Source: Rheinheimera sp. 1928-s (GTDB lineage Bacteria; Pseudomonadota; Gammaproteobacteria; Enterobacterales; Alteromonadaceae). Taken from it: a DNA stretch of 64,000 nucleotides. Positions within the stretch are counted from its first letter, which is position 1; the number at the start of each line of letters is the position of its first letter. The stretch lies in NCBI RefSeq assembly GCF_029269265.1, contig NZ_JARIXP010000002.1, positions 192,436 to 256,435 on the forward strand, given 5' to 3'. The translations under genes and the position numbers were made by a program. Below the pieces are notes generated by a model. It was not told the origin of the DNA. It ran no database searches and saw only the letters and a list, made by a program, of their open reading frames with translations. This document shows, one piece after another, positions 1 through 64,000 of the stretch.

Positions 1-641
1 GTCCAGATATGAATAGCCTGAGCTTTGACTAAACGCCCTACAATAGTTGCTGAATAGTCACTGCCATTGCGGCCTAAAGTAATGCTGTTACCTTGTAAAT
101 CGCGAGCTATATAACCAGTGACCACTTTAATGCCACTGCTTTCAAAAGGGGCCAGCCATGAAGAAGACACTTCGTATTGCACTTCAGTGCCGTCTAAACG
201 TAAAAAGTCGCGGGCATCAATAGCAGTGGCGGTCAGACCTTGTTGATTGAGTAAAGCCGCTAATAACTGGCTGGATAAACGCTCACCAATGGCCAATACA
301 TCGTTAAACTGAGCAGTGGCTAAAAAGCCCGGCACTTCAGCGAACCAGCTTTGTACTTTGCTGATAAGCACAGCCGCGTTCTGTTCATTTAAAGTACGCT
401 GGATCAGTAACCCCAGCTTTTCAGTCAGTTGCTGTAACAGTGCCGCAAAAAGCTCTGGTTGTTCACGGCTGTCGATTAACGCTAATAACTCATCAGTAGT
501 GTCGCCAGGTGCTGATACCACCACCCAGGCTTGTGGCTCTTTCGCCACAATAGCGGCGATCGCAGAAAAACGCTCAGCACTGGCTAAGCTGCTGCCGCCA
601 AATTTATGCACTGTGTTTTTATGATCTAATGGACTACTCAT
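1..641 (-). CDS. metL: Bifunctional aspartokinase/homoserine dehydrogenase II, N-terminal part (runs off left edge)
   Basis: Only the first ~213 codons are in the window, from the ATG at 641. They encode the aspartokinase half, which phosphorylates aspartate at the start of the Met/Thr/Lys pathway. The ATP-binding KFGGSS motif lies at residues 13-18, and a kinase motif ITLGRNGSDYSAT lies near residues 180-195. The homoserine dehydrogenase half is beyond the edge and unseen. The metL name rests on context: the gene starts 13 bases after metB, with metJ divergent, as in the enterobacterial metBL/metJ locus. A monofunctional aspartokinase or ThrA cannot be excluded from the fragment alone. It is probably cotranscribed with metB and repressed by MetJ. 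Confidence 0.85.
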   Translation of the reverse strand, partial: MSSPLDHKNTVHKFGGSSLASAERFSAIAAIVAKEPQAWVVVSAPGDTTDELLALIDSREQPELFAALLQQLTEKLGLLIQRTLNEQNAAVLISKVQSWFAEVPGFLATAQFNDVLAIGERLSSQLLAALLNQQGLTATAIDARDFLRLDGTEVQYEVSSSWLAPFESSGIKVVTGYIARDLQGNSITLGRNGSDYSATIVGRLVKAQAIHIW

Positions 642-654
642 CACTCACCACTAC

Positions 655-1929
655 TTACCACAACACGCTAAGTGCTGGGTTTAATCTGAATTGCTGTTGT
701 TCGTCTTTTGCTTTATCTGCGGCTGCAGGCTCTGACAAAACCTTTTGTGTTTTAGTGTTTTGCTTTACCGCTGCATCTACAGCAGCAAAAGCCTGCGCCA
801 GATCGGCTATTAAATCTTGTGCTTCTTCAATACCCACAGATAAACGAATTAAAGTCGGGCCTATGCCAGCAGCTTTTTGTGTGGCGGCATCTAAAGAGGC
901 ATGCGTCATAGAACCAGGGTGACAGATTAAACTTTCAATACCACCTAAAGACTGAGCCAAAGTGAAACACTGCAAGGCTTCGAAAAATACCGCTAAATAG
1001 GCTTCATCGGCAGCCAGATCAAAACTCAGCATGGAACCAAAACCGTGCTGCTGTGCTTTGGCAATGGCATGACCCGGATGATCTTTTAAACCTGGGTAAT
1101 AGACACGACCAACCAATGGCTGTTTTTGCAGATAATCCACCACCAGTTGTGCATTGTGCTGATGTTGTTTAATACGGGGTAATAAAGTACGCAAGCCACG
1201 TAAGGTCTGATAGGCGTCAAAAGCGCCGCCTGTGACACCTAAACAATTCGCCCACCATTTCAGCTCATCACCCACTGCAGCGTCTTTGGCAATTAAAGCA
1301 CCACCTATGATATCGCTGTGGCCATTAATAAATTTGGTGGTGGAATGCACCACTATGTCAGCACCCAGGGCTATAGGGTTTTGCAAAGCCGGTGATAAAA
1401 AAGTGTTGTCTACCACCAGTATGGCATTCAGTGTTTTTGCCAGCTCTGCTGTCGCTTTAACATCGGTAATTTGCAACAGCGGATTACTTGGGGTTTCAAC
1501 CCAAATCATTTTTGGCTGTGCTGCTTTAATTTGTTCTGCCCAGTCGGCTTGCTGGAAATTCACCACAACCAGCTTAAAAGCTTTTTTGCGATTAGCTAAA
1601 TTCAGGAATAGACGATAACTGCCACCGTAACAATCATGAGGAATGACTAAAGTATCTTCCGGGCCAATCAATTGCAGCGCCAACAGACAAGCGGACATGC
1701 CAGTGCCGGTAATTAAACCCTTTGCACCACCTTCCAGCTCTGCTAACGCATCGCCTAACAAATCCCGTGTTGGGTTATTCGAGCGTGAATAATCATATTT
1801 GCCCGGTTGTTTAAAGGCTTTGAGTTCATAAGTTGAGGTTAAATACAAAGGTGGCGTAACAGCACCATAAGCAGAGTCCTGCGCTATTCCGGCGCGGGCA
1901 GCTACTGTGGCTGAGTGTTGTTTGCTCAT
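655..1929 (-). CDS. metB: Cystathionine gamma-synthase (PLP-dependent)
   Basis: Cytoplasmic transsulfuration enzyme joining an O-acylhomoserine to cysteine. It is a Cys/Met-metabolism PLP fold: YSRSNNPTRD near residue 50, an ETPSNPLL loop near 145, DNTF near 175, and the PLP lysine in the STTKFINGHSD motif at about residue 199. The ATG at 1929 is chosen because GAGG precedes it; an upstream TTG at 1941 lacks a ribosome site. At 424 residues it is longer than the usual ~386, because after the normal C-terminus (near AFAAVDAAV) there is a charged, low-complexity tail of about 40 residues. It lies 13 bases upstream of metL, under met boxes. Cystathionine gamma-lyase or O-succinylhomoserine sulfhydrylase are close paralogues; context favours metB. 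Confidence 0.9.
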   Translation of the reverse strand: MSKQHSATVAARAGIAQDSAYGAVTPPLYLTSTYELKAFKQPGKYDYSRSNNPTRDLLGDALAELEGGAKGLITGTGMSACLLALQLIGPEDTLVIPHDCYGGSYRLFLNLANRKKAFKLVVVNFQQADWAEQIKAAQPKMIWVETPSNPLLQITDVKATAELAKTLNAILVVDNTFLSPALQNPIALGADIVVHSTTKFINGHSDIIGGALIAKDAAVGDELKWWANCLGVTGGAFDAYQTLRGLRTLLPRIKQHQHNAQLVVDYLQKQPLVGRVYYPGLKDHPGHAIAKAQQHGFGSMLSFDLAADEAYLAVFFEALQCFTLAQSLGGIESLICHPGSMTHASLDAATQKAAGIGPTLIRLSVGIEEAQDLIADLAQAFAAVDAAVKQNTKTQKVLSEPAAADKAKDEQQQFRLNPALSVLW

Positions 1930-1945
1930 AAAAAACCTCAAATTT

Positions 1946-1969
1946 AGATGTTTAGACGTCTAAAAGTAT
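1946..1969. promoter_or_regulatory. MetJ operator, metB-proximal tandem met boxes
   Basis: Three consecutive 8-mers in register resemble the met box AGACGTCT: AGATGTTT, the perfect AGACGTCT at 1954-1961, and AAAAGTAT. They end about 17 bases before the metB start, where bound MetJ would block metB-metL transcription. The repeat structure is seen directly; MetJ binding is inferred from the adjacent metJ gene and the known operator family. Confidence 0.85.
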
Positions 1970-1983
1970 ACCCAGCAAAAATA

Positions 1984-2015
1984 AGAAGTCAAAACATTTA
2001 GACGTCTGTACTATT
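1984..2015. promoter_or_regulatory. MetJ operator, metJ-proximal tandem met boxes
   Basis: Four 8-mers in register: AGAAGTCA, AAACATTT, a perfect AGACGTCT at 2000-2007, then GTACTATT. With the first array they fill the metB/metJ divergent region, suggesting repression of metB and autoregulation of metJ. The two arrays are offset by 38 bases, so they are not one continuous 8-base register. Confidence 0.8.
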
Positions 2016-2131
2016 AAATCTTGCGCAGAGTTTGTACTCGGGAGTATAAAGAAGTAAAATTTCGTCCAATTACGTGCGCAACGTAGCAAAGGTCAGCAGA
2101 CCATATAACTAAATTCAATCAAGGTATCCCT

Positions 2132-2467
2132 ATGGCAAAGTGGAATGGTGAGTATGTTCACCCTTATGCGGAACACGGAAAGAAGTCCGAACAGGTGAAA
2201 AAGATTACAGTCTCTATCCCGTTGAACGTATTGAAAGTGTTAACAGATGAAAGAACCCGCCGCCAGGTCAACAACCTGCGTCATGCCACCAACAGCGAAT
2301 TATTATGTGAAGCTTTTTTGCATGCGTTCACTGGACAGCCTTTGCCCGCAGATGAAGATTTACGCAAAGACAATCCACACCAGATCCCAGTGGAAGTGCG
2401 TAACATTTTAACCAGTATGGGTAAGCCAATTCCTGTGATCCAGGAAGCGGATTCAGACGAAGAGTAA
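2132..2467 (+). CDS. metJ: Methionine repressor MetJ
   Basis: Ribbon-helix-helix repressor that uses S-adenosylmethionine as corepressor and binds tandem met boxes. The segment [19 protein letters not shown] (beta-strand DNA reader) at residues 13-31 and the following block through [20 protein letters not shown] are nearly identical to the enterobacterial protein as I remember it. The only divergence is in the acidic C-terminal tail. It has 111 residues against about 105 in E. coli. It is divergent from metB across the met boxes and converges on the malic enzyme gene, with a long palindrome between them. Confidence 0.97.
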
Positions 2468-2474
2468 ATGAAAA

Positions 2475-2523
2475 TGGGGTCAGATCACATTATTGGCTTG
2501 GCCAATAATGTGATCTGACCCCA
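2475..2523. repeat. 23-bp perfect palindrome with 3-base loop (GGGGTCAGA-type element, copy 1)
   Basis: The arms 2475-2497 and 2501-2523 pair perfectly around the loop TTG. The outer arm ATGGGGTCAGATCACATTA is shared, with one mismatch, with the palindrome at 60601-60656; the inner parts differ. It sits exactly between the convergent metJ and malic enzyme genes, so it may also act as a bidirectional terminator, although there is no strong T-tract. Two copies with shared arms suggest a REP-like or transposase-mobilised repeat rather than two independent terminators. Confidence 0.8.
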
Positions 2524-2528
2524 ATTAT

Positions 2529-3770
2529 TTACTGCATATAATTTTCAGGCATGGGCAAACGCGCCACTCCTGATGCCACAGCTGCTTCTGCCACAGCACG
2601 GGCGACACGGGACAATAAACGTGGGTCCATTGGCTTTGGAATAATATAGTCCGCACCAAACTCCAGTTTATCCACTTGAGCAGCCGTTAATATAGCCTGC
2701 GATACCGGTTCTTTGGCAATAGCACGAATCGCATGCACTGCCGCCAATTTCATTTCATCATTAATGACCTTAGCGCGCACATCCAAAGCACCACGGAATA
2801 TAAAAGGGAAACACAAAACGTTATTCACCTGATTCGGATAGTCAGAGCGGCCTGTCGCCATAATTAAATCACTACGCTGGGCATGTGCCAGTTCAGGCTT
2901 AATTTCCGGATCCGGGTTAGAGCAGGCAAAAATCACCGGCTTGTCCGCCATCAGCTTTAAGGCTTCAGCAGGTAAAGCGTCAGGCCCTGACACACCCACA
3001 AATACATCGGCGCCATCCATTGCTTCTTCCAGTGTGCGCTTGTCGGTGTTATTGGCAAACAGCTCTTTGTATTTATTCAAATCGTTACGACGGGTGTGGA
3101 TCACACCTTTGGTATCGAGCATATAAATATGCTCACGCTTAGCGCCGCATTTGATCAGTAGCTCCATACAGGCAATAGCGGCTGCACCAGCCCCTAAACA
3201 AACAATCACCACTTTACTGATCTCTTTGCCCTGAATTTCCAGCGCATTCAGTAAACCTGCAGCTGTCACAATAGCAGTACCGTGCTGATCGTCATGAAAC
3301 ACCGGAATATTGCAGCGTCTGATCAGCTCTTTTTCAATTTCAAAACACTCTGGTGATTTAATATCTTCAAGATTAATACCACCAAAGGTATCGGCTATAT
3401 TGGCTACGGTATCGATAAACTCTTCAGTAGTGCGGTGCGTCACTTCGATATCGATAGAATCAAGACCAGCAAAACGCTTAAACAGCAAAGCTTTGCCTTC
3501 CATCACAGGTTTAGACGCCATAGGGCCTAAGTTGCCTAAACCTAAAATAGCGGTACCGTTGCTGATCACAGCCACCAGATTGCCTTTGCCTGTGTACTTG
3601 TAGACATCGTCGATATTGTTGGCGATTTCACGCACAGGCTCAGCCACACCAGGGCTGTATGCCAAAGCGAGATCTTTGACTGTTTCAGCAGGTTTACTGA
3701 TTTCAATACTGATTTTGCCTGGTTTAGGCTCGGCGTGATACTTCAGCGCCTGTTCTCGAAAATCTGACAT
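2529..3770 (-). CDS. NADP-dependent malic enzyme (short form)
   Basis: Oxidatively decarboxylates malate to pyruvate in the cytoplasm. It shows AYSPGVAEP (catalytic tyrosine region), the LEDIKSPECFEIE metal-binding stretch, FHDDQHGTAIV, and a Rossmann glycine motif GAGAAA. It has 413 residues, so it lacks the C-terminal phosphotransacetylase-like domain of the long MaeB type. The ATG at 3770 (MSDFREQALKYH) is chosen because family members begin there; the upstream TTG at 3845 adds an unlikely 25 residues. It is monocistronic and converges with metJ. Whether it prefers NADP or NAD cannot be decided from the motifs I can see. Confidence 0.9.
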   Translation of the reverse strand: MSDFREQALKYHAEPKPGKISIEISKPAETVKDLALAYSPGVAEPVREIANNIDDVYKYTGKGNLVAVISNGTAILGLGNLGPMASKPVMEGKALLFKRFAGLDSIDIEVTHRTTEEFIDTVANIADTFGGINLEDIKSPECFEIEKELIRRCNIPVFHDDQHGTAIVTAAGLLNALEIQGKEISKVVIVCLGAGAAAIACMELLIKCGAKREHIYMLDTKGVIHTRRNDLNKYKELFANNTDKRTLEEAMDGADVFVGVSGPDALPAEALKLMADKPVIFACSNPDPEIKPELAHAQRSDLIMATGRSDYPNQVNNVLCFPFIFRGALDVRAKVINDEMKLAAVHAIRAIAKEPVSQAILTAAQVDKLEFGADYIIPKPMDPRLLSRVARAVAEAAVASGVARLPMPENYMQ

Positions 3771-4285
3771 AGGTAAGAGGTTCCATGAGTAGGTAAGTAT
3801 GCCCTGTGGGCTATAGTGTTTTATTTGCCGTGAGTTGTGGTGCAACCCAAAAGGTGGCTCATTCTAAAGAGCAAGAGCACCCTTTAGAACCACTAATTTT
3901 CAGATCGTACCAGTATAAAGCCACAGTACTGCAAAACTCATTCCGATGTTTTCATTGTTCCGTCAGGTGTTTTTGTAGGGTATACCTGTCCGGCTTAAAC
4001 TGCTGAAAACTTCAACAACAGAGCTCTACACGTCTGTTATAACAAGTTTTATGCGGTGCGCCAAGCGCTAAAATTAAACTGATCAGACCAGAAAGGAATG
4101 AAATGATAAAGCATGCAGTTTTATGCCATTTTTAGCCGGATAGTTTTGATAAGAAACTGCTTAACCATGCATTTAAGGAGGAAATGTGTTAAATAAAGTG
4201 AATATTATCAAATAGATGATTAAAAATGTGAGCAAATAACAAGCAAATGATTTATGCAAAATAAATTGTTTTTCTCTTTCAAAAA
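3771..4285. other. Non-coding stretch upstream of the malic enzyme gene
   Basis: About 500 bases without a convincing gene. On the minus strand a good -10 (TATACT) lies near 3915, within reach of the malic enzyme start. A strong AAGGAGGA sequence near 4156 is followed by ATG-TGT-TAA, or in another frame by a 9-codon GTG reading frame; neither resembles a known leader. The rest is AT-rich and featureless to me. Confidence 0.5.
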
Positions 4286-4310
4286 CAAAAGGCCGGTTTC
4301 CGGCCTTTTG
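4286..4310 (-). terminator. Rho-independent terminator of yajC-secD-secF
   Basis: Perfect 11-bp stem (CAAAAGGCCGG and its complement) around a 3-base loop, followed on the minus strand by a T-rich run. It lies 22 bases after the secF stop. Confidence 0.9.
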
Positions 4311-4331
4311 TTCAAACTACCATTCAAACAA

Positions 4332-5273
4332 TTAAAGCGAAGGCGTATTCTCACCTTCTTTTTCAATCACTTCAGGTAACAAATCTTCACGGCATGCGCC
4401 TAACAACACAGCAACAGAACTTGCTACGTAAATCGAAGAATAAGTACCAATGGCAATACCAAATAACAAGGCCGCAGCAAACCCATGTAACAGCGGGCCG
4501 CCTAAGTAAAACAGCGCCACTAAGGACAAGGCCGTGGTACCAGAGGTAATAGTGGTACGGCTCAGTGTGGAAGTGATTGCTTCATTTACAGTCTCTTCGA
4601 CTGTGGCTTCACGCAGTTTACGGAACATTTCACGGATACGGTCAAATACCACTATGGTGTCGTTGATTGAATAACCCACCAGCGCTAACAAGGCTGCCAA
4701 TACAGTTAAATCGAACTCCATACCTGTGATAGAAAACATACCTACAGTGATGATCACGTCGTGAACTAACGCCACCACAGAGCCTACTGAATAACGCCAT
4801 TCAAAGCGGAAGGCCACATACATCATGATGCCGATAAAAGAGGCTAATAAAGCCAGCATACCGTCATCTTTCAGCTCGTCACCTACTGAAGCACTCACCT
4901 GTTCAACGCGACGTTTGGTGACTTCGCCTTTTTCCACTTTTTGAATAGACTCAATAATCTGCTCACCCACCACAGCCTGTTCAACATCAGCGCGTGGAGC
5001 TATACGGATCATCACTTCAGTAGAAGTACCAAAATACTGTACTACTGCATCAGGAAAGCCATCTGCTGCCAATGCAGTTCGTATTTTTGGCAAATCGGCC
5101 TGTTGTTCAAAACCAGCTTCAACCACTATACCGCCGGTAAAATCCAGACCAAAGTTAATGCCTTTGGTAAAAATACTGAACAGAGACCCCAGTACCAGCA
5201 ACAAAGAAAATATGATGGCTGGCGATTTGAAGCGCATAAAGTTAAGCGGTTCTTTAAAATCAAGAAACTTCAT
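4332..5273 (-). CDS. secF: Protein translocase subunit SecF
   Basis: Inner-membrane partner of SecD that uses the proton gradient to help pull secreted proteins out of the SecYEG channel. It shows the family motif FGLDFTGG after the first membrane segment (about residues 43-50), a periplasmic P1-type domain, then five clustered membrane helices including a LVGYSINDTIVVFDRIRE block. There are two adjacent ATGs (5276, 5273); the second has the better spacing from AAGGA. It has 313 residues, normal for the family. It starts 9 bases after the secD stop and ends just before a clear terminator, so it is the last gene of the yajC-secD-secF unit. Confidence 0.97.
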   Translation of the reverse strand: MKFLDFKEPLNFMRFKSPAIIFSLLLVLGSLFSIFTKGINFGLDFTGGIVVEAGFEQQADLPKIRTALAADGFPDAVVQYFGTSTEVMIRIAPRADVEQAVVGEQIIESIQKVEKGEVTKRRVEQVSASVGDELKDDGMLALLASFIGIMMYVAFRFEWRYSVGSVVALVHDVIITVGMFSITGMEFDLTVLAALLALVGYSINDTIVVFDRIREMFRKLREATVEETVNEAITSTLSRTTITSGTTALSLVALFYLGGPLLHGFAAALLFGIAIGTYSSIYVASSVAVLLGACREDLLPEVIEKEGENTPSL

Positions 5274-5282
5274 CATAATTCC

Positions 5283-7133
5283 TTATATAGGTAATTTTTC
5301 AACTTTACGGCCACCCCAGATCAGATTGACAAACAATCTGGATACGGTCACAGCAGTAAAGATAGAGGTGATAATACCTATGGCTAAAGTTACGGCAAAA
5401 CCTTTGACAGGACCAGAACCTAAACCAAACAGGATAATCGCCACTAAGAAAGTGGTAATGTTGGAGTCGGTAATGGTAGCAAAAGCTCTGTTGTAGCCTT
5501 CATGAATAGCTTGCTGTACAGAACGACCGTTGGCCAGTTCTTCGCGAATACGCTCGTTGATCAGTACGTTAGCATCAATAGCCATACCTATGGTTAACAA
5601 GATACCGGCCATACCAGGCAAGGTCAGAGTAGCGCCAGGCACCATAGATAAGACACCAATCAGCAACACCACGTTACTGGCCAAAGCAACGTTGGCAACC
5701 AAACCTACGCCTTTGTAGTAAATCGCCATAAAGATCACAGTCAGCAGCATACCCACCATAATAGCGTTGGTACCCAGCTCAATGTTTTCCTGACCCAGGC
5801 TTGGGCCTATGGTACGTTCTTCCACAATCTGAATAGGCGCAATCAAGGCACCGGCACGTAATAACAGCGCCAGATTTTGCGCTTCAGCCGGGCTATCTAC
5901 GCCAGTAATACGGAAGCTGCGACCTAAACGTGCCTGAATAGTGGCCACGTTAATCACTTCTTCTTTTTTCTCAAGAATAGTGCGGCCCTGCGCATCTTTT
6001 TTGTCGGTAGGTTTGTATTCTATAAATACAGTGGCCATCGACTTGCCAATAGCTTCTTTGGTGGCTTGTGAGAAGGTATTACCACCTTTGGCATCCAAAT
6101 CGATATTCACCTGAGGGCGGCTGTATTCATCGAAGCTGCTGTTGGCACCAATAATATGGTTACCTGTCAGCATTACACGTTTTTGCAACAACACAGGGCG
6201 ACCCTGACGGTCGTTGTACAACTGCGCATTAGGCGGCACACGGCCATCTATAGCGCTTTGCAAATCACCTGCTTCGTCTACCATACGGAATTCAAGAGTG
6301 GCAGTGGCACCTAAAATTTCTTTTGCGCGAGCTGTATCCTGCACACCAGGTAATTGAACCACAATACGTTCAGCACCCTGACGCTGTACTAAAGGTTCAG
6401 CCACACCAATAGCATTGACACGGTTGCGAATGATAGTGATGTTTTGTGCTACTGCATCTTCACGCAGCGCTTTAATTTTTACGTCGCTAAAAGCGGCGGT
6501 CAGCGTCAACTCGTCAGTTTCAGTAAAGGTCATCTCACGGTCTTTACTGCTTAACAACGTTTGAGCTGCAGCCAGATCTTCAGCGGTCCGGAAGCTCAGG
6601 TTCACTTTTAGATTTGGTACATCAGCAGTTACAGCACGGTAACGCACTTTGGCTTCACGCAGATCAGTGCGATACACCAGTACTAAATCGTTGACGTTTT
6701 TTTCCATCGCAGTTTTCATGTCCACTTCCATCAGGAAATGTACACCACCACGTAAGTCCAGACCCAATTTCATTGGGGCTGCACCTATAGCATCCAGCCA
6801 GGCTGGAGTCGCAGGAGCAAGATTTAATGCAGTGACGAAGTTATCGCCCAAGGTATCGTTGGCTACTTCACGTGCCTTTAACTGATCTTCAGTGTTTAAA
6901 AAGCGAACCAGCACCTGGCCTTTTTCCAATACAGCTGACTTAGGTGTTAACCCTTGTTCAGTAAAAGCTTTTTGCAATTGATCCACGGTTTGCTGAGTCA
7001 CATCAGCGCCACGGCTTGCATTGATTTGTAAGGACGGATCATTGGGATACAAATTCGGCAGGGCGTACAGCATGCTGACGCCCATCACGATGATCACCAC
7101 TAAGTACCGCCAGATGGAGTTCTGGTTTAACAC
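5283..7133 (-). CDS. secD: Protein translocase subunit SecD
   Basis: Inner-membrane SecDF component with one N-terminal membrane helix, a large periplasmic region and five C-terminal helices. Key blocks: LGLDLRGGVHFLMEVD near residues 120-135, LVQRQGAERIVVQLPG near 250, RAGALIAPIQIVEERTIGPSLG near 430, and AIDANVLINERIREE in the membrane part. The start is a GTG with AAGGA upstream; E. coli secD also starts with GTG as I recall. The length, 616 residues, matches the enterobacterial protein. It lies 12 bases after yajC and 9 before secF in one operon. Confidence 0.97.
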   Translation of the reverse strand: MLNQNSIWRYLVVIIVMGVSMLYALPNLYPNDPSLQINASRGADVTQQTVDQLQKAFTEQGLTPKSAVLEKGQVLVRFLNTEDQLKAREVANDTLGDNFVTALNLAPATPAWLDAIGAAPMKLGLDLRGGVHFLMEVDMKTAMEKNVNDLVLVYRTDLREAKVRYRAVTADVPNLKVNLSFRTAEDLAAAQTLLSSKDREMTFTETDELTLTAAFSDVKIKALREDAVAQNITIIRNRVNAIGVAEPLVQRQGAERIVVQLPGVQDTARAKEILGATATLEFRMVDEAGDLQSAIDGRVPPNAQLYNDRQGRPVLLQKRVMLTGNHIIGANSSFDEYSRPQVNIDLDAKGGNTFSQATKEAIGKSMATVFIEYKPTDKKDAQGRTILEKKEEVINVATIQARLGRSFRITGVDSPAEAQNLALLLRAGALIAPIQIVEERTIGPSLGQENIELGTNAIMVGMLLTVIFMAIYYKGVGLVANVALASNVVLLIGVLSMVPGATLTLPGMAGILLTIGMAIDANVLINERIREELANGRSVQQAIHEGYNRAFATITDSNITTFLVAIILFGLGSGPVKGFAVTLAIGIITSIFTAVTVSRLFVNLIWGGRKVEKLPI

Positions 7134-7145
7134 ATTAAAATCCTT

Positions 7146-7484
7146 TTACAGTGATTTCATCGTGCCTTTCGGCAGTACGGCAGCGATAGCAGATTTCTGC
7201 ACTGTCACTTCAGTGGTATCGTTTAATGCGATAGCCACAAAGTCTTTATCGTCAGCAATCTTTGCAATGCGGCCTACTAAACCACCTTGAGTCAACACTT
7301 CATCGCCTTTGCCTAACGCAGACATCAGGTTTTTATGCTCTTTTACGCGCTTAGCTTGTGGACGGTAGATCAGGAAATAAAAGATCAAACCAAAAGCCGC
7401 TAACATAATCAATAAATCCCAACCACCACCAGCAGGTGCTGTAGCTGGTGCGTTGGCGTATGCATTAGAAATAAATAAACTCAT
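7146..7484 (-). CDS. yajC: Preprotein translocase accessory subunit YajC
   Basis: Small inner-membrane protein associated with SecDF. It has an alanine-rich N-terminus, one membrane helix (GWDLLIMLAAFGLIFYFLIY, about residues 22-41), then the family motif RPQAKRVKEHKNLMSALGKGDEVLTQGG. The ATG at 7484 is preferred over the GTG directly before it because the AGGGG ribosome site suits it better. It has 112 residues. It stands between tgt and secD, the usual queA-tgt-yajC-secD-secF order. Confidence 0.97.
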   Translation of the reverse strand: MSLFISNAYANAPATAPAGGGWDLLIMLAAFGLIFYFLIYRPQAKRVKEHKNLMSALGKGDEVLTQGGLVGRIAKIADDKDFVAIALNDTTEVTVQKSAIAAVLPKGTMKSL

Positions 7485-7537
7485 CACATGTCCCCTAAAG
7501 TTTTAAATTAAAAGTGTTAAAAATTAAAAATGAAATC

Positions 7538-8674
<1,137 letters not shown>

Positions 8675-8890
8675 CTACCTCAGTCTCTGCCAGAAAAACA
8701 GTCCGGCTTTTTTCGCGCCCGATTGTAGCAGAACAAAAGGCCAAACCCCACCTTTAAGCTTTGTACTTCAGGTTGTATCAAAGCGGGAGCGGTTAAACCG
8801 TGCGAGATTGAATTGCAATTTGAGACAGAAGGGGTTATCTGGGCCGCGGCTTGTCCCAGCTTGTCGATGGACATCGCGGTATCAATAGAC

Positions 8891-8911
8891 GGGCGGGTAC
8901 AAGACCCGCCC
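8891..8911. repeat. GC-rich hairpin GGGCGGGT/ACCCGCCC downstream of queA
   Basis: An 8-bp perfect stem with a 5-base loop (ACAAG), flanked by CCTACA, in the 262-base queA-tgt gap. It is more GC-rich than its surroundings and lacks a T-tract, so it resembles a dispersed palindromic repeat unit more than a terminator. There is only one copy in this window, so repetitiveness is unproven. The rest of the gap shows nothing else I can name. Confidence 0.4.
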
Positions 8912-8933
8912 CTACAGTCAATTGAGGACAATT

Positions 8934-9968
8934 TTACAGAATAAGCATCGCATCGCCATAAGAGTAAAAACGATACTCTTGTGCTATGGCAGTTTGATAG
9001 GCCTGCATCACATAGTCTTTTTGACTAAAAGCACTGACCAGCATAATCAATGTGGATTCAGGTAAATGAAAGTTGGTGACTAAACCATCAATCACCTGAA
9101 AGCTGTAACCAGGGTATATAAAGATTTTGGTATCGCCGCTATAGGGTTGTAAGTTTTTGCCTTGCTGCAAAGCAATTTGAGCTGCAGATTCCAGTGAGCG
9201 CACTGACGTAGTGCCTACAGCTACTACTCTGTTACCACGGGCTTTACAGGCATGAATAGCATCAACGACCTGCTGGTCTACCTCGATGTATTCAGCATGC
9301 ATCTGATGGTCCAGCACATTATCCACCCGCACCGGCTGAAAAGTACCAGCTCCGACGTGCAGAGTGACGTAAGCAAACTCAATACCTTTGGCTTTTAAGG
9401 CCGCTAATAAAGGCTCATCAAAATGCAAACCCGCTGTAGGTGCCGCGACAGCGCCGGGTTTCTGGTTATACACAGTCTGATAACGCTGCTTATCTTCGTC
9501 GCTGTCTGGTCTGTCTATGTATGGAGGCAACGGCATATGCCCCAGCCGGTCTAACATAGTCAATAAAGCTTCTTCGCCTAGCAGCTCCAGCTCAAACAAG
9601 GTATCGTGGCGCTGCAGCATTTTCAGCTTTGTGTTGTCATCGATCAAAATAATACTGTCTGGTTTTGGCGCTTTACTGGCGCGCACATGAGCTAAAAAGC
9701 GCTGGCTATCCAACACCCGCTCTACCAGTATTTCGACTTTGCCACCTGACTCTTTTTGACCAAATAAACGGGCTGGTATCACGCGGGTATTATTAAATAC
9801 CAATAAATCACCGCTGTTCAGTTCAGCCAATAAATCAGTGAACACCAGATGGGATAACTCACCAGTCCGGCGCTGCATTTTTAATAAACGACTGCTGGAA
9901 CGCTCAGCTTTAGGAAAACGTGCGATCAACTGCTCTGGCAGCTCGAAGGAAAAATCTTTTACTTGCAT
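8934..9968 (-). CDS. queA: S-adenosylmethionine:tRNA ribosyltransferase-isomerase
   Basis: Transfers and isomerises the ribosyl group of S-adenosylmethionine onto preQ1-tRNA to give epoxyqueuosine. Family blocks: [12 protein letters not shown] at the N-terminus, [16 protein letters not shown] near 60, [10 protein letters not shown] near 155, [17 protein letters not shown] near 180, and [17 protein letters not shown] near the C-terminus. The ATG at 9968 ([11 protein letters not shown]) is preferred over a TTG at 9992. It has 344 residues, close to normal. It is the first gene of the queA-tgt-yajC-secDF series. Confidence 0.97.
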
Positions 9969-10148
9969 ATGTCTAGTCCGCTTTACCGACAAACTGTATC
10001 AAATCGGCATTAATGCCGACACCAAATGCGCATTTACAGCGCGGCGGCAGTCTACAAAGATGTTTTTTTCAATACAAGCTATTTTTCGCCACGACACTAG
10101 GGAGCAAAATTTCAGCTAAGCTTTGGAAAAGCTCAAGGACAAAACCGC

Positions 10149-10901
10149 ATGATGTATCGCCTTACTGTGCTTCTGTTTTGCTTTTTCATAGTGCAATCCG
10201 CTGTGGCTGAGCCAAAAGTACAATCACAACTACAGATCAGTGCGCCTGTCTGGCCGGGTTTTATTAATGCAGACGGCACTGGTGCTTATGCAGATTTGTT
10301 TCAACTGATTTACCCAAAAGAGCAAGTGCAATTGGTATGGCATTTCAGCAACTTTAGCCGCGCCATTCACCTGGTGCAGCAAGGTAAACACCATATGGTG
10401 CCGGGTTTGTCCGCCTATGAATCGGACAAAGAGCATCAAGCTTTACTGTTGTCTGCCCATCCTTTTGATTTTGATTTAATAGTTGCCATTTACGACCCTG
10501 CACATACAGCGCCGCCAGAACTGGAACAACTAAAACAACACAAGCTGGCCTGGGACTTAGCTTACGATTTACATCTGGTATTAGGCTTACCGGAAAAAGG
10601 CTATGAGGTACTTAATATCGAGCAAGGCCTTGAACTGGTAAAAAATCGCCGGGTTGATATTTATCTTGCAGAAAAAAGTGAATTGTATCAGTACTTAAAG
10701 GGGGAATCTGCAGTACAGCTGGAGCCTCTGCATTATAAAGAATTACTGCGGGACCCGATTTATCTGGCCTTTGCTGACACTGAAACCGGACGCTCCTTTA
10801 AAGAAATTTGGGATCGACGTTTTATCGATTTATATAAAACCGGTCAGTTGAAACAGTTTTATCGCAACTATCCACAACTGACCTTGCCGACTCAGCCTTA
10901 G
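10149..10901 (+). CDS. Periplasmic solute-binding-like protein (family 3 type)
   Basis: 250 residues with a signal peptide (cleavage likely after VQSAVA, about residue 20). The rest resembles the bacterial extracellular solute-binding family 3 fold: an N-terminal lobe, a RAIHLVQQGKHHMVPGL segment typical of the first domain, and a C-terminal stretch with ETGRSFKEIWDRRFIDLYKTGQLKQFY. No transporter permease or ATPase lies nearby, so it is probably an orphan binding protein of the kind common in this group, with unknown ligand. It ends 3 bases from the convergent oxyR stop. The 180 bases upstream show no clear operator. Confidence 0.65.
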   Translation: MMYRLTVLLFCFFIVQSAVAEPKVQSQLQISAPVWPGFINADGTGAYADLFQLIYPKEQVQLVWHFSNFSRAIHLVQQGKHHMVPGLSAYESDKEHQALLLSAHPFDFDLIVAIYDPAHTAPPELEQLKQHKLAWDLAYDLHLVLGLPEKGYEVLNIEQGLELVKNRRVDIYLAEKSELYQYLKGESAVQLEPLHYKELLRDPIYLAFADTETGRSFKEIWDRRFIDLYKTGQLKQFYRNYPQLTLPTQP

Positions 10902-10904
10902 GTT

Positions 10905-11816
10905 TTAGTCACTGCATTTTTGCTGCAGAACTTCCGTAATTAACTGCGCCATCTGACGATAACTGCGTAACTTGCTGGAGGTGGGACGCCAGGCGACACC
11001 AATATCACGGTAGGCTTGGCCAGAGCTTGGTTTCTGTGCCACCAGCTCAGTGCCACGCAACAAACCGCTGTTAATAGCCATCTGTGGCATAAAAGTCACA
11101 CCAAGCTTGTTATTCACCATCTGACTTAAGGTATGCAAACTGGTGGCAAAAAATGGATTTACTTTACGGTTATCATCCAGCTCACAAGCTTTGACAGCAT
11201 GACCTGTCATGCAGTGCTCTCGCTCTAACAGGAAGATACTTTCATCAGGCCACTGGCTGATATCTTGCTGAAAACCACGGTCCAGCCAGTCTTTATGCAA
11301 CACCAGTTTAAAGGAATCTTGTGCCAACACTTCGGTATGCAAAGTGCCAGTATCATAAGGCAGAGCTAACAAGACTAAATCCAGGCGGCCTTCAATCAAT
11401 GACTGCAAGGAATTTTCAGTGGTATCTTCCCGCAACAGCAATTGCAATTCAGGAAAACGTTCACGGGCCAATGCCATCACTTCACTCAGTACAAAAGGTG
11501 CAATGGTAGGAATACAGCCTAAACGCATCGGTCCAGCCATCGGCTTGCCCTGACATTTAGCAAATTGTGTCAACTCTTCGCACTGCTCCACTATATAACG
11601 AGCCTGACGCACCACGTCTTCACCCAGCGGAGTAAAAATAAAAGTTTTATGATCACGCTCCAGCAACTGCGCGTTCATCGTTTCTTCTAAATTGGCGATT
11701 GCAGCACTTAAAGTAGACTGGCCTATATAACAAGCTTCAGCAGCACGACCAAAATGCTGATGTTCATGCAAAGCCAGCAAATACTGCAACTGTTTGATAC
11801 TGGGCACTCGTTTCAT
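10905..11816 (-). CDS. oxyR: LysR-type peroxide sensor OxyR
   Basis: Transcription factor activated by hydrogen peroxide through a disulfide. The N-terminal winged helix-turn-helix spans residues 6-65 (GRAAEACYIGQSTLSAAIANLEE). The two redox cysteines are at 202 and 211 in EREHC and VKAC, with the same nine-residue spacing as Cys199/Cys208 of E. coli OxyR. It has 303 residues against 305 in E. coli. It is monocistronic and convergent with the solute-binding-like gene; no catalase or ahpCF gene lies beside it in this window. Confidence 0.93.
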   Translation of the reverse strand: MKRVPSIKQLQYLLALHEHQHFGRAAEACYIGQSTLSAAIANLEETMNAQLLERDHKTFIFTPLGEDVVRQARYIVEQCEELTQFAKCQGKPMAGPMRLGCIPTIAPFVLSEVMALARERFPELQLLLREDTTENSLQSLIEGRLDLVLLALPYDTGTLHTEVLAQDSFKLVLHKDWLDRGFQQDISQWPDESIFLLEREHCMTGHAVKACELDDNRKVNPFFATSLHTLSQMVNNKLGVTFMPQMAINSGLLRGTELVAQKPSSGQAYRDIGVAWRPTSSKLRSYRQMAQLITEVLQQKCSD

Positions 11817-11970
11817 CTTTTATTCCGATGATTAAACTCAATTAAAACCAATTTAATCGAATAACATCAGAAAGCAAAGCTGCAACAGCTTATTTTGCGA
11901 CAGAAAGCAGCCAAATCGTTCAGAACAGGCACTCTGCCCGCTAACATCTTAGATTCCAGTAAGAACTAAA

Positions 11971-11998
11971 AAAAATCCCGGCAACGGCCGGGATTTTT
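11971..11998 (-). terminator. Terminator after pit
   Basis: Stem AAAAATCCCGG/CCGGGATTTTT with a 6-base loop, 20 bases after the pit stop. The T-run on both strands means it could also work from the other side. Confidence 0.85.
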
Positions 11999-12017
11999 AA
12001 TCAAACAACAGCTGGGA

Positions 12018-13286
12018 TCAGGCGCTGAAAATCGCTCTGATAATATAGAAAAACAAAATAGACAAACCAGCACCCACAGGCAAAGTAACAACCCATGATA
12101 TAAAGATGTTACGCACAACACCTAAATTAAGCGCAGCAATACCTCGGGCTAAGCCCACCCCCAATACGGCACCAACTAAGGTCTGAGTGGTAGAGATAGG
12201 TAAACCAGTACCAGATGCAATGACCACTGTGGTTGCGGCTGACATTTCTGCAGCAAAACCACGACTTGGGGTTAAATGCGTAATAGCGGTACCTATGGTT
12301 TTAATCACTTTAGCGCCTAAAGTCGCTAAACCAATCACAATACCCACAGCGCCTAAAGGTAAAATCCACCAGTCCAGCTTGGCTTTACCTACCACTTCAC
12401 CACCAGATTGGATCACACTGACCACAGCAGCCAAAGGACCAATGGCATTAGCCACATCATTAGAGCCGTGAGCAAAGGCCATACAGCAAGCCGTGGTGAT
12501 CATCAGAATACCGAAGATTTTTTCCACGTTGGTAAAATGCATTTCTTTATCGGCCATTGGGTCTATATGCACCCGGCTAATAGCAATTTTACCCACTATA
12601 CCCACAACCACAGCGATACTACCGGCTATCATCAGATTTTGCTCTGTGCTCAGGTCTAAACCCACATGAGTTAAACCTTTAGTCACAGTGACCAAAGCCA
12701 TCATCAGCGCTGCAAAAGCCATATAAAAAGGCACATACTTTTTTGCATTAGCCAGTGGATTGTCGGTATCAAAAATTAAACGCTGGGCACTCATAAAAAT
12801 CAAATACGCCAGAATACCAGCCAGTACAGGAGTGACTACCCAACTACCCACTATGCCGCCTACTTTGCCCCATTCCACTGCATCTACACCTACTCCTACA
12901 GCAGCAAAACCAATAATGGCGCCGACAATAGAGTGAGTGGTAGAGACTGGCCAGCCGTAATAAGACGCGACCAACAACCAGGTCCCGGCAGCCAACAAGG
13001 CTGCTATCATGCCAAACACCATCAGTTCAGGCGCTGACGCAAAATGAATAGGGTCAACAATGCCACTACGAATAGTAGAGGTCACAGAACCGCCAGCTAA
13101 ATAAGCGCCAGCGAATTCAAAAATAGCCGCAATAAAAATAGCTTGCTTCACAGTTAAAGCTTTGGAGCCTACGGAAGTACCCATGGCGTTTGCCACATCG
13201 TTGGCACCTACACCATAAGCCATAATAAAGCCGAATACAGCGGCTACGATAATCAGCGTATAGCCGTACGTAGTTAAAATATCCAT
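12018..13286 (-). CDS. Low-affinity inorganic phosphate transporter, Pit family
   Basis: Inner-membrane secondary transporter of phosphate (as a metal-phosphate complex with protons, by family knowledge). The family's duplicated signature is clear: GANDVANAMGTSVGSKAL near residues 27-44 and HGSNDVANAIGPLAAV in the second half. There are about ten to twelve hydrophobic helices. It has 422 residues, shorter than E. coli PitA because the central loop is short. It is 19 bases downstream of the DUF47 gene, the common Pit/PhoU-like pair in which the DUF47 protein modulates the carrier. The pair appears to be transcribed apart from phoU, because a terminator separates them. Confidence 0.93.
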   Translation of the reverse strand: MDILTTYGYTLIIVAAVFGFIMAYGVGANDVANAMGTSVGSKALTVKQAIFIAAIFEFAGAYLAGGSVTSTIRSGIVDPIHFASAPELMVFGMIAALLAAGTWLLVASYYGWPVSTTHSIVGAIIGFAAVGVGVDAVEWGKVGGIVGSWVVTPVLAGILAYLIFMSAQRLIFDTDNPLANAKKYVPFYMAFAALMMALVTVTKGLTHVGLDLSTEQNLMIAGSIAVVVGIVGKIAISRVHIDPMADKEMHFTNVEKIFGILMITTACCMAFAHGSNDVANAIGPLAAVVSVIQSGGEVVGKAKLDWWILPLGAVGIVIGLATLGAKVIKTIGTAITHLTPSRGFAAEMSAATTVVIASGTGLPISTTQTLVGAVLGVGLARGIAALNLGVVRNIFISWVVTLPVGAGLSILFFYIIRAIFSA

Positions 13287-13305
13287 GTTTGAATTACCTT
13301 AAGAA

Positions 13306-13980
13306 TTAACGAGCCAACATGATTTCAAGACGCGAACCTACTTTCAGAGCACAGTCAGCTAAATCGCCTACCCACTCCAAAGTGCGGTACAGGAACATCA
13401 CATCAACCGGATTCATTTCGGCTTCAGCTTTACGAACAAATTTACGTAAATTGATTTGCAACTGGTCAGTGTCGTGTTCGATTTCATCGATACGTTCCAC
13501 CATTTTGATCACTAAGTCGACTTCACGGCCCCGAAAACCGGTTTCCAGCAACTCGTCCAGTTCATTGATCGCTTCGCTGGCTAATTCCACAGCATCAATA
13601 CAACGCTGTAAATAAGCTTTAAATTCCACCTGAATAGGGCCAGGAATTTCCAGTTCACGACCTAAAACACGGCCAGTGATGTCTTTGGCTTTGTTGGCGA
13701 TTTTATCCTGCTGTGAAACCAGCTCTAATAAGTCTGTTCTCTCGACAGGTAAAAACAATCCACGTGGCAAATGCACACGGATATCACGTTTTAAATTGTC
13801 GGCATCCTTTTCCAACGTCACAATAGATTTGCGAACTTCAGCCGCTTTCTCCCAATCTTTTAAAAATACTGCGTCAAAAAATGGCAGCAGCAACAGGCTG
13901 GCATCAAAAACCTTTTTGATATGCTCTTCCAATGGCTTGATAGGGGATTTCGCGAAAACCGCCAAAAAGTGATTTGGCAT
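13306..13980 (-). CDS. DUF47/TIGR00153 PhoU-like protein partnering Pit
   Basis: Cytoplasmic helical protein of 224 residues, the usual family length. It has PhoU-like heptads and acidic metal-cluster segments (SQQDKIANKAKDITGRVLGRELEIPG near 95-120, ERIDEIEHDTDQLQINLRKF near 170-190). The ATG at 13980 is preceded by AGAGG; the upstream extension seen in the open frame is not credible. It sits immediately before pit, which is the normal arrangement, and is thought in the family to control Pit. A TACAAT -10-like sequence upstream (near 14025, minus strand) suggests a separate promoter. I found no Pho box there. Confidence 0.88.
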   Translation of the reverse strand: MPNHFLAVFAKSPIKPLEEHIKKVFDASLLLLPFFDAVFLKDWEKAAEVRKSIVTLEKDADNLKRDIRVHLPRGLFLPVERTDLLELVSQQDKIANKAKDITGRVLGRELEIPGPIQVEFKAYLQRCIDAVELASEAINELDELLETGFRGREVDLVIKMVERIDEIEHDTDQLQINLRKFVRKAEAEMNPVDVMFLYRTLEWVGDLADCALKVGSRLEIMLAR

Positions 13981-14096
13981 AATAAGTGTGCCTCTTGTTG
14001 TTGAGTTGACGAAAGTCGGCGCGCATTGTACTGCAATCAAAGTGTAATAAAAACTTATTAAACAGCCAAAGGATACTCTGCAGAATAGCAGAGTAT

Positions 14097-14134
14097 AAAA
14101 AGCCCGATAAAACATAGGTTTTATCAGGCTTTTA
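14097..14134 (-). terminator. Terminator after phoU
   Basis: A long stem AAAAGCC-GATAAAAC and its complement, with one mismatch, followed by a T-rich stretch on the minus strand, 24 bases after the phoU stop. It separates the pst-phoU transcript from the DUF47-pit unit. Confidence 0.85.
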
Positions 14135-14157
14135 TGACAACTGAATGCTGAAATTGT

Positions 14158-14868
14158 TTAACTGCGCGCGTCTTGCTCTAATTTTTCATCATCACTGTGG
14201 CGCACATCCTTGCCTTTTACCAGGAAGACTATGTATTCAGCCACGTTTTTACAACGATCACCAATACGTTCCATCGAACGGGCAGACCACAATACATTCA
14301 TGATCTTAGGAATAGAACGTGGATCTTCCATCATATAAGTCATCAACTGACGGGTGATGGCTTCGTACTCACGGTCTACTTTTTTGTCTTCACGGTGCAC
14401 AGCTAATGCAGCTTCGACATCCATACGGGCAAAAGCATCCAACACATCGTGCAGCATCTGCGCGACATGGCGGCCCATATTATCCAAATTGACCAGCAAA
14501 TCCTGCTGAGCACTGTTAAAGGACTCCAGAGCTACCTTGGCGATACGCTCGGCTTCATCACCAATGCGCTCTAAGTCTGAAATGGTTTTGATAATAGCCA
14601 TAATCAGACGTAAATCGCTGGCTGCTGGCTGGCGTTTAGCAATGATGCGAGTGCATTCATGGTCAATTTTAATTTCCCAGTCGTTTACTTTCACATCATT
14701 GGCGATCACCTGACGAGCTAACTCAGCATCACTGCTGGCAATAGCATTCAGCGCATCAGCCAGTTGTTGCTCAATTAAACCGCCCATTGCCATCACATGG
14801 TTGCGAACCTGCTCAATTTCTTCATTAAACTGGCTGGAAATGTGCTTCGTTAAATTCATTTTGTCCAT
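14158..14868 (-). CDS. phoU: Phosphate signalling regulator PhoU
   Basis: Peripheral cytoplasmic protein that links PstSCAB activity to PhoR and keeps the Pho response off when phosphate is plentiful. It has two PhoU three-helix repeats, with the characteristic acidic patches ([17 protein letters not shown] near residue 95 and [19 protein letters not shown] near 195). It has 236 residues, as expected. The ATG at 14868 follows GAGGAGAG. It is the last gene of pstC-pstA-pstB-phoU, 27 bases after pstB, and ends at a clear terminator. Confidence 0.96.
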
Positions 14869-14895
14869 CGCTCTCTCCTCGTGGGGGCTAATCCG

Positions 14896-15720
14896 TTAAC
14901 CGAAACGGCCTGTGATGTAATCTTCAGTTTGTTGCTGCGATGGATTGGTGAACATCTTATTGGTGGCATCAAACTCAATTAAATCACCCATATACATAAA
15001 GGCAGTATAGTCCGATACACGGGCGGCCTGCTGCATATTGTGGGTAACAATCACGATAGTGTATTTATCTTTGAGTTCATAAATCAGTTCTTCAATTTTC
15101 AGCGTGGAAATTGGGTCCAACGCTGAAGCTGGCTCATCCAGTAATAACACTTCAGGTTCAATCGCAATAGCACGGGCAATAACTAAACGTTGTTGCTGAC
15201 CACCAGACAAGCCAAAGGCATTGTCATGCAAACGGTCTTTTACTTCATTCCACAAAGCGGCACCCTTTAATGAGGTTTCGACCACTTCATCCAGAATGCG
15301 TTTATCTTTTACACCTTGCAGACGCAAGCCATAAGCCACATTCTCATAAATACTTTTTGGGAATGGATTAGGTTTCTGGAATACCATGCCGACTTGACGG
15401 CGTAATTCAGCCACGTCAATTTTCGGGTCATAAATATTCTGACCATCCATTAAAATCTGGCCTTCAATACGGCAGATATCCACTAAGTCATTCATCCGGT
15501 TAAAACAGCGTAACAAGGTAGATTTACCACAACCTGAAGGGCCGATAAAAGCCGTGACGCGTTTTTCAGGGATCGTCATATTGACGCTTTTTAATGCCAG
15601 CGCATCACCGTAATACAGCTTCAGATCATTGACCTGAAGTTTGATTTTTTCATCCGACAATTTCAATTCGGCTTCTACTGGTGGAACTGTTAATTTATCT
15701 TGATTCATCTTCATTACCAT
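14896..15720 (-). CDS. pstB: Phosphate ABC transporter ATP-binding protein PstB
   Basis: ATPase of the high-affinity phosphate importer. It shows Walker [10 protein letters not shown] (near residue 59), signature LSGGQQQR, Walker [13 protein letters not shown] and the switch histidine in [19 protein letters not shown]. It has 274 residues. Three ATGs (15720, 15714, 15708) compete and no strong ribosome site decides; the first is given. It lies 48 bases after pstA, with a small perfect hairpin in the gap, and 27 bases before phoU. Confidence 0.96.
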
Positions 15721-15742
15721 TCTGTGAAATTCTGTGTTCCAA

Positions 15743-15759
15743 GGCCTGCCAGGCAGGCC
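15743..15759. other. Short GC-rich hairpin between pstA and pstB
   Basis: GGCCTGCC and its exact complement are separated by one base (practically a 7-bp stem with a 3-base loop). There is no T-tract, so it is not a typical terminator. It could act as an mRNA stability or processing point tuning ATPase to permease ratio; that role is inference only. Confidence 0.45.
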
Positions 15760-15768
15760 GGATGCTTT

Positions 15769-17448
15769 CTAATCTGTATCGCTGCGGTATTTCTCACGTA
15801 ATCTGTTACGCATGTAAATAGCCGCCATATTCAGCACCACAATTAATAACACCAGTACCAGTGCTGTGGCATAGAGCAACGGACGCGAGGCTTCAACGTT
15901 TGGACTCTGGAAACCCACATCAAACACATGAAAACCTAAGTGCATGATCTTCTGGTCTAAGTGAATAAAGGGGAAATTGCCATCTATAGGTAAAGTAGGA
16001 GCCAATTTCACCACACCAACCAACATCAGCGGAGCTACTTCGCCAGCAGCACGAGCCACTGCTAAGATTAACCCCGTCATCATAGCCGGAGTAGCCAGTG
16101 GCACTACCACTTTCCATAAGGTTTCAGACTTGGTTGCACCTAAAGCCAGACTACCCATACGAATAGTACTTGGAATACGGGATAAACCTTCTTCCGTCGA
16201 TACAATCACCACAGGTAATGTAAGCAACGCAAGGGTTAAAGACGCCCAGAATAAACCTGGAGTACCGAAAGTCGGGCTTGGTAAAGCTTCAGGGTAAAAC
16301 AGCTGATCGATACTGCCGCCCATAATGTACACAAAGAAACCTAAACCAAACACACCATAGACAATAGAAGGTACACCAGCCAGGTTGTAGACCGAAATCC
16401 GGATAATCTTCAGCAGTGGCCCTTGTTTGGCATATTCACGCAGATAAATAGCCGCCAGCACACCAAAAGGCGTCACGATAATAGCCATTAAAATAACCAT
16501 AGTGACAGTACCAAAAATAGCTGGGAAGATACCGCCTTCGGTATTGGCTTCCCGCGGCTCTTCTGTCAGGAAAGTGCCAATGCCACTGAAGTAATGTCTG
16601 GTTTTTTGCCAGACCGACATATCGTTAGGCGCAAAAGCCTTGACGATGTTCGCCAGCGAAATAGTCACTTCACGGCCTTCCGCAGAACGCGCCACTAAGT
16701 TGTCACGATTAGACTCTGCACGCAGTTGATCCAGTTTTTGTTGGATCACTGCATATTCATCGTTCAGAATTTTGTTTTCTGCTTCAGCCTGAGCTTTGAA
16801 TTCTGCCATTTCAGCATCAGACACTTTATCCAACACCAGACGACGTTCGGTTAAACGTAACTTTTCAATCTGGTTGTTGATGCGGCTGATGTCATTTTTT
16901 TCGATATCTTTCATCTGCTGAAAAATACCGTTGGCACGTTCAACCCGTTTTAACAACTCAGGCCACATGGCGGCACCTTCAGCAATCAGGGTATCGCCTT
17001 CGTTCAGCTTTAATGGAAAACCATAAAAATTGCCACGCTCACGACGCTCCAGCGCAATAGCGCCCTCTGGTGCAGTCCAGCCGCTGATTTCATAATCCAT
17101 ATACCAGGAGAAATCGCGGCCATACAGATCACGGTTACCCACTTTCACCAAATAACGGGTCACAGCTTCCAGCTCTGCCGGCACTGTAGCACCTGACTCA
17201 CGCAGCATCACAGCAGACACTGTTTCAGCACGAACCAGTTCACCCATAATGACTTTTTTCTGACCAGATTCAGGCGACCATTCAGTCTGCTGCAAATCCG
17301 CAGGCCAGAAGTGACTGCCACCACGCACCACAATCAGACCCAACACACCAATCACCATCACCAGACACAAAGCGATAGCACCGGCGTTTAACCAAATCCA
17401 GGGAGTCCCTGATCTGAACCAGGCTCTTACGCCAAATAAAGATTTCAT
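15769..17448 (-). CDS. pstA: Phosphate ABC transporter permease PstA, long form
   Basis: Inner-membrane permease half of PstSCAB. The C-terminal ~280 residues carry the binding-protein-dependent permease fold with its EAA-type loop (IRMGSLALGATKSETLWKVVVPLATPAMMTG). The N-terminal ~250 residues are extra: one membrane helix followed by a region predicted periplasmic that includes a charged coiled-coil-like stretch (about 180-250, KDIEKNDISRINNQIEKLRLTERR onward, trimmed here). With 559 residues it is about twice the E. coli length. The ATG at 17448 follows AAGGGG. It lies 12 bases after pstC. Confidence 0.93.
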   Translation of the reverse strand: MKSLFGVRAWFRSGTPWIWLNAGAIALCLVMVIGVLGLIVVRGGSHFWPADLQQTEWSPESGQKKVIMGELVRAETVSAVMLRESGATVPAELEAVTRYLVKVGNRDLYGRDFSWYMDYEISGWTAPEGAIALERRERGNFYGFPLKLNEGDTLIAEGAAMWPELLKRVERANGIFQQMKDIEKNDISRINNQIEKLRLTERRLVLDKVSDAEMAEFKAQAEAENKILNDEYAVIQQKLDQLRAESNRDNLVARSAEGREVTISLANIVKAFAPNDMSVWQKTRHYFSGIGTFLTEEPREANTEGGIFPAIFGTVTMVILMAIIVTPFGVLAAIYLREYAKQGPLLKIIRISVYNLAGVPSIVYGVFGLGFFVYIMGGSIDQLFYPEALPSPTFGTPGLFWASLTLALLTLPVVIVSTEEGLSRIPSTIRMGSLALGATKSETLWKVVVPLATPAMMTGLILAVARAAGEVAPLMLVGVVKLAPTLPIDGNFPFIHLDQKIMHLGFHVFDVGFQSPNVEASRPLLYATALVLVLLIVVLNMAAIYMRNRLREKYRSDTD

Positions 17449-17463
17449 CAAAGTGCCCCTTAA

Positions 17464-19752
17464 TTACAGATTGCTGAAGCGTTGACGTAAACGCTGCCGT
17501 ATCACTTCGGCGAGGGTATTAAATACAAAGGTAAAGACAAACAACACCAGCGCGGCAAGGAACAACACTCGGAAGTGAGTACTGCCGACAGCTGTCTCAG
17601 GTAATTCCACCGCTATATTGGCGGATAAAGTACGCATACCTTCGAAGATATTAAAGTTCACTACTGGGCTGTTACCTGTCGCCATCAGTACGATCATGGT
17701 TTCACCCACAGCACGGCCAAAACCAACCATCACTGCGGCGAACACACCAGGACTTGCTGTTGGCAGTACGACGCCGACCATGGTTTGCCATGGTGTGGCG
17801 CCCAAAGCTAAAGAGCCCTGAGTTAAGTGGCGAGGCACGTTAAAAATCGCATCTTCAGCAATAGAGAAGATATTTGGAATCACAGCAAAGCCCATAGCGA
17901 TCCCCACAATCAGCGCATTACGCTGGTCGTAGTTAATGCCATTGTCGGTAAACCACTGGCGTAAGCTGCCATCAAAAAAGGTGTTGTCGATAACAGGGCT
18001 GGCACTGACCGCTAAATAACCAAACAGAATAATCACAGGCACTAAAAATGCAGCTTCCCAACCTAAGCCAAAACGGTTGCGGATAGATTCAGGCATAAAA
18101 CGCCACAAGTAAGCTGCACCTAACATCATAAATGGCATCAGGATCAGAATGGCGAACACAGCACTTAAATACTCTTCCACAAAAGGAGCCAGCCATAAAC
18201 CTGCTAAGAAGCCAAGAATAACTGTTGGTAAGGCCGCCATAATTTCGATGGTAGGCTTCACTTTGCCACGCAGTACTGGCGTCATAAAGTAAGCGACATA
18301 AATGGCGCTCATAATGGCCAGAGGGGTAGCAAACAACATGGCAAAAAAGGCAGCTTTTAAAGTCCCTAAAGCTAAAGGCACCATGCTCATTTTGGCTTCA
18401 AATTCATCTGAACCGGCAGAAGCTTGCCAGATATAGCGGGCTTCATCACGGCCCTCATACCAGACTTCATTCCACAGCGCTCTGTACGACACATCAGGGT
18501 GAGCATTATCCAACTCAAACTTATGCATCTGACCTTTGTCATCCAGCAACAGGAAATTGGTATTAATAGGAGAAATGGCAATTTGTTTTGCCATCAGCTC
18601 GTCATCAAAGGCATCTAAAAACAAAGTGCGGGCTGAAGTGCCGTAATGAATGCCCAAATGACCTTTGTCATCTATGGCCATAAAACCTTTACGGGAGTAT
18701 TCAGCTTCAATCTGAGTAATAGCACCAGGGTGCTGCTCAAAATCACGAATTTGTTTTAAGTCGAAGTTATTGTGCTGGTCACGTACCAAAAACCACTGGC
18801 TCAATTCACCGCTAGACGAGCCCACAATCAAAGACACAGTACCGACAAGAAACTCAATGGCAGTGATCTGCGCCCCAGAACTGACAGCGTTGACGCTTTG
18901 CACTAAACGCGCTTGCTCCGGGTTATTGATGGCGTAATAATGGATTTGTCCGGCTTTATCAGCAACAAACAGGTTTTGAAAGGTATTGTCGATCAATATT
19001 CTGCTGGCTGAAGCCGGAGCATCTGGCAAAGTATAATCTGTACGAACTACAGTGGTTTCGCCGGTCAGGAATACAGTTTCGGCCACCATATTTGACAGTA
19101 CTAAACGACCATCAGCCGTATATGCACTCAACATCCGGTTTTCGTCTTTTTCCTGTATAGCAATAGCCACTAAAGCCTGACCTTGGGCATCCACCTGCAC
19201 AGGAGCTTCGCCTAAAGGGTAACTAACCTTAGGATTCACCTGACGTTTATCATTTGGATAACTCAGCAAATATTCATGCTTGGCAATCAATGCCTGACCG
19301 TTAGATAAACCTAAAATGATAGTGCCGGTACGAGGGTCAGCTTTGGCAAAAGTAGTAACTGTGACATCAGCAGGCAAAGCCAGCTGCACTTGCTGCTTCA
19401 GCTCCCCGGTGTCCGCGTTAAAAAACTGCAGCTTTGCATCTGCTGTCACTGTTAAGCCAATCTCACCATAACGCTCTATATTGCTGTACAGAGGTTCTGC
19501 AGCTGGGCTTTGATAGCTGGTTTTCTGATCCACTGAGGCAGAGGAAAACAAAGGCCCTACTTCAGAAAACAGGTAAACAAATATAGTCGCAAAAGCCAGC
19601 ACCACACTGATACCGGCAAAGCTGATGCCATATTTGGAGATTTTATCTTTAACAGACCGCCAGCGCCGTAAACGGGCACGACGTTCACCAGTTGGCAGTA
19701 AGGAACGCGGTGCATCACCGGCTGACTGCTGACTTGGATGGGTTGAGTGCAT
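17464..19752 (-). CDS. pstC: Phosphate ABC transporter permease PstC, long form
   Basis: Inner-membrane permease partner of PstA. The C-terminal ~290 residues are the transport domain (LGTLKAAFFAMLFATPLAIMS, then the EAA loop in LTQGSLALGATPWQTMVGVVLPTASPG). After the first membrane helix (about residues 45-65) there is a periplasmic insertion of some 400 residues with beta-strand repeats resembling a propeller, absent from E. coli PstC (~319 residues). It has 762 residues from the ATG at 19752; an upstream extension of the frame would overlap the promoter. It has its own Pho box and -10. Large PstC proteins occur in related marine genera. Confidence 0.92.
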   Translation of the reverse strand: MHSTHPSQQSAGDAPRSLLPTGERRARLRRWRSVKDKISKYGISFAGISVVLAFATIFVYLFSEVGPLFSSASVDQKTSYQSPAAEPLYSNIERYGEIGLTVTADAKLQFFNADTGELKQQVQLALPADVTVTTFAKADPRTGTIILGLSNGQALIAKHEYLLSYPNDKRQVNPKVSYPLGEAPVQVDAQGQALVAIAIQEKDENRMLSAYTADGRLVLSNMVAETVFLTGETTVVRTDYTLPDAPASASRILIDNTFQNLFVADKAGQIHYYAINNPEQARLVQSVNAVSSGAQITAIEFLVGTVSLIVGSSSGELSQWFLVRDQHNNFDLKQIRDFEQHPGAITQIEAEYSRKGFMAIDDKGHLGIHYGTSARTLFLDAFDDELMAKQIAISPINTNFLLLDDKGQMHKFELDNAHPDVSYRALWNEVWYEGRDEARYIWQASAGSDEFEAKMSMVPLALGTLKAAFFAMLFATPLAIMSAIYVAYFMTPVLRGKVKPTIEIMAALPTVILGFLAGLWLAPFVEEYLSAVFAILILMPFMMLGAAYLWRFMPESIRNRFGLGWEAAFLVPVIILFGYLAVSASPVIDNTFFDGSLRQWFTDNGINYDQRNALIVGIAMGFAVIPNIFSIAEDAIFNVPRHLTQGSLALGATPWQTMVGVVLPTASPGVFAAVMVGFGRAVGETMIVLMATGNSPVVNFNIFEGMRTLSANIAVELPETAVGSTHFRVLFLAALVLFVFTFVFNTLAEVIRQRLRQRFSNL

Positions 19753-19804
19753 AGTTGCTATACCACCAGTTACTTTTAGATGCTGGCAACTATAGTAGAG
19801 TTTT

Positions 19805-19822
19805 ATGACGGAAATATTACAG
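19805..19822 (-). promoter_or_regulatory. Pho box and promoter of pstC
   Basis: On the minus strand CTGTAATATTTCCGTCAT gives two 7-mers (CTGTAAT, CCGTCAT) at 11-bp spacing. Ten bases further is a -10, TATAGT (19794-19789), then 36 bases to the pstC ATG. A TGTCAT...ATGACA inverted repeat lies just upstream (19832-19847). PhoB activation is inferred. Confidence 0.75.
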
Positions 19823-19897
19823 AGTGGTTTTTTGTCATATAAATGACACAAACCGAATCAGGCAAGAAAAAATCAAACTATTGTTTTAAATAAAAAA

Positions 19898-19928
19898 AAC
19901 ACAAGGCACCTTAAAGGTGCCTTGTGTT
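19898..19928 (-). terminator. Terminator between pstS and pstC
   Basis: Perfect 13-bp stem AACACAAGGCACC with its complement, 5-base loop, then a run of Ts on the minus strand, 12 bases after the pstS stop. It would uncouple abundant pstS mRNA from pstCAB-phoU. Confidence 0.9.
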
Positions 19929-19940
19929 ATTCAATACAAC

Positions 19941-20921
19941 TTATTTAATACCTAAGTCAGCCAGAGCTTTTGCTGCTACTGAAGCTGGTACCGGAACATA
20001 ACCGTCGTGTGCGACTACGTCCTGACCATTTTTCGACAACACGAAGCGAACAAACTCACGCTCTAAAGGCAGCATTTCTTTGTTTGGGTGCTTGTTGATG
20101 TAAACGTACAGGAAACGTGATAACGGATACTTACCATCTAATGCGTGATCCGCATTAGGTGCATAAAATGGTTCACCTTCTTTTTTCGCTAAAGGCAAAG
20201 CTTTTACGCTAGACGTGATATAGCCGATACCTGAGTAACCGATACCGTTGATAGACTCACTGATCCCCTGCACTACAGAAGCAGAACCTGGTTGTTCGTT
20301 GATGCTGGATTTAAAGTCACCGCCACATAAAGCGACATCTTTAAAGTAACCGTAAGTACCTGATACTGCGTTACGGCTGTACGTAGTGAAATCACGGTTT
20401 GCCCATGCGCCTTCCATACCTAACTGACCCCAGCGTGTCACATCTTCTTTATAACCACATTTACGGGTTGCTGAGAAAATGGCATCCACCTGAGCAATAG
20501 TCAGACCTTGCAACGGGTTGTCTTTGTTGACATACACAGCCAGTAAGTCGATAGCCACTGGAATAGCCATTGGCTTGTAGCCATACTTGGCTTCAAATTC
20601 CTGCACTTCTGATGGCTTCATAGCACGGCTCATAGGGCCGAAGTTGGATGTACCTTCAGTTAAAGCGGTAGGAGCGGTAGAAGAACCTGCACCCTGGATC
20701 TGGATATTCACGTTTGGATACTGTTTACGGAATTCTTCAGCCCATTTGGTCATCAGGTTGTTTAACGTATCAGAACCTATGCTGGAAATGTTGCCTGAAA
20801 CACCAGTAGATTTTACGTAAGCAGGCAATTTCGGGTCTGCTTCGATAATGGCAGCCTGAGCTGTCAGGCCTAAAGTGGCTGCAATAAGACTGATTGAAGT
20901 TAATAATTTTGCTACTTTCAC
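19941..20921 (-). CDS. pstS: Periplasmic phosphate-binding protein PstS
   Basis: Captures phosphate for the PstCAB importer. Signal peptide at residues 1-23 (ending TAQA). Phosphate-site segments are visible: [43 protein letters not shown] and [16 protein letters not shown]. It has 326 residues. The start is GTG at 20921, with GAGGAG seven bases upstream. It has its own Pho box and its own terminator, so it is a separate transcription unit ahead of pstC, as expected for a binding protein needed in excess. Confidence 0.95.
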
Positions 20922-20995
20922 GTTGCTCTCCTCACAACAGACAAAGGCCTGTTCGTGGTTCAGGTTGTTTTCTGGAACTCATCATAAGAAAGAAA

Positions 20996-21013
20996 TATGA
21001 CATTAATATGACG
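20996..21013 (-). promoter_or_regulatory. Pho box and promoter of pstS
   Basis: On the minus strand CGTCATATTAATGTCATA contains the 7-mers CGTCATA and TGTCATA at 11-bp spacing, followed nine bases later by the -10 TATGAT (near 20986-20981). It is about 75 bases from the pstS start. The remainder of the 273-base gap to the gcvR-like gene holds no gene. Confidence 0.85.
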
Positions 21014-21194
21014 AAACGAAAGAACATCTTTTGAGCTACATCAGTTTTTTTTGAGATTGTCAGGAAATTTGCGACGACTTGACTGTCAAAAAATAGCCAT
21101 AGGTCTACAATGGGAAAAGCTAAGGTTAGCTAACTCACTGTTTTTCTGAGTTCTTTTCCATTTTTATCAGATTTGATTTTCCGGGAGATGTAAT

Positions 21195-21695
21195 ATGAAG
21201 CAGTTGATTTTAACTGTTATAGGTCAGGATAAAGCAGGTTTAGTAGAACAACTCGCCACAGTGATCGCCAGCCATCAGGGCAACTGGATGGCCAGTAACT
21301 TAAGCCACTTAGGTGGTTACTTTGCTGGCATATTGCAACTGGAAGTCTCTGAAGAACATGTGTTTGCCTTAACAACAGAGCTTGAACGTATGTCCGATCT
21401 GGATATAAAAATTCAGCAAGGCTTACATTCACAAATCCACCAGGATAAACAACTGCAGTTTGTCATTACCGGCAACGACAGGCCTGGCATAGTGCGCGAA
21501 TTGTCTAGTGTGATGAAACACAAAGGTGCCAATATTGTTCATTTTGAAAGTTCCAAACAAAGCGCCCCCAACTGGGGTGTTCCGTTGTTTCATGCCATAG
21601 CTACAGTGGAGTTGCCTGCCGATCTGAATAAAGATGAAGTGGTCAAAGCACTGGAAGCTATAGCTTCGGACGTAGTGGTTGATATTGAACACTAA
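21195..21695 (+). CDS. Tandem ACT-domain protein, GcvR-like
   Basis: 166 residues made of two ACT domains (about 1-75 and 85-160), the second with GNDRPGIVRELSSVMKHKGANIVHFES. This matches the glycine cleavage repressor family, in which GcvR binds GcvA and responds to glycine. The start has GGGAGATGTAAT upstream. No gcv genes are nearby, and proteins of this architecture are often only loosely related to true GcvR, so the regulatory target is uncertain. It is monocistronic, between pstS (divergent) and ppk. Confidence 0.75.
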   Translation: MKQLILTVIGQDKAGLVEQLATVIASHQGNWMASNLSHLGGYFAGILQLEVSEEHVFALTTELERMSDLDIKIQQGLHSQIHQDKQLQFVITGNDRPGIVRELSSVMKHKGANIVHFESSKQSAPNWGVPLFHAIATVELPADLNKDEVVKALEAIASDVVVDIEH

Positions 21696-21722
21696 CTCTG
21701 CTGAAAAAAATATTCCTGTATT

Positions 21723-21746
21723 AAAGGATCAGACCCTTGATCCTTT
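21723..21746 (+). terminator. Hairpin after the gcvR-like gene
   Basis: AAAGGATCA/TGATCCTTT with a 6-base loop, 27 bases after the stop. There is only a short T-run, so it is a modest intrinsic terminator. It lies just upstream of the ppk Pho box. Confidence 0.55.
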
Positions 21747-21753
21747 CATCAGT

Positions 21754-21771
21754 CTGTCATAAAACTGCCAT
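21754..21771 (+). promoter_or_regulatory. Pho box upstream of ppk-ppx
   Basis: CTGTCATAAAACTGCCAT: the first 7-mer is a perfect consensus half and the second has one change, at 11-bp spacing, 33 bases before the ppk start. No good -10 is visible at the expected distance, so the exact start of transcription is unclear. Confidence 0.7.
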
Positions 21772-21804
21772 AGAGTAGCTCCGGAACCCGATCAGGAGCG
21801 CGCT

Positions 21805-23925
21805 ATGGTCTTTGCAGAGTTAAAACATACTGTGAACGATACGAATTATTTCCCCCGCGAATTAAGCTGGCTGGCCTTTAATGGCCGTGTGCTGCAGGAA
21901 GCAGCAGATGAACGTAACCCGTTAATTGAGCGGTTACGTTTTTTAGGTATTTATTCCAACAATATGGATGAATTTTTCCGGGTCCGGGTCGCTGATGTGA
22001 AACGTCGTATCCTGCTGAAAAAATACCATGCCAATGAGCAGGAAGATGCGGAGCAGTTACTGCACGATATTCAACATATAGTGCTGAAACTGGGTGAGCG
22101 CTTTAATAAAATTTATGACGATTTACAGCAGGAACTGCGTAAATACAATATTGAGCTGATTGATAACTTTAAGCTGACCGATGCCCAGGCTCAATGGGTT
22201 CGCAGCTTCTATCGCAGTGAAATACAGCGGCATTTGTCCCCCATTATTTTATCCGCTGAAGAAGTGAAGCTGGCGAAGCATTTAGAGGATAACGCCACTT
22301 ATCTGATGGTAGAAATGACAGGTTCCAATAAAGCCGAATACGCCATAGTGCAGGTTCCTACCGACGTGATGTCACGTTTTGTTGAGTTGCCGCTCCATCT
22401 GAATAAAAGTAAAAAAAGAGGCCGCTTCCGCCGGCAAATTATTTTGCTCGATGACATCATAGTGCATTGCCTGAAAGACTTATTTGATGGCTTCTTTGAT
22501 TTTTGCGAAATACAGGCTTTTTCACTGAAACTGACCCGTGACGCTGAATACAATATCAGCGATACACTGGATCAGTCGTTAATAGACAAAATGTCGAAAG
22601 GCATTAAACAGCGGCTGAAATCAGAGCCTGTGCGAATGGTTTACGACGCACATATGCCTGAGCATATGTTAAAAATGCTGAAAAAATTACTCGGCTACAG
22701 CTCTTATGATTCTTTAATACCGGGCGGTAAATACCGTAATTTCAAAGATTTTATTGGTTTTCCTAATATCGGCCATCCGTCTTTAGAATTCCCGGCCATG
22801 CCTGTGCTGAAAAGCCCTGAGTTTGAGCGTCATACCACAAGTTTTGAGGCGATCCGCACGTCGGATATTTTGTTGTATTACCCTTACCACAGCTTCAGCT
22901 ATTTTACCGAGTGGGTTCGTCAGGCGTCTTTTGATCCAAAAGTAACCACCATCAAAATGACAATGTACAGGGTGGCAAAAAACTCGCGCGTTATAAACTC
23001 GCTGCTTGATGCTGTGCGTAACGGCAAACAAGTCACAGTAGTGGTTGAGCTGAAAGCCCGTTTTGATGAAGAAAACAATATCAACTGGGCACGCCGTATG
23101 ACGGAAGCCGGTATTGAGGTGATCTTTGGTCTGCAGACCTTAAAAATTCACTCTAAGCTCTGTTTGATCACCAGACAGGAAAAAGGTAAAACCGTAAAGT
23201 TTGCCCATATAGGCACAGGCAACTTCAACGAAAAAACCGCCCGTATTTATACCGACATGAGCTTATTCACCTGCCATAGTGAAATTTGTGATGAAGTGGA
23301 CCAGGTGTTTGAATTTATTCAGTACAGCTACAAGGCGTTTCAGTTTAACCATCTGATGGTGTCTCCAACCTGGAGCCGGCCCAAACTATGCGCCTTAATA
23401 GAGCGGGAAACCAGTTTTGCTACTTCAGGCAGAAAAGCTGAAATCACGCTTAAAATCAACAACCTGGTTGACAATCAAATCGTTGATTTACTCTATAAAG
23501 CCAGTATGGCAGGAGTGAAAATCCGCATTATTGTGCGCGGTATGTGCTCATTGATCCCTGGTATCAAAGGCCGCAGTGATAATATTCATGTGATTAGTGT
23601 GCTGGACAGATTCCTTGAACATGCCCGAATTTATGTGTTTAACAATGGCGGTGACACCGATTTGTATATCTCCTCCGCTGACTGGATGACTCGCAATCTG
23701 GATCAACGGGTCGAAGTGGGTGTGCCTATTTATGATGCAGCCATTAAGCAGCAAATTATGACGACCCTGGATATTCAGTGGCATGACAATGTCAAAGCCC
23801 GGATTATTGATAAAGATCAAAGCAACCACTATGTAAAAAGAGGCAATAAGCGTAGCATTCGCTCCCAACAGGAAATCTATGATTATTTTGCTCAGTTGCA
23901 GCAATCCACTCAGGCCGGCACATGA
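21805..23925 (+). CDS. ppk: Polyphosphate kinase 1
   Basis: Reversibly polymerises the gamma-phosphate of ATP into polyphosphate. Four-domain layout: N-terminal YFPRELSWLAFNGRVLQEA block (residues 11-29), head domain, then two phospholipase-D-like catalytic domains. The active-site histidine is in TLKIHSKLCLI at residue 449, followed by HIGTGNFNEKTARIYTD; the second domain has VRGMCSLIPGIKGRSDNI and the RVEVGVPIYD end. It has 706 residues, normal. GGAGCGCGCT precedes the ATG. It overlaps ppx by four bases (ATGA), so the synthesising and degrading enzymes are translationally coupled under a Pho box. Confidence 0.97.
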   Translation: MVFAELKHTVNDTNYFPRELSWLAFNGRVLQEAADERNPLIERLRFLGIYSNNMDEFFRVRVADVKRRILLKKYHANEQEDAEQLLHDIQHIVLKLGERFNKIYDDLQQELRKYNIELIDNFKLTDAQAQWVRSFYRSEIQRHLSPIILSAEEVKLAKHLEDNATYLMVEMTGSNKAEYAIVQVPTDVMSRFVELPLHLNKSKKRGRFRRQIILLDDIIVHCLKDLFDGFFDFCEIQAFSLKLTRDAEYNISDTLDQSLIDKMSKGIKQRLKSEPVRMVYDAHMPEHMLKMLKKLLGYSSYDSLIPGGKYRNFKDFIGFPNIGHPSLEFPAMPVLKSPEFERHTTSFEAIRTSDILLYYPYHSFSYFTEWVRQASFDPKVTTIKMTMYRVAKNSRVINSLLDAVRNGKQVTVVVELKARFDEENNINWARRMTEAGIEVIFGLQTLKIHSKLCLITRQEKGKTVKFAHIGTGNFNEKTARIYTDMSLFTCHSEICDEVDQVFEFIQYSYKAFQFNHLMVSPTWSRPKLCALIERETSFATSGRKAEITLKINNLVDNQIVDLLYKASMAGVKIRIIVRGMCSLIPGIKGRSDNIHVISVLDRFLEHARIYVFNNGGDTDLYISSADWMTRNLDQRVEVGVPIYDAAIKQQIMTTLDIQWHDNVKARIIDKDQSNHYVKRGNKRSIRSQQEIYDYFAQLQQSTQAGT

Positions 23926-25499
23926 CCCACTGGACCAGCACAGATACGACAGATACCCAAAAAGCCGCTTATATGGCGGCAGTTGATTTAGGTTCCAACA
24001 GCTTTCATATGGTGATAGCTCGTGTGGTAGATGGCGCTTTGCAGCTGTTGCACCGCGAAAAACAAAAAGTACAGCTGGCCGAAGGTTTAACAGAAGATTT
24101 ATTGTTAACCGAAGAAGCCATGTTGCGTGGTTTAGCTGTGCTGAGCCAGTTTGCGGATACCTTACAGCCTGTGCCGACAGAATCGGTGCGGGTTATTGCC
24201 ACTTACACCTTAAGGCGGGCAAAAAACAGCGCTATGTTTTTACGCCGCGCTCAGGATGTATTTCCTTTTCCTATTGAAGTGATTTCAGGTCAGGAAGAAG
24301 CTCGTTTTATTTATCAGGGCGTGGCCCATTTTGAGCATTATCAAGGGCGTCGGCTGGTGATGGATATAGGCGGCGGCAGCACTGAGTTTGCCATAGGCGA
24401 AGGCTTTTTACCTATCAGACTGGCCAGTCGTAATATGGGTTGTGTCAGTTATGCCCAGTTTCATTTTCCCAATGGCCGCATCAGTGCGAAAAAGTTTGAG
24501 CGGGCTATTTTACAGGCCGAGCAGGAACTGGAGCCTATAGTATCCGCCTACCGCGAAACAGGCTGGCAACAGGCCGTAGGCACATCAGGCACTATTAAAA
24601 CCATACGCGATATTATTGTTGGTTTAGGCTGGCATCCGGCCTGTATTGAGCTGGAGCATTTACTGCAATTAAAAGACTTGCTGATCGCGCAGGAAAATAG
24701 TCTGCAACTGGATTTACCTGGCTTAGCAGACGACCGTAAATTACTGATTTGTTCTGGTTTAGCGATTTTAATTGCCGCATTTAATATGCTCAGCATTTCG
24801 CAGATGTATTATGTCGACGCAGCTCTTCGTGAAGGCGTGCTCTATGAAATGAGTGACCGGCTGCATCACCATGATATTCGCGAACATACCATTCAAAGTC
24901 TGATTAAAAGATACAGCATTGATACCAGTCAGGCTGACAGAGTTCGCAGCACAGCGTTGGAGTTGTTTGCTCAGTTGCGCCACAGCTGGCAACTGACTGA
25001 CGAGCTGGCTGATTTATTAAGCTGGGCGGCCACAGTGTACGAAATAGGCCTGCATATCAATTCTTCCAGCGTACAGCGCCATTCTTCCTATATTCTAAAA
25101 AATGCCAACTTACCGGGGTTCAACCAGGAACAACAGCAACTCATTGCGACTTTAGTACGCTCACATCGTCGCAAAATTAAAAGTGAGGATCTGTCGCAGT
25201 TTTATCTGTACAGCGCAAGCACAGTGGTGTCTTTACTGGTGTTATTGCGTCTGGCGGTATTATTAAACCAAAAACGACGTGACGACTTTTTGCCTGAACT
25301 CAAAGTCATAGGTAAAAATCAACAACTGACGCTGCAACTACCGAAAGAATGGCTGGAACAACAGCCCTTATTAGTAGCTGATCTGCAGCAGGAGCAGTTT
25401 CACCTGAAAAAGATTGCTTTTGTGCTGGATTGCCCCTATTTGGTAGAGTGCAGCTTGCAAAGTCCCGGGTTTGATCCATCCAGTCCGGATGAGGAATAA
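23922..25499 (+). CDS. ppx: Exopolyphosphatase
   Basis: Removes terminal phosphates from polyphosphate (and, in paralogues, hydrolyses pppGpp). The ASKHA-fold N-terminal half has AAVDLGSNSFHMVIARV (residues 19-35) and MDIGGGSTEFAIGEG (about 146-160); the C-terminal half is an HD-like helical domain with EIGLHINSSSVQRHSSYILKNA (trimmed). It has 525 residues. The GppA alternative is disfavoured by coupling to ppk, whose stop it overlaps by four bases. Confidence 0.94.
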   Translation: MTHWTSTDTTDTQKAAYMAAVDLGSNSFHMVIARVVDGALQLLHREKQKVQLAEGLTEDLLLTEEAMLRGLAVLSQFADTLQPVPTESVRVIATYTLRRAKNSAMFLRRAQDVFPFPIEVISGQEEARFIYQGVAHFEHYQGRRLVMDIGGGSTEFAIGEGFLPIRLASRNMGCVSYAQFHFPNGRISAKKFERAILQAEQELEPIVSAYRETGWQQAVGTSGTIKTIRDIIVGLGWHPACIELEHLLQLKDLLIAQENSLQLDLPGLADDRKLLICSGLAILIAAFNMLSISQMYYVDAALREGVLYEMSDRLHHHDIREHTIQSLIKRYSIDTSQADRVRSTALELFAQLRHSWQLTDELADLLSWAATVYEIGLHINSSSVQRHSSYILKNANLPGFNQEQQQLIATLVRSHRRKIKSEDLSQFYLYSASTVVSLLVLLRLAVLLNQKRRDDFLPELKVIGKNQQLTLQLPKEWLEQQPLLVADLQQEQFHLKKIAFVLDCPYLVECSLQSPGFDPSSPDEE

Positions 25500-25543
25500 G
25501 CATTTCATACCCAGGCTCCAGAGACAAAAAGGAAAAGTTACAA

Positions 25544-26656
25544 ATGCCGCAGATTTTTAGTAACGACGCCATCAGCAGAGCTTTATTGCTGGTTATCCTC
25601 GGTGCAGGAGTATTCTTTTTTGTCGGTTTTCTGGTTCCTGTACTGGCGGCACTCATTATCTGTTTTGCCAGTTGGCCTTTGTACCGTCACCTGTTGAACC
25701 ACTGCCGCAACAATTCCATGCTGGCCGCCAGCGTCGCTATCATTGCCATAGTCTTAGGATTAGTGATCCCACTGGCTATGGTGTTCAGTTATGCGATGGA
25801 AGAAATTCGGGCCTGGATTGAGTGGTTAAAACATGCCAATGAACATGGTGCAGTAGTGCCGGATTGGCTCAAAGCATTACCCGGAGTAGGTGAAACCTTA
25901 GCCAGCTATTGGCAAACCTATTTAGCCGAACCTCATCAGCTGGGGCAAGTTGTCAGTTTAGTCAGCGGCGAACAAATCAGCGGTATCTCCAAATGGGTGC
26001 TGAACTTTGGTTGGACTACAGCCGGATTTATGTTGACCTTATTGTTTATGCTGATCACCTTGTTCTTTTTATATAAAGACGGTGAGCGTATCGCCTGGCA
26101 ACTGGATACTGTAGGTGAGCGTATTTTGCCTGACCGCTGGAACCGCTTTTCACGCGTTGTGCCTGCGACTGTTAGCTCAACCGTTATAGGCATGACGATT
26201 ATCGCTATTGGCGAAGGCGTTGTGTTAGGGGTCGCCTACTGGATAGCAGGTGTGCCCTCTCCTGTCGCTTTTGGGGTGTTAACAGGCTTTATGGCACTGA
26301 TCCCTGGTGGCGCACCTTTGTCTTTCACCTTGATTTCAATTTATCTGGTCGGTACAGGCGATTTAACCGCTGGCGTTGGTTTGTTTTTATGGGGCAGTAT
26401 TGAACTCTTTATTGTTGATAAAACCATCAGACCTACGCTAGTGGGTGGGCCAGTCAAACTGCCTTTTTTACCGACCTTTTTTGGTTTAATTGGTGGTGTG
26501 CAAACAATGGGCATGGTGGGTTTATTTGTTGGCCCAGTGCTGATGGCGCTGCTGGTTGCTATCTGGCGGGAATGGATCAGAGCACCACAACCTCTGGCTG
26601 ATGATCCACAACAACGGATCACAGCCAACAATAGGCCGTCAGAACCAGTTCCATAA
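25544..26656 (+). CDS. AI-2E/PerM-family membrane permease
   Basis: 370 residues with about eight hydrophobic segments: two pairs at the N-terminus, a central soluble region (about 75-145), then GLPIxxR-like and GGAPLSFTLISIYLVGTGDL segments. It ends with the FFGLIGGVQTMGMVGLFVGPVLMALLVAIWREW block typical of the family. Members export varied small molecules or act in sodium/proton exchange; the substrate here cannot be told. It is 44 bases downstream of ppx and may be cotranscribed with it. A T-less hairpin (26670-26694, CCACAAAAC arms) follows the stop. Confidence 0.85.
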   Translation: MPQIFSNDAISRALLLVILGAGVFFFVGFLVPVLAALIICFASWPLYRHLLNHCRNNSMLAASVAIIAIVLGLVIPLAMVFSYAMEEIRAWIEWLKHANEHGAVVPDWLKALPGVGETLASYWQTYLAEPHQLGQVVSLVSGEQISGISKWVLNFGWTTAGFMLTLLFMLITLFFLYKDGERIAWQLDTVGERILPDRWNRFSRVVPATVSSTVIGMTIIAIGEGVVLGVAYWIAGVPSPVAFGVLTGFMALIPGGAPLSFTLISIYLVGTGDLTAGVGLFLWGSIELFIVDKTIRPTLVGGPVKLPFLPTFFGLIGGVQTMGMVGLFVGPVLMALLVAIWREWIRAPQPLADDPQQRITANNRPSEPVP

Positions 26657-26778
26657 CATAAAACTCCGACCACAAAACACCATAGGTTTTGTGGCAAAAG
26701 AAACAAATTACTTTACTAGTCTAAAATGATAGGTAAGATAAATTTTTATTTTTACAGACTAAATACACACACTCTAAT

Positions 26779-27129
26779 ATGAACCCTCTCCGAAGGAGCG
26801 CTGTAGTCTTTTTGATTGCAGCGTTGACACAATTTACAGCACTGGCTGATGCGTCTATGACGCATTCCGAAGCCATTAAACATGCAGAACACTCTATAGT
26901 CCAGTTGCAACAGCAGCAGGTTATTGCAGAGCATTGGTCTTCTATATCACCAAAATATGCACAAAAAGCCTCATCCACCAACCAGGAAGAGCTTTGGGTG
27001 GTGCGTTTTATTGACCCACAAGCCCGAAAATTCAACGAACAAAACTTATATCTGATCCTATCTGATTCAGGACAGTTGATAGAGTACAGCTATCAATTAC
27101 CCACTTCTTATTTGTTAGTTCAACCTTAA
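26779..27129 (+). CDS. Small secreted protein of unknown function (DUF6488-like)
   Basis: 116 residues with a signal peptide (about 1-25, ending ALADA). The mature part is one small domain: MTHSEAIKHAEHSIVQL helix, a W near residue 54, then EELWVVRFIDPQARKFNEQNLYLILSDSGQLIEYSY strands. This pattern resembles DUF6488/PepSY-like periplasmic proteins; that assignment is from memory of the pattern, not a search. It is 26 bases ahead of the CorC-type gene, so they may share a transcript. Function unknown. Confidence 0.65.
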   Translation: MNPLRRSAVVFLIAALTQFTALADASMTHSEAIKHAEHSIVQLQQQQVIAEHWSSISPKYAQKASSTNQEELWVVRFIDPQARKFNEQNLYLILSDSGQLIEYSYQLPTSYLLVQP

Positions 27130-27155
27130 ACTCAACGGAGTCTAAATAACACGCT

Positions 27156-28478
27156 ATGGAAATCTTTATTCTTGTTGGCCTGATCATTTTGAATGGTCTG
27201 TTTGCTATGTCGGAAATCGCAATAGTGACAGCGAGAAAGTCGAGATTAACTGCTTTGGCACAAAGCGGCAGCAGCTCCGCCAAAGCAGCATTAAAGCTGT
27301 CTGAAGATCCCACTCAGTTTTTATCTACTGTGCAGATAGGTATTACTTCTATAGGTATTCTGAACGGTATTTTCGGTGAATCTATTTTGGCCGAACCTTT
27401 ATCAGTCTGGTTGCAAAGTTTTGGTTTTGCTCCTGAAGTGACCAGCATAGTCTCCACCATACTGGTGGTTATCATCATTACTTACGTGTCGATAGTGGTA
27501 GGCGAACTGGTGCCTAAACGTATTGGTCAGGTCAGCGCAGAGCGTATTGCCTGTTTGGTAGCCCGGCCTATGGCTTTTCTGGCTATAGCAACCAAACCTT
27601 TTGTTTGGATGCTGTCGGGTTCAACCCACGCTATTATGAAGTTTTTAGGTTTTAGCCATATTATTGAAGACAATGTAACTCATGAAGATATCCAGGCCAT
27701 GTTACAGGAAGGCTCAACCGCAGGTATCATTGAACATTCTGAACATGCCATGGTGAAAAATGTGTTCCGTCTGGATGAACGAAGCATTTCTTCGTTGATG
27801 GTGCCACGTTCAGACATCGTCTATTTGGATGTGAACAAGCCGATAGAAGACAACCTGAAGCTGGTGATGCAGGCGCCTCATTCGCGTTTTCCGGTATGCC
27901 GCAATAACATTGATGATTTAGTAGGGATAGTTTCAGCAAAGCAGCTGTTAGCCCAGTCTATCGCCGGCAAAGAAATCCATATCGCCTCGCTGGCCAAAAC
28001 CTGTAACTATGTGCCTGATAGTTTATCCGGCATGGAGTTGCTGGATCACTTCAGAACTTCAGGTAGCCAGATGGTGTTTGTGGTTGACGAATATGGCGAC
28101 TTAAAAGGCTTAGTCACCTTGCAGGATATGACAGATGCGCTGACCGGCGAATTTGCGCAGGATGATGATGAAGACGATCAGATGATAGTGCGCAGAGAAG
28201 ATGGCAGTTTATTGATTGATGGCCTGATCCCTATGATCGACTTTAAAGACGCGCTGAATATCCGTGAGATCCCTGATGAAATCGAAGGCCGCTTTCAAAC
28301 ACTAAACGGTATGGTGATGTACCAATTAGGCAAGATCCCACAAACTGCAGACATAGTGGAAGTTGCAGGCTGGAAACTGGAAATTGTCGATATGGATGGT
28401 AAGCGTATTGATAAAGTTCTTGCCAGCAAACTTCCTATTGACGAACAGGCGTCAGACCCTGATCATAAGACAGGTTAA
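27156..28478 (+). CDS. CNNM/CorC-type membrane protein (hemolysin-C-like family)
   Basis: 440 residues: an N-terminal DUF21 membrane domain (about 1-190, starting EIFILVGLIILNGLFAMSEIAIVTARKSRL), a CBS-domain pair (about 205-330, VPRSDIVYLDVNKPIEDNL and MVFVVDEYGDLKGLVTLQDM), and a C-terminal CorC/HlyC domain (about 345-430). The family includes magnesium and cobalt efflux proteins; the old hemolysin name is not a function. A hairpin-plus-T terminator follows. It could export divalent cations, but no metal-specific residue settles it. Confidence 0.9.
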   Translation: MEIFILVGLIILNGLFAMSEIAIVTARKSRLTALAQSGSSSAKAALKLSEDPTQFLSTVQIGITSIGILNGIFGESILAEPLSVWLQSFGFAPEVTSIVSTILVVIIITYVSIVVGELVPKRIGQVSAERIACLVARPMAFLAIATKPFVWMLSGSTHAIMKFLGFSHIIEDNVTHEDIQAMLQEGSTAGIIEHSEHAMVKNVFRLDERSISSLMVPRSDIVYLDVNKPIEDNLKLVMQAPHSRFPVCRNNIDDLVGIVSAKQLLAQSIAGKEIHIASLAKTCNYVPDSLSGMELLDHFRTSGSQMVFVVDEYGDLKGLVTLQDMTDALTGEFAQDDDEDDQMIVRREDGSLLIDGLIPMIDFKDALNIREIPDEIEGRFQTLNGMVMYQLGKIPQTADIVEVAGWKLEIVDMDGKRIDKVLASKLPIDEQASDPDHKTG

Positions 28479-28497
28479 TTCTGCCAGCTAAATCCGG

Positions 28498-28522
28498 GCC
28501 TCCTGTTGCAGGAGGCTTTTTT
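28498..28522 (+). terminator. Terminator after the CorC-type gene
   Basis: GCCTCCTG/CAGGAGGC stem with a 3-base loop and six Ts, 20 bases after the stop. Confidence 0.93.
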
Positions 28523-28576
28523 CAAGCTGAACTGATAATACAAGGTTCACTTTAATCACCTGCATTATGGATTGTT

Positions 28577-29377
28577 ATGACCACACTCGAAATTATTGTA
28601 TTGGCTTTACTGCAAGGTTTTACCGAGTTTTTACCTATCTCAAGTTCGGCTCATTTGATTTTACCTTCGCAGTTGTTAGGCTGGAGTGATCAGGGACTGG
28701 CTTTTGATGTGGCAGTGCATTTAGGCACACTGGCCGCCGTACTGCATTACTTCCGTCGTGATGTAGGTCTTATCAGCGTCAGTTGGTTTGGCAGTTTCAA
28801 AGGGCAACATGACCAACACAGCCGCATGGGCTGGCTTATTGTATTGGCTACTATACCTGCAGCTTTGTTTGGTTTATTGATCAAAGATTTTATTGAAGTC
28901 TACGCCCGCTCTGCTGTAGTGATTGCAAGCACAACCATCATCTTTGGTTTGCTGTTGTGGTACGCCGATGCAAAAGCCAAACAAATCAAAGAAACAGACC
29001 AGCTCACAGTCAAAGATGTGATCATTATTGGTCTGGCGCAGGCTATAGCTCTGATCCCTGGTACCTCACGTTCAGGTATTACCATGACAGCAGGTTTGAT
29101 GCTGGGATTAACCCGACAAGCGGCAGCCCGTTTCTCCTTTTTGATTTCTATCCCCATTATTCTGCTGGCCGGTGGTTATCAAACGCTGAAATTACTGAAA
29201 AGCGAACAGGCAGTCGACTGGACTGCTTTGGGCTTAGGCACAGTGCTGAGCTTTATCTCGGCTTATGTTTGCATTCATTTTTTCCTTAAAGTGATAGAAA
29301 AAATGGGCATGATGCCTTTTGTGATTTACCGTTTGGCTTTAGGTGTATTCCTGCTGGCTTTCGTGTTTTATTTTTAA
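28577..29377 (+). CDS. uppP: Undecaprenyl-diphosphatase, BacA/UppP family
   Basis: Integral membrane phosphatase recycling undecaprenyl diphosphate for cell-wall and polysaccharide synthesis. Two family motifs are clear: [17 protein letters not shown] (residues 11-27, catalytic glutamate region) and [10 protein letters not shown] (about 159-168, catalytic serine/arginine). It has 266 residues and about eight helices. It stands alone between two hairpins, with no strong ribosome site before the ATG. Confidence 0.95.
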
Positions 29378-29389
29378 ACTCCGTTTCCG

Positions 29390-29417
29390 GCAAAGTGTCG
29401 CAAGGCACTTTGCTTTT
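29390..29417 (+). terminator. Probable terminator after uppP
   Basis: GCAAAGTG/CACTTTGC arms with an 8-base loop and four Ts, 12 bases after the stop. Moderate strength. Confidence 0.65.
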
Positions 29418-29464
29418 CTAAGCTTGTACCAGTATGGTAGTGACTTCACCCAGAAGGAACTATC

Positions 29465-30775
29465 ATGTCGAGAACTCTATTTTCTGTTCTGCTGGCCAGC
29501 GCTTTTTCGGCACAAGCCAGTACAGATTTAAAACCCCAAACTGAAACTGCGATTCAAAACATCCAACCACAAATGCTGCAATGGCGCCGTCATTTCCATC
29601 AATACCCTGAACTGTCGAACCGGGAAGTCAATACAGCGAAGAAAGTCGCAGCGCATTTAAAATCTCTTGGTTTAGAAGTGCAAACCGGCATCGCTCATCA
29701 TGGTGTTCTGGGCGTATTAAAAGGCGCTAAACCTGGCCCTACTGTGGCCTTACGCGCAGATATGGACGCTTTACCTGTCACAGAGCAGGTCGATTTACCT
29801 TTTGCCTCTAAAGTACGCAGTACTTTTAATGGCCAGGAGGTAGGTGTGATGCATGCCTGTGGTCACGATGCCCATACCGCTATGCTGATGGCGACCGCTT
29901 CAGTGCTGACAGAGTTTAAAGCACAACTTGCCGGAACTATTCTGTTTGTATTTCAGCCCGCCGAAGAAGGTCCGCCTGCCGGTGAAGAAGGTGGCGCTAA
30001 GCTGATGCTCAAAGAAGGCGTCTTTGCTAAATACAAACCCGATGCCATTTTTGGCCTGCATGTATGGCCAGGTCCCGCTGGTCAGTTGCAGGTAAAAAGT
30101 GAAGGCATCATGGCGGCGGCTGACAGTTTTAATATCACTGTCAAAGGCAAGCAGGTGCATGGTTCCAGCCCATGGCGTGGGGTGGATCCTATAGCGGTGA
30201 CAGGCCAGTTGATCACGGCCCTGCATCAAATTCCGGCTCGTCAGTTAGATGTGACTCAGGCCCCTGCCGTGTTGTCTGTAGGGCAAGTGCATGGCGGCGT
30301 ACGCTGGAACATTATTCCGGATGATGTGAAACTCGAAGGCACAATACGCACTTTTGATCCACAAATGCGCGAGCAACTGCTACAAAAAATGCAGCACACT
30401 TCAGAACATATAGCGGCGGCCAGTGGTGCTACTGCTGAATTTCATAACCATAGTTTTGCGGCTGTCACCTGGAATGATGCCACTTTGACCGAATGGGCAA
30501 TGCCTAGTTTGCACTGGGCTGCTGGCAAAGCCGGGGTTGCGCCAATTAAACCTATTACCGCTTCGGAAGACTTTTCGTTTTTCCAGCAAGAAGTACCGGG
30601 GGTGTTTTTCTTTTTAGGCATAGCCCCGGAGAATACTCCGGTGGAACAAACAGCGCCTAACCATTCGCCACTGTTTCAGGTGAATGAGCTGGCACTGGAA
30701 AATGGCGTTCGGGCTTTAACAGCTCTGGCTTTGGACTATCTGGCTAACCCGGCAAAAACAGATAAGAAAGACTAA
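29465..30775 (+). CDS. Exported M20D-family amidohydrolase
   Basis: 436 residues with a signal peptide (about 1-19, ending AQAS), so it probably acts in the periplasm. Metal-dependent hydrolase of the IAA-amino acid/hippurate hydrolase type: ALRADMDALPV, HACGHDAHTAML, the catalytic FQPAEEGPPAGEEGG, GLHVWPGPAG and ASEDFSFFQQEVPG are all present, with a dimerisation domain in the middle. AAGGA precedes the start. Its last 32 bases overlap the convergent YeiH-type gene. Substrate (N-acyl amino acid) is a family-level guess. Confidence 0.9.
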   Translation: MSRTLFSVLLASAFSAQASTDLKPQTETAIQNIQPQMLQWRRHFHQYPELSNREVNTAKKVAAHLKSLGLEVQTGIAHHGVLGVLKGAKPGPTVALRADMDALPVTEQVDLPFASKVRSTFNGQEVGVMHACGHDAHTAMLMATASVLTEFKAQLAGTILFVFQPAEEGPPAGEEGGAKLMLKEGVFAKYKPDAIFGLHVWPGPAGQLQVKSEGIMAAADSFNITVKGKQVHGSSPWRGVDPIAVTGQLITALHQIPARQLDVTQAPAVLSVGQVHGGVRWNIIPDDVKLEGTIRTFDPQMREQLLQKMQHTSEHIAAASGATAEFHNHSFAAVTWNDATLTEWAMPSLHWAAGKAGVAPIKPITASEDFSFFQQEVPGVFFFLGIAPENTPVEQTAPNHSPLFQVNELALENGVRALTALALDYLANPAKTDKKD

Positions 30776-31703
30776 AAAGTAAGCTCATCACCAATGCGGC
30801 AAAGATAAACACTTTGCCGCTGCATTGCTTCAAATCCTGCCAACAGGTTAAAAGCCCTGTCACCAGCATCGCAAAAATCAGACAACTTTGTGACAGCAAC
30901 ACAGCGCCCTGGCTGAACCAGGCTGGCACGGAAAAAACCATAGTGAGTACCAAGACGGCGATAAACGCCAAAACAAACCACGGAAACACCAACCCATCTT
31001 TCGTTTTACTGTTCAAACTGAGCAGCAGTAAAAAAGGCACCAGTAAACACACCCTGAATAACTTGGCGATCACCGCCTGCGGCGCTGCATCCCCTAACTG
31101 ACTGCCTGCGGCCACAGCCTGTGATACTTCAGGTGCTGTGCTGCCAATCAGCCAGGCCAGTTGTGCCTCCGGCAACCAGCCAGTTTGCATCAATACAGCG
31201 TAGCCCAACAAGGATAACAACCCCATCAACAACACCACAGCCAGACTTTGAGTTAAGCTTGCCTGACTACTTTGCCGAACCGACCAGGTGGCAAAAATAG
31301 CTGAAGTCCCACAAAAACTTAAACCACAACTGATCAAAAGCACCAGCTCTTTGGGTAATTTAAACAGCGTGATACCAAGCCAAAACGCAGCAGTTAGTAT
31401 CAGCAGCACGACAAAAAACAACTGCATTAAAGCCAGGGGCTCGGTTTGCAGCACCAGTTCAGGCTCCACACTAAAAGCAAATAACACAATACCCAAACGT
31501 AAGGCTTTTTGCTGCCAGTTGGCGATAGTATCCAACTGAGCAGCCAACAACTGGCGGGGCTGAACAGACAGCAAAGGCAGCACAAAAGCGGCCAGCAAGC
31601 CCAGTATCAAAGCGATAAAAACCGGACTGATCACGTGCTGCAATTCAGGCACAGCCAAATAACATAAATGCAGTAATAAGCTAAGCAGTAACAGCACCAG
31701 CAT
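30744..31703 (-). CDS. YeiH/UPF0324-type membrane permease
   Basis: 319 residues, about ten hydrophobic helices. Family blocks: ALRLGIVLFAFSVEPELVLQ near residue 67, LSFCGTSAIFATWSV near 128, and APEVSQAVAAGSQLGDAAPQAVIAKLFRVCLLVP near 190-225. The family is annotated as putative sulfate or sulfonate exporters, with little direct evidence. It is divergent from a LysR-type gene of the YeiE type, the same pairing as yeiH/yeiE in E. coli. Its 3' end overlaps the amidohydrolase by 32 bases. Confidence 0.85.
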   Translation of the reverse strand: MLVLLLLSLLLHLCYLAVPELQHVISPVFIALILGLLAAFVLPLLSVQPRQLLAAQLDTIANWQQKALRLGIVLFAFSVEPELVLQTEPLALMQLFFVVLLILTAAFWLGITLFKLPKELVLLISCGLSFCGTSAIFATWSVRQSSQASLTQSLAVVLLMGLLSLLGYAVLMQTGWLPEAQLAWLIGSTAPEVSQAVAAGSQLGDAAPQAVIAKLFRVCLLVPFLLLLSLNSKTKDGLVFPWFVLAFIAVLVLTMVFSVPAWFSQGAVLLSQSCLIFAMLVTGLLTCWQDLKQCSGKVFIFAALVMSLLFSLSYLFLPG

Positions 31704-31797
31704 AGGAATTCATCTTCGTTGGAGTGACAGCGCTATTGTACTGCGCTTTAGAAATAAGAATAATGGATTAATCTTATCATTCAGATTAAATAAACAA

Positions 31798-32670
31798 ATG
31801 AATTATCCCAGTCCACGCCATTGGTTATTATTGGATGCCATTTGCCGGCAGCATAGCCTGACCAAAGCAGCTGACCAACTGGCATTAAGCCAATCAGCAG
31901 CAAGTCAGGCTTTAAAAGAGCTGGAACAACGACTGGGCCATCCGTTATTTCTGCGCCAGGGGCGGCAATTGATCCCAACTCAACATACGCTGGATCTATT
32001 ACCCAAGTTACAGCTGCTACTTGAATTACAACAGGAACTGGTGAACTCAAGCCCGGAAAAAGGCCAGTTGCGGCTGGTCGCCAGTGAAACTGTAGGTTGT
32101 TATTTACTGCCCGCTTTATTGGCGCAATTTACTGCCTTACACCCTCAGATTGATTTTAAATTGCGGCTTTGCAACAGCAGTGAGGTACTGCACCTGATGC
32201 ACCAGCAGCAAGCACAACTGGGTTTTGTTGAAGGACCGGTGTTAAGTGCGGAGTTTCATATTCAGCACTGGTGACAAGACCTGACAGTGCTCATAGGCAA
32301 CCCGCGCCTGCATCAGAATTTATCGACAGAACAGTTATTGGCAGAGCGCTGGATAGTGCGGGAACAAGGTTCAGGTACCAGGGCTGTGTTAGAGCATGAA
32401 CTGGCCCGCTTACACTGGGCTCCCAACAATCTGTTAGAGCTGGAAAGACCCGAAGCTATTAAGCAAGCCGTAAAACAAGGTTTAGGCATAGGCTGCCTGC
32501 CTTTGCTGGCGGTGCAGGATGAAATCAAAGCAGGACAATTGGTAGTACTGCAAAGTCCTTTGCAGCTACAACGGCATTTCAGATTGGTACAACATAAAAA
32601 TTATCGGCCCCCCTTGCTGCAAAAATTTTTGCAATTTTTGCAGCAAGAAGGCCCTGTTAATGGGGTTTAA
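31798..32670 (+). pseudogene. YeiE-type LysR regulator interrupted by an in-frame TGA
   Basis: Reading from 31798, 158 codons end at a TGA (32272-32274). The same frame then continues without another stop to 32670, giving a 290-codon gene if the TGA is ignored. The first part has the helix-turn-helix (KAADQLALSQSAASQALKEL) and the start of the effector domain (RLVASETVGCYLLPALLAQF); the second begins QDLTVLIGNP and has REQGSGTRAVLEHEL and AIKQAVKQGLGIGCLPLLA. Both halves align with E. coli YeiE as I remember it, where the residue at the stop is a sense codon. A single base change or a sequencing error would explain it. Its last 14 bases overlap phoR. Confidence 0.88.
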
Positions 32671-33976
32671 CTGTTTTACGCTTGGGCTGAGATTCAGCAG
32701 GTAAACTAAAGGAGAAGCTGCTGCCTTTTTTCGGTTCACTGAAAATCATCAGCTTGCTGTTATGGCGTTGCAACACGTGTTTGACTATAGCTAAACCTAA
32801 ACCTGTGCCGCCTGTGGCGCGGGCTCTGGCCTGGTCAACCCGGTAAAAACGTTCGGTTAGACGTTTCACATGCTGAGGCGCTATACCTTCGCCATTGTCG
32901 CTGACACTAAACACCGCTTTTTGATGCTGCCGTACCCAACTGACCTGAATTTCACCACCATTAGGGGTGTATTTAATTGCATTGGTGATCAGGTTAGAAA
33001 AAGCACTACGTAACTCTTCACGAATGCCAGACACCATTAAACCCGGTTCAATGGAAAAGCTGATCTGATGCTGTTTTTCCCGGTTTAAGGTTTGGGATTC
33101 CTGCTCCAGCATCGCCAACATAGCCGGCACATCAATATGGTCTTCAAACTGCACTTTGGCGGCGGCTTCAATACGCGACAAGGTCAGCAATTGCTGTACC
33201 AGAGCATCCATACGTTTGGTTTGTTCCAGCATCACAGTATGAGCCTTGAGCCAAATGCCCTCATTCGGCAGGTTATCCGCGTCCATCACTTCCAGATAAC
33301 CTTGTAATACAGTTAAGGGGGTACGTAATTCATGAGAAACGTTAGCCACAAAGTCTTTACGTACCTGCTCCAGCAGTTTTAGTTGGGTGACATCACGCAC
33401 TATCAACAAATGCTGATCGTCGCCGTACTGCAGCATACGGTATTCCAGTACTAAATCTTCGTTAACCGGAGAAGACAACTCCAGTGGCTGGTCAAACTGT
33501 TTGTGCTGAATATAAGTCTGAAATTCAGGATTTCGTATCAGGTTATCAATCCGCTGACGCTCATCCTGTGGCCAGCGTAATCCAACCAGTTGCTGCGCCA
33601 GTTTATTGCACCAGATAATGGTCCAGTCACTGTTCAGCACCACAATGGCATCAGGTAAAGCTTCAGCGCCGTCACGAAAACGTCTGATCAAGGAGCGCAA
33701 TTCTTTATTCTTTTTGCGTGCTTTGCGCTGACGATAATAAATACCGTCAAACACTTGCTGCCAGCTGCCATCACCAGCTGGTGGCGTCAGTTTTTTATCA
33801 CGCCATAGCCACTTGTCCAGCAAAAAAATATGCCGGTAATTCCAGCCAAGCAGTACAACAGAGGTCAAAAATAAAGCAGGAAACAGCAGGTCAAACAACC
33901 AGCCAATTAGCGCAACCACAAAGAACAAGAGAAAGATTTTGCTTAAAATCTTTCTCTTCGACAATAACAAACGCAT
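32657..33976 (-). CDS. phoR: Phosphate-regulon sensor kinase PhoR
   Basis: Membrane histidine kinase of the phosphate response. Two N-terminal hydrophobic helices (about 11-45) without a periplasmic domain, a PAS domain (about 105-195), the phosphoacceptor H215 in ANVSHELRTPL, and an ATPase domain with NLITNAIKYTPNGGEIQ, DNGEGI and GGTGLGLAIVK. It has 439 residues, as in E. coli (431). The ATG follows AAGG. It is 36 bases downstream of phoB, cotranscribed, and converges on the broken LysR gene. Confidence 0.96.
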   Translation of the reverse strand: MRLLLSKRKILSKIFLLFFVVALIGWLFDLLFPALFLTSVVLLGWNYRHIFLLDKWLWRDKKLTPPAGDGSWQQVFDGIYYRQRKARKKNKELRSLIRRFRDGAEALPDAIVVLNSDWTIIWCNKLAQQLVGLRWPQDERQRIDNLIRNPEFQTYIQHKQFDQPLELSSPVNEDLVLEYRMLQYGDDQHLLIVRDVTQLKLLEQVRKDFVANVSHELRTPLTVLQGYLEVMDADNLPNEGIWLKAHTVMLEQTKRMDALVQQLLTLSRIEAAAKVQFEDHIDVPAMLAMLEQESQTLNREKQHQISFSIEPGLMVSGIREELRSAFSNLITNAIKYTPNGGEIQVSWVRQHQKAVFSVSDNGEGIAPQHVKRLTERFYRVDQARARATGGTGLGLAIVKHVLQRHNSKLMIFSEPKKGSSFSFSLPAESQPKRKTVKPH

Positions 33977-34012
33977 AGCACCTTCTCATATCGCCAAAGT
34001 AAATGGGAATGG

Positions 34013-34699
34013 TTATTTGGCAGAGAAACGATAACCTGAACCCCGTACAGTTTGCACTAAACGGTCATGCCCAGCCACAGAAATGGCTTTACGTAAACGG
34101 CGTATGTGAACGTCTACTGTTCTGTCTTCGACATACACATTAGTACCCCAGACATGATCCAGCAATTGTTCACGGCTATAAACACGCTCTGGGTGTGTCA
34201 TAAAAAAGTGCAGCAAACGGAATTCTGTTGGCCCCATATCCACAGCCTGTTCGGCTGCAGTGACACGGTGTGATACCGGATCCAGTTTTAAACCCTGCAC
34301 TTCAATCACATCATCCAGGCTGGTTGGCGCCACACGACGGATTACAGCTTTGATACGTGCCATCAGCTCTTTTGGTGAAAATGGCTTGGTGACATAGTCG
34401 TCAGCCCCCACTTCCAGCCCACGAACTTTGTCTTCTTCTTCACCACGAGCCGTGATCATAATGATTGGAATAGTGCGGGTAAGCTCGTGTCCTTTCATTT
34501 TTTTTGCAAACTGAATACCGCTGCCACCAGGCAACATCCAGTCCAGCAAAACTAAATCCGGATAAGGTTCTACCAACATATTAACGGCCGAATCAAAATC
34601 TTCTGCTGTGCTGGCTTGATAGCCATTTTGTTCAAGTACAAAACACAACATGTCACGGATCGGCGCTTCGTCTTCTACGACCAGGATTTTTCTAGACAT
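34013..34699 (-). CDS. phoB: Phosphate-regulon response regulator PhoB
   Basis: OmpR-type activator that binds Pho boxes. Receiver domain residues 1-120 with acidic pocket ED (10-11), phosphoacceptor D53 in LLDWMLPG, and K in [11 protein letters not shown]; winged-helix domain about 130-228 with [24 protein letters not shown]. It has 228 residues. GAGGG precedes the ATG. It is transcribed from a Pho box of its own, implying positive autoregulation, and heads phoB-phoR. Confidence 0.97.
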
Positions 34700-34753
34700 A
34701 ACCCTCTACCAATTCAAGCTAATTTATTGATTGTGACCAGTATGGCGTTAGTT

Positions 34754-34771
34754 TATGACATTTTTATGAAA
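34754..34771 (-). promoter_or_regulatory. Pho box and promoter of phoB
   Basis: On the minus strand TTTCATAAAAATGTCATA: 7-mers TTTCATA and TGTCATA at 11-bp spacing, then nine bases and a -10 CATACT (34744-34739), about 40 bases from the phoB start. It lies in a 389-base gap (34700-35088) that holds only this promoter, an AT-rich middle, and the opposing promoter at 35002. Confidence 0.78.
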
Positions 34772-35001
34772 GAGAAGCAAGCAATCTGCCCTGTGCTGAC
34801 CAGTTGACGGGTTCAGAACACAAAACACGCAGGTTTTACCCGTTACTTTCAATGGAAATAAAAAACAATCAATCTGCTTACATTTTGCTAATAAACAAAA
34901 AAGTCTTTCGGATGACAGTTTAATGAACCTTTTTTGACAGAATCGCCGCTATGGCGCGCCAGCCGTGACCTGCAATTTAAGTTCAATCTCTTTAGCACCC
35001 A

Positions 35002-35019
35002 CTGTAATAAAACAGTCAT
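35002..35019 (+). promoter_or_regulatory. Pho box and promoter of the lipoprotein/TonB-receptor pair
   Basis: CTGTAATAAAACAGTCAT gives 7-mers CTGTAAT and CAGTCAT at 11-bp spacing. Exactly ten bases later is a -10-like TATGGT (35030-35035), and 53 bases after that the lipoprotein ATG. Spacing and orientation match the pstC and phoB promoters in this window, which is the main reason to place the downstream genes in the Pho regulon. Confidence 0.72.
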
Positions 35020-35088
35020 TAAGCCTGAGTATGGTTAGCCCCAGCTTTTTATAACAACAGTATTCCCGTAATTATTGGAGATAGAGTG

Positions 35089-37773
35089 ATGGCTTTACGT
35101 AACTTCTTAAAATTGAGCGCAATTGCCTCAGCTTTAGTATTAGCTGGTTGTGGTGGCGGTGATATTAACATCAACACTGGCAATGGCGGCAACGGCGGTG
35201 GCGGCGTAACACCTCCTCCAACCAGCGATTGCCCTTCTTTTGCAACACAAGTTGCAGACTTAGCTGGTGTAACCACTCCAGTTTGTGAAATCACCGGTGC
35301 TATCACCAGCAACACTACATTAACTGCGGATATCGCCTGGGCTTTGTCTGGCAAAGTCACAGTAGGTAACGATAACGCCAACAGCGCCACTTTAACTATT
35401 CAGCCTGGCACTAAAGTCTTTGGTAAAAGCGGTGCCGACTACTTAGTAGTAGCCCGCGGTTCAAAAATTCAGGCTGTAGGTACAGCCACTAACCCTATCA
35501 TCATGACTTCAGTAAACGATATGTTAGGTTTATCTGATGAAGAGTCCACTGCTGAATGGGGCGGTTTAGTTTTATTAGGTAAAGCCCCAACCAATAAATG
35601 TGATCAAGCTAATTTAGCCAACTGTCAGGTTGAAGCTGAAGGTGAAGCTGGCCCATATGGTGGTGATGATCCAGAAGATAACAGCGGTGCATTAAAATAT
35701 GTACAAGTCCGTTATGCAGGCTTTGAGGTTATTCCAGACAACGAATTAAACGGTATTACTTTTGCTGGTGTAGGCAGTGGCACTACTGTTGAATATATTC
35801 AGGTTCACAACAACCTGGATGATGGTGTTGAGTTCTTTGGCGGTACTGTAGATGCGAAATATGTAGTATTAACAGGTAACCGTGATGACTCTTTAGACTG
35901 GGCTGACGGCTGGACCGGCCGTATGCAACACGTATTAATCCGTCATAATCCAAATGACACTAAAGCAAACCGCGCTATTGAAGCCGACAACCAATCAGGT
36001 AACCTCACTGCTTTGCCAGTCAGTAACCCTAAGATTTCCAACATGACTATCATTGGTAACAACTTTGATGGTGAAGATGATTCTGAAGGCATTTTATTAC
36101 GTGCCGGTACTGCTGGTGAGTTATACAACGTGGTTGTGACAGGCCCTGAAGGCATGGGGGAATGTTTCGACATCAACTCTCAGGAATCGGTTAACAACGC
36201 CACATCAGGCGCTATTATCTTCCGCAACTCTATTCTGGATTGCGCTGAACCAGTGAAGAACGCAGAAGACGAAGCTGGCAATGAAATTCTGGATACCACA
36301 GCCTGGTTTGCTGAGCAGCCAAATAACTTCATAGGTGATGCATTATTAGGTGGTTATGTTCCTGCACCTAACTCACCTGCATTAGCTAATGGTTATAACG
36401 TAGCCAACGAAGTCGACGGCTGGTTTGATGATGTGGACTACATTGGTGCCTTTGATGGCACTACGGACTGGACCAAAGGCTGGACTGTCGGTCTGCATGC
36501 TGAAACTGGTACTGGTTTAGATTCTTGCCCAACAGGCACTACTGAAGTAGCCAGCTTAACAGGCCGTTTAAACTGCCAGTTAACAGGCGATATCACCACC
36601 AACGTAACTTTAGCAGCTGGCGCTGACTATGTATTAAGTGGCCGTGTACGTGTGGGTGTGGATAACACCACCAGCGCTACTTTAACAGTACAACCTGGCG
36701 TCACTATCTACGGCAAATCAGGTGCTGATTTCTTAGTGGTTACCCGCGGTTCAAAACTTATGGCCGAAGGTACTGCGGCTAACCCTATCACTATGACTTC
36801 TGTACAGGATGTGATTGGTTCACCTACTGCAGCTGGTCAATGGGGTGGTTTAGTTTTATTAGGAAAAGCACCAACCAACAAATGTAATCAGGCTGATTTA
36901 GCGAACTGCCTGGTACAAGCTGAAGGTGATGCGGGCCCATACGGTGGTCCGGACTCTGCAGACAGCAGTGGTTCATTAAACTACGTTGTAGTCAAACACG
37001 CTGGCTTTGAAGTTATCCCGAATAACGAATTAAACGGTATTACTTTTGCTGGTGTAGGTTCAGGCACTAAGTGCTCAAATATCCAGGTTCACCAAAACGT
37101 GGACGACGGTGTGGAATTCTTCGGTGGTAGTGTGAACTGTAAAAACGTAGTTCTTACTGCTAACGGCGACGACTCAGTCGATTGGGCTGATGGCTGGAAC
37201 GGCAAAATGCAGTTTGTATTAGTAAAACATGCTGCTGACGATGCCAAAGCCAACCGCGGCATTGAAGCGGATAACCAGTCAGGCAACCTGACTGCATCTC
37301 CAGTTTCAAATCCTACTATCGCAAACATGACTATTATCGGTAACAACTTTGATGGTGATGATGATTCAGAAGGCATTGTGTTGCGCGCTGGCACTAACGC
37401 CCAGTTAGCTAACTTCGTAGTGACAGGCCCTGCTGGTATGGGTGAATGTCTGGAAATTGAATCTGCTGAATCTCAGGCTTTTGCTGCAGCTGGAGCCTTA
37501 ACTATGACCAACTCTGTTATTGCTTGTGCTGAAGCCACTAAAGGTGATGTTGTGCCTGGTGTGACGACAACCGAAGCATGGTTCCTGGCTCAGGAAGGCA
37601 ACAAATTAGCTGCTAACCAGGCCGCTGTATTAGACGGTATCTTCACCATCGACACTAACACGCCAAAAGATATGACTGAAGTTGATTCCTTCTTCGAAGC
37701 AGTTGATTTTGTCGGTGCAGTTTCTGAAGGTGATGATTGGACAGCTGGTTGGGCTGTAGGTCTGGACGACTAA
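35089..37773 (+). CDS. Secreted lipoprotein of two tandem beta-helix-like repeats
   Basis: 894 residues. Lipoprotein signal MALRNFLKL...LVLAGC with lipidated C21, then a glycine/asparagine linker and two homologous halves of about 420 residues (about 45-465 and 470-890). Each half repeats GKSGADxLVV, RGSK, EWGGLVLLGKAPTNKC (Q in the second), NELNGITFAGVGSGT, DDGVEFFGG, IEADNQSGNLTA, MTIIGNNFDG and GMGEC. The parallel-strand look and paired cysteines fit a right-handed beta-helix. No enzymatic motif is obvious. The ATG at 35089 has GGAG eight bases upstream; a GTG one codon earlier is less likely. It precedes a TonB receptor and follows a Pho box, so a surface capture role in phosphate starvation is plausible. 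Database names given to homologues (such as transporter) are not supported by the sequence. Confidence 0.85.
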   Translation: MALRNFLKLSAIASALVLAGCGGGDININTGNGGNGGGGVTPPPTSDCPSFATQVADLAGVTTPVCEITGAITSNTTLTADIAWALSGKVTVGNDNANSATLTIQPGTKVFGKSGADYLVVARGSKIQAVGTATNPIIMTSVNDMLGLSDEESTAEWGGLVLLGKAPTNKCDQANLANCQVEAEGEAGPYGGDDPEDNSGALKYVQVRYAGFEVIPDNELNGITFAGVGSGTTVEYIQVHNNLDDGVEFFGGTVDAKYVVLTGNRDDSLDWADGWTGRMQHVLIRHNPNDTKANRAIEADNQSGNLTALPVSNPKISNMTIIGNNFDGEDDSEGILLRAGTAGELYNVVVTGPEGMGECFDINSQESVNNATSGAIIFRNSILDCAEPVKNAEDEAGNEILDTTAWFAEQPNNFIGDALLGGYVPAPNSPALANGYNVANEVDGWFDDVDYIGAFDGTTDWTKGWTVGLHAETGTGLDSCPTGTTEVASLTGRLNCQLTGDITTNVTLAAGADYVLSGRVRVGVDNTTSATLTVQPGVTIYGKSGADFLVVTRGSKLMAEGTAANPITMTSVQDVIGSPTAAGQWGGLVLLGKAPTNKCNQADLANCLVQAEGDAGPYGGPDSADSSGSLNYVVVKHAGFEVIPNNELNGITFAGVGSGTKCSNIQVHQNVDDGVEFFGGSVNCKNVVLTANGDDSVDWADGWNGKMQFVLVKHAADDAKANRGIEADNQSGNLTASPVSNPTIANMTIIGNNFDGDDDSEGIVLRAGTNAQLANFVVTGPAGMGECLEIESAESQAFAAAGALTMTNSVIACAEATKGDVVPGVTTTEAWFLAQEGNKLAANQAAVLDGIFTIDTNTPKDMTEVDSFFEAVDFVGAVSEGDDWTAGWAVGLDD

Positions 37774-37782
37774 GACCACCAT

Positions 37783-37849
37783 AAACTGCCGGCTCGCTGG
37801 CAGTTTTGAATTCACTTAGTGCCGGGCCTCCCTTGGATAAGCCCGGCAC
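37783..37849 (+). other. Two hairpins between the lipoprotein and TonB receptor genes
   Basis: First: AAACTGCC/GGCAGTTT (37783-37790 with 37799-37806) followed by only one extra T. Second: GTGCCGGGC/GCCCGGCAC (37819-37827 with 37841-37849). With no real T-tract they look like partial attenuators or stability elements that would leave the lipoprotein mRNA more abundant than the receptor. The effect is inferred. Confidence 0.55.
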
Positions 37850-37885
37850 ATTGATGTACGAATTAGCTGATAGGACCAAGTTCAA

Positions 37886-40531
37886 ATGAGCAGCAAGCAA
37901 AGTTTTAAAATCAGTCAGGTTGGCCGTAGTGTGCTTCTGGCTTTAGCCGCCACAGCAAGCATAGTGCCTGTATCGGCCCAGGAAACTCCTGCACAACCAG
38001 CAGAACAAGAACAGGCCGTTGAACGTATTGAAGTATCAGGTCGTCTGATGAGTTCAGCCGCTTCCGCTGCTGCAGAGCGCCGTGAACAACCTTATGTCGC
38101 AGAATTATTAGGCATGGAGCAAATCTCCAGAGCAGGCGACAGTAACGCAGCCACAGCACTGCGCCGGGTGACAGGTTTAACTTTAGTTAAAGACAAATTT
38201 ATTTATGTGCGTGGTTTAGGGGAACGGTATTCCAGTACCTTATTAAACGGCGCTATGGTACCAAGTCCGGATCCAACAAGAAACGTCATCCCTCTGGATA
38301 TGTTCCCGGCCGGTATTATTGAAAGTTTAGTCGTCCAAAAAGCTTATTCACCTGAACTACCAGCAGCTTTTGGTGGTGGTAGCGTCAATATACGTACAGC
38401 ATCTATTCCATTGCAGCGCAGCTTTAACTTATCGGTAGGTACTGGTTATAACAGCCTGAACAGCGATAAGGGTTACAGCTACAACGGTGGTGGTGATGAC
38501 TGGATGGGTAGCGATGATGGCACCCGTACTATGTCGCCTGAACTACGTGCCGCTTTAGATACTTACGGTACCATTAACCAGATTAATATAGCTGAAGCTT
38601 TAGGTGGTATTAACGCTGGTAACCTGGCTCAGGCCGCCACTATAGTGCGCGAGTTAGGTTTAGCGTTTAACCGTGATATTGATGTACAACGCGAAAGTGT
38701 GAAGCCTGATTTTGATGGCAGTGTATCTTTTGGTGATAAATTCGATATTGGGTCCTCCGTTTTTGGTGTGATGGCTGGTGTTAGCTATGACAGATCCACG
38801 CAAAATATTGAAGAGCAGGAACGTTATTTTTCAGTTTCTGGTGATAATTTAGTACCTTTAAATATTTACGACGATATTAAAGGTACAGAACATCAGGTGA
38901 AATTGTCTGGTATGCTGAACTTTGGTTTAGAGCTGGATGAAAACCACCGTTTTGAGACAGCATCTATTTATCTGCGAGATACTAAAGATGAAGTCAAAGT
39001 AAAAAACGGTGACAGTATTGAAACCGTTAATGAAGCGAACAGATCCAACACAGATACTTCGTTACGTTACGAAGAACGCTCAATGTTCAGTAACCAAATC
39101 CGTGGCCGCCATATGTTGCCCTGGTTATACGACATCAGTGTTGACTGGCAATACACAGACGCCAAAGCCGAACGTGATGCTCCGGGCGAAGTGGAATATC
39201 GTTACTTAAACGAAATTCAGGACGATGGAACTGTAACCTCATTCCTGCGCCGTAACCAAAACGCAGTGAACTACAGCTTCGGTAAGATGGAAGATAATAC
39301 TGAAAACGCCAGTTGGAATGCCAAACTACCTTTTACCTTAGGTAAAGCTGAGATGACGTTGAACGGCGGTTATTCTTACTTCGAGCGGACCCGTGAATCT
39401 CAAACTAACCTGTTTAACTTCAATACAGTGGGTTACAGCCTGGAACAATTAGGACAGAGCTTTTCAGAGATCTTTTCTGATGAAAGCATTCTTAATACCG
39501 CTAACGGCTTCCAGATTTCCAACGTGACCACTCAGGCCGACGACTATATAGCAGCGCAGATGATCGATGCAGCTTATGTTGGCATGGAAATGAACTACGA
39601 CTATCTGCTGCGATTAAACGTTGGTGTACGTTATGAAGACTTCCGCCAAATCTCTATCCCGTTAAATGCGGATGGTGAAATCAGTGGTAATGTCGAAGAC
39701 TTCCCGCTGAACGAAGATGGTTTTTACCCTTCTTTGTCTTTAACCTGGTTTGTCAGTGACGATTTACAAGCCCGCTTTGGTTACAGCAGCACAGTGGTTC
39801 GCCCAGACTTACGTGAAGTCACACCAGTGCTCTTTATCGACCCGCTGACTGACTTTAAAGTGACAGGTTTTTCTGGCCTGGAAAGCACAGACATCAGCAG
39901 CTATGATGCCCGTTTAGAGTGGTACTACGACGAAAGCAACTACAGCGTGGGTGTGTTCTATAAAGACCTGGATAAGCCAATCGAGTCTATTGAATTAAGT
40001 GGTTCAGACGGTAACTTACTGATGTCATTCCGTAATGGTGACACCGGTGAAGTGTACGGTGTGGAAGCGGAATTCCTGCAACAATTGAATATGTTTGAAG
40101 GCAATAACTGGCTGGATAACTTCTTTGTGGCCGGTAACTTTACCTACAGCGAATCTGAAATCACTATTCAGCCTTTTGCCGGTACTAACCTGACCAATCT
40201 GACACGCCCGTTAAGTGGTCACTCCAAGCACGTGGTGAACTTGCAGTTAGGTTTCGATTCGGATAACGACGAGCATAACGCGACATTAACTTACAACGTA
40301 TTTGGTAAACGTATCGCTTTTGCTGGTGTGAACGACAAAGACGATGCCTACGAGCAGCCGTTTAACTCATTAGATTTCGTTTATTCTTACACGCCGTTTG
40401 AATCTACTTCCGTCAAGCTGTCGATGAAAAACATTCTGGATGAAGATGTTGAAATTATGCAGCAAGGTGAGTTGTTACAGCGCCGTGTTGAAGGCCAAAG
40501 CTACGGTTTAAGCTTTAGCTATAAGTACTAA
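37886..40531 (+). CDS. TonB-dependent outer-membrane receptor (Pho-linked)
   Basis: 881 residues. Signal peptide about 1-32, then a plug domain (VERIEVSGR near 45, LRRVTGLTLVKDKFIYVRGLGERYSSTLLNGA near 90-125, FGGGSVNIRTA near 165) and a 22-strand barrel ending in SYGLSFSYKY. A TonB box candidate overlaps VERIEVSG. It imports a ligand too large or scarce for porins, using TonB energy. It lies 112 bases after the lipoprotein, with no terminator of its own between, and ends at a strong terminator, so the pair is probably one Pho-controlled unit. The ligand is unknown; organophosphates or a phosphate-bearing polymer fit the regulation. Confidence 0.9.
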   Translation: MSSKQSFKISQVGRSVLLALAATASIVPVSAQETPAQPAEQEQAVERIEVSGRLMSSAASAAAERREQPYVAELLGMEQISRAGDSNAATALRRVTGLTLVKDKFIYVRGLGERYSSTLLNGAMVPSPDPTRNVIPLDMFPAGIIESLVVQKAYSPELPAAFGGGSVNIRTASIPLQRSFNLSVGTGYNSLNSDKGYSYNGGGDDWMGSDDGTRTMSPELRAALDTYGTINQINIAEALGGINAGNLAQAATIVRELGLAFNRDIDVQRESVKPDFDGSVSFGDKFDIGSSVFGVMAGVSYDRSTQNIEEQERYFSVSGDNLVPLNIYDDIKGTEHQVKLSGMLNFGLELDENHRFETASIYLRDTKDEVKVKNGDSIETVNEANRSNTDTSLRYEERSMFSNQIRGRHMLPWLYDISVDWQYTDAKAERDAPGEVEYRYLNEIQDDGTVTSFLRRNQNAVNYSFGKMEDNTENASWNAKLPFTLGKAEMTLNGGYSYFERTRESQTNLFNFNTVGYSLEQLGQSFSEIFSDESILNTANGFQISNVTTQADDYIAAQMIDAAYVGMEMNYDYLLRLNVGVRYEDFRQISIPLNADGEISGNVEDFPLNEDGFYPSLSLTWFVSDDLQARFGYSSTVVRPDLREVTPVLFIDPLTDFKVTGFSGLESTDISSYDARLEWYYDESNYSVGVFYKDLDKPIESIELSGSDGNLLMSFRNGDTGEVYGVEAEFLQQLNMFEGNNWLDNFFVAGNFTYSESEITIQPFAGTNLTNLTRPLSGHSKHVVNLQLGFDSDNDEHNATLTYNVFGKRIAFAGVNDKDDAYEQPFNSLDFVYSYTPFESTSVKLSMKNILDEDVEIMQQGELLQRRVEGQSYGLSFSYKY

Positions 40532-40559
40532 GTATCTATTCTCGTTTGACTGATGAAAG

Positions 40560-40589
40560 GGTCAGAGCCAAAGCTCTGACCTTTTTTTT
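40560..40589 (+). terminator. Terminator after the Pho-linked TonB receptor
   Basis: GGTCAGAGC/GCTCTGACC stem, 4-base loop, eight Ts, 28 bases after the stop. It abuts the stop of the convergent SulP gene. Confidence 0.95.
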
Positions 40590-42063
40590 AGTGCATCAGT
40601 TGTTCTATAGCTTCTGGCTTATTATGAATTGCAAACTTATCCACTAAAGTTGCACTGGCATGATTAAGCCCAATCACTTCAACTTCAACTCCTGCTTTAC
40701 GGAATTTTAAAATCACTTTATCCAGCGAGCTGACGGCTGTAATGTCCCAGAAATGTGCATGAGTTAAATCAATCTGCACAACGCGAAGTGGCTCTTTAAA
40801 ATCAAAAGCAGCGACAAAAGGTTCAGCTGATGTGAAAAACACCTGCCCTGTCACCAGATAACGACGGCTGTTGCCATCCGCTGATAATTCAGACTGTATC
40901 GCCAGCAATTGCCCAACTTTGTTGGCAAAAAATAACGCACTCATCAGTACACCAACAAACACACCGTAAGCAAGGTTGTGAGTAAAGACCACCACCAGCA
41001 CAGTAATGATCATCACCAGACTGGAGCTTTTTGGGTTAGTGGTTAAATCCCGAACTGACTGCCAGTTAAAGGTGCCTATAGACACCATAATCATCACGGC
41101 CACTAAAGCAGCCATAGGGATCATCCCCACCCATTCGCCTAAAAACACTGCAAAAATAAGCAGTAAAACACCAGCTAATAAAGTGGATAAACGCGTACGA
41201 CCACCAGACTTTACGTTAATTACTGACTGGCCAATCATGGCACAACCCGCCATACCGCCCAATAACCCTGAGCCTATATTAGCTATGCCCTGGCCTATAC
41301 ACTCACGGTTTTTATTGCTGTTGGTATCCGTCATATCATCGACAATAGTGGCGGTCATCAGAGATTCCAGAATACCGACTAACGCCAGACCTAAAGCATA
41401 AGGGAAAATAATTTGCAGCGTGTCCAGTGTCAGAGGTACATCAGGCCATAAAAAAATCGGCAGACTATCAGGCAACGCGCCCATATCCGACACAGTACGA
41501 ACATCAATCTGGAAATACAGCGCAATGGAGGTTAAAACCACAATACAGACCAGAGGAGAAGGCACTGTTTTTGTAACGTAAGGAAACAAATAAATAATAG
41601 CTAAGCCTGCAGCTGTCATGGCATATACATGCCAGGTAACATCTGTCAGCTCAGGCAACTGTGCCATAAATATCAGAATAGCCAGAGCATTGACAAAGCC
41701 TGTCACCACTGAGCGCGACACAAACCTCATCAGCTCACCCAGCTTGCACAAACCAAACAGAATTTGCAGCGCACCCGTCAATAAAGTCGCCAATAGCAAA
41801 TACTGTAAACCATGCTCTTTTACCAGGGTAATCATCAACAGCGCCATAGCGCCAGTGGCTGCGGAAATCATCGCCGGACGGCCACCGGCAAAAGCGGTGA
41901 TCACAGCAATAGCAAAAGAAGCGTATAAACCTACTTTGGGGTCGACACCAGCAATAATAGAAAAGGCGATAGCTTCAGGAATAAGCGCCAGAGCAACCAC
42001 TATGGCGGATAATACATCGCCACGAACATTAGACAGCCATTGCTGCCGTATCGATTGAAACAT
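40588..42063 (-). CDS. SulP-family anion transporter with STAS domain
   Basis: 491 residues. About 11-12 membrane helices starting [35 protein letters not shown] (trimmed here to the family start), and a C-terminal STAS domain (about 390-491) with [23 protein letters not shown]. SulP members move sulfate, bicarbonate or other anions; no residue set that I can read fixes the substrate. The ATG at 42063 has AAGGAA seven bases upstream; the longer frame start at 42114 is not used. It is monocistronic, convergent with the TonB receptor. Confidence 0.9.
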
Positions 42064-42339
42064 CAGGAATTCCTTTGTGTTTGAGTACTTATTAAACGCA
42101 TTTTTTTCAGGCATAAAAGTTGTAACGCCCCAGCTTGCGTTTTCACTTTTATTGATAGAAAAAACGGTTTAAAAACTACATCGGCGACAAAGTTCCTTAT
42201 ATCAGGTGAGGTATATGAACAAAACGATGGGCAGTATAACGCAAAAGCCTGACTGAAAAAACCTGCCCCCTGCAGCGTCATTTCTCTGATACAGTACTTT
42301 GTGTTCGTCCCGACTATTGTTCACCGAGCGGAGGCTTTA

Positions 42340-43047
42340 ATGTACCAACTTTATATCGCCAACAAAAACTACTCCTCCTGGTCGTTGCGGCCCTGGCTTC
42401 TGATGCAGGTACTGGCAATCCCCTTTGAAGAAAAACAGGTGCAGTTTCAGTCCAATGACAATAGTGCTCAATTTAAAGCTTTTGCACCTAATGCCAAAGT
42501 ACCTTGCCTGCATCATGACAACTGGGTGGTCTGGGATTCGCTGGCTATTGTTGAATATTTAGCTGAACGTCATGCCAGAGTCTGGCCGCAAGAGAACAAA
42601 GCCCGTAGCTGGGCACGGTCTGCCGCAGCCGAAATGCATTCAGGCTTTAGTGAACTTCGTAGCTACTGCCCTTTCCATGCCGGTGGTCGTTTTGATAAAA
42701 CGCCACTACCGGCCTCTGTAGAAAATGATTTAAAACGGCTTGAGCAGTTGTGGCTGGAAGGGTTACAACGTTTTGGCGGACCTTATCTGGCGGGTAATCA
42801 ATTTAGTGCTGTCGATGCATTTTATGCGCCGGTATTATTTCGCATCCAAAGTTACCAGCTACCCGTTGCACCAACGCTTTTACCTTATATCGAACTGATG
42901 ATGAAGTTACCTGCAATGCAGCTGTGGTATCATCAGGCTCTGACTGAACCCTTTTGGGACGATGAACACGAAATTGCGGCCCTGGGGGCAGGAAAACTGA
43001 TTGCCGATCACCGTTCAGGCTCGTCCAGTTCATCTGATGTAGGATAA
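42340..43047 (+). CDS. Glutathione S-transferase family protein
   Basis: 235 residues. Thioredoxin-like N-terminal domain ([21 protein letters not shown], residues 5-25; the SSWSLRP serines are in the usual glutathione-activating position) with the cis-proline region [24 protein letters not shown]. The helical C-terminal domain has [27 protein letters not shown] precedes the ATG at 42340. Cytoplasmic; the electrophilic substrate is unknown. Its last 40 bases overlap the convergent soxR gene, a redox-stress neighbour that may be coincidental. Confidence 0.88.
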
Positions 43048-43511
43048 AAGTGTGCACCGGCCCCCTGCGCTGCAAGCTTATCCTGCGGGTTACGCAGCGG
43101 GCAATGCGCCATAGATAAACAACCGCAACCTATACACATACTCAGCTGATCCCTTAAATCTGTCAGTTGAGCGATACGAGAATCAAGCTCCGCTTTCCAT
43201 TGCTCCGACATCTGTTGCCAGTGATGTTGATCCGCATTCTGGCCTGGTGGCAGCACTGACAAAGCCTTGCCTATTTGCTCCAGCGGAATGCCGGTACGCT
43301 GCGCTACTTTAATAATAGCCACCCGGCGTAATACGTCCCGCGAATAACGCCGCTGATTGCCAGCATTACGCTGGCTGTGGATCAAGCCTTTTTGCTCATA
43401 AAAATGCAAAGTAGCGACTGACACCCCTGTCCGTTTTGCTACTTCGCCCACAGATAACACTGTCTTTAGCGGGTTTTTCAGCTGATTTTTTACATAATTT
43501 GTTTCTGACAT
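43008..43511 (-). CDS. soxR: MerR-type redox sensor SoxR
   Basis: Transcription activator whose [2Fe-2S] cluster senses redox-cycling compounds. The MerR helix-turn-helix is at residues 18-85 ([24 protein letters not shown]). The cluster ligands lie in [12 protein letters not shown] (C-x2-C-x-C-x5-C, about residues 125-136). It has 167 residues against 154 in E. coli. The start codon is 14 bases from a SoxR box shared with the divergent gene. The 3' end overlaps the GST gene by 40 bases. Confidence 0.95.
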
Positions 43512-43524
43512 AAAAAACTGTTGA

Positions 43525-43542
43525 CCTTAACCTAACTTGAGG
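43525..43542 (+). promoter_or_regulatory. SoxR box in a 19-bp promoter spacer
   Basis: CCTTAACCTAACTTGAGG, an 18-bp near-palindrome matching the known SoxR site. It is flanked by a -35 TTGACC (43521-43526) and a -10 TAGCAT (43546-43551), separated by 19 bases, the unusually long spacing typical of MerR-family activated promoters. It drives the gene at 43582. Confidence 0.85.
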
Positions 43543-43581
43543 TTTTAGCATAACCGCAATTCAAACCAAAAGGGGATATTT

Positions 43582-43992
43582 ATGCTGGAACAAGCCGTAT
43601 ACAGAATTGGAGCAGATGTTCAATCCAACCGACACTTTGCAGAGCAACTATTGGTGGTTTTACAAAATGCAATTAATCAGCGTAACTGGTCATTATTCAG
43701 CAGTTGTTTTAGTGAAGATGCCATAGTGGTCAATTTATTGGGTCAACGCCTGACAGGGCAAACGCAGCTGATGGACTATCAACAGCAGTTGATCGACAGG
43801 CATCAGGACAGGCTGTGGATTTACCAGCTGCTGCATCTGCAGCAACTGGATCTGGATACCTTTTTGATCAATGCAGAACAGCATTGGTTACACAGAGAAC
43901 GGCAGCACAAAACAGGCCTGAGCAGCACTCCACTTTATGTGGCGAAACGGCAGGGGCAAAAGTGGCAGATCTGCGCAGGCAATATGCTTTAA
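43582..43992 (+). CDS. NTF2/SnoaL-like protein, likely SoxR target
   Basis: 136 residues, no signal peptide, one alpha+beta barrel-like domain: FAEQLLVVLQNAINQRNWSLFSSCFSEDAIVVNLLGQ (helix then strands) and a C-terminal PLYVAKRQGQKWQICAGNML. Members bind or transform small hydrophobic ligands, and many are non-enzymatic. No catalytic Asp/Tyr set is certain. GGGGATATTT precedes the ATG. It is directly downstream of the SoxR box, so it is probably induced by redox-cycling agents. It converges with the next gene, overlapping by four bases. Confidence 0.75.
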   Translation: MLEQAVYRIGADVQSNRHFAEQLLVVLQNAINQRNWSLFSSCFSEDAIVVNLLGQRLTGQTQLMDYQQQLIDRHQDRLWIYQLLHLQQLDLDTFLINAEQHWLHRERQHKTGLSSTPLYVAKRQGQKWQICAGNML

Positions 43993-44720
43993 GGCTTGCT
44001 GTGATCCCAACGCTGCAGTGCTTTTTTCATCACTCCTTGTTGCTGCATCAGATCCAGTTGCTGTTGGATCTGCTGCACCAGCACAGCATTTTTTGGATTC
44101 AGTGCACAATAAACAGCAGCAGGCTCGGCCCACAATGGATCAACCGCCAGTTTGGACGTATCAAATTGCCGTTGATAATGGCCGTAACTTAAATCCACTG
44201 TCATCACAACATCAATACGCCCTTGTTCCAGACGCTGAATGTTTTTCTCCAGCGATTCTGCATCGTCACGCACAGCGGCCTGAGTATCAAACAACGACTG
44301 CAACTCAGGGTAACTAAACCCTCTGGTTGTGCCTATGCGCTTACGAAACAAGTCCTGATTGGAGCGCACCGGGCTATCTTCAATGCGGCGCACTATATAT
44401 TGACGGGTGTGAAACAACACCGGGGTCCAGCTTAACTTATAGGTCGCTGGCACCCATTCTGGGTTCAGAAAACAACTGATATCAGCCCGATCCGTAACTA
44501 ACCACTCAACCACCCTGCCCCGCGGTAAATCAAGGTAAAGCACTGGTCTTTTTAACCCTGCGGCCAGGGTGTCCAGTAGCTCTTTAGCCACACCGCCGGC
44601 TAATTGCTGATGTTGATCAAAAATGGCATAGGGGGCAGTATTGGTTTGACTGACCACAGCTCTTAATGGCTCTGCCGACAACGTCAGGCAGGGCAACAGC
44701 AAAAACCCCCACTTCCACAT
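43989..44720 (-). CDS. Periplasmic solute-binding-like protein (family 3 type)
   Basis: 243 residues with a short signal peptide (about 1-16, ending LSA). Two-lobe binding-protein pattern: TAPYAIFDQHQQLAGGVAKELLDTLAAGL, then RIGTTRGFSYPELQSLFD (lobe switch) and a C-terminal LVQQIQQQLDLMQQQGVMKKAL. Similar in kind to the protein at 10149, and likewise without transporter genes beside it. Ligand unknown. It ends four bases inside the NTF2-like gene. The ~200 bases upstream hold the porin terminator and nothing else I can name. Confidence 0.7.
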   Translation of the reverse strand: MWKWGFLLLPCLTLSAEPLRAVVSQTNTAPYAIFDQHQQLAGGVAKELLDTLAAGLKRPVLYLDLPRGRVVEWLVTDRADISCFLNPEWVPATYKLSWTPVLFHTRQYIVRRIEDSPVRSNQDLFRKRIGTTRGFSYPELQSLFDTQAAVRDDAESLEKNIQRLEQGRIDVVMTVDLSYGHYQRQFDTSKLAVDPLWAEPAAVYCALNPKNAVLVQQIQQQLDLMQQQGVMKKALQRWDHSKP

Positions 44721-44885
44721 CTGAACCTACTCATTGTGCGCTACGGCTTTGTCTTCATCATAACCAAGCATTTACAATTTAAATAGTAACTTCACGCTTA
44801 AAATATGGCTTTTATCTACGCCGCTTTGGCATCAAAATAATAGACACTGCATTCAGGTCTTTTTTAACAAATGGCGGATACAAAA

Positions 44886-44907
44886 AAGGCAGCCCGGAGG
44901 CTGCCTT
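44886..44907 (-). terminator. Terminator after the porin gene
   Basis: AAGGCAGCC/GGCTGCCTT stem with a 4-base loop and a T-run on the minus strand, 17 bases after the stop. Confidence 0.93.
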
Positions 44908-44923
44908 CTCGCTCAAACGCTCT

Positions 44924-45829
44924 TTAGAACTTATGCTCAATACCCACAGCGATATAATCACTGTCGACTTTGCTGTCAAAATCAAAACTGCTATACCAGC
45001 CAAACAACTTGGTGTTTTTGCCTAATTTATAATCAGCGCCAGCGGAAATGCCATTGTCATCTTCTAAGGTCTGATACTGAGCTTTTAACTCCCACTTATT
45101 CAGCGGGTAAGCGACGCTTGCCAAATAACCATCAGATTTGTCACCTGTTGCCACTTCTTTCTGCTGTTGCACCATAGCACCCAGTTTAAAATCTGCGACC
45201 TTAAACTGCACAGTGGCACGAGTAGCGTCGTAGCCATTGATTTGATTGTCTACCGCAACGGATGCATACCAGTCAGAATCTTTTAAGTTGTCATCACCAT
45301 AGAGCAAAGCGTAAGACTGCGCATCTTCTGCGTCAGCTTCATCTTCCATGACATAACTGAGCATCAGCTTAAAACCCTGAAAAGACGGTGAGGTATAAGC
45401 CAGAGAATCGCTCATCCGGTTTTCACCTTTCCATAAGGTTTTAATATCCGCTTCGTAATCACCAAACTGATCCACTTTGCCCTGCGACTTTTTAAGTGCA
45501 GTATCGTGACGACCAGCGGTTACAGTACCAAAAGCGCCTTGTAAACCAATGAACTGGTCTCGGGATTTAATATTTTTCTCATTGGCTTCATCTGAAGGAT
45601 CGACTTCCCACTCCAGTTGATAAACCAAAGTTAAATCACCGTCCAGAGCATAATCGCCTTTGATGCCAAAACGGGAGGCATTACTTTTTAACTCGCCGAA
45701 CGATCCTTCGCCCTCGTCAGACTGTTGTGCTGACACATTAATTTTTCCGTAGATCTCCCAGTCTTTTGCCTGGGCGGTAGCAACACAACTTAAAGCCAAT
45801 GCAATACTTATAAAAGTTTTTGCAAACAT
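44924..45829 (-). CDS. Gram-negative trimeric porin, Pho-controlled
   Basis: 301 residues. Signal peptide 1-21 (ends AQA), then KDWEIYGKINVSAQQ, barrel strands, constriction-loop region (ENRMSDSLAYTSPSFQGFKL) and the terminal aromatic signal GIEHKF. It belongs to the OmpC/OmpF/PhoE superfamily. AAGGAA precedes the ATG. Upstream is a triple Pho box, so this is probably the outer-membrane phosphate or anion channel used in starvation, analogous to PhoE or OprP. Anion preference is not proven: the mature protein is not obviously lysine-rich at the pore. Confidence 0.9.
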   Translation of the reverse strand: MFAKTFISIALALSCVATAQAKDWEIYGKINVSAQQSDEGEGSFGELKSNASRFGIKGDYALDGDLTLVYQLEWEVDPSDEANEKNIKSRDQFIGLQGAFGTVTAGRHDTALKKSQGKVDQFGDYEADIKTLWKGENRMSDSLAYTSPSFQGFKLMLSYVMEDEADAEDAQSYALLYGDDNLKDSDWYASVAVDNQINGYDATRATVQFKVADFKLGAMVQQQKEVATGDKSDGYLASVAYPLNKWELKAQYQTLEDDNGISAGADYKLGKNTKLFGWYSSFDFDSKVDSDYIAVGIEHKF

Positions 45830-46006
45830 GATTTATTCCTTCGTGGTAGGGACTTTGGGCTAACAACAGAAGCCTGTTTAGCTGAACTCAAATCATTGGG
45901 CACAGAAGACAGGCTTCTGAACCCATTTCTTTATTCATCGTCCGCCGAAGAATTATTGGATTATGACAATAAAGCTTCCGATACATGACGTTTCGGAGTC
46001 TATTTT

Positions 46007-46035
46007 ATGACTGAAAGATGACACTATTATGACAG
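46007..46035 (-). promoter_or_regulatory. Triple Pho box and promoter of the porin
   Basis: Minus strand: three 7-mers CTGTCAT, GTGTCAT and CAGTCAT at strict 11-bp spacing. Ten bases after the second is a -10-like TAAAAT (46007-46002), overlapping the third unit. The array sits immediately after the stop of the upstream transferase gene and about 180 bases before the porin ATG. Confidence 0.85.
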
Positions 46036-46038
46036 TGA

Positions 46039-47769
46039 TTAAGGGGCTTTTAACTCCAGACATGCTCCAATCCTTTTGGCTTGATCAAAATCAAGCCCTT
46101 GTTGCAGCAGCCGCGGAGCCGGGCGCCACTCAGGATGAGCCCAGCTTTTGTTAAGTCGTTGATCCGGATATTGAATATCTGCAAGGTCGAGCAAGCTATG
46201 AAAAATACTGCTGGTCATCAATGGCTGCTGACGGCGTTGCTCAGCCAATGATTTTTTCTGAGGATAAAGTTGATTATAAGCATCAGAAGTCCAGAGCATA
46301 GACGCCACTCTGTAATCGCGTTCTGTATTATGACCATGACCACTTTTGCCACATTCGCCATCAAAAATGTTTTCACCATGATCCGAGACGTAAAACAAGG
46401 TACTGATACTTTGAGTTTGCTCCAGCTGTTTAATCAGAGTGAACAAAATAAAGTCGGTGTAGGCCACGCTGTTGTCGTAGGCATTGTTCAGCAATACTTT
46501 GGATTTTTTGTCATGCATACTAATGGCTTGTCCTTTGCCTGAAGGTGTAAACAAGTCAAAAGCTGGGGGATAACGATCCGCGTAGCTGAAATGGCTGCCA
46601 AGGGTATGCAGCACTATCAGTTGCCTGGTGTGATTTTGTTTTAATACCCGCTCAAAGGCGGACAAAAGTACATCGTCGTAAAATCCTTCCTGTTTATAAC
46701 CTATAGGGTTTAAATACTGAACCTGATCGGCTTCGCTGGCATGCAAAGCAATCGAAGAGTCATGCACACCCAAAGGGCTTTGAGTAGACAACCAGGCCGT
46801 ATTGAAGCCTGCCTCTTTAAACGCAGCCACCACCGAGGTTTCAGTCGGAAAATAGCGCTGATCAACAGGGTTCTTCCGTGAAAGGATCACTGGTACTGAC
46901 ATGCGCGTCCAGGCCCATGGACTAACCATATCGGTAAAGCTGATCAGATTTTCAGTTCCGGCCAAACGAGGCGTAGTCGCTCTGTTGTAACCATTGATCT
47001 GTAACCTGTCCGGTCTTAAGGTTTCTCCCAGTACCAGCACATAAATTTGGCGAGTCGCAGGCACATTGGCCTGCTTGGCGGAAAACTTAAACAAAGCTGT
47101 GCTGTCTGCAATATCCGCCACCGCTTGTTTTTGTTTGGCAAATTCGTTCAGTGCCAACAACATATTCAATGGGTAGGTGGCATGAAACTTTTCGTAGCTA
47201 TAAGGCAAGGGCCTCTGCACAAATACATTTTCTTCCGGATTGCTGCGCTGTTTAGATTTATTGATTTGCTGATACTGCCATTCATTCCAGCCCAAACTTG
47301 CCAGCACACCAATACCAATAAGCCAGACCAAAGGGCGTACTCCGGCTTCCCAGCGCCAGTTACGTTGCCAGGCACTGCGCACCAGATACCACCACAACAG
47401 CACTATAGCTAACACCGCCAAAGCTAAAAACACACCAACGCCGGTCAGATAACCCAAAGCTTCATTCAGATCGGTTTCCGCCACTATGGCGATCACATGA
47501 GCGTCAGTATTTTTCTGATAGGTCAGTAAATAAAAAACTTCTTGTGGTACCAGCAAAGCAGCTGGCAATAACAACACTAAGCCTGGCCATAAAGAGCGAA
47601 ACAACGATAGCACCAACAGATAAAACCAGACAGCCGCGATCAGTTTCCATTGCAAATAAGGCATGAAATCCTGTTCTGGCCATTGCACCAAGACGGGAGA
47701 CAACAACACCAAAGCAAAAAGCACCAATCCAGAAACACGGAATAACGAATGTAGTAACGACGGGTTCAC
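46039..47769 (-). CDS. Phosphoethanolamine transferase, EptA/CptA-like
   Basis: 576 residues. Four to five N-terminal membrane helices (about 1-160) followed by an alkaline-phosphatase-type periplasmic catalytic domain. Catalytic motifs: VLGETLRPDRLQINGYNRATTP with the nucleophile threonine in GET, WTRMSVPVILSRK, LHTLGSHFSY and SDHGEN. The start is set at the GTG at 47769 because GGAGG lies eight bases upstream; a TTG further upstream has no site. These enzymes decorate lipid A or LPS core with phosphoethanolamine; the exact acceptor cannot be read. It sits just upstream of a Pho-controlled porin, but its own promoter shows no Pho box. Confidence 0.9.
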   Translation of the reverse strand: MNPSLLHSLFRVSGLVLFALVLLSPVLVQWPEQDFMPYLQWKLIAAVWFYLLVLSLFRSLWPGLVLLLPAALLVPQEVFYLLTYQKNTDAHVIAIVAETDLNEALGYLTGVGVFLALAVLAIVLLWWYLVRSAWQRNWRWEAGVRPLVWLIGIGVLASLGWNEWQYQQINKSKQRSNPEENVFVQRPLPYSYEKFHATYPLNMLLALNEFAKQKQAVADIADSTALFKFSAKQANVPATRQIYVLVLGETLRPDRLQINGYNRATTPRLAGTENLISFTDMVSPWAWTRMSVPVILSRKNPVDQRYFPTETSVVAAFKEAGFNTAWLSTQSPLGVHDSSIALHASEADQVQYLNPIGYKQEGFYDDVLLSAFERVLKQNHTRQLIVLHTLGSHFSYADRYPPAFDLFTPSGKGQAISMHDKKSKVLLNNAYDNSVAYTDFILFTLIKQLEQTQSISTLFYVSDHGENIFDGECGKSGHGHNTERDYRVASMLWTSDAYNQLYPQKKSLAEQRRQQPLMTSSIFHSLLDLADIQYPDQRLNKSWAHPEWRPAPRLLQQGLDFDQAKRIGACLELKAP

Positions 47770-48103
47770 CAAAAAGCCTCCAGGCTTAAAAATCAAAATG
47801 CACTTGGTCTGAAAAAAATGGATTCTGAGCGTATTTTTTAGTTTTTACCAGAACTGTTGTAAAGAAAAAAGCTGTGAACTCAATGGAAGCGACAGCGGCG
47901 CTAACCAGTTTTAGCACTATGGTTCAGGGCCATCCCTGAACAAAAATTAACCACTTAAATACAAAAATCACACAAATATCACTTTATTACCCCATTTACA
48001 AACGGAGTGGGTTTGTACTATATCTAGGACGCTCGCTTTGTCGGGTACTTATAACACTTATAAAGAATGCAACTATTAAAATCCAGCTAGGAAGCCAGAC
48101 AAT
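47770..48103. other. Non-coding divergent promoter region
   Basis: 334 bases between the transferase and the next TonB receptor. It is AT-rich, with a GTTCAGGG/CCCTGAAC hairpin near 47924-47942 lacking a T-tract, and contains the receptor ribosome site AGGAAG near 48090. No operator or small gene was recognised. Confidence 0.5.
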
Positions 48104-50701
48104 ATGAATAATAACAAAATCATACAATTAAGCCGCTGCGCTATAGCCGTCAGTGCCGTACTGCTGAGCGGACAAAGTTTTGCTCAACAAGCTGAAGAGG
48201 GTAAAGAGGTAGAACGTATTGCCGTTACCGGTTCTCATATTAAAAGAACGGACCTGGAAGGACCTTCTCCTGTCACCATTATTAGCCGTGATGACATAGA
48301 CAAATCAGGTTTTGATAACCTGCAACAGTTACTGGAACGTCTTCCATCTGCAGGCTCTGGTACCTTCTCTACCAGAGGCAACAGCCAGGATTCGACAGCT
48401 AACGGTGCAGCAGCAGTCAGTTTAAGAGGTTTTGGCGCCGACGCGACCCTGGTGCTGATTAATGGCCGACGGGTAGCCAGCAGTCCTTTTGCTGAAGGTA
48501 TTGTCAACAGCTTTGTCGATATCAACAGCATTCCAATGGCAGCCATTGAGCGTATTGATATCTTAAAAGACGGTGCATCTGCCATTTACGGTTCTGATGC
48601 TGTCGCAGGGGTCGTTAATATTATTCTGCGTAAAGATTTTACCGGCACTGATATAACAGCTGGCTATGGCGGCACCACTGGCCCGAACTACAATGAAAAA
48701 ACCTTTGCAACAGTCTGGGGCACTGGCGATGACAAAAGCAACGCCACACTGATCCTGGATTATTTTAGTAACTCACAAATAGACAACTATGAATTAGGCC
48801 GCTTTGGTACAGCCAATCAAACCCCTTATGGCGGTCAGGATTTCCGTTCATCAATGGGCTACCCTGGCCGCTTTATTGTGGATGGCGTTGTGACTATAGA
48901 CCCAGGTTGCCCGGCTGGCCAAATTGCTGGTGTTACCTGCGTGTATGACTATGGCCCGCACTCTATTGCAGTGCCGGAAGCTGAGCGTATGGGCGCTATT
49001 CTTAGTATGAATCGTGACATCAACGACGATGTTGAGCTTTTTACTGAAATTGCTGCCCAACACAATACCTCAGTTGCTGGCGGCGCTGCGACTCCGTTAA
49101 ATGAAGGTGCAGGTTTAACTGTACCAGGCACTCACCCAAATAACCCTTTTGGCCGGGATGTACAGATCAGCCGCTACCGCACAGTAGATGCTGGCAACAG
49201 ACGTTGGGATATTACCTCAGATACGTTGCGGATTTTAGCGGGCTTACGCGGTAACTTTAATAACTGGGATTGGGAAACTGCAGTACAAAAAGGCCGCAGT
49301 TCTTCGACCCAAACCGGTGATAAATCACAGGGCTGGGTCCGTACCGACTTCCTGCAACAAGAAATCAATGCGGGCCGTTATAACCCCTTTGGTGGCGTAC
49401 AAAACCCACAATCTGTGATTGATGCTATTACCACCAGCTTAGTACGTCGTGGTAAATCCCATATGACCTCAGCTGACGCCCGGATCAGTGGTGAATTGTT
49501 TGACGTCAGTCATGGCGCTGTGTCTTTAGCAGCAGGTATTGAATACCGCAAAGAAGATGCCACTGATACACCTGACGATCAATTCCAGCGCGGCCTGATT
49601 TTTGGTACTGAGTCAGTATCTGCTGCTGCCAGCCGTTCACAAAAAGCTGCTTATGTGGAAATTTCAGTGCCCTTGTTAGAAAACCTGGAAATGCAACTGG
49701 CAGAGCGTTACGACCATTACAGTGATTTTGGTGGTACAGCCAATCCAAAAATAGCTTTCCACTTTACGCCATCCGATCAGTGGTCGTTAAGAGCATCCTG
49801 GAGTCAGGGTTTCCGCGCACCATCATTGGCACAAGTAGGTTTAGGCCCTTCAGAGGAATCTCAGTTCTTTACCGATACCTTCCGTTGCCCTACTCCTGAT
49901 GCAGCCAATCCGGCTTGTGCTTCAACGGATTACACCATTTTGTTCTCTGGTAACCCGGATTTAGAAGCAGAAGAATCTGAAAGCTGGAATGTGGGTGCTA
50001 TCTGGCAAGTCACTGATGATTTGGATTTCAGCATGGATGTCTGGAGCATTACTCAGGATAACAAAATTGACGAAGTCCCTTTTGGTGATGTTTATACCGC
50101 TGAATGTGGTAACCAAAACAGCACCATCTGCGTACGCCGAGCTCCGCTGCCAGGCCAGACTCTGGGTGAATTGGATCGGATTAACAATACCTTCTTTAAC
50201 GTCAGCTCGCAGGAAGCCGATGGTATTGATTTATCTGGCCGCTACAAAATGGATTTATCCAACATGGGTAAATTGAAATTTAACCTGGAATACACCTACC
50301 TGAATAATTTTGAAAAAGATGGTCAGGACTACACAGGTGAATACCGTTACCCACAACACCGCTGGACAGGCACAGCAGACTGGACCTTAAACGATTGGGG
50401 CATGGCGACAGTGCTGAGCTACATTGGCGAGTTTGAAGATACACCAGATATAGACTTTGATGGCACGCTGGACTTTGAAGAGAACAAGTCACGTATGATC
50501 AAAGCTCAGGTTCTGGTGGACGTTCAGGGTTATTACAACCTGAATGAACAAACCAAACTGACTATAGGTATCAACAACCTGTTTGATAAGGAACCCCCAT
50601 TTGCAATAGGTGATGGCGATGGTGACCTGTATGGCTATGTGACCAGCATGTACAACCCTCGTGGGCAGTACATTTATGGCAAAATAAATTACAAGTTCTA
50701 A
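48104..50701 (+). CDS. TonB-dependent outer-membrane receptor, second copy type
   Basis: 865 residues. Signal peptide (about 1-27, ending SFAQ), TonB-box-like VERIAVTGSHIKRTDLEGPSP (38 onward), plug with LRGFGADATLVLINGRRVA and ILKDGASAIYGSDAVAGVVNIIL, then a barrel ending YGKINYKF. A disulfide-ready loop (DPGCPAGQIAGVTC) lies near 267-280. The GSHIKRTD start is typical of large receptors in Alteromonadales and Xanthomonadales for peptides or glycans. No lipoprotein or transporter partner is adjacent, and there is no Pho box. Ligand unknown. Confidence 0.88.
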   Translation: MNNNKIIQLSRCAIAVSAVLLSGQSFAQQAEEGKEVERIAVTGSHIKRTDLEGPSPVTIISRDDIDKSGFDNLQQLLERLPSAGSGTFSTRGNSQDSTANGAAAVSLRGFGADATLVLINGRRVASSPFAEGIVNSFVDINSIPMAAIERIDILKDGASAIYGSDAVAGVVNIILRKDFTGTDITAGYGGTTGPNYNEKTFATVWGTGDDKSNATLILDYFSNSQIDNYELGRFGTANQTPYGGQDFRSSMGYPGRFIVDGVVTIDPGCPAGQIAGVTCVYDYGPHSIAVPEAERMGAILSMNRDINDDVELFTEIAAQHNTSVAGGAATPLNEGAGLTVPGTHPNNPFGRDVQISRYRTVDAGNRRWDITSDTLRILAGLRGNFNNWDWETAVQKGRSSSTQTGDKSQGWVRTDFLQQEINAGRYNPFGGVQNPQSVIDAITTSLVRRGKSHMTSADARISGELFDVSHGAVSLAAGIEYRKEDATDTPDDQFQRGLIFGTESVSAAASRSQKAAYVEISVPLLENLEMQLAERYDHYSDFGGTANPKIAFHFTPSDQWSLRASWSQGFRAPSLAQVGLGPSEESQFFTDTFRCPTPDAANPACASTDYTILFSGNPDLEAEESESWNVGAIWQVTDDLDFSMDVWSITQDNKIDEVPFGDVYTAECGNQNSTICVRRAPLPGQTLGELDRINNTFFNVSSQEADGIDLSGRYKMDLSNMGKLKFNLEYTYLNNFEKDGQDYTGEYRYPQHRWTGTADWTLNDWGMATVLSYIGEFEDTPDIDFDGTLDFEENKSRMIKAQVLVDVQGYYNLNEQTKLTIGINNLFDKEPPFAIGDGDGDLYGYVTSMYNPRGQYIYGKINYKF

Positions 50702-50715
50702 AGTCCGAGACTAAC

Positions 50716-50736
50716 AAAGGGCCTGCGGGCCCTTTT
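50716..50736 (+). terminator. Terminator between the TonB receptor and the GGDEF gene
   Basis: AAAGGGCC/GGCCCTTT stem with a 4-base loop and four Ts, 14 bases after the receptor stop. It lies between convergent genes and may serve both. Confidence 0.85.
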
Positions 50737-50764
50737 GTCGAACATACAAAAACATTCAACCTGT

Positions 50765-51697
50765 TTATTCGCTCAAAAGAGCAAACAACTCAGCTCTGTT
50801 GCGACCATTGCGCTTGGCCATATAAAGCGCTGAATCGGCCTGCAAATACAATTCCTCAAAATTGCTTTCGCCATGGGTCAGGGCAATACCTATAGAGGTC
50901 GTCACACATAACTCGGCAATACCGGCTTTAACAGGATAATCTGCCAGAATCACCCTGATCCGCTCAGCCACATGCAAAGCCGTTGCCGGATCAGTTTCGG
51001 TTAAAAATACAGCAAACTCTTCGCCGCCAATACGCCCAAAAATATCGTATTCACGCAGTGCTTTTTTAATCCGGTTGGCTGTGGCTTTTAATACTTCATC
51101 ACCAGCCTGATGGCCATAGGTGTCGTTCACGGATTTAAAAAAGTCTAAGTCCAGCAGTAACAAAGCCGCAGGCTGGTCCGTGCGCTGGCAACGGGTCAGC
51201 TCAGCTTCAACCGAATCAACAAAAGCGCGACGATTGGCCACTTTAGTCAGCTCGTCGGTTAGTGCTAATTCACTTAAGCTGGCCACTTTGCTATGCAACT
51301 GATGCTCCAGCACTTTTTGTTTGGTTATTTCTTTAGCCTGGATCAGCATTTCACCTGACGGCAGAATTTGCTCTGACATTAAAAACCAGCGACCGTCCGT
51401 TAAATCGACCTCAAATAAGCGGAACGGATTTTGCCGCCTTTTTTGCTGAGCCTGAGCCAACCAGTCTTCAATATCATCCGCATCAAAACGCACCCCTTTG
51501 CCTTCACGGAAAGATAAACGCATCAGATCAGCGAAGGAAATTCCCTGTATGTTGCGCTGGTCCTGATAAAAAATATCGCAAAACGCCAGATTGCAACCCA
51601 GCATCTTGTCGTCCGCGCTTAAAATGGCATAACCATCATTACAGACTTCAATAAATTCGAGTAGCTTTTGCTGAAACTGCGACGAAGAGAATGGCAT
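50765..51697 (-). CDS. PAS-GGDEF diguanylate cyclase
   Basis: 310 residues, cytoplasmic. An N-terminal PAS-like sensor (about 10-130, NDGYAILSADDKMLGCNLAFCDIF), a short coiled linker and a GGDEF domain (about 145-305). The active loop reads GGEEF (about residue 230), so it should make cyclic di-GMP from two GTP. The inhibitory I-site REYD is five residues before it, indicating product feedback. ALTDELTKVANRRAF and DLDFFKSVNDTYGHQAGDEVL are intact. It is monocistronic; the signal sensed is unknown. Confidence 0.92.
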   Translation of the reverse strand: MPFSSSQFQQKLLEFIEVCNDGYAILSADDKMLGCNLAFCDIFYQDQRNIQGISFADLMRLSFREGKGVRFDADDIEDWLAQAQQKRRQNPFRLFEVDLTDGRWFLMSEQILPSGEMLIQAKEITKQKVLEHQLHSKVASLSELALTDELTKVANRRAFVDSVEAELTRCQRTDQPAALLLLDLDFFKSVNDTYGHQAGDEVLKATANRIKKALREYDIFGRIGGEEFAVFLTETDPATALHVAERIRVILADYPVKAGIAELCVTTSIGIALTHGESNFEELYLQADSALYMAKRNGRNRAELFALLSE

Positions 51698-51824
51698 AAC
51701 AACCTCAAGCGCGGGCTTTGATTGTTAAACACTAGCAGAGGGGATCAGGAGTGCCAAAGAAGATTATAAAACTTATTTTTTTCAGGAATTTAATGAAAAA
51801 GGGGACTGGCAATGTCCCCTTGTA

Positions 51825-52454
51825 TTAGAGCTCTGGTCTCTTACCAGGCCAGGCAGAAAGCACAGTTTCTGCAACCTGCTTTAACTCGGCACAATTTGCA
51901 CCGCTGGTGGCTTGCACTGCCATACCCTGCAGTACAGCAAGTATATAACGAGCCAAAGCCGCGGGATCTGAAGTGGCTGGTAAATCGCCTTCTGTTTTCG
52001 CTTGTTCCAGACGAGTGCATAAAGCCACTTCGCCGGCCCGACGTTTGGCAATCAGTGCTTCTTTGACAAAAGTGGCAGACTCGCTGCATGCCAAAGCGCC
52101 CTGCACTATAACGCAACCCGGCGGATTGTCCGGATCAGCATTGGTGCTTGCTGCACCACAGAGCATATGTTTCACCACTTCGTAAGAAGTAGCATGCTCT
52201 AAAGCTGGGTAAAAAAACGCACAAGGGCGGTTCTCATACAGCTCAATAGTTTTTAAAAACAACTGCTCTTTATTACCAAAAGCGGCATACAAACTGGGTT
52301 TGTTGATGCCCATAGCTTCACATAAATCAGGCAAGGATGCGCCTTCATAACCTTTACGCCAGAAGACTTCCAATGCCTTTTGTAAGGCTTTTTCCATGTC
52401 AAAAGCGCGCGGGCGTCCCACTGTTGGCGCTGGTGTAACCGCTGATGCTGACAT
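51825..52454 (-). CDS. TetR-family repressor of the RND efflux operon
   Basis: 209 residues. N-terminal helix-turn-helix (about 18-62, MEKALQKALEVFWRKGYEGASLPDLCEAMGINKPSLYAAFGNKEQLF, trimmed), then a ligand-binding domain with cysteines (CGAASTNADPDNPPGCVIVQGALACS) that may sense electrophiles. GGAG precedes the ATG. It is divergent from a three-gene RND pump, and three copies of one short palindrome lie between them, so it most likely represses both the pump and itself. Confidence 0.88.
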   Translation of the reverse strand: MSASAVTPAPTVGRPRAFDMEKALQKALEVFWRKGYEGASLPDLCEAMGINKPSLYAAFGNKEQLFLKTIELYENRPCAFFYPALEHATSYEVVKHMLCGAASTNADPDNPPGCVIVQGALACSESATFVKEALIAKRRAGEVALCTRLEQAKTEGDLPATSDPAALARYILAVLQGMAVQATSGANCAELKQVAETVLSAWPGKRPEL

Positions 52455-52524
52455 TTCAGACTCCGGATTAAAAACGATGCACTAGCTTAAACTGCTTGGC
52501 AGAACTTGTCCAGAAAGGAATATT

Positions 52525-52536
52525 TACCAATCGGTA
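52525..52536. promoter_or_regulatory. Putative TetR operator, copy 1 (tetR-proximal)
   Basis: TACCAATCGGTA, a near-palindrome shared with copies at 52774 and 52825 (pattern TACCRRYCRGTA), 71 bases upstream of the tetR start. Confidence 0.65.
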
Positions 52537-52773
52537 CATTAATGTATATAATAGCAACTTATCTTGACAGACCAGTTACTTGCTCTGTTTTGGACTCTGT
52601 CATTGTGAAATAGTTTTAGGCAATTCAGAGCGGTTTTTAGATATTCAGTAAAAACACAGCAGATTTTATGCTGTATCCCGTTAACAGACCTTCCGGCAGT
52701 AGTCCTGCTAACCATCAAACTTCGGCTTATAACCAAAGTTATTTGGCTAAGTTCAAAAGACTCTATAGTTTTT

Positions 52774-52785
52774 TACCAGTCAGTA
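52774..52785. promoter_or_regulatory. Putative TetR operator, copy 2
   Basis: TACCAGTCAGTA, 11 bases before the -35 of the efflux promoter; followed by CAAAA as in copy 3. Confidence 0.7.
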
Positions 52786-52796
52786 CAAAATATTAA

Positions 52797-52824
52797 TTGA
52801 CTCTTGGTTGAACTTCTATATATT
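52797..52824 (+). promoter_or_regulatory. Promoter of the RND efflux operon
   Basis: -35 TTGACT (52797-52802) and -10 TATATT (52819-52824) with a 16-base spacer. Operator copies 2 and 3 flank it on each side, an arrangement suited to repression. The adaptor ATG is 95 bases downstream. The rest of the 465-base gap (52455-52919) shows no gene. Confidence 0.7.
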
Positions 52825-52836
52825 TACCGACCAGTA
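52825..52836. promoter_or_regulatory. Putative TetR operator, copy 3
   Basis: TACCGACCAGTA, immediately after the -10, overlapping the expected transcription start of the efflux operon. Confidence 0.7.
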
Positions 52837-52919
52837 CAAAACTAACAGATGAAACTAGTTTGTACAACATAAGTTGAAACCAAATCTCTTTATTGACCAA
52901 ATTGAACGAGGAAAACGTC

Positions 52920-54176
52920 ATGAGCAACAACACTATCCGAACCTTTGTACTGGGAAGCATAGCCGCCTTAGTGTTATCAGCTTGTGGCACGCCGGAAGCT
53001 GCAGCACCTGGCGCTATGGCAGCACCAGAAGTCAATGTGGCGACAGTAGTACATGAAAAAATTACTGAATGGGATGAGTTCACCGGTCGCTTGCAAGCGC
53101 CTGAGACAGTCACTTTAGTACCAAGGGTATCAGGTTATATCGAACAGGTGTTTTTCACTGAGGGCGCTTTAGTCAAACAAGGCGACCTGCTGTTCCAGAT
53201 TGATGCTCGTCCTTTTGCCACTGAAGTAGCACGCTTAAAAGCTGAGTTATCCAATGCTGAAACAGCGCAAAAACTGGCCGATAATGATTACCGTCGTGCT
53301 GAAGCCTTGAAAAAACAACGGGCGATCTCTGAAGAAGTATTGGATACCCGCTTAAGCCGTAAATTGCAATCAGCAGCCACTGTGGCCTCTGTCAAAGCCG
53401 CATTACAGCGTGCTGAACTGGACTTGTCTTTTACCCAGGTGAAAGCTCCTATTTCGGGCCGTGTCTCTTATGCGCAAATCACGGCTGGTAACTTTGTTCA
53501 GGCTGGCAGCAGCCAACTGACTACGTTAGTCAGCACCAGCAAAATGTATGCGTACTTTGATGCAGACGAACAAACCTATCTGAAATATGTGCAACTGGCA
53601 GCTGAAGGCAACAGAGCCGAACAGCGCACAGCCCACAACACCGTCTATATGGCGCTGGCGGGTGACAGCGACTTTGGTTATGTCGGCAGCATCGACTTTA
53701 TCGACAACAGCATCAATGCCCAGACCGGAACCATCCGTGCCCGCGCTACCTTTGAAAACGTCGATAACAAATTAATCCCTGGTTTATTCGCCCGTTTAAA
53801 ACTGGTGGGCAGCAATGCGTATCAGGGCATTTTGATCGACGACAAAGCCATAGGCACAGATTTAAGCAATAAATTTGTACTGGTGGTGAATAACGAAAAC
53901 CAACTGGAATATCGCGCTGTCACTTTAGGTGAAAAGGTCAACGGCCTGCGTATTATCAGCAAAGGTTTACAAGCTCAGGATCGCATTGTGGTCAATGGTC
54001 TGCAACGTGTACGTCCTGCCATGACTATTCAGCCTAAACAGGTAGAAATGGCAACAGTGCAACAACTTTCCGCTTTAAAAGCAGAGCAACAGCAGTTAGA
54101 AGCAGACAGCAAGCTGGAACTTACCGCTGCTGCTGAACAAGCTGCTTCTGTGCAACAAGCAGCTAACCAGGGTTAA
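52920..54176 (+). CDS. RND efflux periplasmic adaptor (membrane-fusion) lipoprotein
   Basis: 418 residues. Lipoprotein signal with lipobox LSAC, lipidated C22. Beta-barrel, lipoyl (LVPRVSGYIEQVFFTEGALVKQGDLLFQID), alpha-hairpin and membrane-proximal domains follow in the AcrA/MexA order. The ATG at 52920 follows GAGG; the earlier in-frame TTG at 52893 is rejected. It connects the inner-membrane pump and outer-membrane channel encoded next, and lies ten bases before the pump gene. It is controlled by the operators upstream. Confidence 0.93.
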   Translation: MSNNTIRTFVLGSIAALVLSACGTPEAAAPGAMAAPEVNVATVVHEKITEWDEFTGRLQAPETVTLVPRVSGYIEQVFFTEGALVKQGDLLFQIDARPFATEVARLKAELSNAETAQKLADNDYRRAEALKKQRAISEEVLDTRLSRKLQSAATVASVKAALQRAELDLSFTQVKAPISGRVSYAQITAGNFVQAGSSQLTTLVSTSKMYAYFDADEQTYLKYVQLAAEGNRAEQRTAHNTVYMALAGDSDFGYVGSIDFIDNSINAQTGTIRARATFENVDNKLIPGLFARLKLVGSNAYQGILIDDKAIGTDLSNKFVLVVNNENQLEYRAVTLGEKVNGLRIISKGLQAQDRIVVNGLQRVRPAMTIQPKQVEMATVQQLSALKAEQQQLEADSKLELTAAAEQAASVQQAANQG

Positions 54177-54185
54177 GGAACGGCT

Positions 54186-57100
54186 ATGTTATCGCAATTT
54201 TTTATCAAAAGACCTATCTTTGCCGCTGTGCTGTCGCTGCTGATTTTTATCGGCGGCGCCCTGGCAGTCTGGCAACTCCCCATCACTGAATACCCTGAAG
54301 TGGTACCACCTACTGTGGTAGTGACGGCAAACTATCCGGGTGCTAACCCTAAAGTCATAGCTGAAACTGTAGCCTCGCCTTTAGAGCAGGAAATTAACGG
54401 TGTCGAAGACATGCTGTATATGTCTTCTCAGGCGACTTCTGATGGCCGTATGACCTTAACTATCACCTTCGCTATAGGCACAGATGTAGACCGTGCTCAG
54501 ACGCAAGTGCAAAGCCGGGTCGACAGAGCCAGCCCTCGCCTGCCGCAGGAAGTACAACGTTTAGGTGTAGTCACTGAAAAGTCATCACCAGACTTAACCA
54601 TGGTGGTGCATTTAACCTCACCGGACGACAGATACGATATGTTGTATTTGTCTAACTATGCGGCACTAAACGTCAAAGACGAATTAGCCCGCATTGACGG
54701 TGTAGGTGCTGTACGTTTATTTGGTGCCAGCGAATACAGCTTACGTATATGGCTGGATCCGAACAAAGTCTCTGCAGTAGGTTTATCACCTGCGCAAATT
54801 ATTGCGTCTATTCGTGAACAAAACCAACAGGCAGCTGCTGGTTCTTTAGGTGCCCAACCTGCGGGTGACAGTGATTTCCAAATTCTGATTAACGTCAAAG
54901 GCCGTTTAACCACAGAGCAGGAATTTGCTGACATTATCGTCAAAGTCGGTGAAGACGGCGAAGTAACCCGCATCCGTGATATTGGCCGGGTGGAATTAGG
55001 CGCTCAGTCTTATGCACTGCGTTCATTACTGAACAACAAAGACGCTGTGGCTATTCCTATTTTCCAGGCTTCTGGTTCAAACGCTATTCAGATTTCTGAT
55101 GATGTGCGCGCCACTATGGCTGAACTGTCCAAAGGTTTCCCTGAAGGTTTAACCTACGACATCGTCTACGACCCTACTGTATTCGTGCGTGGTTCAATTG
55201 AAGCCGTCGTAAAAACCTTGCTGGAAGCAGTGTTACTGGTGGTTTTAGTGGTGGTGTTATTCCTGCAAACCTGGCGTGCTTCTATTATTCCTTTAGTGGC
55301 CGTGCCTGTGTCCCTGGTCGGTACCTTTGCCTTTATGCACTTACTGGGCTTTTCACTGAACGCTTTATCTTTATTTGGTCTGGTATTGGCCATAGGTATA
55401 GTGGTCGATGACGCCATAGTGGTAGTCGAAAACGTCGAGCGTAATATTGCTGATGGCTTATCTCCTATGGCCGCTACGCAAAAAGCCATGAAAGAAGTGA
55501 CAGGCCCTATAGTTGCAACTACCTTAGTGCTGGCCGCTGTGTTTATTCCTACGGCTTTTATGTCAGGTTTAACAGGCCAGTTTTATAAACAGTTTGCTTT
55601 AACTATCACTATATCCACCTTTATCTCGGCGCTGAACTCCTTAACCTTAAGCCCGGCTTTATCGGCACTGCTGTTAAAACCTCATGGATCTAAGCCTGAT
55701 GCCTTAACCCGTGTACTGAACAAAGCTTTTGGCAGCTGGTTATTTGATCCTTTTAACCGTCTGTTTAGCAAAGCGTCCAAAGGTTATGGCCTGATGGTAC
55801 GTAAGGTAATTCGTTTTGGTGGCATTATCGGTATTCTGTACATTGGCTTAGTCGGCTTAACTGCTGTGCAGTTCCAGCAAACGCCTACAGGTTATGTGCC
55901 AGGTCAGGATAAACAGTACTTAGTGGCTTTTGCTCAGTTACCAGACGCCTCTTCTTTAGATCGTACCGAAGCTGTGATTAAAGAAATGTCACGTATTGCG
56001 GCTGAACATCCTGGTGTAGCGAACTCTATCTCCTTCCCGGGCTTGTCGATCAATGGTTTCACCAACAGTCCAAGCGCAGGCATAGTCTTTGTTGGTCTGG
56101 ATGACTTTAGCGAACGTGGCTCGGCTGAATTATCAGGCAACGCCATTGCCGCAGCGTTAAACCAGAAGTTCGCCGGTATTCAGGACGCCTTTATCGCCAT
56201 ATTCCCGCCTCCACCAGTACAAGGTTTAGGCACCATAGGAGGTTTCCGTCTGCAAATCCAGGACAGAGCCAACCTGGGTTATGAAGAACTGGCTGCTGTC
56301 ACCATGCAAGTGATGCAAAAAGCCTGGGCGACGCCTGAACTGGCCGGTGTGTTCTCCAGTTATCAGGTGAATGTGCCCCAGCTGGATTTAGACGTAGACC
56401 GTACCAAAGCCAAACAACAAGGCGTGGATCTGGACGAGATATTCCAGACGCTGCAAGTCTATATGGGCTCAGCTTATGTCAACGACTTCAACCAGTTTGG
56501 CCGGACTTATCAGGTGAATGTGCAGGCTGACGAGCAATTCCGTCAAGACCCTGAACAAATCCGTCAGTTGAAAGTGCGTAATAACGCAGGTGAAATGATC
56601 CCGCTGGGTTCCTTCATCAACGTGAAACATTCAGCTGGCCCTGACCGTGTGATGCACTACAACGGTTACACCACAGCAGAAATTAACGGTGGCCCTGCCG
56701 CTGGTTACAGTACAGGCGAAGCTCAGGCTGCCATTGAAAAAATTCTGGCTGAAACCTTACCTGTCGGTATGACTTACGAGTGGACAGAACTGACCTATCA
56801 GCAAATTCTGGCAGGTAACGCTGAACTGCTGGTGTTCCCGCTGGTGATACTGCTGGTGTTTATGGTGCTGGCCGCTCAGTACGAAAGCTTAACTTTACCG
56901 CTGGCTATTATCCTGATTGTGCCTATGACTTTGTTGTCGGCCATGACAGGCGTCTGGATCTATGGTGGTGATAACAACATTTTCACTCAGATAGGTTTGA
57001 TAGTACTGGTGGGGCTCGCGACGAAAAACGCCATCTTAATAGTCGAATTTGCCAAAGAGTTGCAGGACCACGGCATGAACACTATGGATGCCATTCTGGA

Positions 57101-57353
57101 AGCGGCCCGCTTACGTCTGCGTCCGATTTTAATGACCTCCATCGCCTTTATTATGGGTGTGGTGCCTATGGTGCTCTCAACAGGTGCCGGTGCAGAAATG
57201 CGTCAGGCCATGGGTGTAGCCGTATTCGCCGGTATGATTGGCGTCACTATCTTCGGTCTGATTTTAACACCGCTGTTTTATTACGCTCTGGCCAAACGCC
57301 GTGATCGCCAACTGGCACAGACTACTGTAACTGAGGACACTCATCATGCGTAA
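54186..57353 (+). CDS. RND multidrug efflux pump, HAE1 family
   Basis: 1055 residues with the 12-helix, two-porter-domain plan of AcrB/MexB. The proton-relay residues D408 and D409 lie in GIVVDDAIVVVENVERN and K947 in GLATKNAILIVEFAKE; N-terminal FIKRPIFAAVLSLLIFIGG and the DPTVFVRGSIEAVVKTL loop are typical. It exports diverse drugs or detergents with proton exchange. AAGGAACGGCT precedes the ATG. It overlaps the outer-membrane gene by eight bases. The exact drug range cannot be read from the sequence. Confidence 0.95.
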   Translation: MLSQFFIKRPIFAAVLSLLIFIGGALAVWQLPITEYPEVVPPTVVVTANYPGANPKVIAETVASPLEQEINGVEDMLYMSSQATSDGRMTLTITFAIGTDVDRAQTQVQSRVDRASPRLPQEVQRLGVVTEKSSPDLTMVVHLTSPDDRYDMLYLSNYAALNVKDELARIDGVGAVRLFGASEYSLRIWLDPNKVSAVGLSPAQIIASIREQNQQAAAGSLGAQPAGDSDFQILINVKGRLTTEQEFADIIVKVGEDGEVTRIRDIGRVELGAQSYALRSLLNNKDAVAIPIFQASGSNAIQISDDVRATMAELSKGFPEGLTYDIVYDPTVFVRGSIEAVVKTLLEAVLLVVLVVVLFLQTWRASIIPLVAVPVSLVGTFAFMHLLGFSLNALSLFGLVLAIGIVVDDAIVVVENVERNIADGLSPMAATQKAMKEVTGPIVATTLVLAAVFIPTAFMSGLTGQFYKQFALTITISTFISALNSLTLSPALSALLLKPHGSKPDALTRVLNKAFGSWLFDPFNRLFSKASKGYGLMVRKVIRFGGIIGILYIGLVGLTAVQFQQTPTGYVPGQDKQYLVAFAQLPDASSLDRTEAVIKEMSRIAAEHPGVANSISFPGLSINGFTNSPSAGIVFVGLDDFSERGSAELSGNAIAAALNQKFAGIQDAFIAIFPPPPVQGLGTIGGFRLQIQDRANLGYEELAAVTMQVMQKAWATPELAGVFSSYQVNVPQLDLDVDRTKAKQQGVDLDEIFQTLQVYMGSAYVNDFNQFGRTYQVNVQADEQFRQDPEQIRQLKVRNNAGEMIPLGSFINVKHSAGPDRVMHYNGYTTAEINGGPAAGYSTGEAQAAIEKILAETLPVGMTYEWTELTYQQILAGNAELLVFPLVILLVFMVLAAQYESLTLPLAIILIVPMTLLSAMTGVWIYGGDNNIFTQIGLIVLVGLATKNAILIVEFAKELQDHGMNTMDAILEAARLRLRPILMTSIAFIMGVVPMVLSTGAGAEMRQAMGVAVFAGMIGVTIFGLILTPLFYYALAKRRDRQLAQTTVTEDTHHA

Positions 57354-58785
57354 AACCATTCGTTTAACCGCTATCAGTATGGCATTAGCCTCACTGTTGT
57401 TTGGTTGTGCTTCAGTAGGCCCAAGCTATGCAGCACCTGTAGCAGCCAATGAGGTGCAACTGCCTGCTGAATATAAAGCAGCAGATAAAGCCCAAGACTG
57501 GTGGCAGCAGTTTAATGACCCTGTGCTTGATCAACTGATAGAAAAAGCCTTGCTGAATAACCAGACCTTAGCTGCGGCAGAAGCCAACGTAAAACGTGCT
57601 TACGCCGCCTTTGAAGACAGCGACAATGACGGCTGGCCTCGTATGGACATCACTGCCAGTCAGCAAAACAATCAGGTGCCGGACAGTGCCGCACAAAATG
57701 CCGGACAAATTCAGCGTCAGGCCAATTTAGGCGGTGCTTTAAGCTGGGATTTAGATTTATTTGGCAAACTGCGCCGCGCATCTGAAGCAGCCAATGCCAG
57801 AGCACAAGGTGCCGAACTGGCCTGGCAGGAAGCCAAAGTGCAATTGTTAGCTCAGGTCGCTGCCAGTTATGGCGACTACCGTGGGGCACAGCTGCGCCTC
57901 ACAGTAGCAGAGCAAAACCTCGGAAATTTGCGCCGTACCAAGCAAATTATTCTGGCACGCCGTGATGCAGGTTTTGCGTCCGATCTGGAAATCAGCCGTA
58001 TCGACGCGCAGATGTATCAGTTGCAAAGCACTCTGCCACAGTTTCAGTTTGCCAAAGCACAAGCTAACGCCACCATAGCGGCTTTAGTGGCGCAACCTGC
58101 AGAGCAGTTTGTGGTTGATGGATCTTTAGTGAAAGGTGAAAAACAAAGTCTGCCAGAACTGACAACACCTTTGTCTTTTGCCAATCAGCACAACTATTTA
58201 AAGTTCAGAACTGATGTAGCAGTAGCTGAGCGCGAACTGGCAGCCAGCACCGCAGATATAGGAGTGGCCACAGCAGAGCTCTACCCTGAAGTGTCTGTCA
58301 GTGGGTTCTTAGGTTTTATTGCCAGCCCTGGCCTGAGCCTGGGTTCGCAAAACGAAGCCTGGAGCATAGCGCCTAGTTTACGTTGGCAAGCCACAGAGCT
58401 GAGCTCTATTCAGGCCCGTATTCGCGGCGCAGAAGCATCTCAGCAAATGGCCTTTGCCCGCTTTCAGCAGACGGTGTTTGATGCCTTGGCGCAAATGCAA
58501 ACTTCACTGCACGGTTACAGAACCAGCCGTGAGCAACAGTTAAGCGCGCAGCAACAAGTAGCAGCCACTGAACAAGCTGTGCAATTGACACGAGCTCAAT
58601 ACGAAGCAGGCACCACTGAGTTTCTGGACTTACTGGACGCCGAACGTGACTGGTTAGCAGCCCGCGATCAGCAGGCTGCACTATCGACTCAAAGCTTCCA
58701 GCGTTTAGTCTCTGTCTACCGCGCCTTTTCGGGTGGTTTAGAACTGGAGCAAGGCACTCAGCAAATAGCCTTAGTGAAAGAGTAA
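57346..58785 (+). CDS. Outer-membrane efflux channel lipoprotein, NodT/OprM type
   Basis: 479 residues. Lipoprotein signal with lipobox LFGC, C21, then two OEP repeats (about 60-250 and 270-460): DWWQQFNDPVLDQLIEKAL, LGGALSWDLDLFGKLRRASEAANARAQG (trimmed) and RAQYEAGTTEFLDLLDAERDWLAARDQ (trimmed). It forms the exit duct for the pump encoded just before it, and overlaps that gene by eight bases, indicating translational coupling. Last gene of the operon; a terminator follows. Confidence 0.94.
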   Translation: MRKTIRLTAISMALASLLFGCASVGPSYAAPVAANEVQLPAEYKAADKAQDWWQQFNDPVLDQLIEKALLNNQTLAAAEANVKRAYAAFEDSDNDGWPRMDITASQQNNQVPDSAAQNAGQIQRQANLGGALSWDLDLFGKLRRASEAANARAQGAELAWQEAKVQLLAQVAASYGDYRGAQLRLTVAEQNLGNLRRTKQIILARRDAGFASDLEISRIDAQMYQLQSTLPQFQFAKAQANATIAALVAQPAEQFVVDGSLVKGEKQSLPELTTPLSFANQHNYLKFRTDVAVAERELAASTADIGVATAELYPEVSVSGFLGFIASPGLSLGSQNEAWSIAPSLRWQATELSSIQARIRGAEASQQMAFARFQQTVFDALAQMQTSLHGYRTSREQQLSAQQQVAATEQAVQLTRAQYEAGTTEFLDLLDAERDWLAARDQQAALSTQSFQRLVSVYRAFSGGLELEQGTQQIALVKE

Positions 58786-58836
58786 AGAGTTTGAAGGCTG
58801 GCTCCCTCTCCAGCCTTTGTTAAAGAGTAACTTTTT

Positions 58837-58878
58837 GGGCGTCCGGTTAGTCCCATTCCCAACGGACGCCCCTTTTTT
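58837..58878 (+). terminator. Terminator of the RND efflux operon
   Basis: GGGCGTCCG/CGGACGCCC stem with a 17-base loop and six Ts, 51 bases after the stop. A weaker hairpin (AAGGCTGG/CCAGCCTT, about 58795-58817) precedes it. Confidence 0.8.
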
Positions 58879-58913
58879 CCCTCACAATCAACACCAGTCA
58901 CCGCAAGACCATT

Positions 58914-58929
58914 GATAACTATTCTTATC
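58914..58929. promoter_or_regulatory. Possible Fur site upstream of the PepSY gene
   Basis: GATAACTATTCTTATC has GATAA/TTATC ends like half-sites of the iron repressor Fur box, followed by ATTACTATTAG. The match is partial, and the regulatory call rests on the PepSY gene downstream being of a type often iron-controlled. Confidence 0.35.
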
Positions 58930-58982
58930 CGCATTACTATTAGGCCAATTTTATTAGCTTGCTGAATAAGGCTGAACGTCCG

Positions 58983-60134
58983 GTGTTTAAACTCAAACAA
59001 CGCTTTTGGTTTTTAGTGCACGGTTGGGTAGGTTTACCTGTCTGGCTTATTTTTTGCGCTGTGTGTTTAACGGGCACCATTGCGGTTTTTAGTCATGAAC
59101 TCACCTGGCTGACCAACCCCAATGCCAGAGCAGAAAACCCACAAAACCTGCCTGTGAAACCTGCCACTGAACTGATTGCAGCGGTAAAAGCTGAAGTGCC
59201 TGACGCTGAAATTGGTACTGTGATGGTGATGGAACCTTATCTGGTCAACGCCATTGTATTTTCTACTGCCAAAGCACCCTTTGGTATTGCTTATGTCAAC
59301 CAGTACACAGGCAAAGTACAAGAGCTGAACTACGGCCTGAACTTCATTACTTTTATGCGTTCGTTACATGGCTGGTTATTGTTTCCCTGGCAAAGTAGCT
59401 ACAGCGTTGGCTATTACCTGGTCAGTGGTATGGCACTTTTGATGCTGGCGTCTTTAATCACAGGTTTAGTGATTTATAAGAACTTCTGGAAGTCTTTTAC
59501 CCAACCCAAAGTGCGTTTAAATCAGGGCCGTAAAACCCTGCTGACCGACTTGCACCGTTTAGCTGGTGTCTGGTCGATTTGGTTTTTAGTGGTGATGAGT
59601 CTGACGGGTTTATGGTATCTGGTGCAGGCTATTTTGTGGCACAACGATGTTGAGTTTTACCACGAAACTAAAATTCTGACAGCGGCTGAAGTGCCGGCCG
59701 CAGGTCAAAAACAGACGCCACCTTATTCATTGGAAGATGCTTTGGTGATTGCCAAGCAGACTTTGCCTGAGCTGCAACCAGCCTATATTGCGATGCCAGA
59801 ACATAACCGTGATTTATACCGTATTGCAGGTTCTGGTGATTCGATATTTTTTGATCAGTATTCTTATTCTGTGGCAGTGAACCCCTGGACAGGCCAGGTG
59901 ACTGATGTGCATACCCCGGATCAGATGGGAGGCCTTGAAGTGCTGAGCCATATTGCCGACCCGCTGCATTACGGCACTTTAGGTGGCATTTGGACCAAAA
60001 TCATCTGGTTCCTGTTTGGCTTATTATTGTCTGGTATGTCGATTACAGGTTTTATGATCTGGGGCAGTCGCACCGTCAAAGCAGCCCGGGCAGAACCCGC
60101 AGTCAGTTACAGTACTACAGAGGTAAATTCCTGA
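58983..60134 (+). CDS. PepSY-associated membrane protein (PiuB/iron-reductase-like)
   Basis: 383 residues from a GTG at 58983, which has AAGG eleven bases upstream; a TTG at 58959 is the alternative, and no ATG is available. Four membrane helices (starting FWFLVHGWVGLPVWLIFCAVCLTGTIAVF, trimmed) with conserved histidines (HGWVG near 14, SLHGWLLFPW near 130, DLHRLAGVW near 190) flank periplasmic PepSY regions, the pattern of heme-carrying ferric-siderophore reductases. Probably helps release iron or accept electrons at the inner membrane. It overlaps the next gene by one base (TGATG). Confidence 0.8.
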   Translation: MFKLKQRFWFLVHGWVGLPVWLIFCAVCLTGTIAVFSHELTWLTNPNARAENPQNLPVKPATELIAAVKAEVPDAEIGTVMVMEPYLVNAIVFSTAKAPFGIAYVNQYTGKVQELNYGLNFITFMRSLHGWLLFPWQSSYSVGYYLVSGMALLMLASLITGLVIYKNFWKSFTQPKVRLNQGRKTLLTDLHRLAGVWSIWFLVVMSLTGLWYLVQAILWHNDVEFYHETKILTAAEVPAAGQKQTPPYSLEDALVIAKQTLPELQPAYIAMPEHNRDLYRIAGSGDSIFFDQYSYSVAVNPWTGQVTDVHTPDQMGGLEVLSHIADPLHYGTLGGIWTKIIWFLFGLLLSGMSITGFMIWGSRTVKAARAEPAVSYSTTEVNS

Positions 60135-60592
60135 TGGCACAACGTTCAGACAATTGGTGGCAACGTAATAAATTTAAGCTCAATGCTTTAGTGCTGATTT
60201 TGCCATTCTGGTTTTTATACGACTCTTTAAGTCCGGTGTTTCCGCCGTCATGGTCCACTCAAAAAGTGGGGGCTTTTGAAGTAACCCCTACCCCGTTGAC
60301 GAACGACGCGCCATACCAGCATCATGGCGATTGGGTCAAAGATTTCAGCCTGCAATTCTGTGAAGGTTGCGTGGCCAATATCCGTCAGGCTTATATGGCA
60401 ATAGCTGCGGAACAACCTGCCATTGAAGACTTTGCCGAAACTGATCTGAGCATTCTGCACGGCAGCTCTTTTGCCCAACATGTGCATGCCAAAGCCACAG
60501 CTATGCCTAAAGCTGGTGATAAAGTCTGGTTACTGATTGAAGACTGGCAAGGTCAGGTGCATGTAGGCTCATGGGACTGGCCTCAGTCTTAG
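60134..60592 (+). CDS. Small membrane-anchored protein with CxxC, partner of the PepSY gene
   Basis: 152 residues. One N-terminal membrane helix (about 14-35, LNALVLILPFWFLYDSLSPVF), then a periplasmic-facing region with FCEGCVANIRQAY (C-x2-C, about 74-77) and a C-terminal LIEDWQGQVHVGSWDW. The start at 60134 overlaps the PepSY stop, so the two are translationally coupled. The function is not recognised; the cysteine pair could bind metal or be redox-active. The open frame can be extended upstream, but the overlap with the PepSY gene makes the internal ATG the right start. Confidence 0.75.
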   Translation: MAQRSDNWWQRNKFKLNALVLILPFWFLYDSLSPVFPPSWSTQKVGAFEVTPTPLTNDAPYQHHGDWVKDFSLQFCEGCVANIRQAYMAIAAEQPAIEDFAETDLSILHGSSFAQHVHAKATAMPKAGDKVWLLIEDWQGQVHVGSWDWPQS

Positions 60593-60600
60593 TTTTCTTG

Positions 60601-60656
60601 AAAATGGGGTCAGAACACATTAGTTACGCGTAACAAATGTGTTCTGACCCCATTTT
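60601..60656. repeat. Palindromic GGGGTCAGA-type element, copy 2
   Basis: Outer arms 60601-60621 and 60636-60656 pair perfectly (21 bp, AAAATGGGGTCAGAACACAT plus T); after one A/A mismatch the centre GTTACGCGTAAC is itself a palindrome. The outer arm matches the element at 2475-2523 with one base changed. It lies eight bases after a stop codon and is followed by a T-rich stretch, so it may also end transcription. Confidence 0.8.
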
Positions 60657-60734
60657 TAATTTTTGTTACAAAACCAAGCACAAATTAACCGGTTAAAGCG
60701 GTACACTTAAACAGTTCTGTTCACGAGGTCGGCC

Positions 60735-61748
60735 ATGAAACTGTTTTGGTTCGTTTTGCTGCTTGGTTATCACGCTCAAAGCACTGCTCAGAGCTGGCCG
60801 GGTTTTGCCAAACAACAATCCTGCCTCGAACTTTACCCCACATATCAGCAACTGGTTGATGAGGTCCGCTCTTATACCCCCTGGTACAGTATGGATCACT
60901 GGTTACTGCCCTGGCTATTGCCCAAACAACAATTTGAAGTCACCCAACAGCAGCTGAATTGTGCTCAACTGGAATACCAATCTGACACTCTGTTAGTTCA
61001 GGCATGGGGTTTACAGCCTCACAGCAAAAGCACAAAAAAAAGGCCTGTGATCATTTACAACAGAGGCGGCAATGCAGCTTTAGGCAGGTTGGATTTTGTC
61101 TCTGTGTTACGCCAGTTAAGTCCTTTAGCTCAGCAAGGTTTTATTGTGCTGGCCAGCCAGTACAGAGGTTCAGTCCCTAAAGATCAACAGACCTATGGCA
61201 AGGATCAGTTTGGTGGCGCTGACGTGAATGACATTCATCAACTGATTGAGCTGGCGAAAAAACTGCCAGAGGCTGACGCTAATAATATTTTTTTATACGG
61301 CATCAGCAGAGGCGGCATTATGAGCTATCTGACAGCCAGACAACGTGATGATATTCGCGCTATGGCCATTACCGGCGCGCCCGTCGATTTAGTCACAGAA
61401 CTGCCACGTCTGCCAGAAATGGAACTTATTTTCCGTAGCCTGATCCCGAACTACGATCAAAACAAACAACAGGAACTACAACAACGTTCAGTGCTGTATT
61501 GGGCAGAAGAATTACCTGCAACTTTACCCATTTTGCTGATGTATGGAGCTGAGGACCAGAGAGTGCACCCGGACAATTCACAACGGCTGGCGGCTAAGCT
61601 GACAGAGCTGCAACGCCCGGTAAAATTAATTGAATTTACCGATGCGGACCACTTATTAACAGACTACAAAGAGCAAGAACGTGAGGCTATGCTGCAGTGG
61701 TTTCGCCAGCACCAGCAAACTGAGCAAAAAGTAGTCACAGCTCCTTAA
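60735..61748 (+). CDS. Secreted alpha/beta-hydrolase, prolyl-oligopeptidase-like
   Basis: 337 residues with a signal peptide (about 1-19, ending TAQS). Catalytic triad candidates: nucleophile S191 in YGISRGGIMSY, D274 in GAEDQRVHPD and H306 in DADHLLTD. The oxyanion region is NRGGNAALG near 109-117. It resembles S9-type acyl-peptide hydrolases or dienelactone hydrolases. GAGG precedes the ATG. Substrate unknown. It ends four bases inside the convergent GGDEF gene. Confidence 0.85.
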   Translation: MKLFWFVLLLGYHAQSTAQSWPGFAKQQSCLELYPTYQQLVDEVRSYTPWYSMDHWLLPWLLPKQQFEVTQQQLNCAQLEYQSDTLLVQAWGLQPHSKSTKKRPVIIYNRGGNAALGRLDFVSVLRQLSPLAQQGFIVLASQYRGSVPKDQQTYGKDQFGGADVNDIHQLIELAKKLPEADANNIFLYGISRGGIMSYLTARQRDDIRAMAITGAPVDLVTELPRLPEMELIFRSLIPNYDQNKQQELQQRSVLYWAEELPATLPILLMYGAEDQRVHPDNSQRLAAKLTELQRPVKLIEFTDADHLLTDYKEQEREAMLQWFRQHQQTEQKVVTAP

Positions 61749-62755
61749 CCTGCAATCTCAACTCTGTTTCGTCCTAACTCTTTGGCTTTATATAAAGCTT
61801 GATCTGCGCGTTGTAACAACTGATCCAACGGGCTTTCCACTGAACTTGCAATACCTATACTTAAACTGCTTTCTAAACCTGATTGCTGCATCTGCTGTTT
61901 AAATTCATGCTGTACCCGCTCTGCCAAATGCAATAAACCTTGTGCATCTGTATCCGCAGCAGCCAATACAAATTCATCGCCGCCTAAACGACAGGCAATA
62001 TCACTTTGTCTGGCCACCGCCGCCAACACATTGGCTAAATGTTGCAATGCCTGATCGCCGGTTTCATGGCCATGCAGATCATTCAGCTGCTTAAACTCGT
62101 CAATATCAATCATCATCAAGGCTAAAGCAGTGTCCTGAGTTTCTGACTGAAGCTGGTATTGTTCAAATTTGGTTTGAAAAGCCCGGCGGTTATCCAGGCC
62201 TGTTAACTCGTCGGTATGAGCCAGATTTTCCATTTGCTGTGCCTGTTGGTACAGCTTATCTATGGTTTTTTCTGCCACTTTGACCTTTTTTTGTTGCAGT
62301 TGCATCTGTTGGTCCAATGCCATCTGGTAAGCGATTGCATCTGCAATCAGCTTCAGGCTGATTAACGTATGGTCTTTAATAACCACAAGGTTGTTACTGG
62401 CACCACACAAAGTACCTATGGTTTTACCTTCAGATAACACTGGCAAAGCAAAAAAACTTTGCATCCCCAAAGCCACACCTGCAGATCCGGGAAATAGCTC
62501 TGGCACTGCATCTGACTGCTCCAGTTTTGCATCAAATAACAAGCGGCACATTGAATCTGACCAGTTCACTACACTCCCCTCCAGCACTGGGACACTGGGT
62601 TGCCCTTCAACCAGCACCACTTGCTGGGTCAGAGCTTTCCAGTCAATACGGGTTAAAAATGTGGTATCTAAACCTGTTAAATGCTGCACCAATTGCAACA
62701 AAGGTCGGGCTGCTTGTTCAAGAGCTACACTGGTATAAAGTTGACGTTGCGGCAT
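61745..62755 (-). CDS. GAF-GGDEF diguanylate cyclase
   Basis: 336 residues. N-terminal GAF-type sensor (about 10-150), a coiled helix (about 150-180, LDQQMQLQQKKVKVAEKTIDKLYQQAQQ, trimmed) and a GGDEF domain (about 185-335) with intact GGDEF and an I-site RQSD five residues before it. Predicted to make cyclic di-GMP under product inhibition. The ATG at 62755 is given; a TTG at 62776 with AAGGG ten bases upstream is a real alternative. Signal unknown. It is the second stand-alone cyclase in the window. Confidence 0.9.
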   Translation of the reverse strand: MPQRQLYTSVALEQAARPLLQLVQHLTGLDTTFLTRIDWKALTQQVVLVEGQPSVPVLEGSVVNWSDSMCRLLFDAKLEQSDAVPELFPGSAGVALGMQSFFALPVLSEGKTIGTLCGASNNLVVIKDHTLISLKLIADAIAYQMALDQQMQLQQKKVKVAEKTIDKLYQQAQQMENLAHTDELTGLDNRRAFQTKFEQYQLQSETQDTALALMMIDIDEFKQLNDLHGHETGDQALQHLANVLAAVARQSDIACRLGGDEFVLAAADTDAQGLLHLAERVQHEFKQQMQQSGLESSLSIGIASSVESPLDQLLQRADQALYKAKELGRNRVEIAG

Positions 62756-62931
62756 AACGACTCTGATGGGCTGCAAGATGTAATATCCCTTGTAGCACTG
62801 TTTTCTCCCTGATGTGAGATTAGTACGTCGTTTTAGCTGTGTTGGAGCAAATAAAAATTATTTTTTTCAGGCTGTCGAATTCATTCAGGTCAAGCCGACT
62901 ACTCAGTGAATCAACCTAAGGAGAACTCAAC

Positions 62932-63360
62932 ATGACTCAATCCATTCAACAGTTATCCCAACAATGGGCCAGTGCAGTAGCCAGCCAGTCGATGGAACAG
63001 ATCATGGCTTTTTACGCCGACGAGCTGATTGCCTATGACGCTGTCGCTCAATTGCAGTTTATTGGTAAAACCGCCTACAAAAGCCATTGGCAACACTGTA
63101 TGGAATTTTGCCCTGGTGGCCATTCTAAGTTTGAACTGCGCGATTTAAACATTCAGCAAAACGACCAACTGGCATTCAGTCATGCACTGGTGTACTGCGA
63201 AGGCAGCAATGAAAAAGGCGAAACTCAGGGCTGCTGGATGCGCCTGACCCAAGGCTGGCAGATGCAACAAGGCCAGTGGCGTATTATTCATGACCATTTT
63301 TCTGTGCCTTTTGATATGGTATCTGGCGCCGTATTATTTGAACTGACACCAGATGCTTAA
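62932..63360 (+). CDS. NTF2/SnoaL-like protein (ketosteroid isomerase-type fold)
   Basis: 142 residues, no signal peptide: IQQLSQQWASAVASQSMEQIMAFYADELIAYDAVAQLQFIGK at the start and GQWRIIHDHFSVPFDM near the end form the usual cone-shaped fold. AAGGAGAACTCAAC precedes the ATG. It is nine bases ahead of a YciI-like gene, and such NTF2-YciI groupings usually accompany an ECF-type sigma factor, which would lie beyond the right edge. Function unknown. Confidence 0.85.
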   Translation: MTQSIQQLSQQWASAVASQSMEQIMAFYADELIAYDAVAQLQFIGKTAYKSHWQHCMEFCPGGHSKFELRDLNIQQNDQLAFSHALVYCEGSNEKGETQGCWMRLTQGWQMQQGQWRIIHDHFSVPFDMVSGAVLFELTPDA

Positions 63361-63369
63361 GGAGCAGCT

Positions 63370-63714
63370 ATGAAATATTTATGTTTAGTCTACAGCGATG
63401 AAAAGCTGCTGCACTCCTTGCCCGATAGTCCAAAAGATGAGGAATGTTTTGCTTATGCCGCTGCGGTACAAAACAGTGGCCGTATGCTGGCCGCCGAAGC
63501 GCTGCAGCCTATAGATACAGCCACCACCGTGCGGGTTCGCGCTGGTAAAACCTTATTAACCGATGGTCCTTTTGCCGAAACCAAAGAACAACTGGCTGGT
63601 TTTTATCTGGTGGAAGCCAAAGATTTAAACGAAGCGATACAGCTTGCTGCTGGTATTCCGGCAGCCCGGGTTGGTTCTGTTGAAGTACGTCCTATACGGC
63701 AACTGGAGGTGTAA
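63370..63714 (+). CDS. YciI-like protein (DGPF domain)
   Basis: 114 residues: ferredoxin-like fold MKYLCLVYSDEKLL, then TTVRVRAGKTLLTDGPFAETKEQLAGFYLVEAKDLNEAI with the DGPF motif at about residues 73-76, ending EVRPIRQLEV. Family members are related to muconolactone isomerases but mostly have no known activity. AAGGAGCAGCT precedes the ATG. It sits between the NTF2-like gene and a deleted paralogue. Confidence 0.92.
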   Translation: MKYLCLVYSDEKLLHSLPDSPKDEECFAYAAAVQNSGRMLAAEALQPIDTATTVRVRAGKTLLTDGPFAETKEQLAGFYLVEAKDLNEAIQLAAGIPAARVGSVEVRPIRQLEV

Positions 63715-63717
63715 AAT

Positions 63718-63792
63718 ATGGAGTTTATGCTACTGATGCCAACAGCGATAACCAGCCGAAGTTCGGTACCACCACGTCAGTTGGAGGTGTAG
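63718..63792 (+). pseudogene. Remnant of a YciI paralogue (internally deleted, 24 codons)
   Basis: The short frame encodes MEFMLLMPTAIT...PPRQLEV and a TAG. Its start MEFMLLMP matches the start of a YciI protein (compare MRFMLLMIP at 63794), and its end RQLEV matches the end of the gene at 63370. The DGPF middle is missing. GGAGGTG precedes it. It is best explained as an in-frame deletion of a third tandem copy, leaving a tiny open frame; expression is doubtful. Confidence 0.65.
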
Positions 63793-63793
63793 C

Positions 63794-64000
63794 ATGCGCT
63801 TTATGTTACTGATGATCCCTAAAGGCTATGAAAGCGCAGCACCTGGCGCTATGCCTGAAGCCGCAGCTGTAGAGGCCATGATGGAGTACAACAGAAAACT
63901 GCAGGACGCTGGCATTTTGATCAGCTGTGAAGGGCTACATCCGCCGTCTATGGGCGCTCGTGTCAGCTTCAGCGCAGGCAAGCCGCTGGTCACAGACGGT
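63794..64000 (+). CDS. YciI-like protein, N-terminal part (runs off right edge)
   Basis: 69 codons are visible from the ATG at 63794, preceded by GGAGGTGTAGC: MRFMLLMIPKGYESAAPGAMPE, then SFSAGKPLVTDG, which reaches the start of the DGPF motif. It is the third member of the tandem YciI series and resembles the PhnB/YciI types that accompany ECF sigma factors. The rest is outside the window. Confidence 0.85.
   Translation, partial: MRFMLLMIPKGYESAAPGAMPEAAAVEAMMEYNRKLQDAGILISCEGLHPPSMGARVSFSAGKPLVTDG

Follow-up and report, generated by a model that had tools for sequence, protein, structure and literature searches.

The closest described relatives of the locus analysed here come from Caulobacter crescentus, where the lipoprotein ElpS (CC_0170) and the TonB receptor CC_0171 are encoded beside gspC-N (le Blastier et al. 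2010, PMC2996285). According to the available text of that report, elpS is induced by phosphate starvation and cc0171 is constitutive, the release of ElpS depends on type II secretion, and extracellular phosphatase activity rises when ElpS is overexpressed. Besides, phosphatase activity is unchanged by elpS deletion, ElpS shows no alkaline phosphatase activity when refolded or immunoprecipitated, and its production continues after deletion of cc0171. The constitutive expression of cc0171 and the missing phosphatase effect of the elpS deletion leave both import and phosphate mobilisation unproven for this type of pair.

A second system has been described in Flavobacterium johnsoniae, whose PUSIV locus encodes the TonB receptor Fjoh_0545 and the FII lipoprotein Fjoh_0546 in the phoBR operon (PMC8115612, ISME J 2020). 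The accessible parts of that paper state that the phoBR-linked receptor and its ElpS-like lipoprotein are both strongly induced by Pi depletion, that limitation for N and Fe keeps the P-responsive loci tightly repressed, and that a major share of the exoproteome under phosphate starvation consists of ElpS-related lipoproteins. The FI, FII and FIII lipoproteins are reported there to be 31-36% identical to the Caulobacter lipoprotein. As far as the retrieved text of the literature searched goes, no ligand or mechanism was found for ElpS-type lipoproteins, and the search returned no paper combining Rheinheimera, phosphate, TonB-dependent and PhoB.

The locus presented here belongs to Rheinheimera sp. 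1928-s and lies in a stretch of 64,000 nucleotides, called the window in what follows. The coordinates, open reading frames and gene order given in an initial annotation were reproduced by an ORF and translation check, and the features are these:

32657 to 33976, minus strand: phoR, above the cut-offs of the NCBIfam equivalogs TIGR02966 and NF008235
34013 to 34699, minus strand: phoB, above the cut-off of the NCBIfam equivalog TIGR02154, with a Pho box 5' of it at 34755-34772 (minus strand)
35002 to 35019, plus strand: Pho box CTGTAATAAAACAGTCAT, 16 of 18 positions as in the consensus, 87 nt 5' of the lipoprotein ATG
35030 to 35035, plus strand: -10-like hexamer TATGGT, exactly 10 nt from the Pho box
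35089 to 37773, plus strand: ElpS-type lipoprotein of 894 amino acids with lipobox LAGC and two beta-helix units in tandem (ORF and translation; not assigned to a family by Pfam or NCBIfam)
35224 to 36504, plus strand: beta-helix unit 1, 59% identical to unit 2
36514 to 37770, plus strand: beta-helix unit 2, the unit that was folded (AlphaFold and Foldseek)
37774 to 37885, plus strand: gap with two stem-loops (fold z -3.6), the stem being kept as structure rather than as sequence
37886 to 40531, plus strand: TonB-dependent receptor of 881 amino acids, partner of the lipoprotein (CC_0171 type), with Plug and barrel Pfam domains

The pair is thus divergent from phoBR, and the adjacency claimed initially is borne out by the equivalog matches of PhoB and PhoR. 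The window also encodes pstS, phoU and ppk, as assigned by NCBIfam, and pstB, pstA and pstC, as recognised by inspection. The gene 3' of the receptor is SulP, on the opposite strand.

When set beside the published description of Caulobacter, both loci have an LAGC-lipobox lipoprotein adjoining a TonB receptor; ElpS is induced by phosphate starvation and the window lipoprotein has a PhoB-type promoter. On the other hand, ElpS, of about 50 kDa, has the size of one unit whereas the window lipoprotein has two, and the Caulobacter pair lies beside gspC-N whereas the window has no type II secretion genes directly 3' of its pair and the single gspC found in the genome is on another contig (C23). The F. 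johnsoniae PUSIV locus, likened here through its published description, shares the phoBR-linked TonB receptor and lipoprotein, the latter with IPR011050, a pectin-lyase-like fold, but it belongs to another phylum and its receptor has a lower locus number than its lipoprotein. SusCD/PusCD systems, as described in the accessible text of PMC8115612, are similar in outline, with a lipoprotein and a partner TonB receptor; the window lipoprotein differs from theirs in being a beta-helix without a SusD Pfam family. A SusD-like lipoprotein was rejected on these grounds (no match to PF07980 or PF14322).

The lipoprotein starts at the ATG at 35089, with an alternative GTG one codon earlier in the ORF listing that would give 895 residues, and it has the signal MALRNFLKLSAIASALVLAGC, in which LAGC conforms to a lipobox. 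From the lipid-anchored Cys onward the protein reads CGGGD. For some lipoproteins of Pseudomonas aeruginosa, CGGG is named among the signals for retention in the inner membrane (le Blastier et al., available text of PMC2996285), which would argue against a surface location. The duplication that had been noticed at first is clear, as residues 46-472 and 476-894 are 59% identical over 426 columns, and both two-unit and three-unit forms occur among lipoproteins of this kind. The AlphaFold model of unit 2 is a confident beta-helix (pLDDT 96.1, pTM 0.94). Foldseek searches with this unit matched beta-helix proteins and gave no close solved relative (best E 4.5e-4, TM about 0.3). In a search of solved sequences, matches to GlmU were weak (E >= 0.005) and covered a short stretch.

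Most of the Foldseek neighbours are enzymes with a beta-helix (AlgE4 epimerase, chondroitinase B and PL6 lyases), alongside phage tailspikes, and this would favour reading the lipoprotein as a polygalacturonase- or pectate-lyase-like enzyme that cuts a surface or plant/algal polymer, so releasing phosphorus-bearing fragments for the receptor. Related Flavobacterium lipoproteins were modelled by their authors on polygalacturonase (PMC8115612, accessible text), and the invariant acidic residues D197, D198, E201, D219, D220, D223 and E251 of the unit recur about once every helix turn. Nevertheless, such an enzyme seems unlikely. The structural likeness just given is weak, the conserved polar positions include no Lys or Tyr (the only near-invariant ones besides the acidic residues being R78, H193 and R291), and Pfam found no enzyme family in 65 unit sequences, with only three weak Beta_helix matches. 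The lack of alkaline phosphatase activity reported for isolated ElpS points the same way. A known enzyme family was likewise rejected for the whole lipoprotein, to which Pfam and NCBIfam profiles assigned no family and for which there was no convincing solved-sequence relative.

The proposal that lipoprotein and receptor form a pair was upheld in other genomes. Both are present in 121 of the 147 genomes of the taxonomic family and neither in the remaining 26, and the receptor follows the lipoprotein within 1 kb 3', on the same strand, in 119 of the 121. This constant co-occurrence supports, at the level of sequence, a functional lipoprotein-receptor pair. Further afield, the order lipoprotein-receptor-gspC-gspD was found in Phenylobacterium, Sphingomonas, Xanthomonas and Maricaulis, and the unit query matches proteins of Phenylobacterium (loci L146 and L186), Sphingomonas (L170) and Maricaulis (L176) at 37-41%. 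The two Phenylobacterium loci therefore combine the published elpS gene order with homology to the window proteins, C. crescentus ElpS itself being compared by description. Homologue matches also include Alteromonas and SAR86 relatives. The lipobox, the homology to proteins of elpS-type layouts and the neighbouring CC_0171-type receptor place the lipoprotein, as judged from its sequence, in the ElpS type. Since an elpS-like locus order is found in alphaproteobacteria and Xanthomonas, and a Pi-responsive pair in Flavobacterium, the pair belongs to an already known, functionally poorly understood kind, which the initial annotation had not recognised.

That relatives adjoin gspC-gspD, that ElpS release requires type II secretion and that its overexpression increases extracellular phosphatase (PMC2996285, available text) could also mean that the lipoprotein mainly assists secreted phosphatases, either released or at the surface, in the way suggested for ElpS, with the receptor serving its export, release or sensing rather than uptake. 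This explanation is improbable. The genome's one gspC lies on contig C23, type II secretion genes were also not seen near many homologues, and within flanks of about 6 kb only 19 of 80 named loci showed gspD, against ExbB-type genes in 23 others. In Caulobacter, moreover, ElpS is still produced when cc0171 has been deleted, according to the same source.

The evidence for phosphate control is centred on the promoter of the lipoprotein gene. The 18-nt Pho box consensus used for scoring, which we take to be CTGTCATAWAWCTGTCAY, gives 7 sites with at most 3 mismatches in the window against 0.29 expected, a number reached in 0 of 100 shuffles. In the whole 4.64-Mb genome it gives 4 sites with at most 2 mismatches, every one within the 64-kb window, at ppk, phoB, the lipoprotein and a porin; the same scan with the pattern written backwards as a control gave 2. 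The Pho-box-like repeat with a correctly spaced -10 that had been described earlier therefore stands beyond chance. A generic promoter scan listed no sigma-70-type promoter at this site. PhoB-type promoters have no -35 hexamer.

This geometry is conserved. Each of the 22 same-genus loci (the window included) has a Pho box with 15 to 17 of 18 positions, 76-101 nt 5' of the ATG, and its score was reached by 0 of 100 Markov shuffles in any of them. TANNNT stands at a gap of 10 from the box in 23 of 23 loci (those 22 and L024, of a neighbouring genus), in 15 of 21 loci of other genera of the family and in 10 of 27 loci of the named set, and no other gap is shared by more than 3 loci in any of the three sets. 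The score of the 5' box was reached by at most 5 of 100 shuffles in 37 of 65 named loci and by more than 5 in the other 28, which include L113 (Litorilituus), L115 and L128 (Colwellia) and two Acidobacteria (L169 and L183). The 5' segment is the best-scoring 300-bp segment of its locus in 24 of the 65, where about 1.8 would be expected; in alphaproteobacterial loci, whose box signal is weak, this holds for 6 of 20 against 0.6 expected.

Pho box and -10 at fixed spacing, the pattern expected of a PhoB regulon member, are thus both present at this promoter, and PhoB control, claimed in the initial annotation, is supported as far as sequence can show: the box is among the four best in the genome, all at Pho-type genes. 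PhoB itself probably activates this promoter. A pair found mostly without a Pho box, which had been named beforehand as counter-evidence, is not what the genus displays and largely not what the family displays.

Control of the receptor may be less direct. The annotation had described no terminator between the two genes, and indeed the generic terminator scan reports nothing terminator-like there, although its 7 matches over 34000-41000 are at chance level (6.5 expected). This description was nevertheless incomplete. The 112-nt gap is filled by the two stem-loops, and 41 of 46 loci have a strong stem in the first 110 nt past the stop codon of the lipoprotein, each reached by at most 1 of 50 shuffles. 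Folding of 60 nt places only 21 of 46 loci at no more than 2 of 100 shuffles. A T-rich tail follows the stem in only 13 of the 46, and the best stem of the window is without one. The stem is conserved as structure, and receptor expression may therefore be attenuated; the hairpins could make the receptor largely independent of the Pho promoter.

The neighbouring genes of relatives point to phosphate as well. Divergent phoB lies 5' of the lipoprotein in 21 of 22 same-genus loci, the remaining contig piece (L009) ending too soon. In the Alteromonas-type loci L112, L117, L122, L126, L138 and L168, phoB-phoR-pstS lies 5' on the same strand (NCBIfam confirmed PhoB of L112 and PstS of L112 and L122), and in L127 phoR-pstS precedes the pair where the contig piece begins. 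Some relatives adjoin phoB-phoR-pstS, Pit or PhoD. These neighbours, together with the induction published for the Caulobacter and Flavobacterium relatives, support a phosphate role of the pair.

The receptor itself has PF07715 (Plug) and PF00593 (barrel) above cut-off, in agreement with its first description as TonB-dependent, and its model (pLDDT 85.6) has the generic fold of such transporters. Its nearest solved structures are iron, haem and PQQ receptors, mostly siderophore/haem ones, at about 10-14% identity; a substrate reading from these generic matches was rejected. They leave some room for a pair serving another limiting nutrient, such as a metal complex or a glycan, with the PhoB wiring acting as a signal of surface-associated or oligotrophic growth, although iron, haem and PQQ receptors are the bulk of those solved. 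The Litorilituus and Colwellia relatives, which adjoin an ammonium transporter gene and of which 3 of 4 have no clear Pho box, would also fit. We hold this for very unlikely, given the recurrence of phoB, pstS, Pit and PhoD as neighbours, the tight repression described for the Flavobacterium loci when N and Fe are limiting (PMC8115612, accessible text) and the Fur search, which gave no Fur-box-like site with 3 or fewer mismatches in the window. Iron control of the pair, also named beforehand as counter-evidence, was rejected on this last result.

As for energy supply, DUF3450, ExbB and ExbD genes adjoin the pair in Alteromonas-type and other relatives. The DUF3450 and TPR proteins presumably correspond to the Ttp names of the TonB2 system. 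Such clusters resemble the Vibrio TonB2 system (TtpB/TtpC/TtpD) in the available description (PMC6957404), but none is adjacent to the window pair, and one DUF3450 gene of the genome lies on another contig.

Our preferred reading, to which we give a probability of roughly 0.7, is that lipoprotein and receptor, a pair of the ElpS/CC_0171 kind, scavenge phosphorus at the outer membrane and are activated by PhoB. Under phosphate starvation, PhoB would bind the Pho box at 35002-35019 and transcription would start at the lipoprotein, which would be lipid-anchored, probably on the cell surface. Its two acidic right-handed beta-helices would capture, or prepare, a phosphorus-bearing ligand rather than catalyse a reaction, and hand it to the neighbouring receptor, which would draw it across the outer membrane. 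The energy could come from a TonB2-type motor whose genes lie elsewhere in the genome, and the hairpins probably keep the amount of lipoprotein above that of receptor. The import of a phosphorus-bearing ligand, which the initial annotation had proposed, is the part that did not gain ground: no substrate evidence was found, and the Caulobacter elpS deletion is reported, in the text available, without a change in phosphatase.

More speculatively, and doubtful as a whole, ElpS-type lipoproteins and their dedicated TonB receptors might be a widespread outer-membrane importer of polyphosphorus compounds, distinct from SusCD. The lipoproteins would then be a widespread, unnamed capture family, in which the stacked acidic and probably Ca2+-binding faces of the unit would bridge to polyanionic phosphorus; nucleic acid, polyphosphate, phytate and Ca-phosphate particles are candidate ligands. 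Duplication or triplication of the unit would have happened on several independent occasions, raising avidity, and each lipoprotein would have one dedicated receptor, with its own TonB2 motor in many lineages.

ElpS was described in 2010, and the present locus offers a clean system of this type, with one Pho-type promoter, one lipoprotein, one constant receptor and phoBR adjoining. With the two-unit and three-unit forms, the strict co-occurrence across 147 genomes and the confident model of a beta-helix, what was vaguely an "accessory lipoprotein" becomes an import pair that can be tested. Should organic or polymeric phosphorus indeed be imported in this way, the pair would be an additional route of phosphorus use for aquatic bacteria.

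The genes that an initial annotation had placed at this locus (phoR, phoB, a lipoprotein and a TonB receptor) are borne out in coordinates and order, and its overall observation is confirmed. The features of the locus and the best Pho sites of the genome are as follows:

32657-33976 (-): phoR, annotated as before
34013-34699 (-): phoB, annotated as before
35089-37773, strand opposite to phoBR (divergent): lipoprotein gene, 894 residues, lipobox LAGC
37886-40531, divergent from phoBR: TonB receptor gene, 881 residues, after the lipoprotein
about 40560-40589: T-tailed inverted repeat 3' of the receptor, read by eye and absent from the generic terminator scan
after the inverted repeat: SulP-family gene, convergent to the receptor
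21754: Pho site with at most two mismatches, before ppk
34755 (-): Pho site with at most two mismatches, before phoB
35002: Pho site with at most two mismatches, before the lipoprotein
46018 (-): Pho site with at most two mismatches, before a porin

The Pho box preceding the lipoprotein, CTGTAATAAAACAGTCAT at 35002-35019, agrees with the consensus at 16 of 18 positions, and TATGGT follows exactly 10 nt past it; the Pho-box-like repeat with a correctly spaced -10 described there previously stands. The four sites listed are the only ones with at most two mismatches in the whole genome, all within the 64-kb window, and a backwards control pattern gave two sites in the same scan. At the level of 14/18, the window has 15 sites. 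One (41635) falls within the SulP gene, and the other 14 are close to where pstC, pstS, ppk, phoB, the lipoprotein or the porin begins; in five of the 15, TANNNT follows after a 10-nt gap. PhoU (NF008332), a PstS family protein (TIGR02136) and polyphosphate kinase score above NCBIfam cut-offs, and PstB, PstA, PstC and Ppx were assigned by reading their sequences. The window is thus a Pho region. Two overlapping boxes (21743-21771) lie upstream of ppk (21805-23925), one of them, with a single mismatch, being the best match found genome-wide. The porin gene (Gram-negative porin, Porin_4; 44924-45829, -) is also preceded by two overlapping boxes (46018-46035 and 46007-46024, -), the better of which has TAAAAT at a 10-nt gap, and it is a candidate phosphate-starvation porin.

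This promoter arrangement is kept among relatives. All 22 same-genus loci, our own included, carry a box of 15-17/18 located 76-101 nt 5' of the ATG, whose score was matched by 0 of 100 shuffles in any of them. A search for the same pair beside phoBR in other genomes had been suggested; a divergent phoB is found upstream in 21 of the 22 (in L009 the contig piece ends too early). When TANNNT was counted at each gap of 0-24 nt after the best plus-strand box (at least 14/18), it occurred at gap 10 in 23/23 loci of the genus set (including one from a neighbouring genus), 15/21 from other genera of the family and 10/27 of the named set; at other gaps the maximum was 3 in the three locus sets. Of the 65 named loci in which a lipobox was recognised, 37 pass a shuffling test of the upstream box (no more than 5 of 100 shuffles matching its score) and 28 fail; the upstream segment is the top-scoring 300-bp piece of its own locus in 24 of the 65 (about 1.8 expected). 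Loci with no clear box include L113 (Litorilituus), L115 and L128 (Colwellia), and L169 and L183 (two Acidobacteria). An ammonium transporter gene precedes the ElpS-type gene in L113 and in the Colwellia loci L114, L115 and L128; of these four, only L114 has a Pho-box score that is not near chance.

The lipoprotein is present in 22/22 genus genomes (one, G013, with diverged partial matches only, at a contig end), 121/147 family genomes, 21/274 genomes drawn from the class, own genome counted, and 63/398 drawn from the phylum (profile search; some are weak partial matches). In G013, what adjoins phoB is not the usual two-unit form but a diverged lipoprotein that matches at 41% along part of unit 1, its open frame of 571 residues lying near the contig end. 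The receptor search over the 147 family genomes (E <= 1e-60) returned 121 positives, the identical set; the negatives, compared by name, are the same in 20, six others lying outside the comparison. For 119 of the 121, less than 1 kb separates the lipoprotein from the start of a receptor that lies downstream in the same orientation, with a median of 175 nt between the two matches; G152 (3.1 kb apart) and G053 (different contigs) depart from this. The receptor's next match in the window's own genome has 26% identity. Lipoprotein and receptor are a constant pair.

The earlier statement that no terminator separates the two genes holds in that the generic scan lists none within the gap, but the gap (37774-37885) is filled by two stem-loops. 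Of 46 loci, 41 have, within 110 nt past the lipoprotein stop, a stem so strong that no more than 1 of 50 shuffles matches it; simply folding 60 nt gave a weaker result (21/46). The stems are unlike in sequence between genera, conserved as structure, and in 13/46 loci end in a T-rich tail of the kind seen at intrinsic terminators. They would likely favour lipoprotein over receptor, via partial termination or protection of the upstream message.

A scan of genome contigs confirmed at least 568 relatives, the best 80 of which form the named set and span Alteromonas, Idiomarina, Colwellia, Pseudoalteromonas, SAR86, Caulobacterales, Sphingomonas, Xanthomonas, Acidobacteria, Myxococcota and others. 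Neighbours of these 80 were counted by tblastn with single queries in flanks of up to 6 kb, all figures being lower bounds: TonB receptor at least 69, ExbB-type 23, PhoB-like 20, GspD 19, PhoR-like 17, ExbD 17, DUF3450 12 (plus 9 via a second query), GspC 11, PstS-like 8, Pit 3 and PhoD 1; weaker PhoB-, PhoR- and PstS-like matches may be other family members. The PhoB-like proteins of L112, L125, L151, L162 and L175 all reach the TIGR02154 cut-off, L125 barely. Alteromonas-type loci have phoB, phoR and pstS upstream on the same strand and, in most, DUF3450 and ExbB-type genes 3' of the receptor. The latter genes, which resemble the Vibrio TonB2 motor, lie downstream of the receptor in L113, L117, L122-L127, L132, L138, L142 and L168 (ExbD in 7/12) and directly 3' of the lipoprotein in L148, L149, L152, L154, L174 and L182 (ExbD, TonB and TPR genes in 6/6). 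In L170 (Sphingomonas ursincola) a PhoD phosphatase gene (3078-4769, -) lies upstream of the ElpS-type gene.

The order lipoprotein, TonB receptor, GspC-type, GspD is found in Phenylobacterium (L146, L186), Sphingomonas (L170), Xanthomonas (L173) and Maricaulis (L176); Pfam confirmed receptor and GspD of L186, L173 and L170, GspC of L186 and GspD of L176. In L173 (X. arboricola) the ElpS-type frame is broken by a stop codon, and the adjoining receptor and GspD seem intact. Out of 29 phylum genomes, 21 have gspD (E <= 1e-30). Comparison of coordinates shows that in 13 of the 29 it follows the lipoprotein in the same orientation, no more than about 4.2 kb away; in one more (G784) it is divergent, directly beside the lipoprotein. 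This order matches what has been published for C. crescentus, elpS (cc0170), cc0171 and gspC-N, where ElpS is a phosphate-starvation-induced surface lipoprotein of about 50 kDa (PMC2996285). In a later paper elpS (CCNA_00169) serves as a gene induced by phosphate starvation (PMC5172544), and another places TonB receptors under PhoB control in Caulobacter (PMC11208175). A phoBR-linked receptor and lipoprotein of Flavobacterium johnsoniae are described as strongly induced on Pi depletion, and lipoproteins FI-FIII are given as 31-36% identical to the Caulobacter one (PMC8115612). Because the locus layout is shared and these precedents exist, the pair can be assigned, from synteny and from homologues found in that layout, as a gammaproteobacterial, two-unit, phoBR-linked member of the ElpS kind.

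Pfam and NCBIfam searches with the lipoprotein gave no family, and a sequence search against solved structures no convincing relative. Its tandem units (residues 46-472 and 476-894) share 59% identity over 426 aligned columns. The AlphaFold model of unit 2 (65 aligned sequences; pLDDT 96.1, pTM 0.94) consists predominantly of short strands, and its Foldseek neighbours are beta-helix proteins, AlgE4 being the sole one with E < 0.001 (TM 0.27-0.29). Invariant charged or polar residues are mainly acidic (D197, D198, E201, D219, D220, D223, E251; also N174), and the intervals between them, about 22-25 residues, would be compatible with a stack along one face in successive turns. Among the 80 named proteins, 30 have one unit, 39 two and nine three, the frame being broken or cut in two. 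A tree of the units places the first units of Rheinheimera, Arsukibacterium and Aliidiomarina together, and likewise their second units; thirteen other loci contain units that lie closest to a sibling in the same protein, which points to repeated multiplication or homogenisation by gene conversion. Ligand capture with avidity would account for unit multiplication more simply than catalysis, without proving it.

It is proposed that PhoB, by predicted binding, activates the lipoprotein and, via read-through, the receptor; that the lipoprotein, putatively displayed on the surface, captures a phosphorus-bearing ligand; and that the receptor would import it, energised by TonB. The promoter and the constant pairing favour this earlier interpretation, which is partly supported. 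Against it, PMC2996285 reports Caulobacter cc0171 as constitutive and phosphatase as unchanged on elpS deletion, and the mature lipoprotein of the window begins CGGG, which the same paper counts among the inner-membrane signals of some Pseudomonas lipoproteins. The ElpS kind has already been described, and the pair in the window makes its function a testable question.
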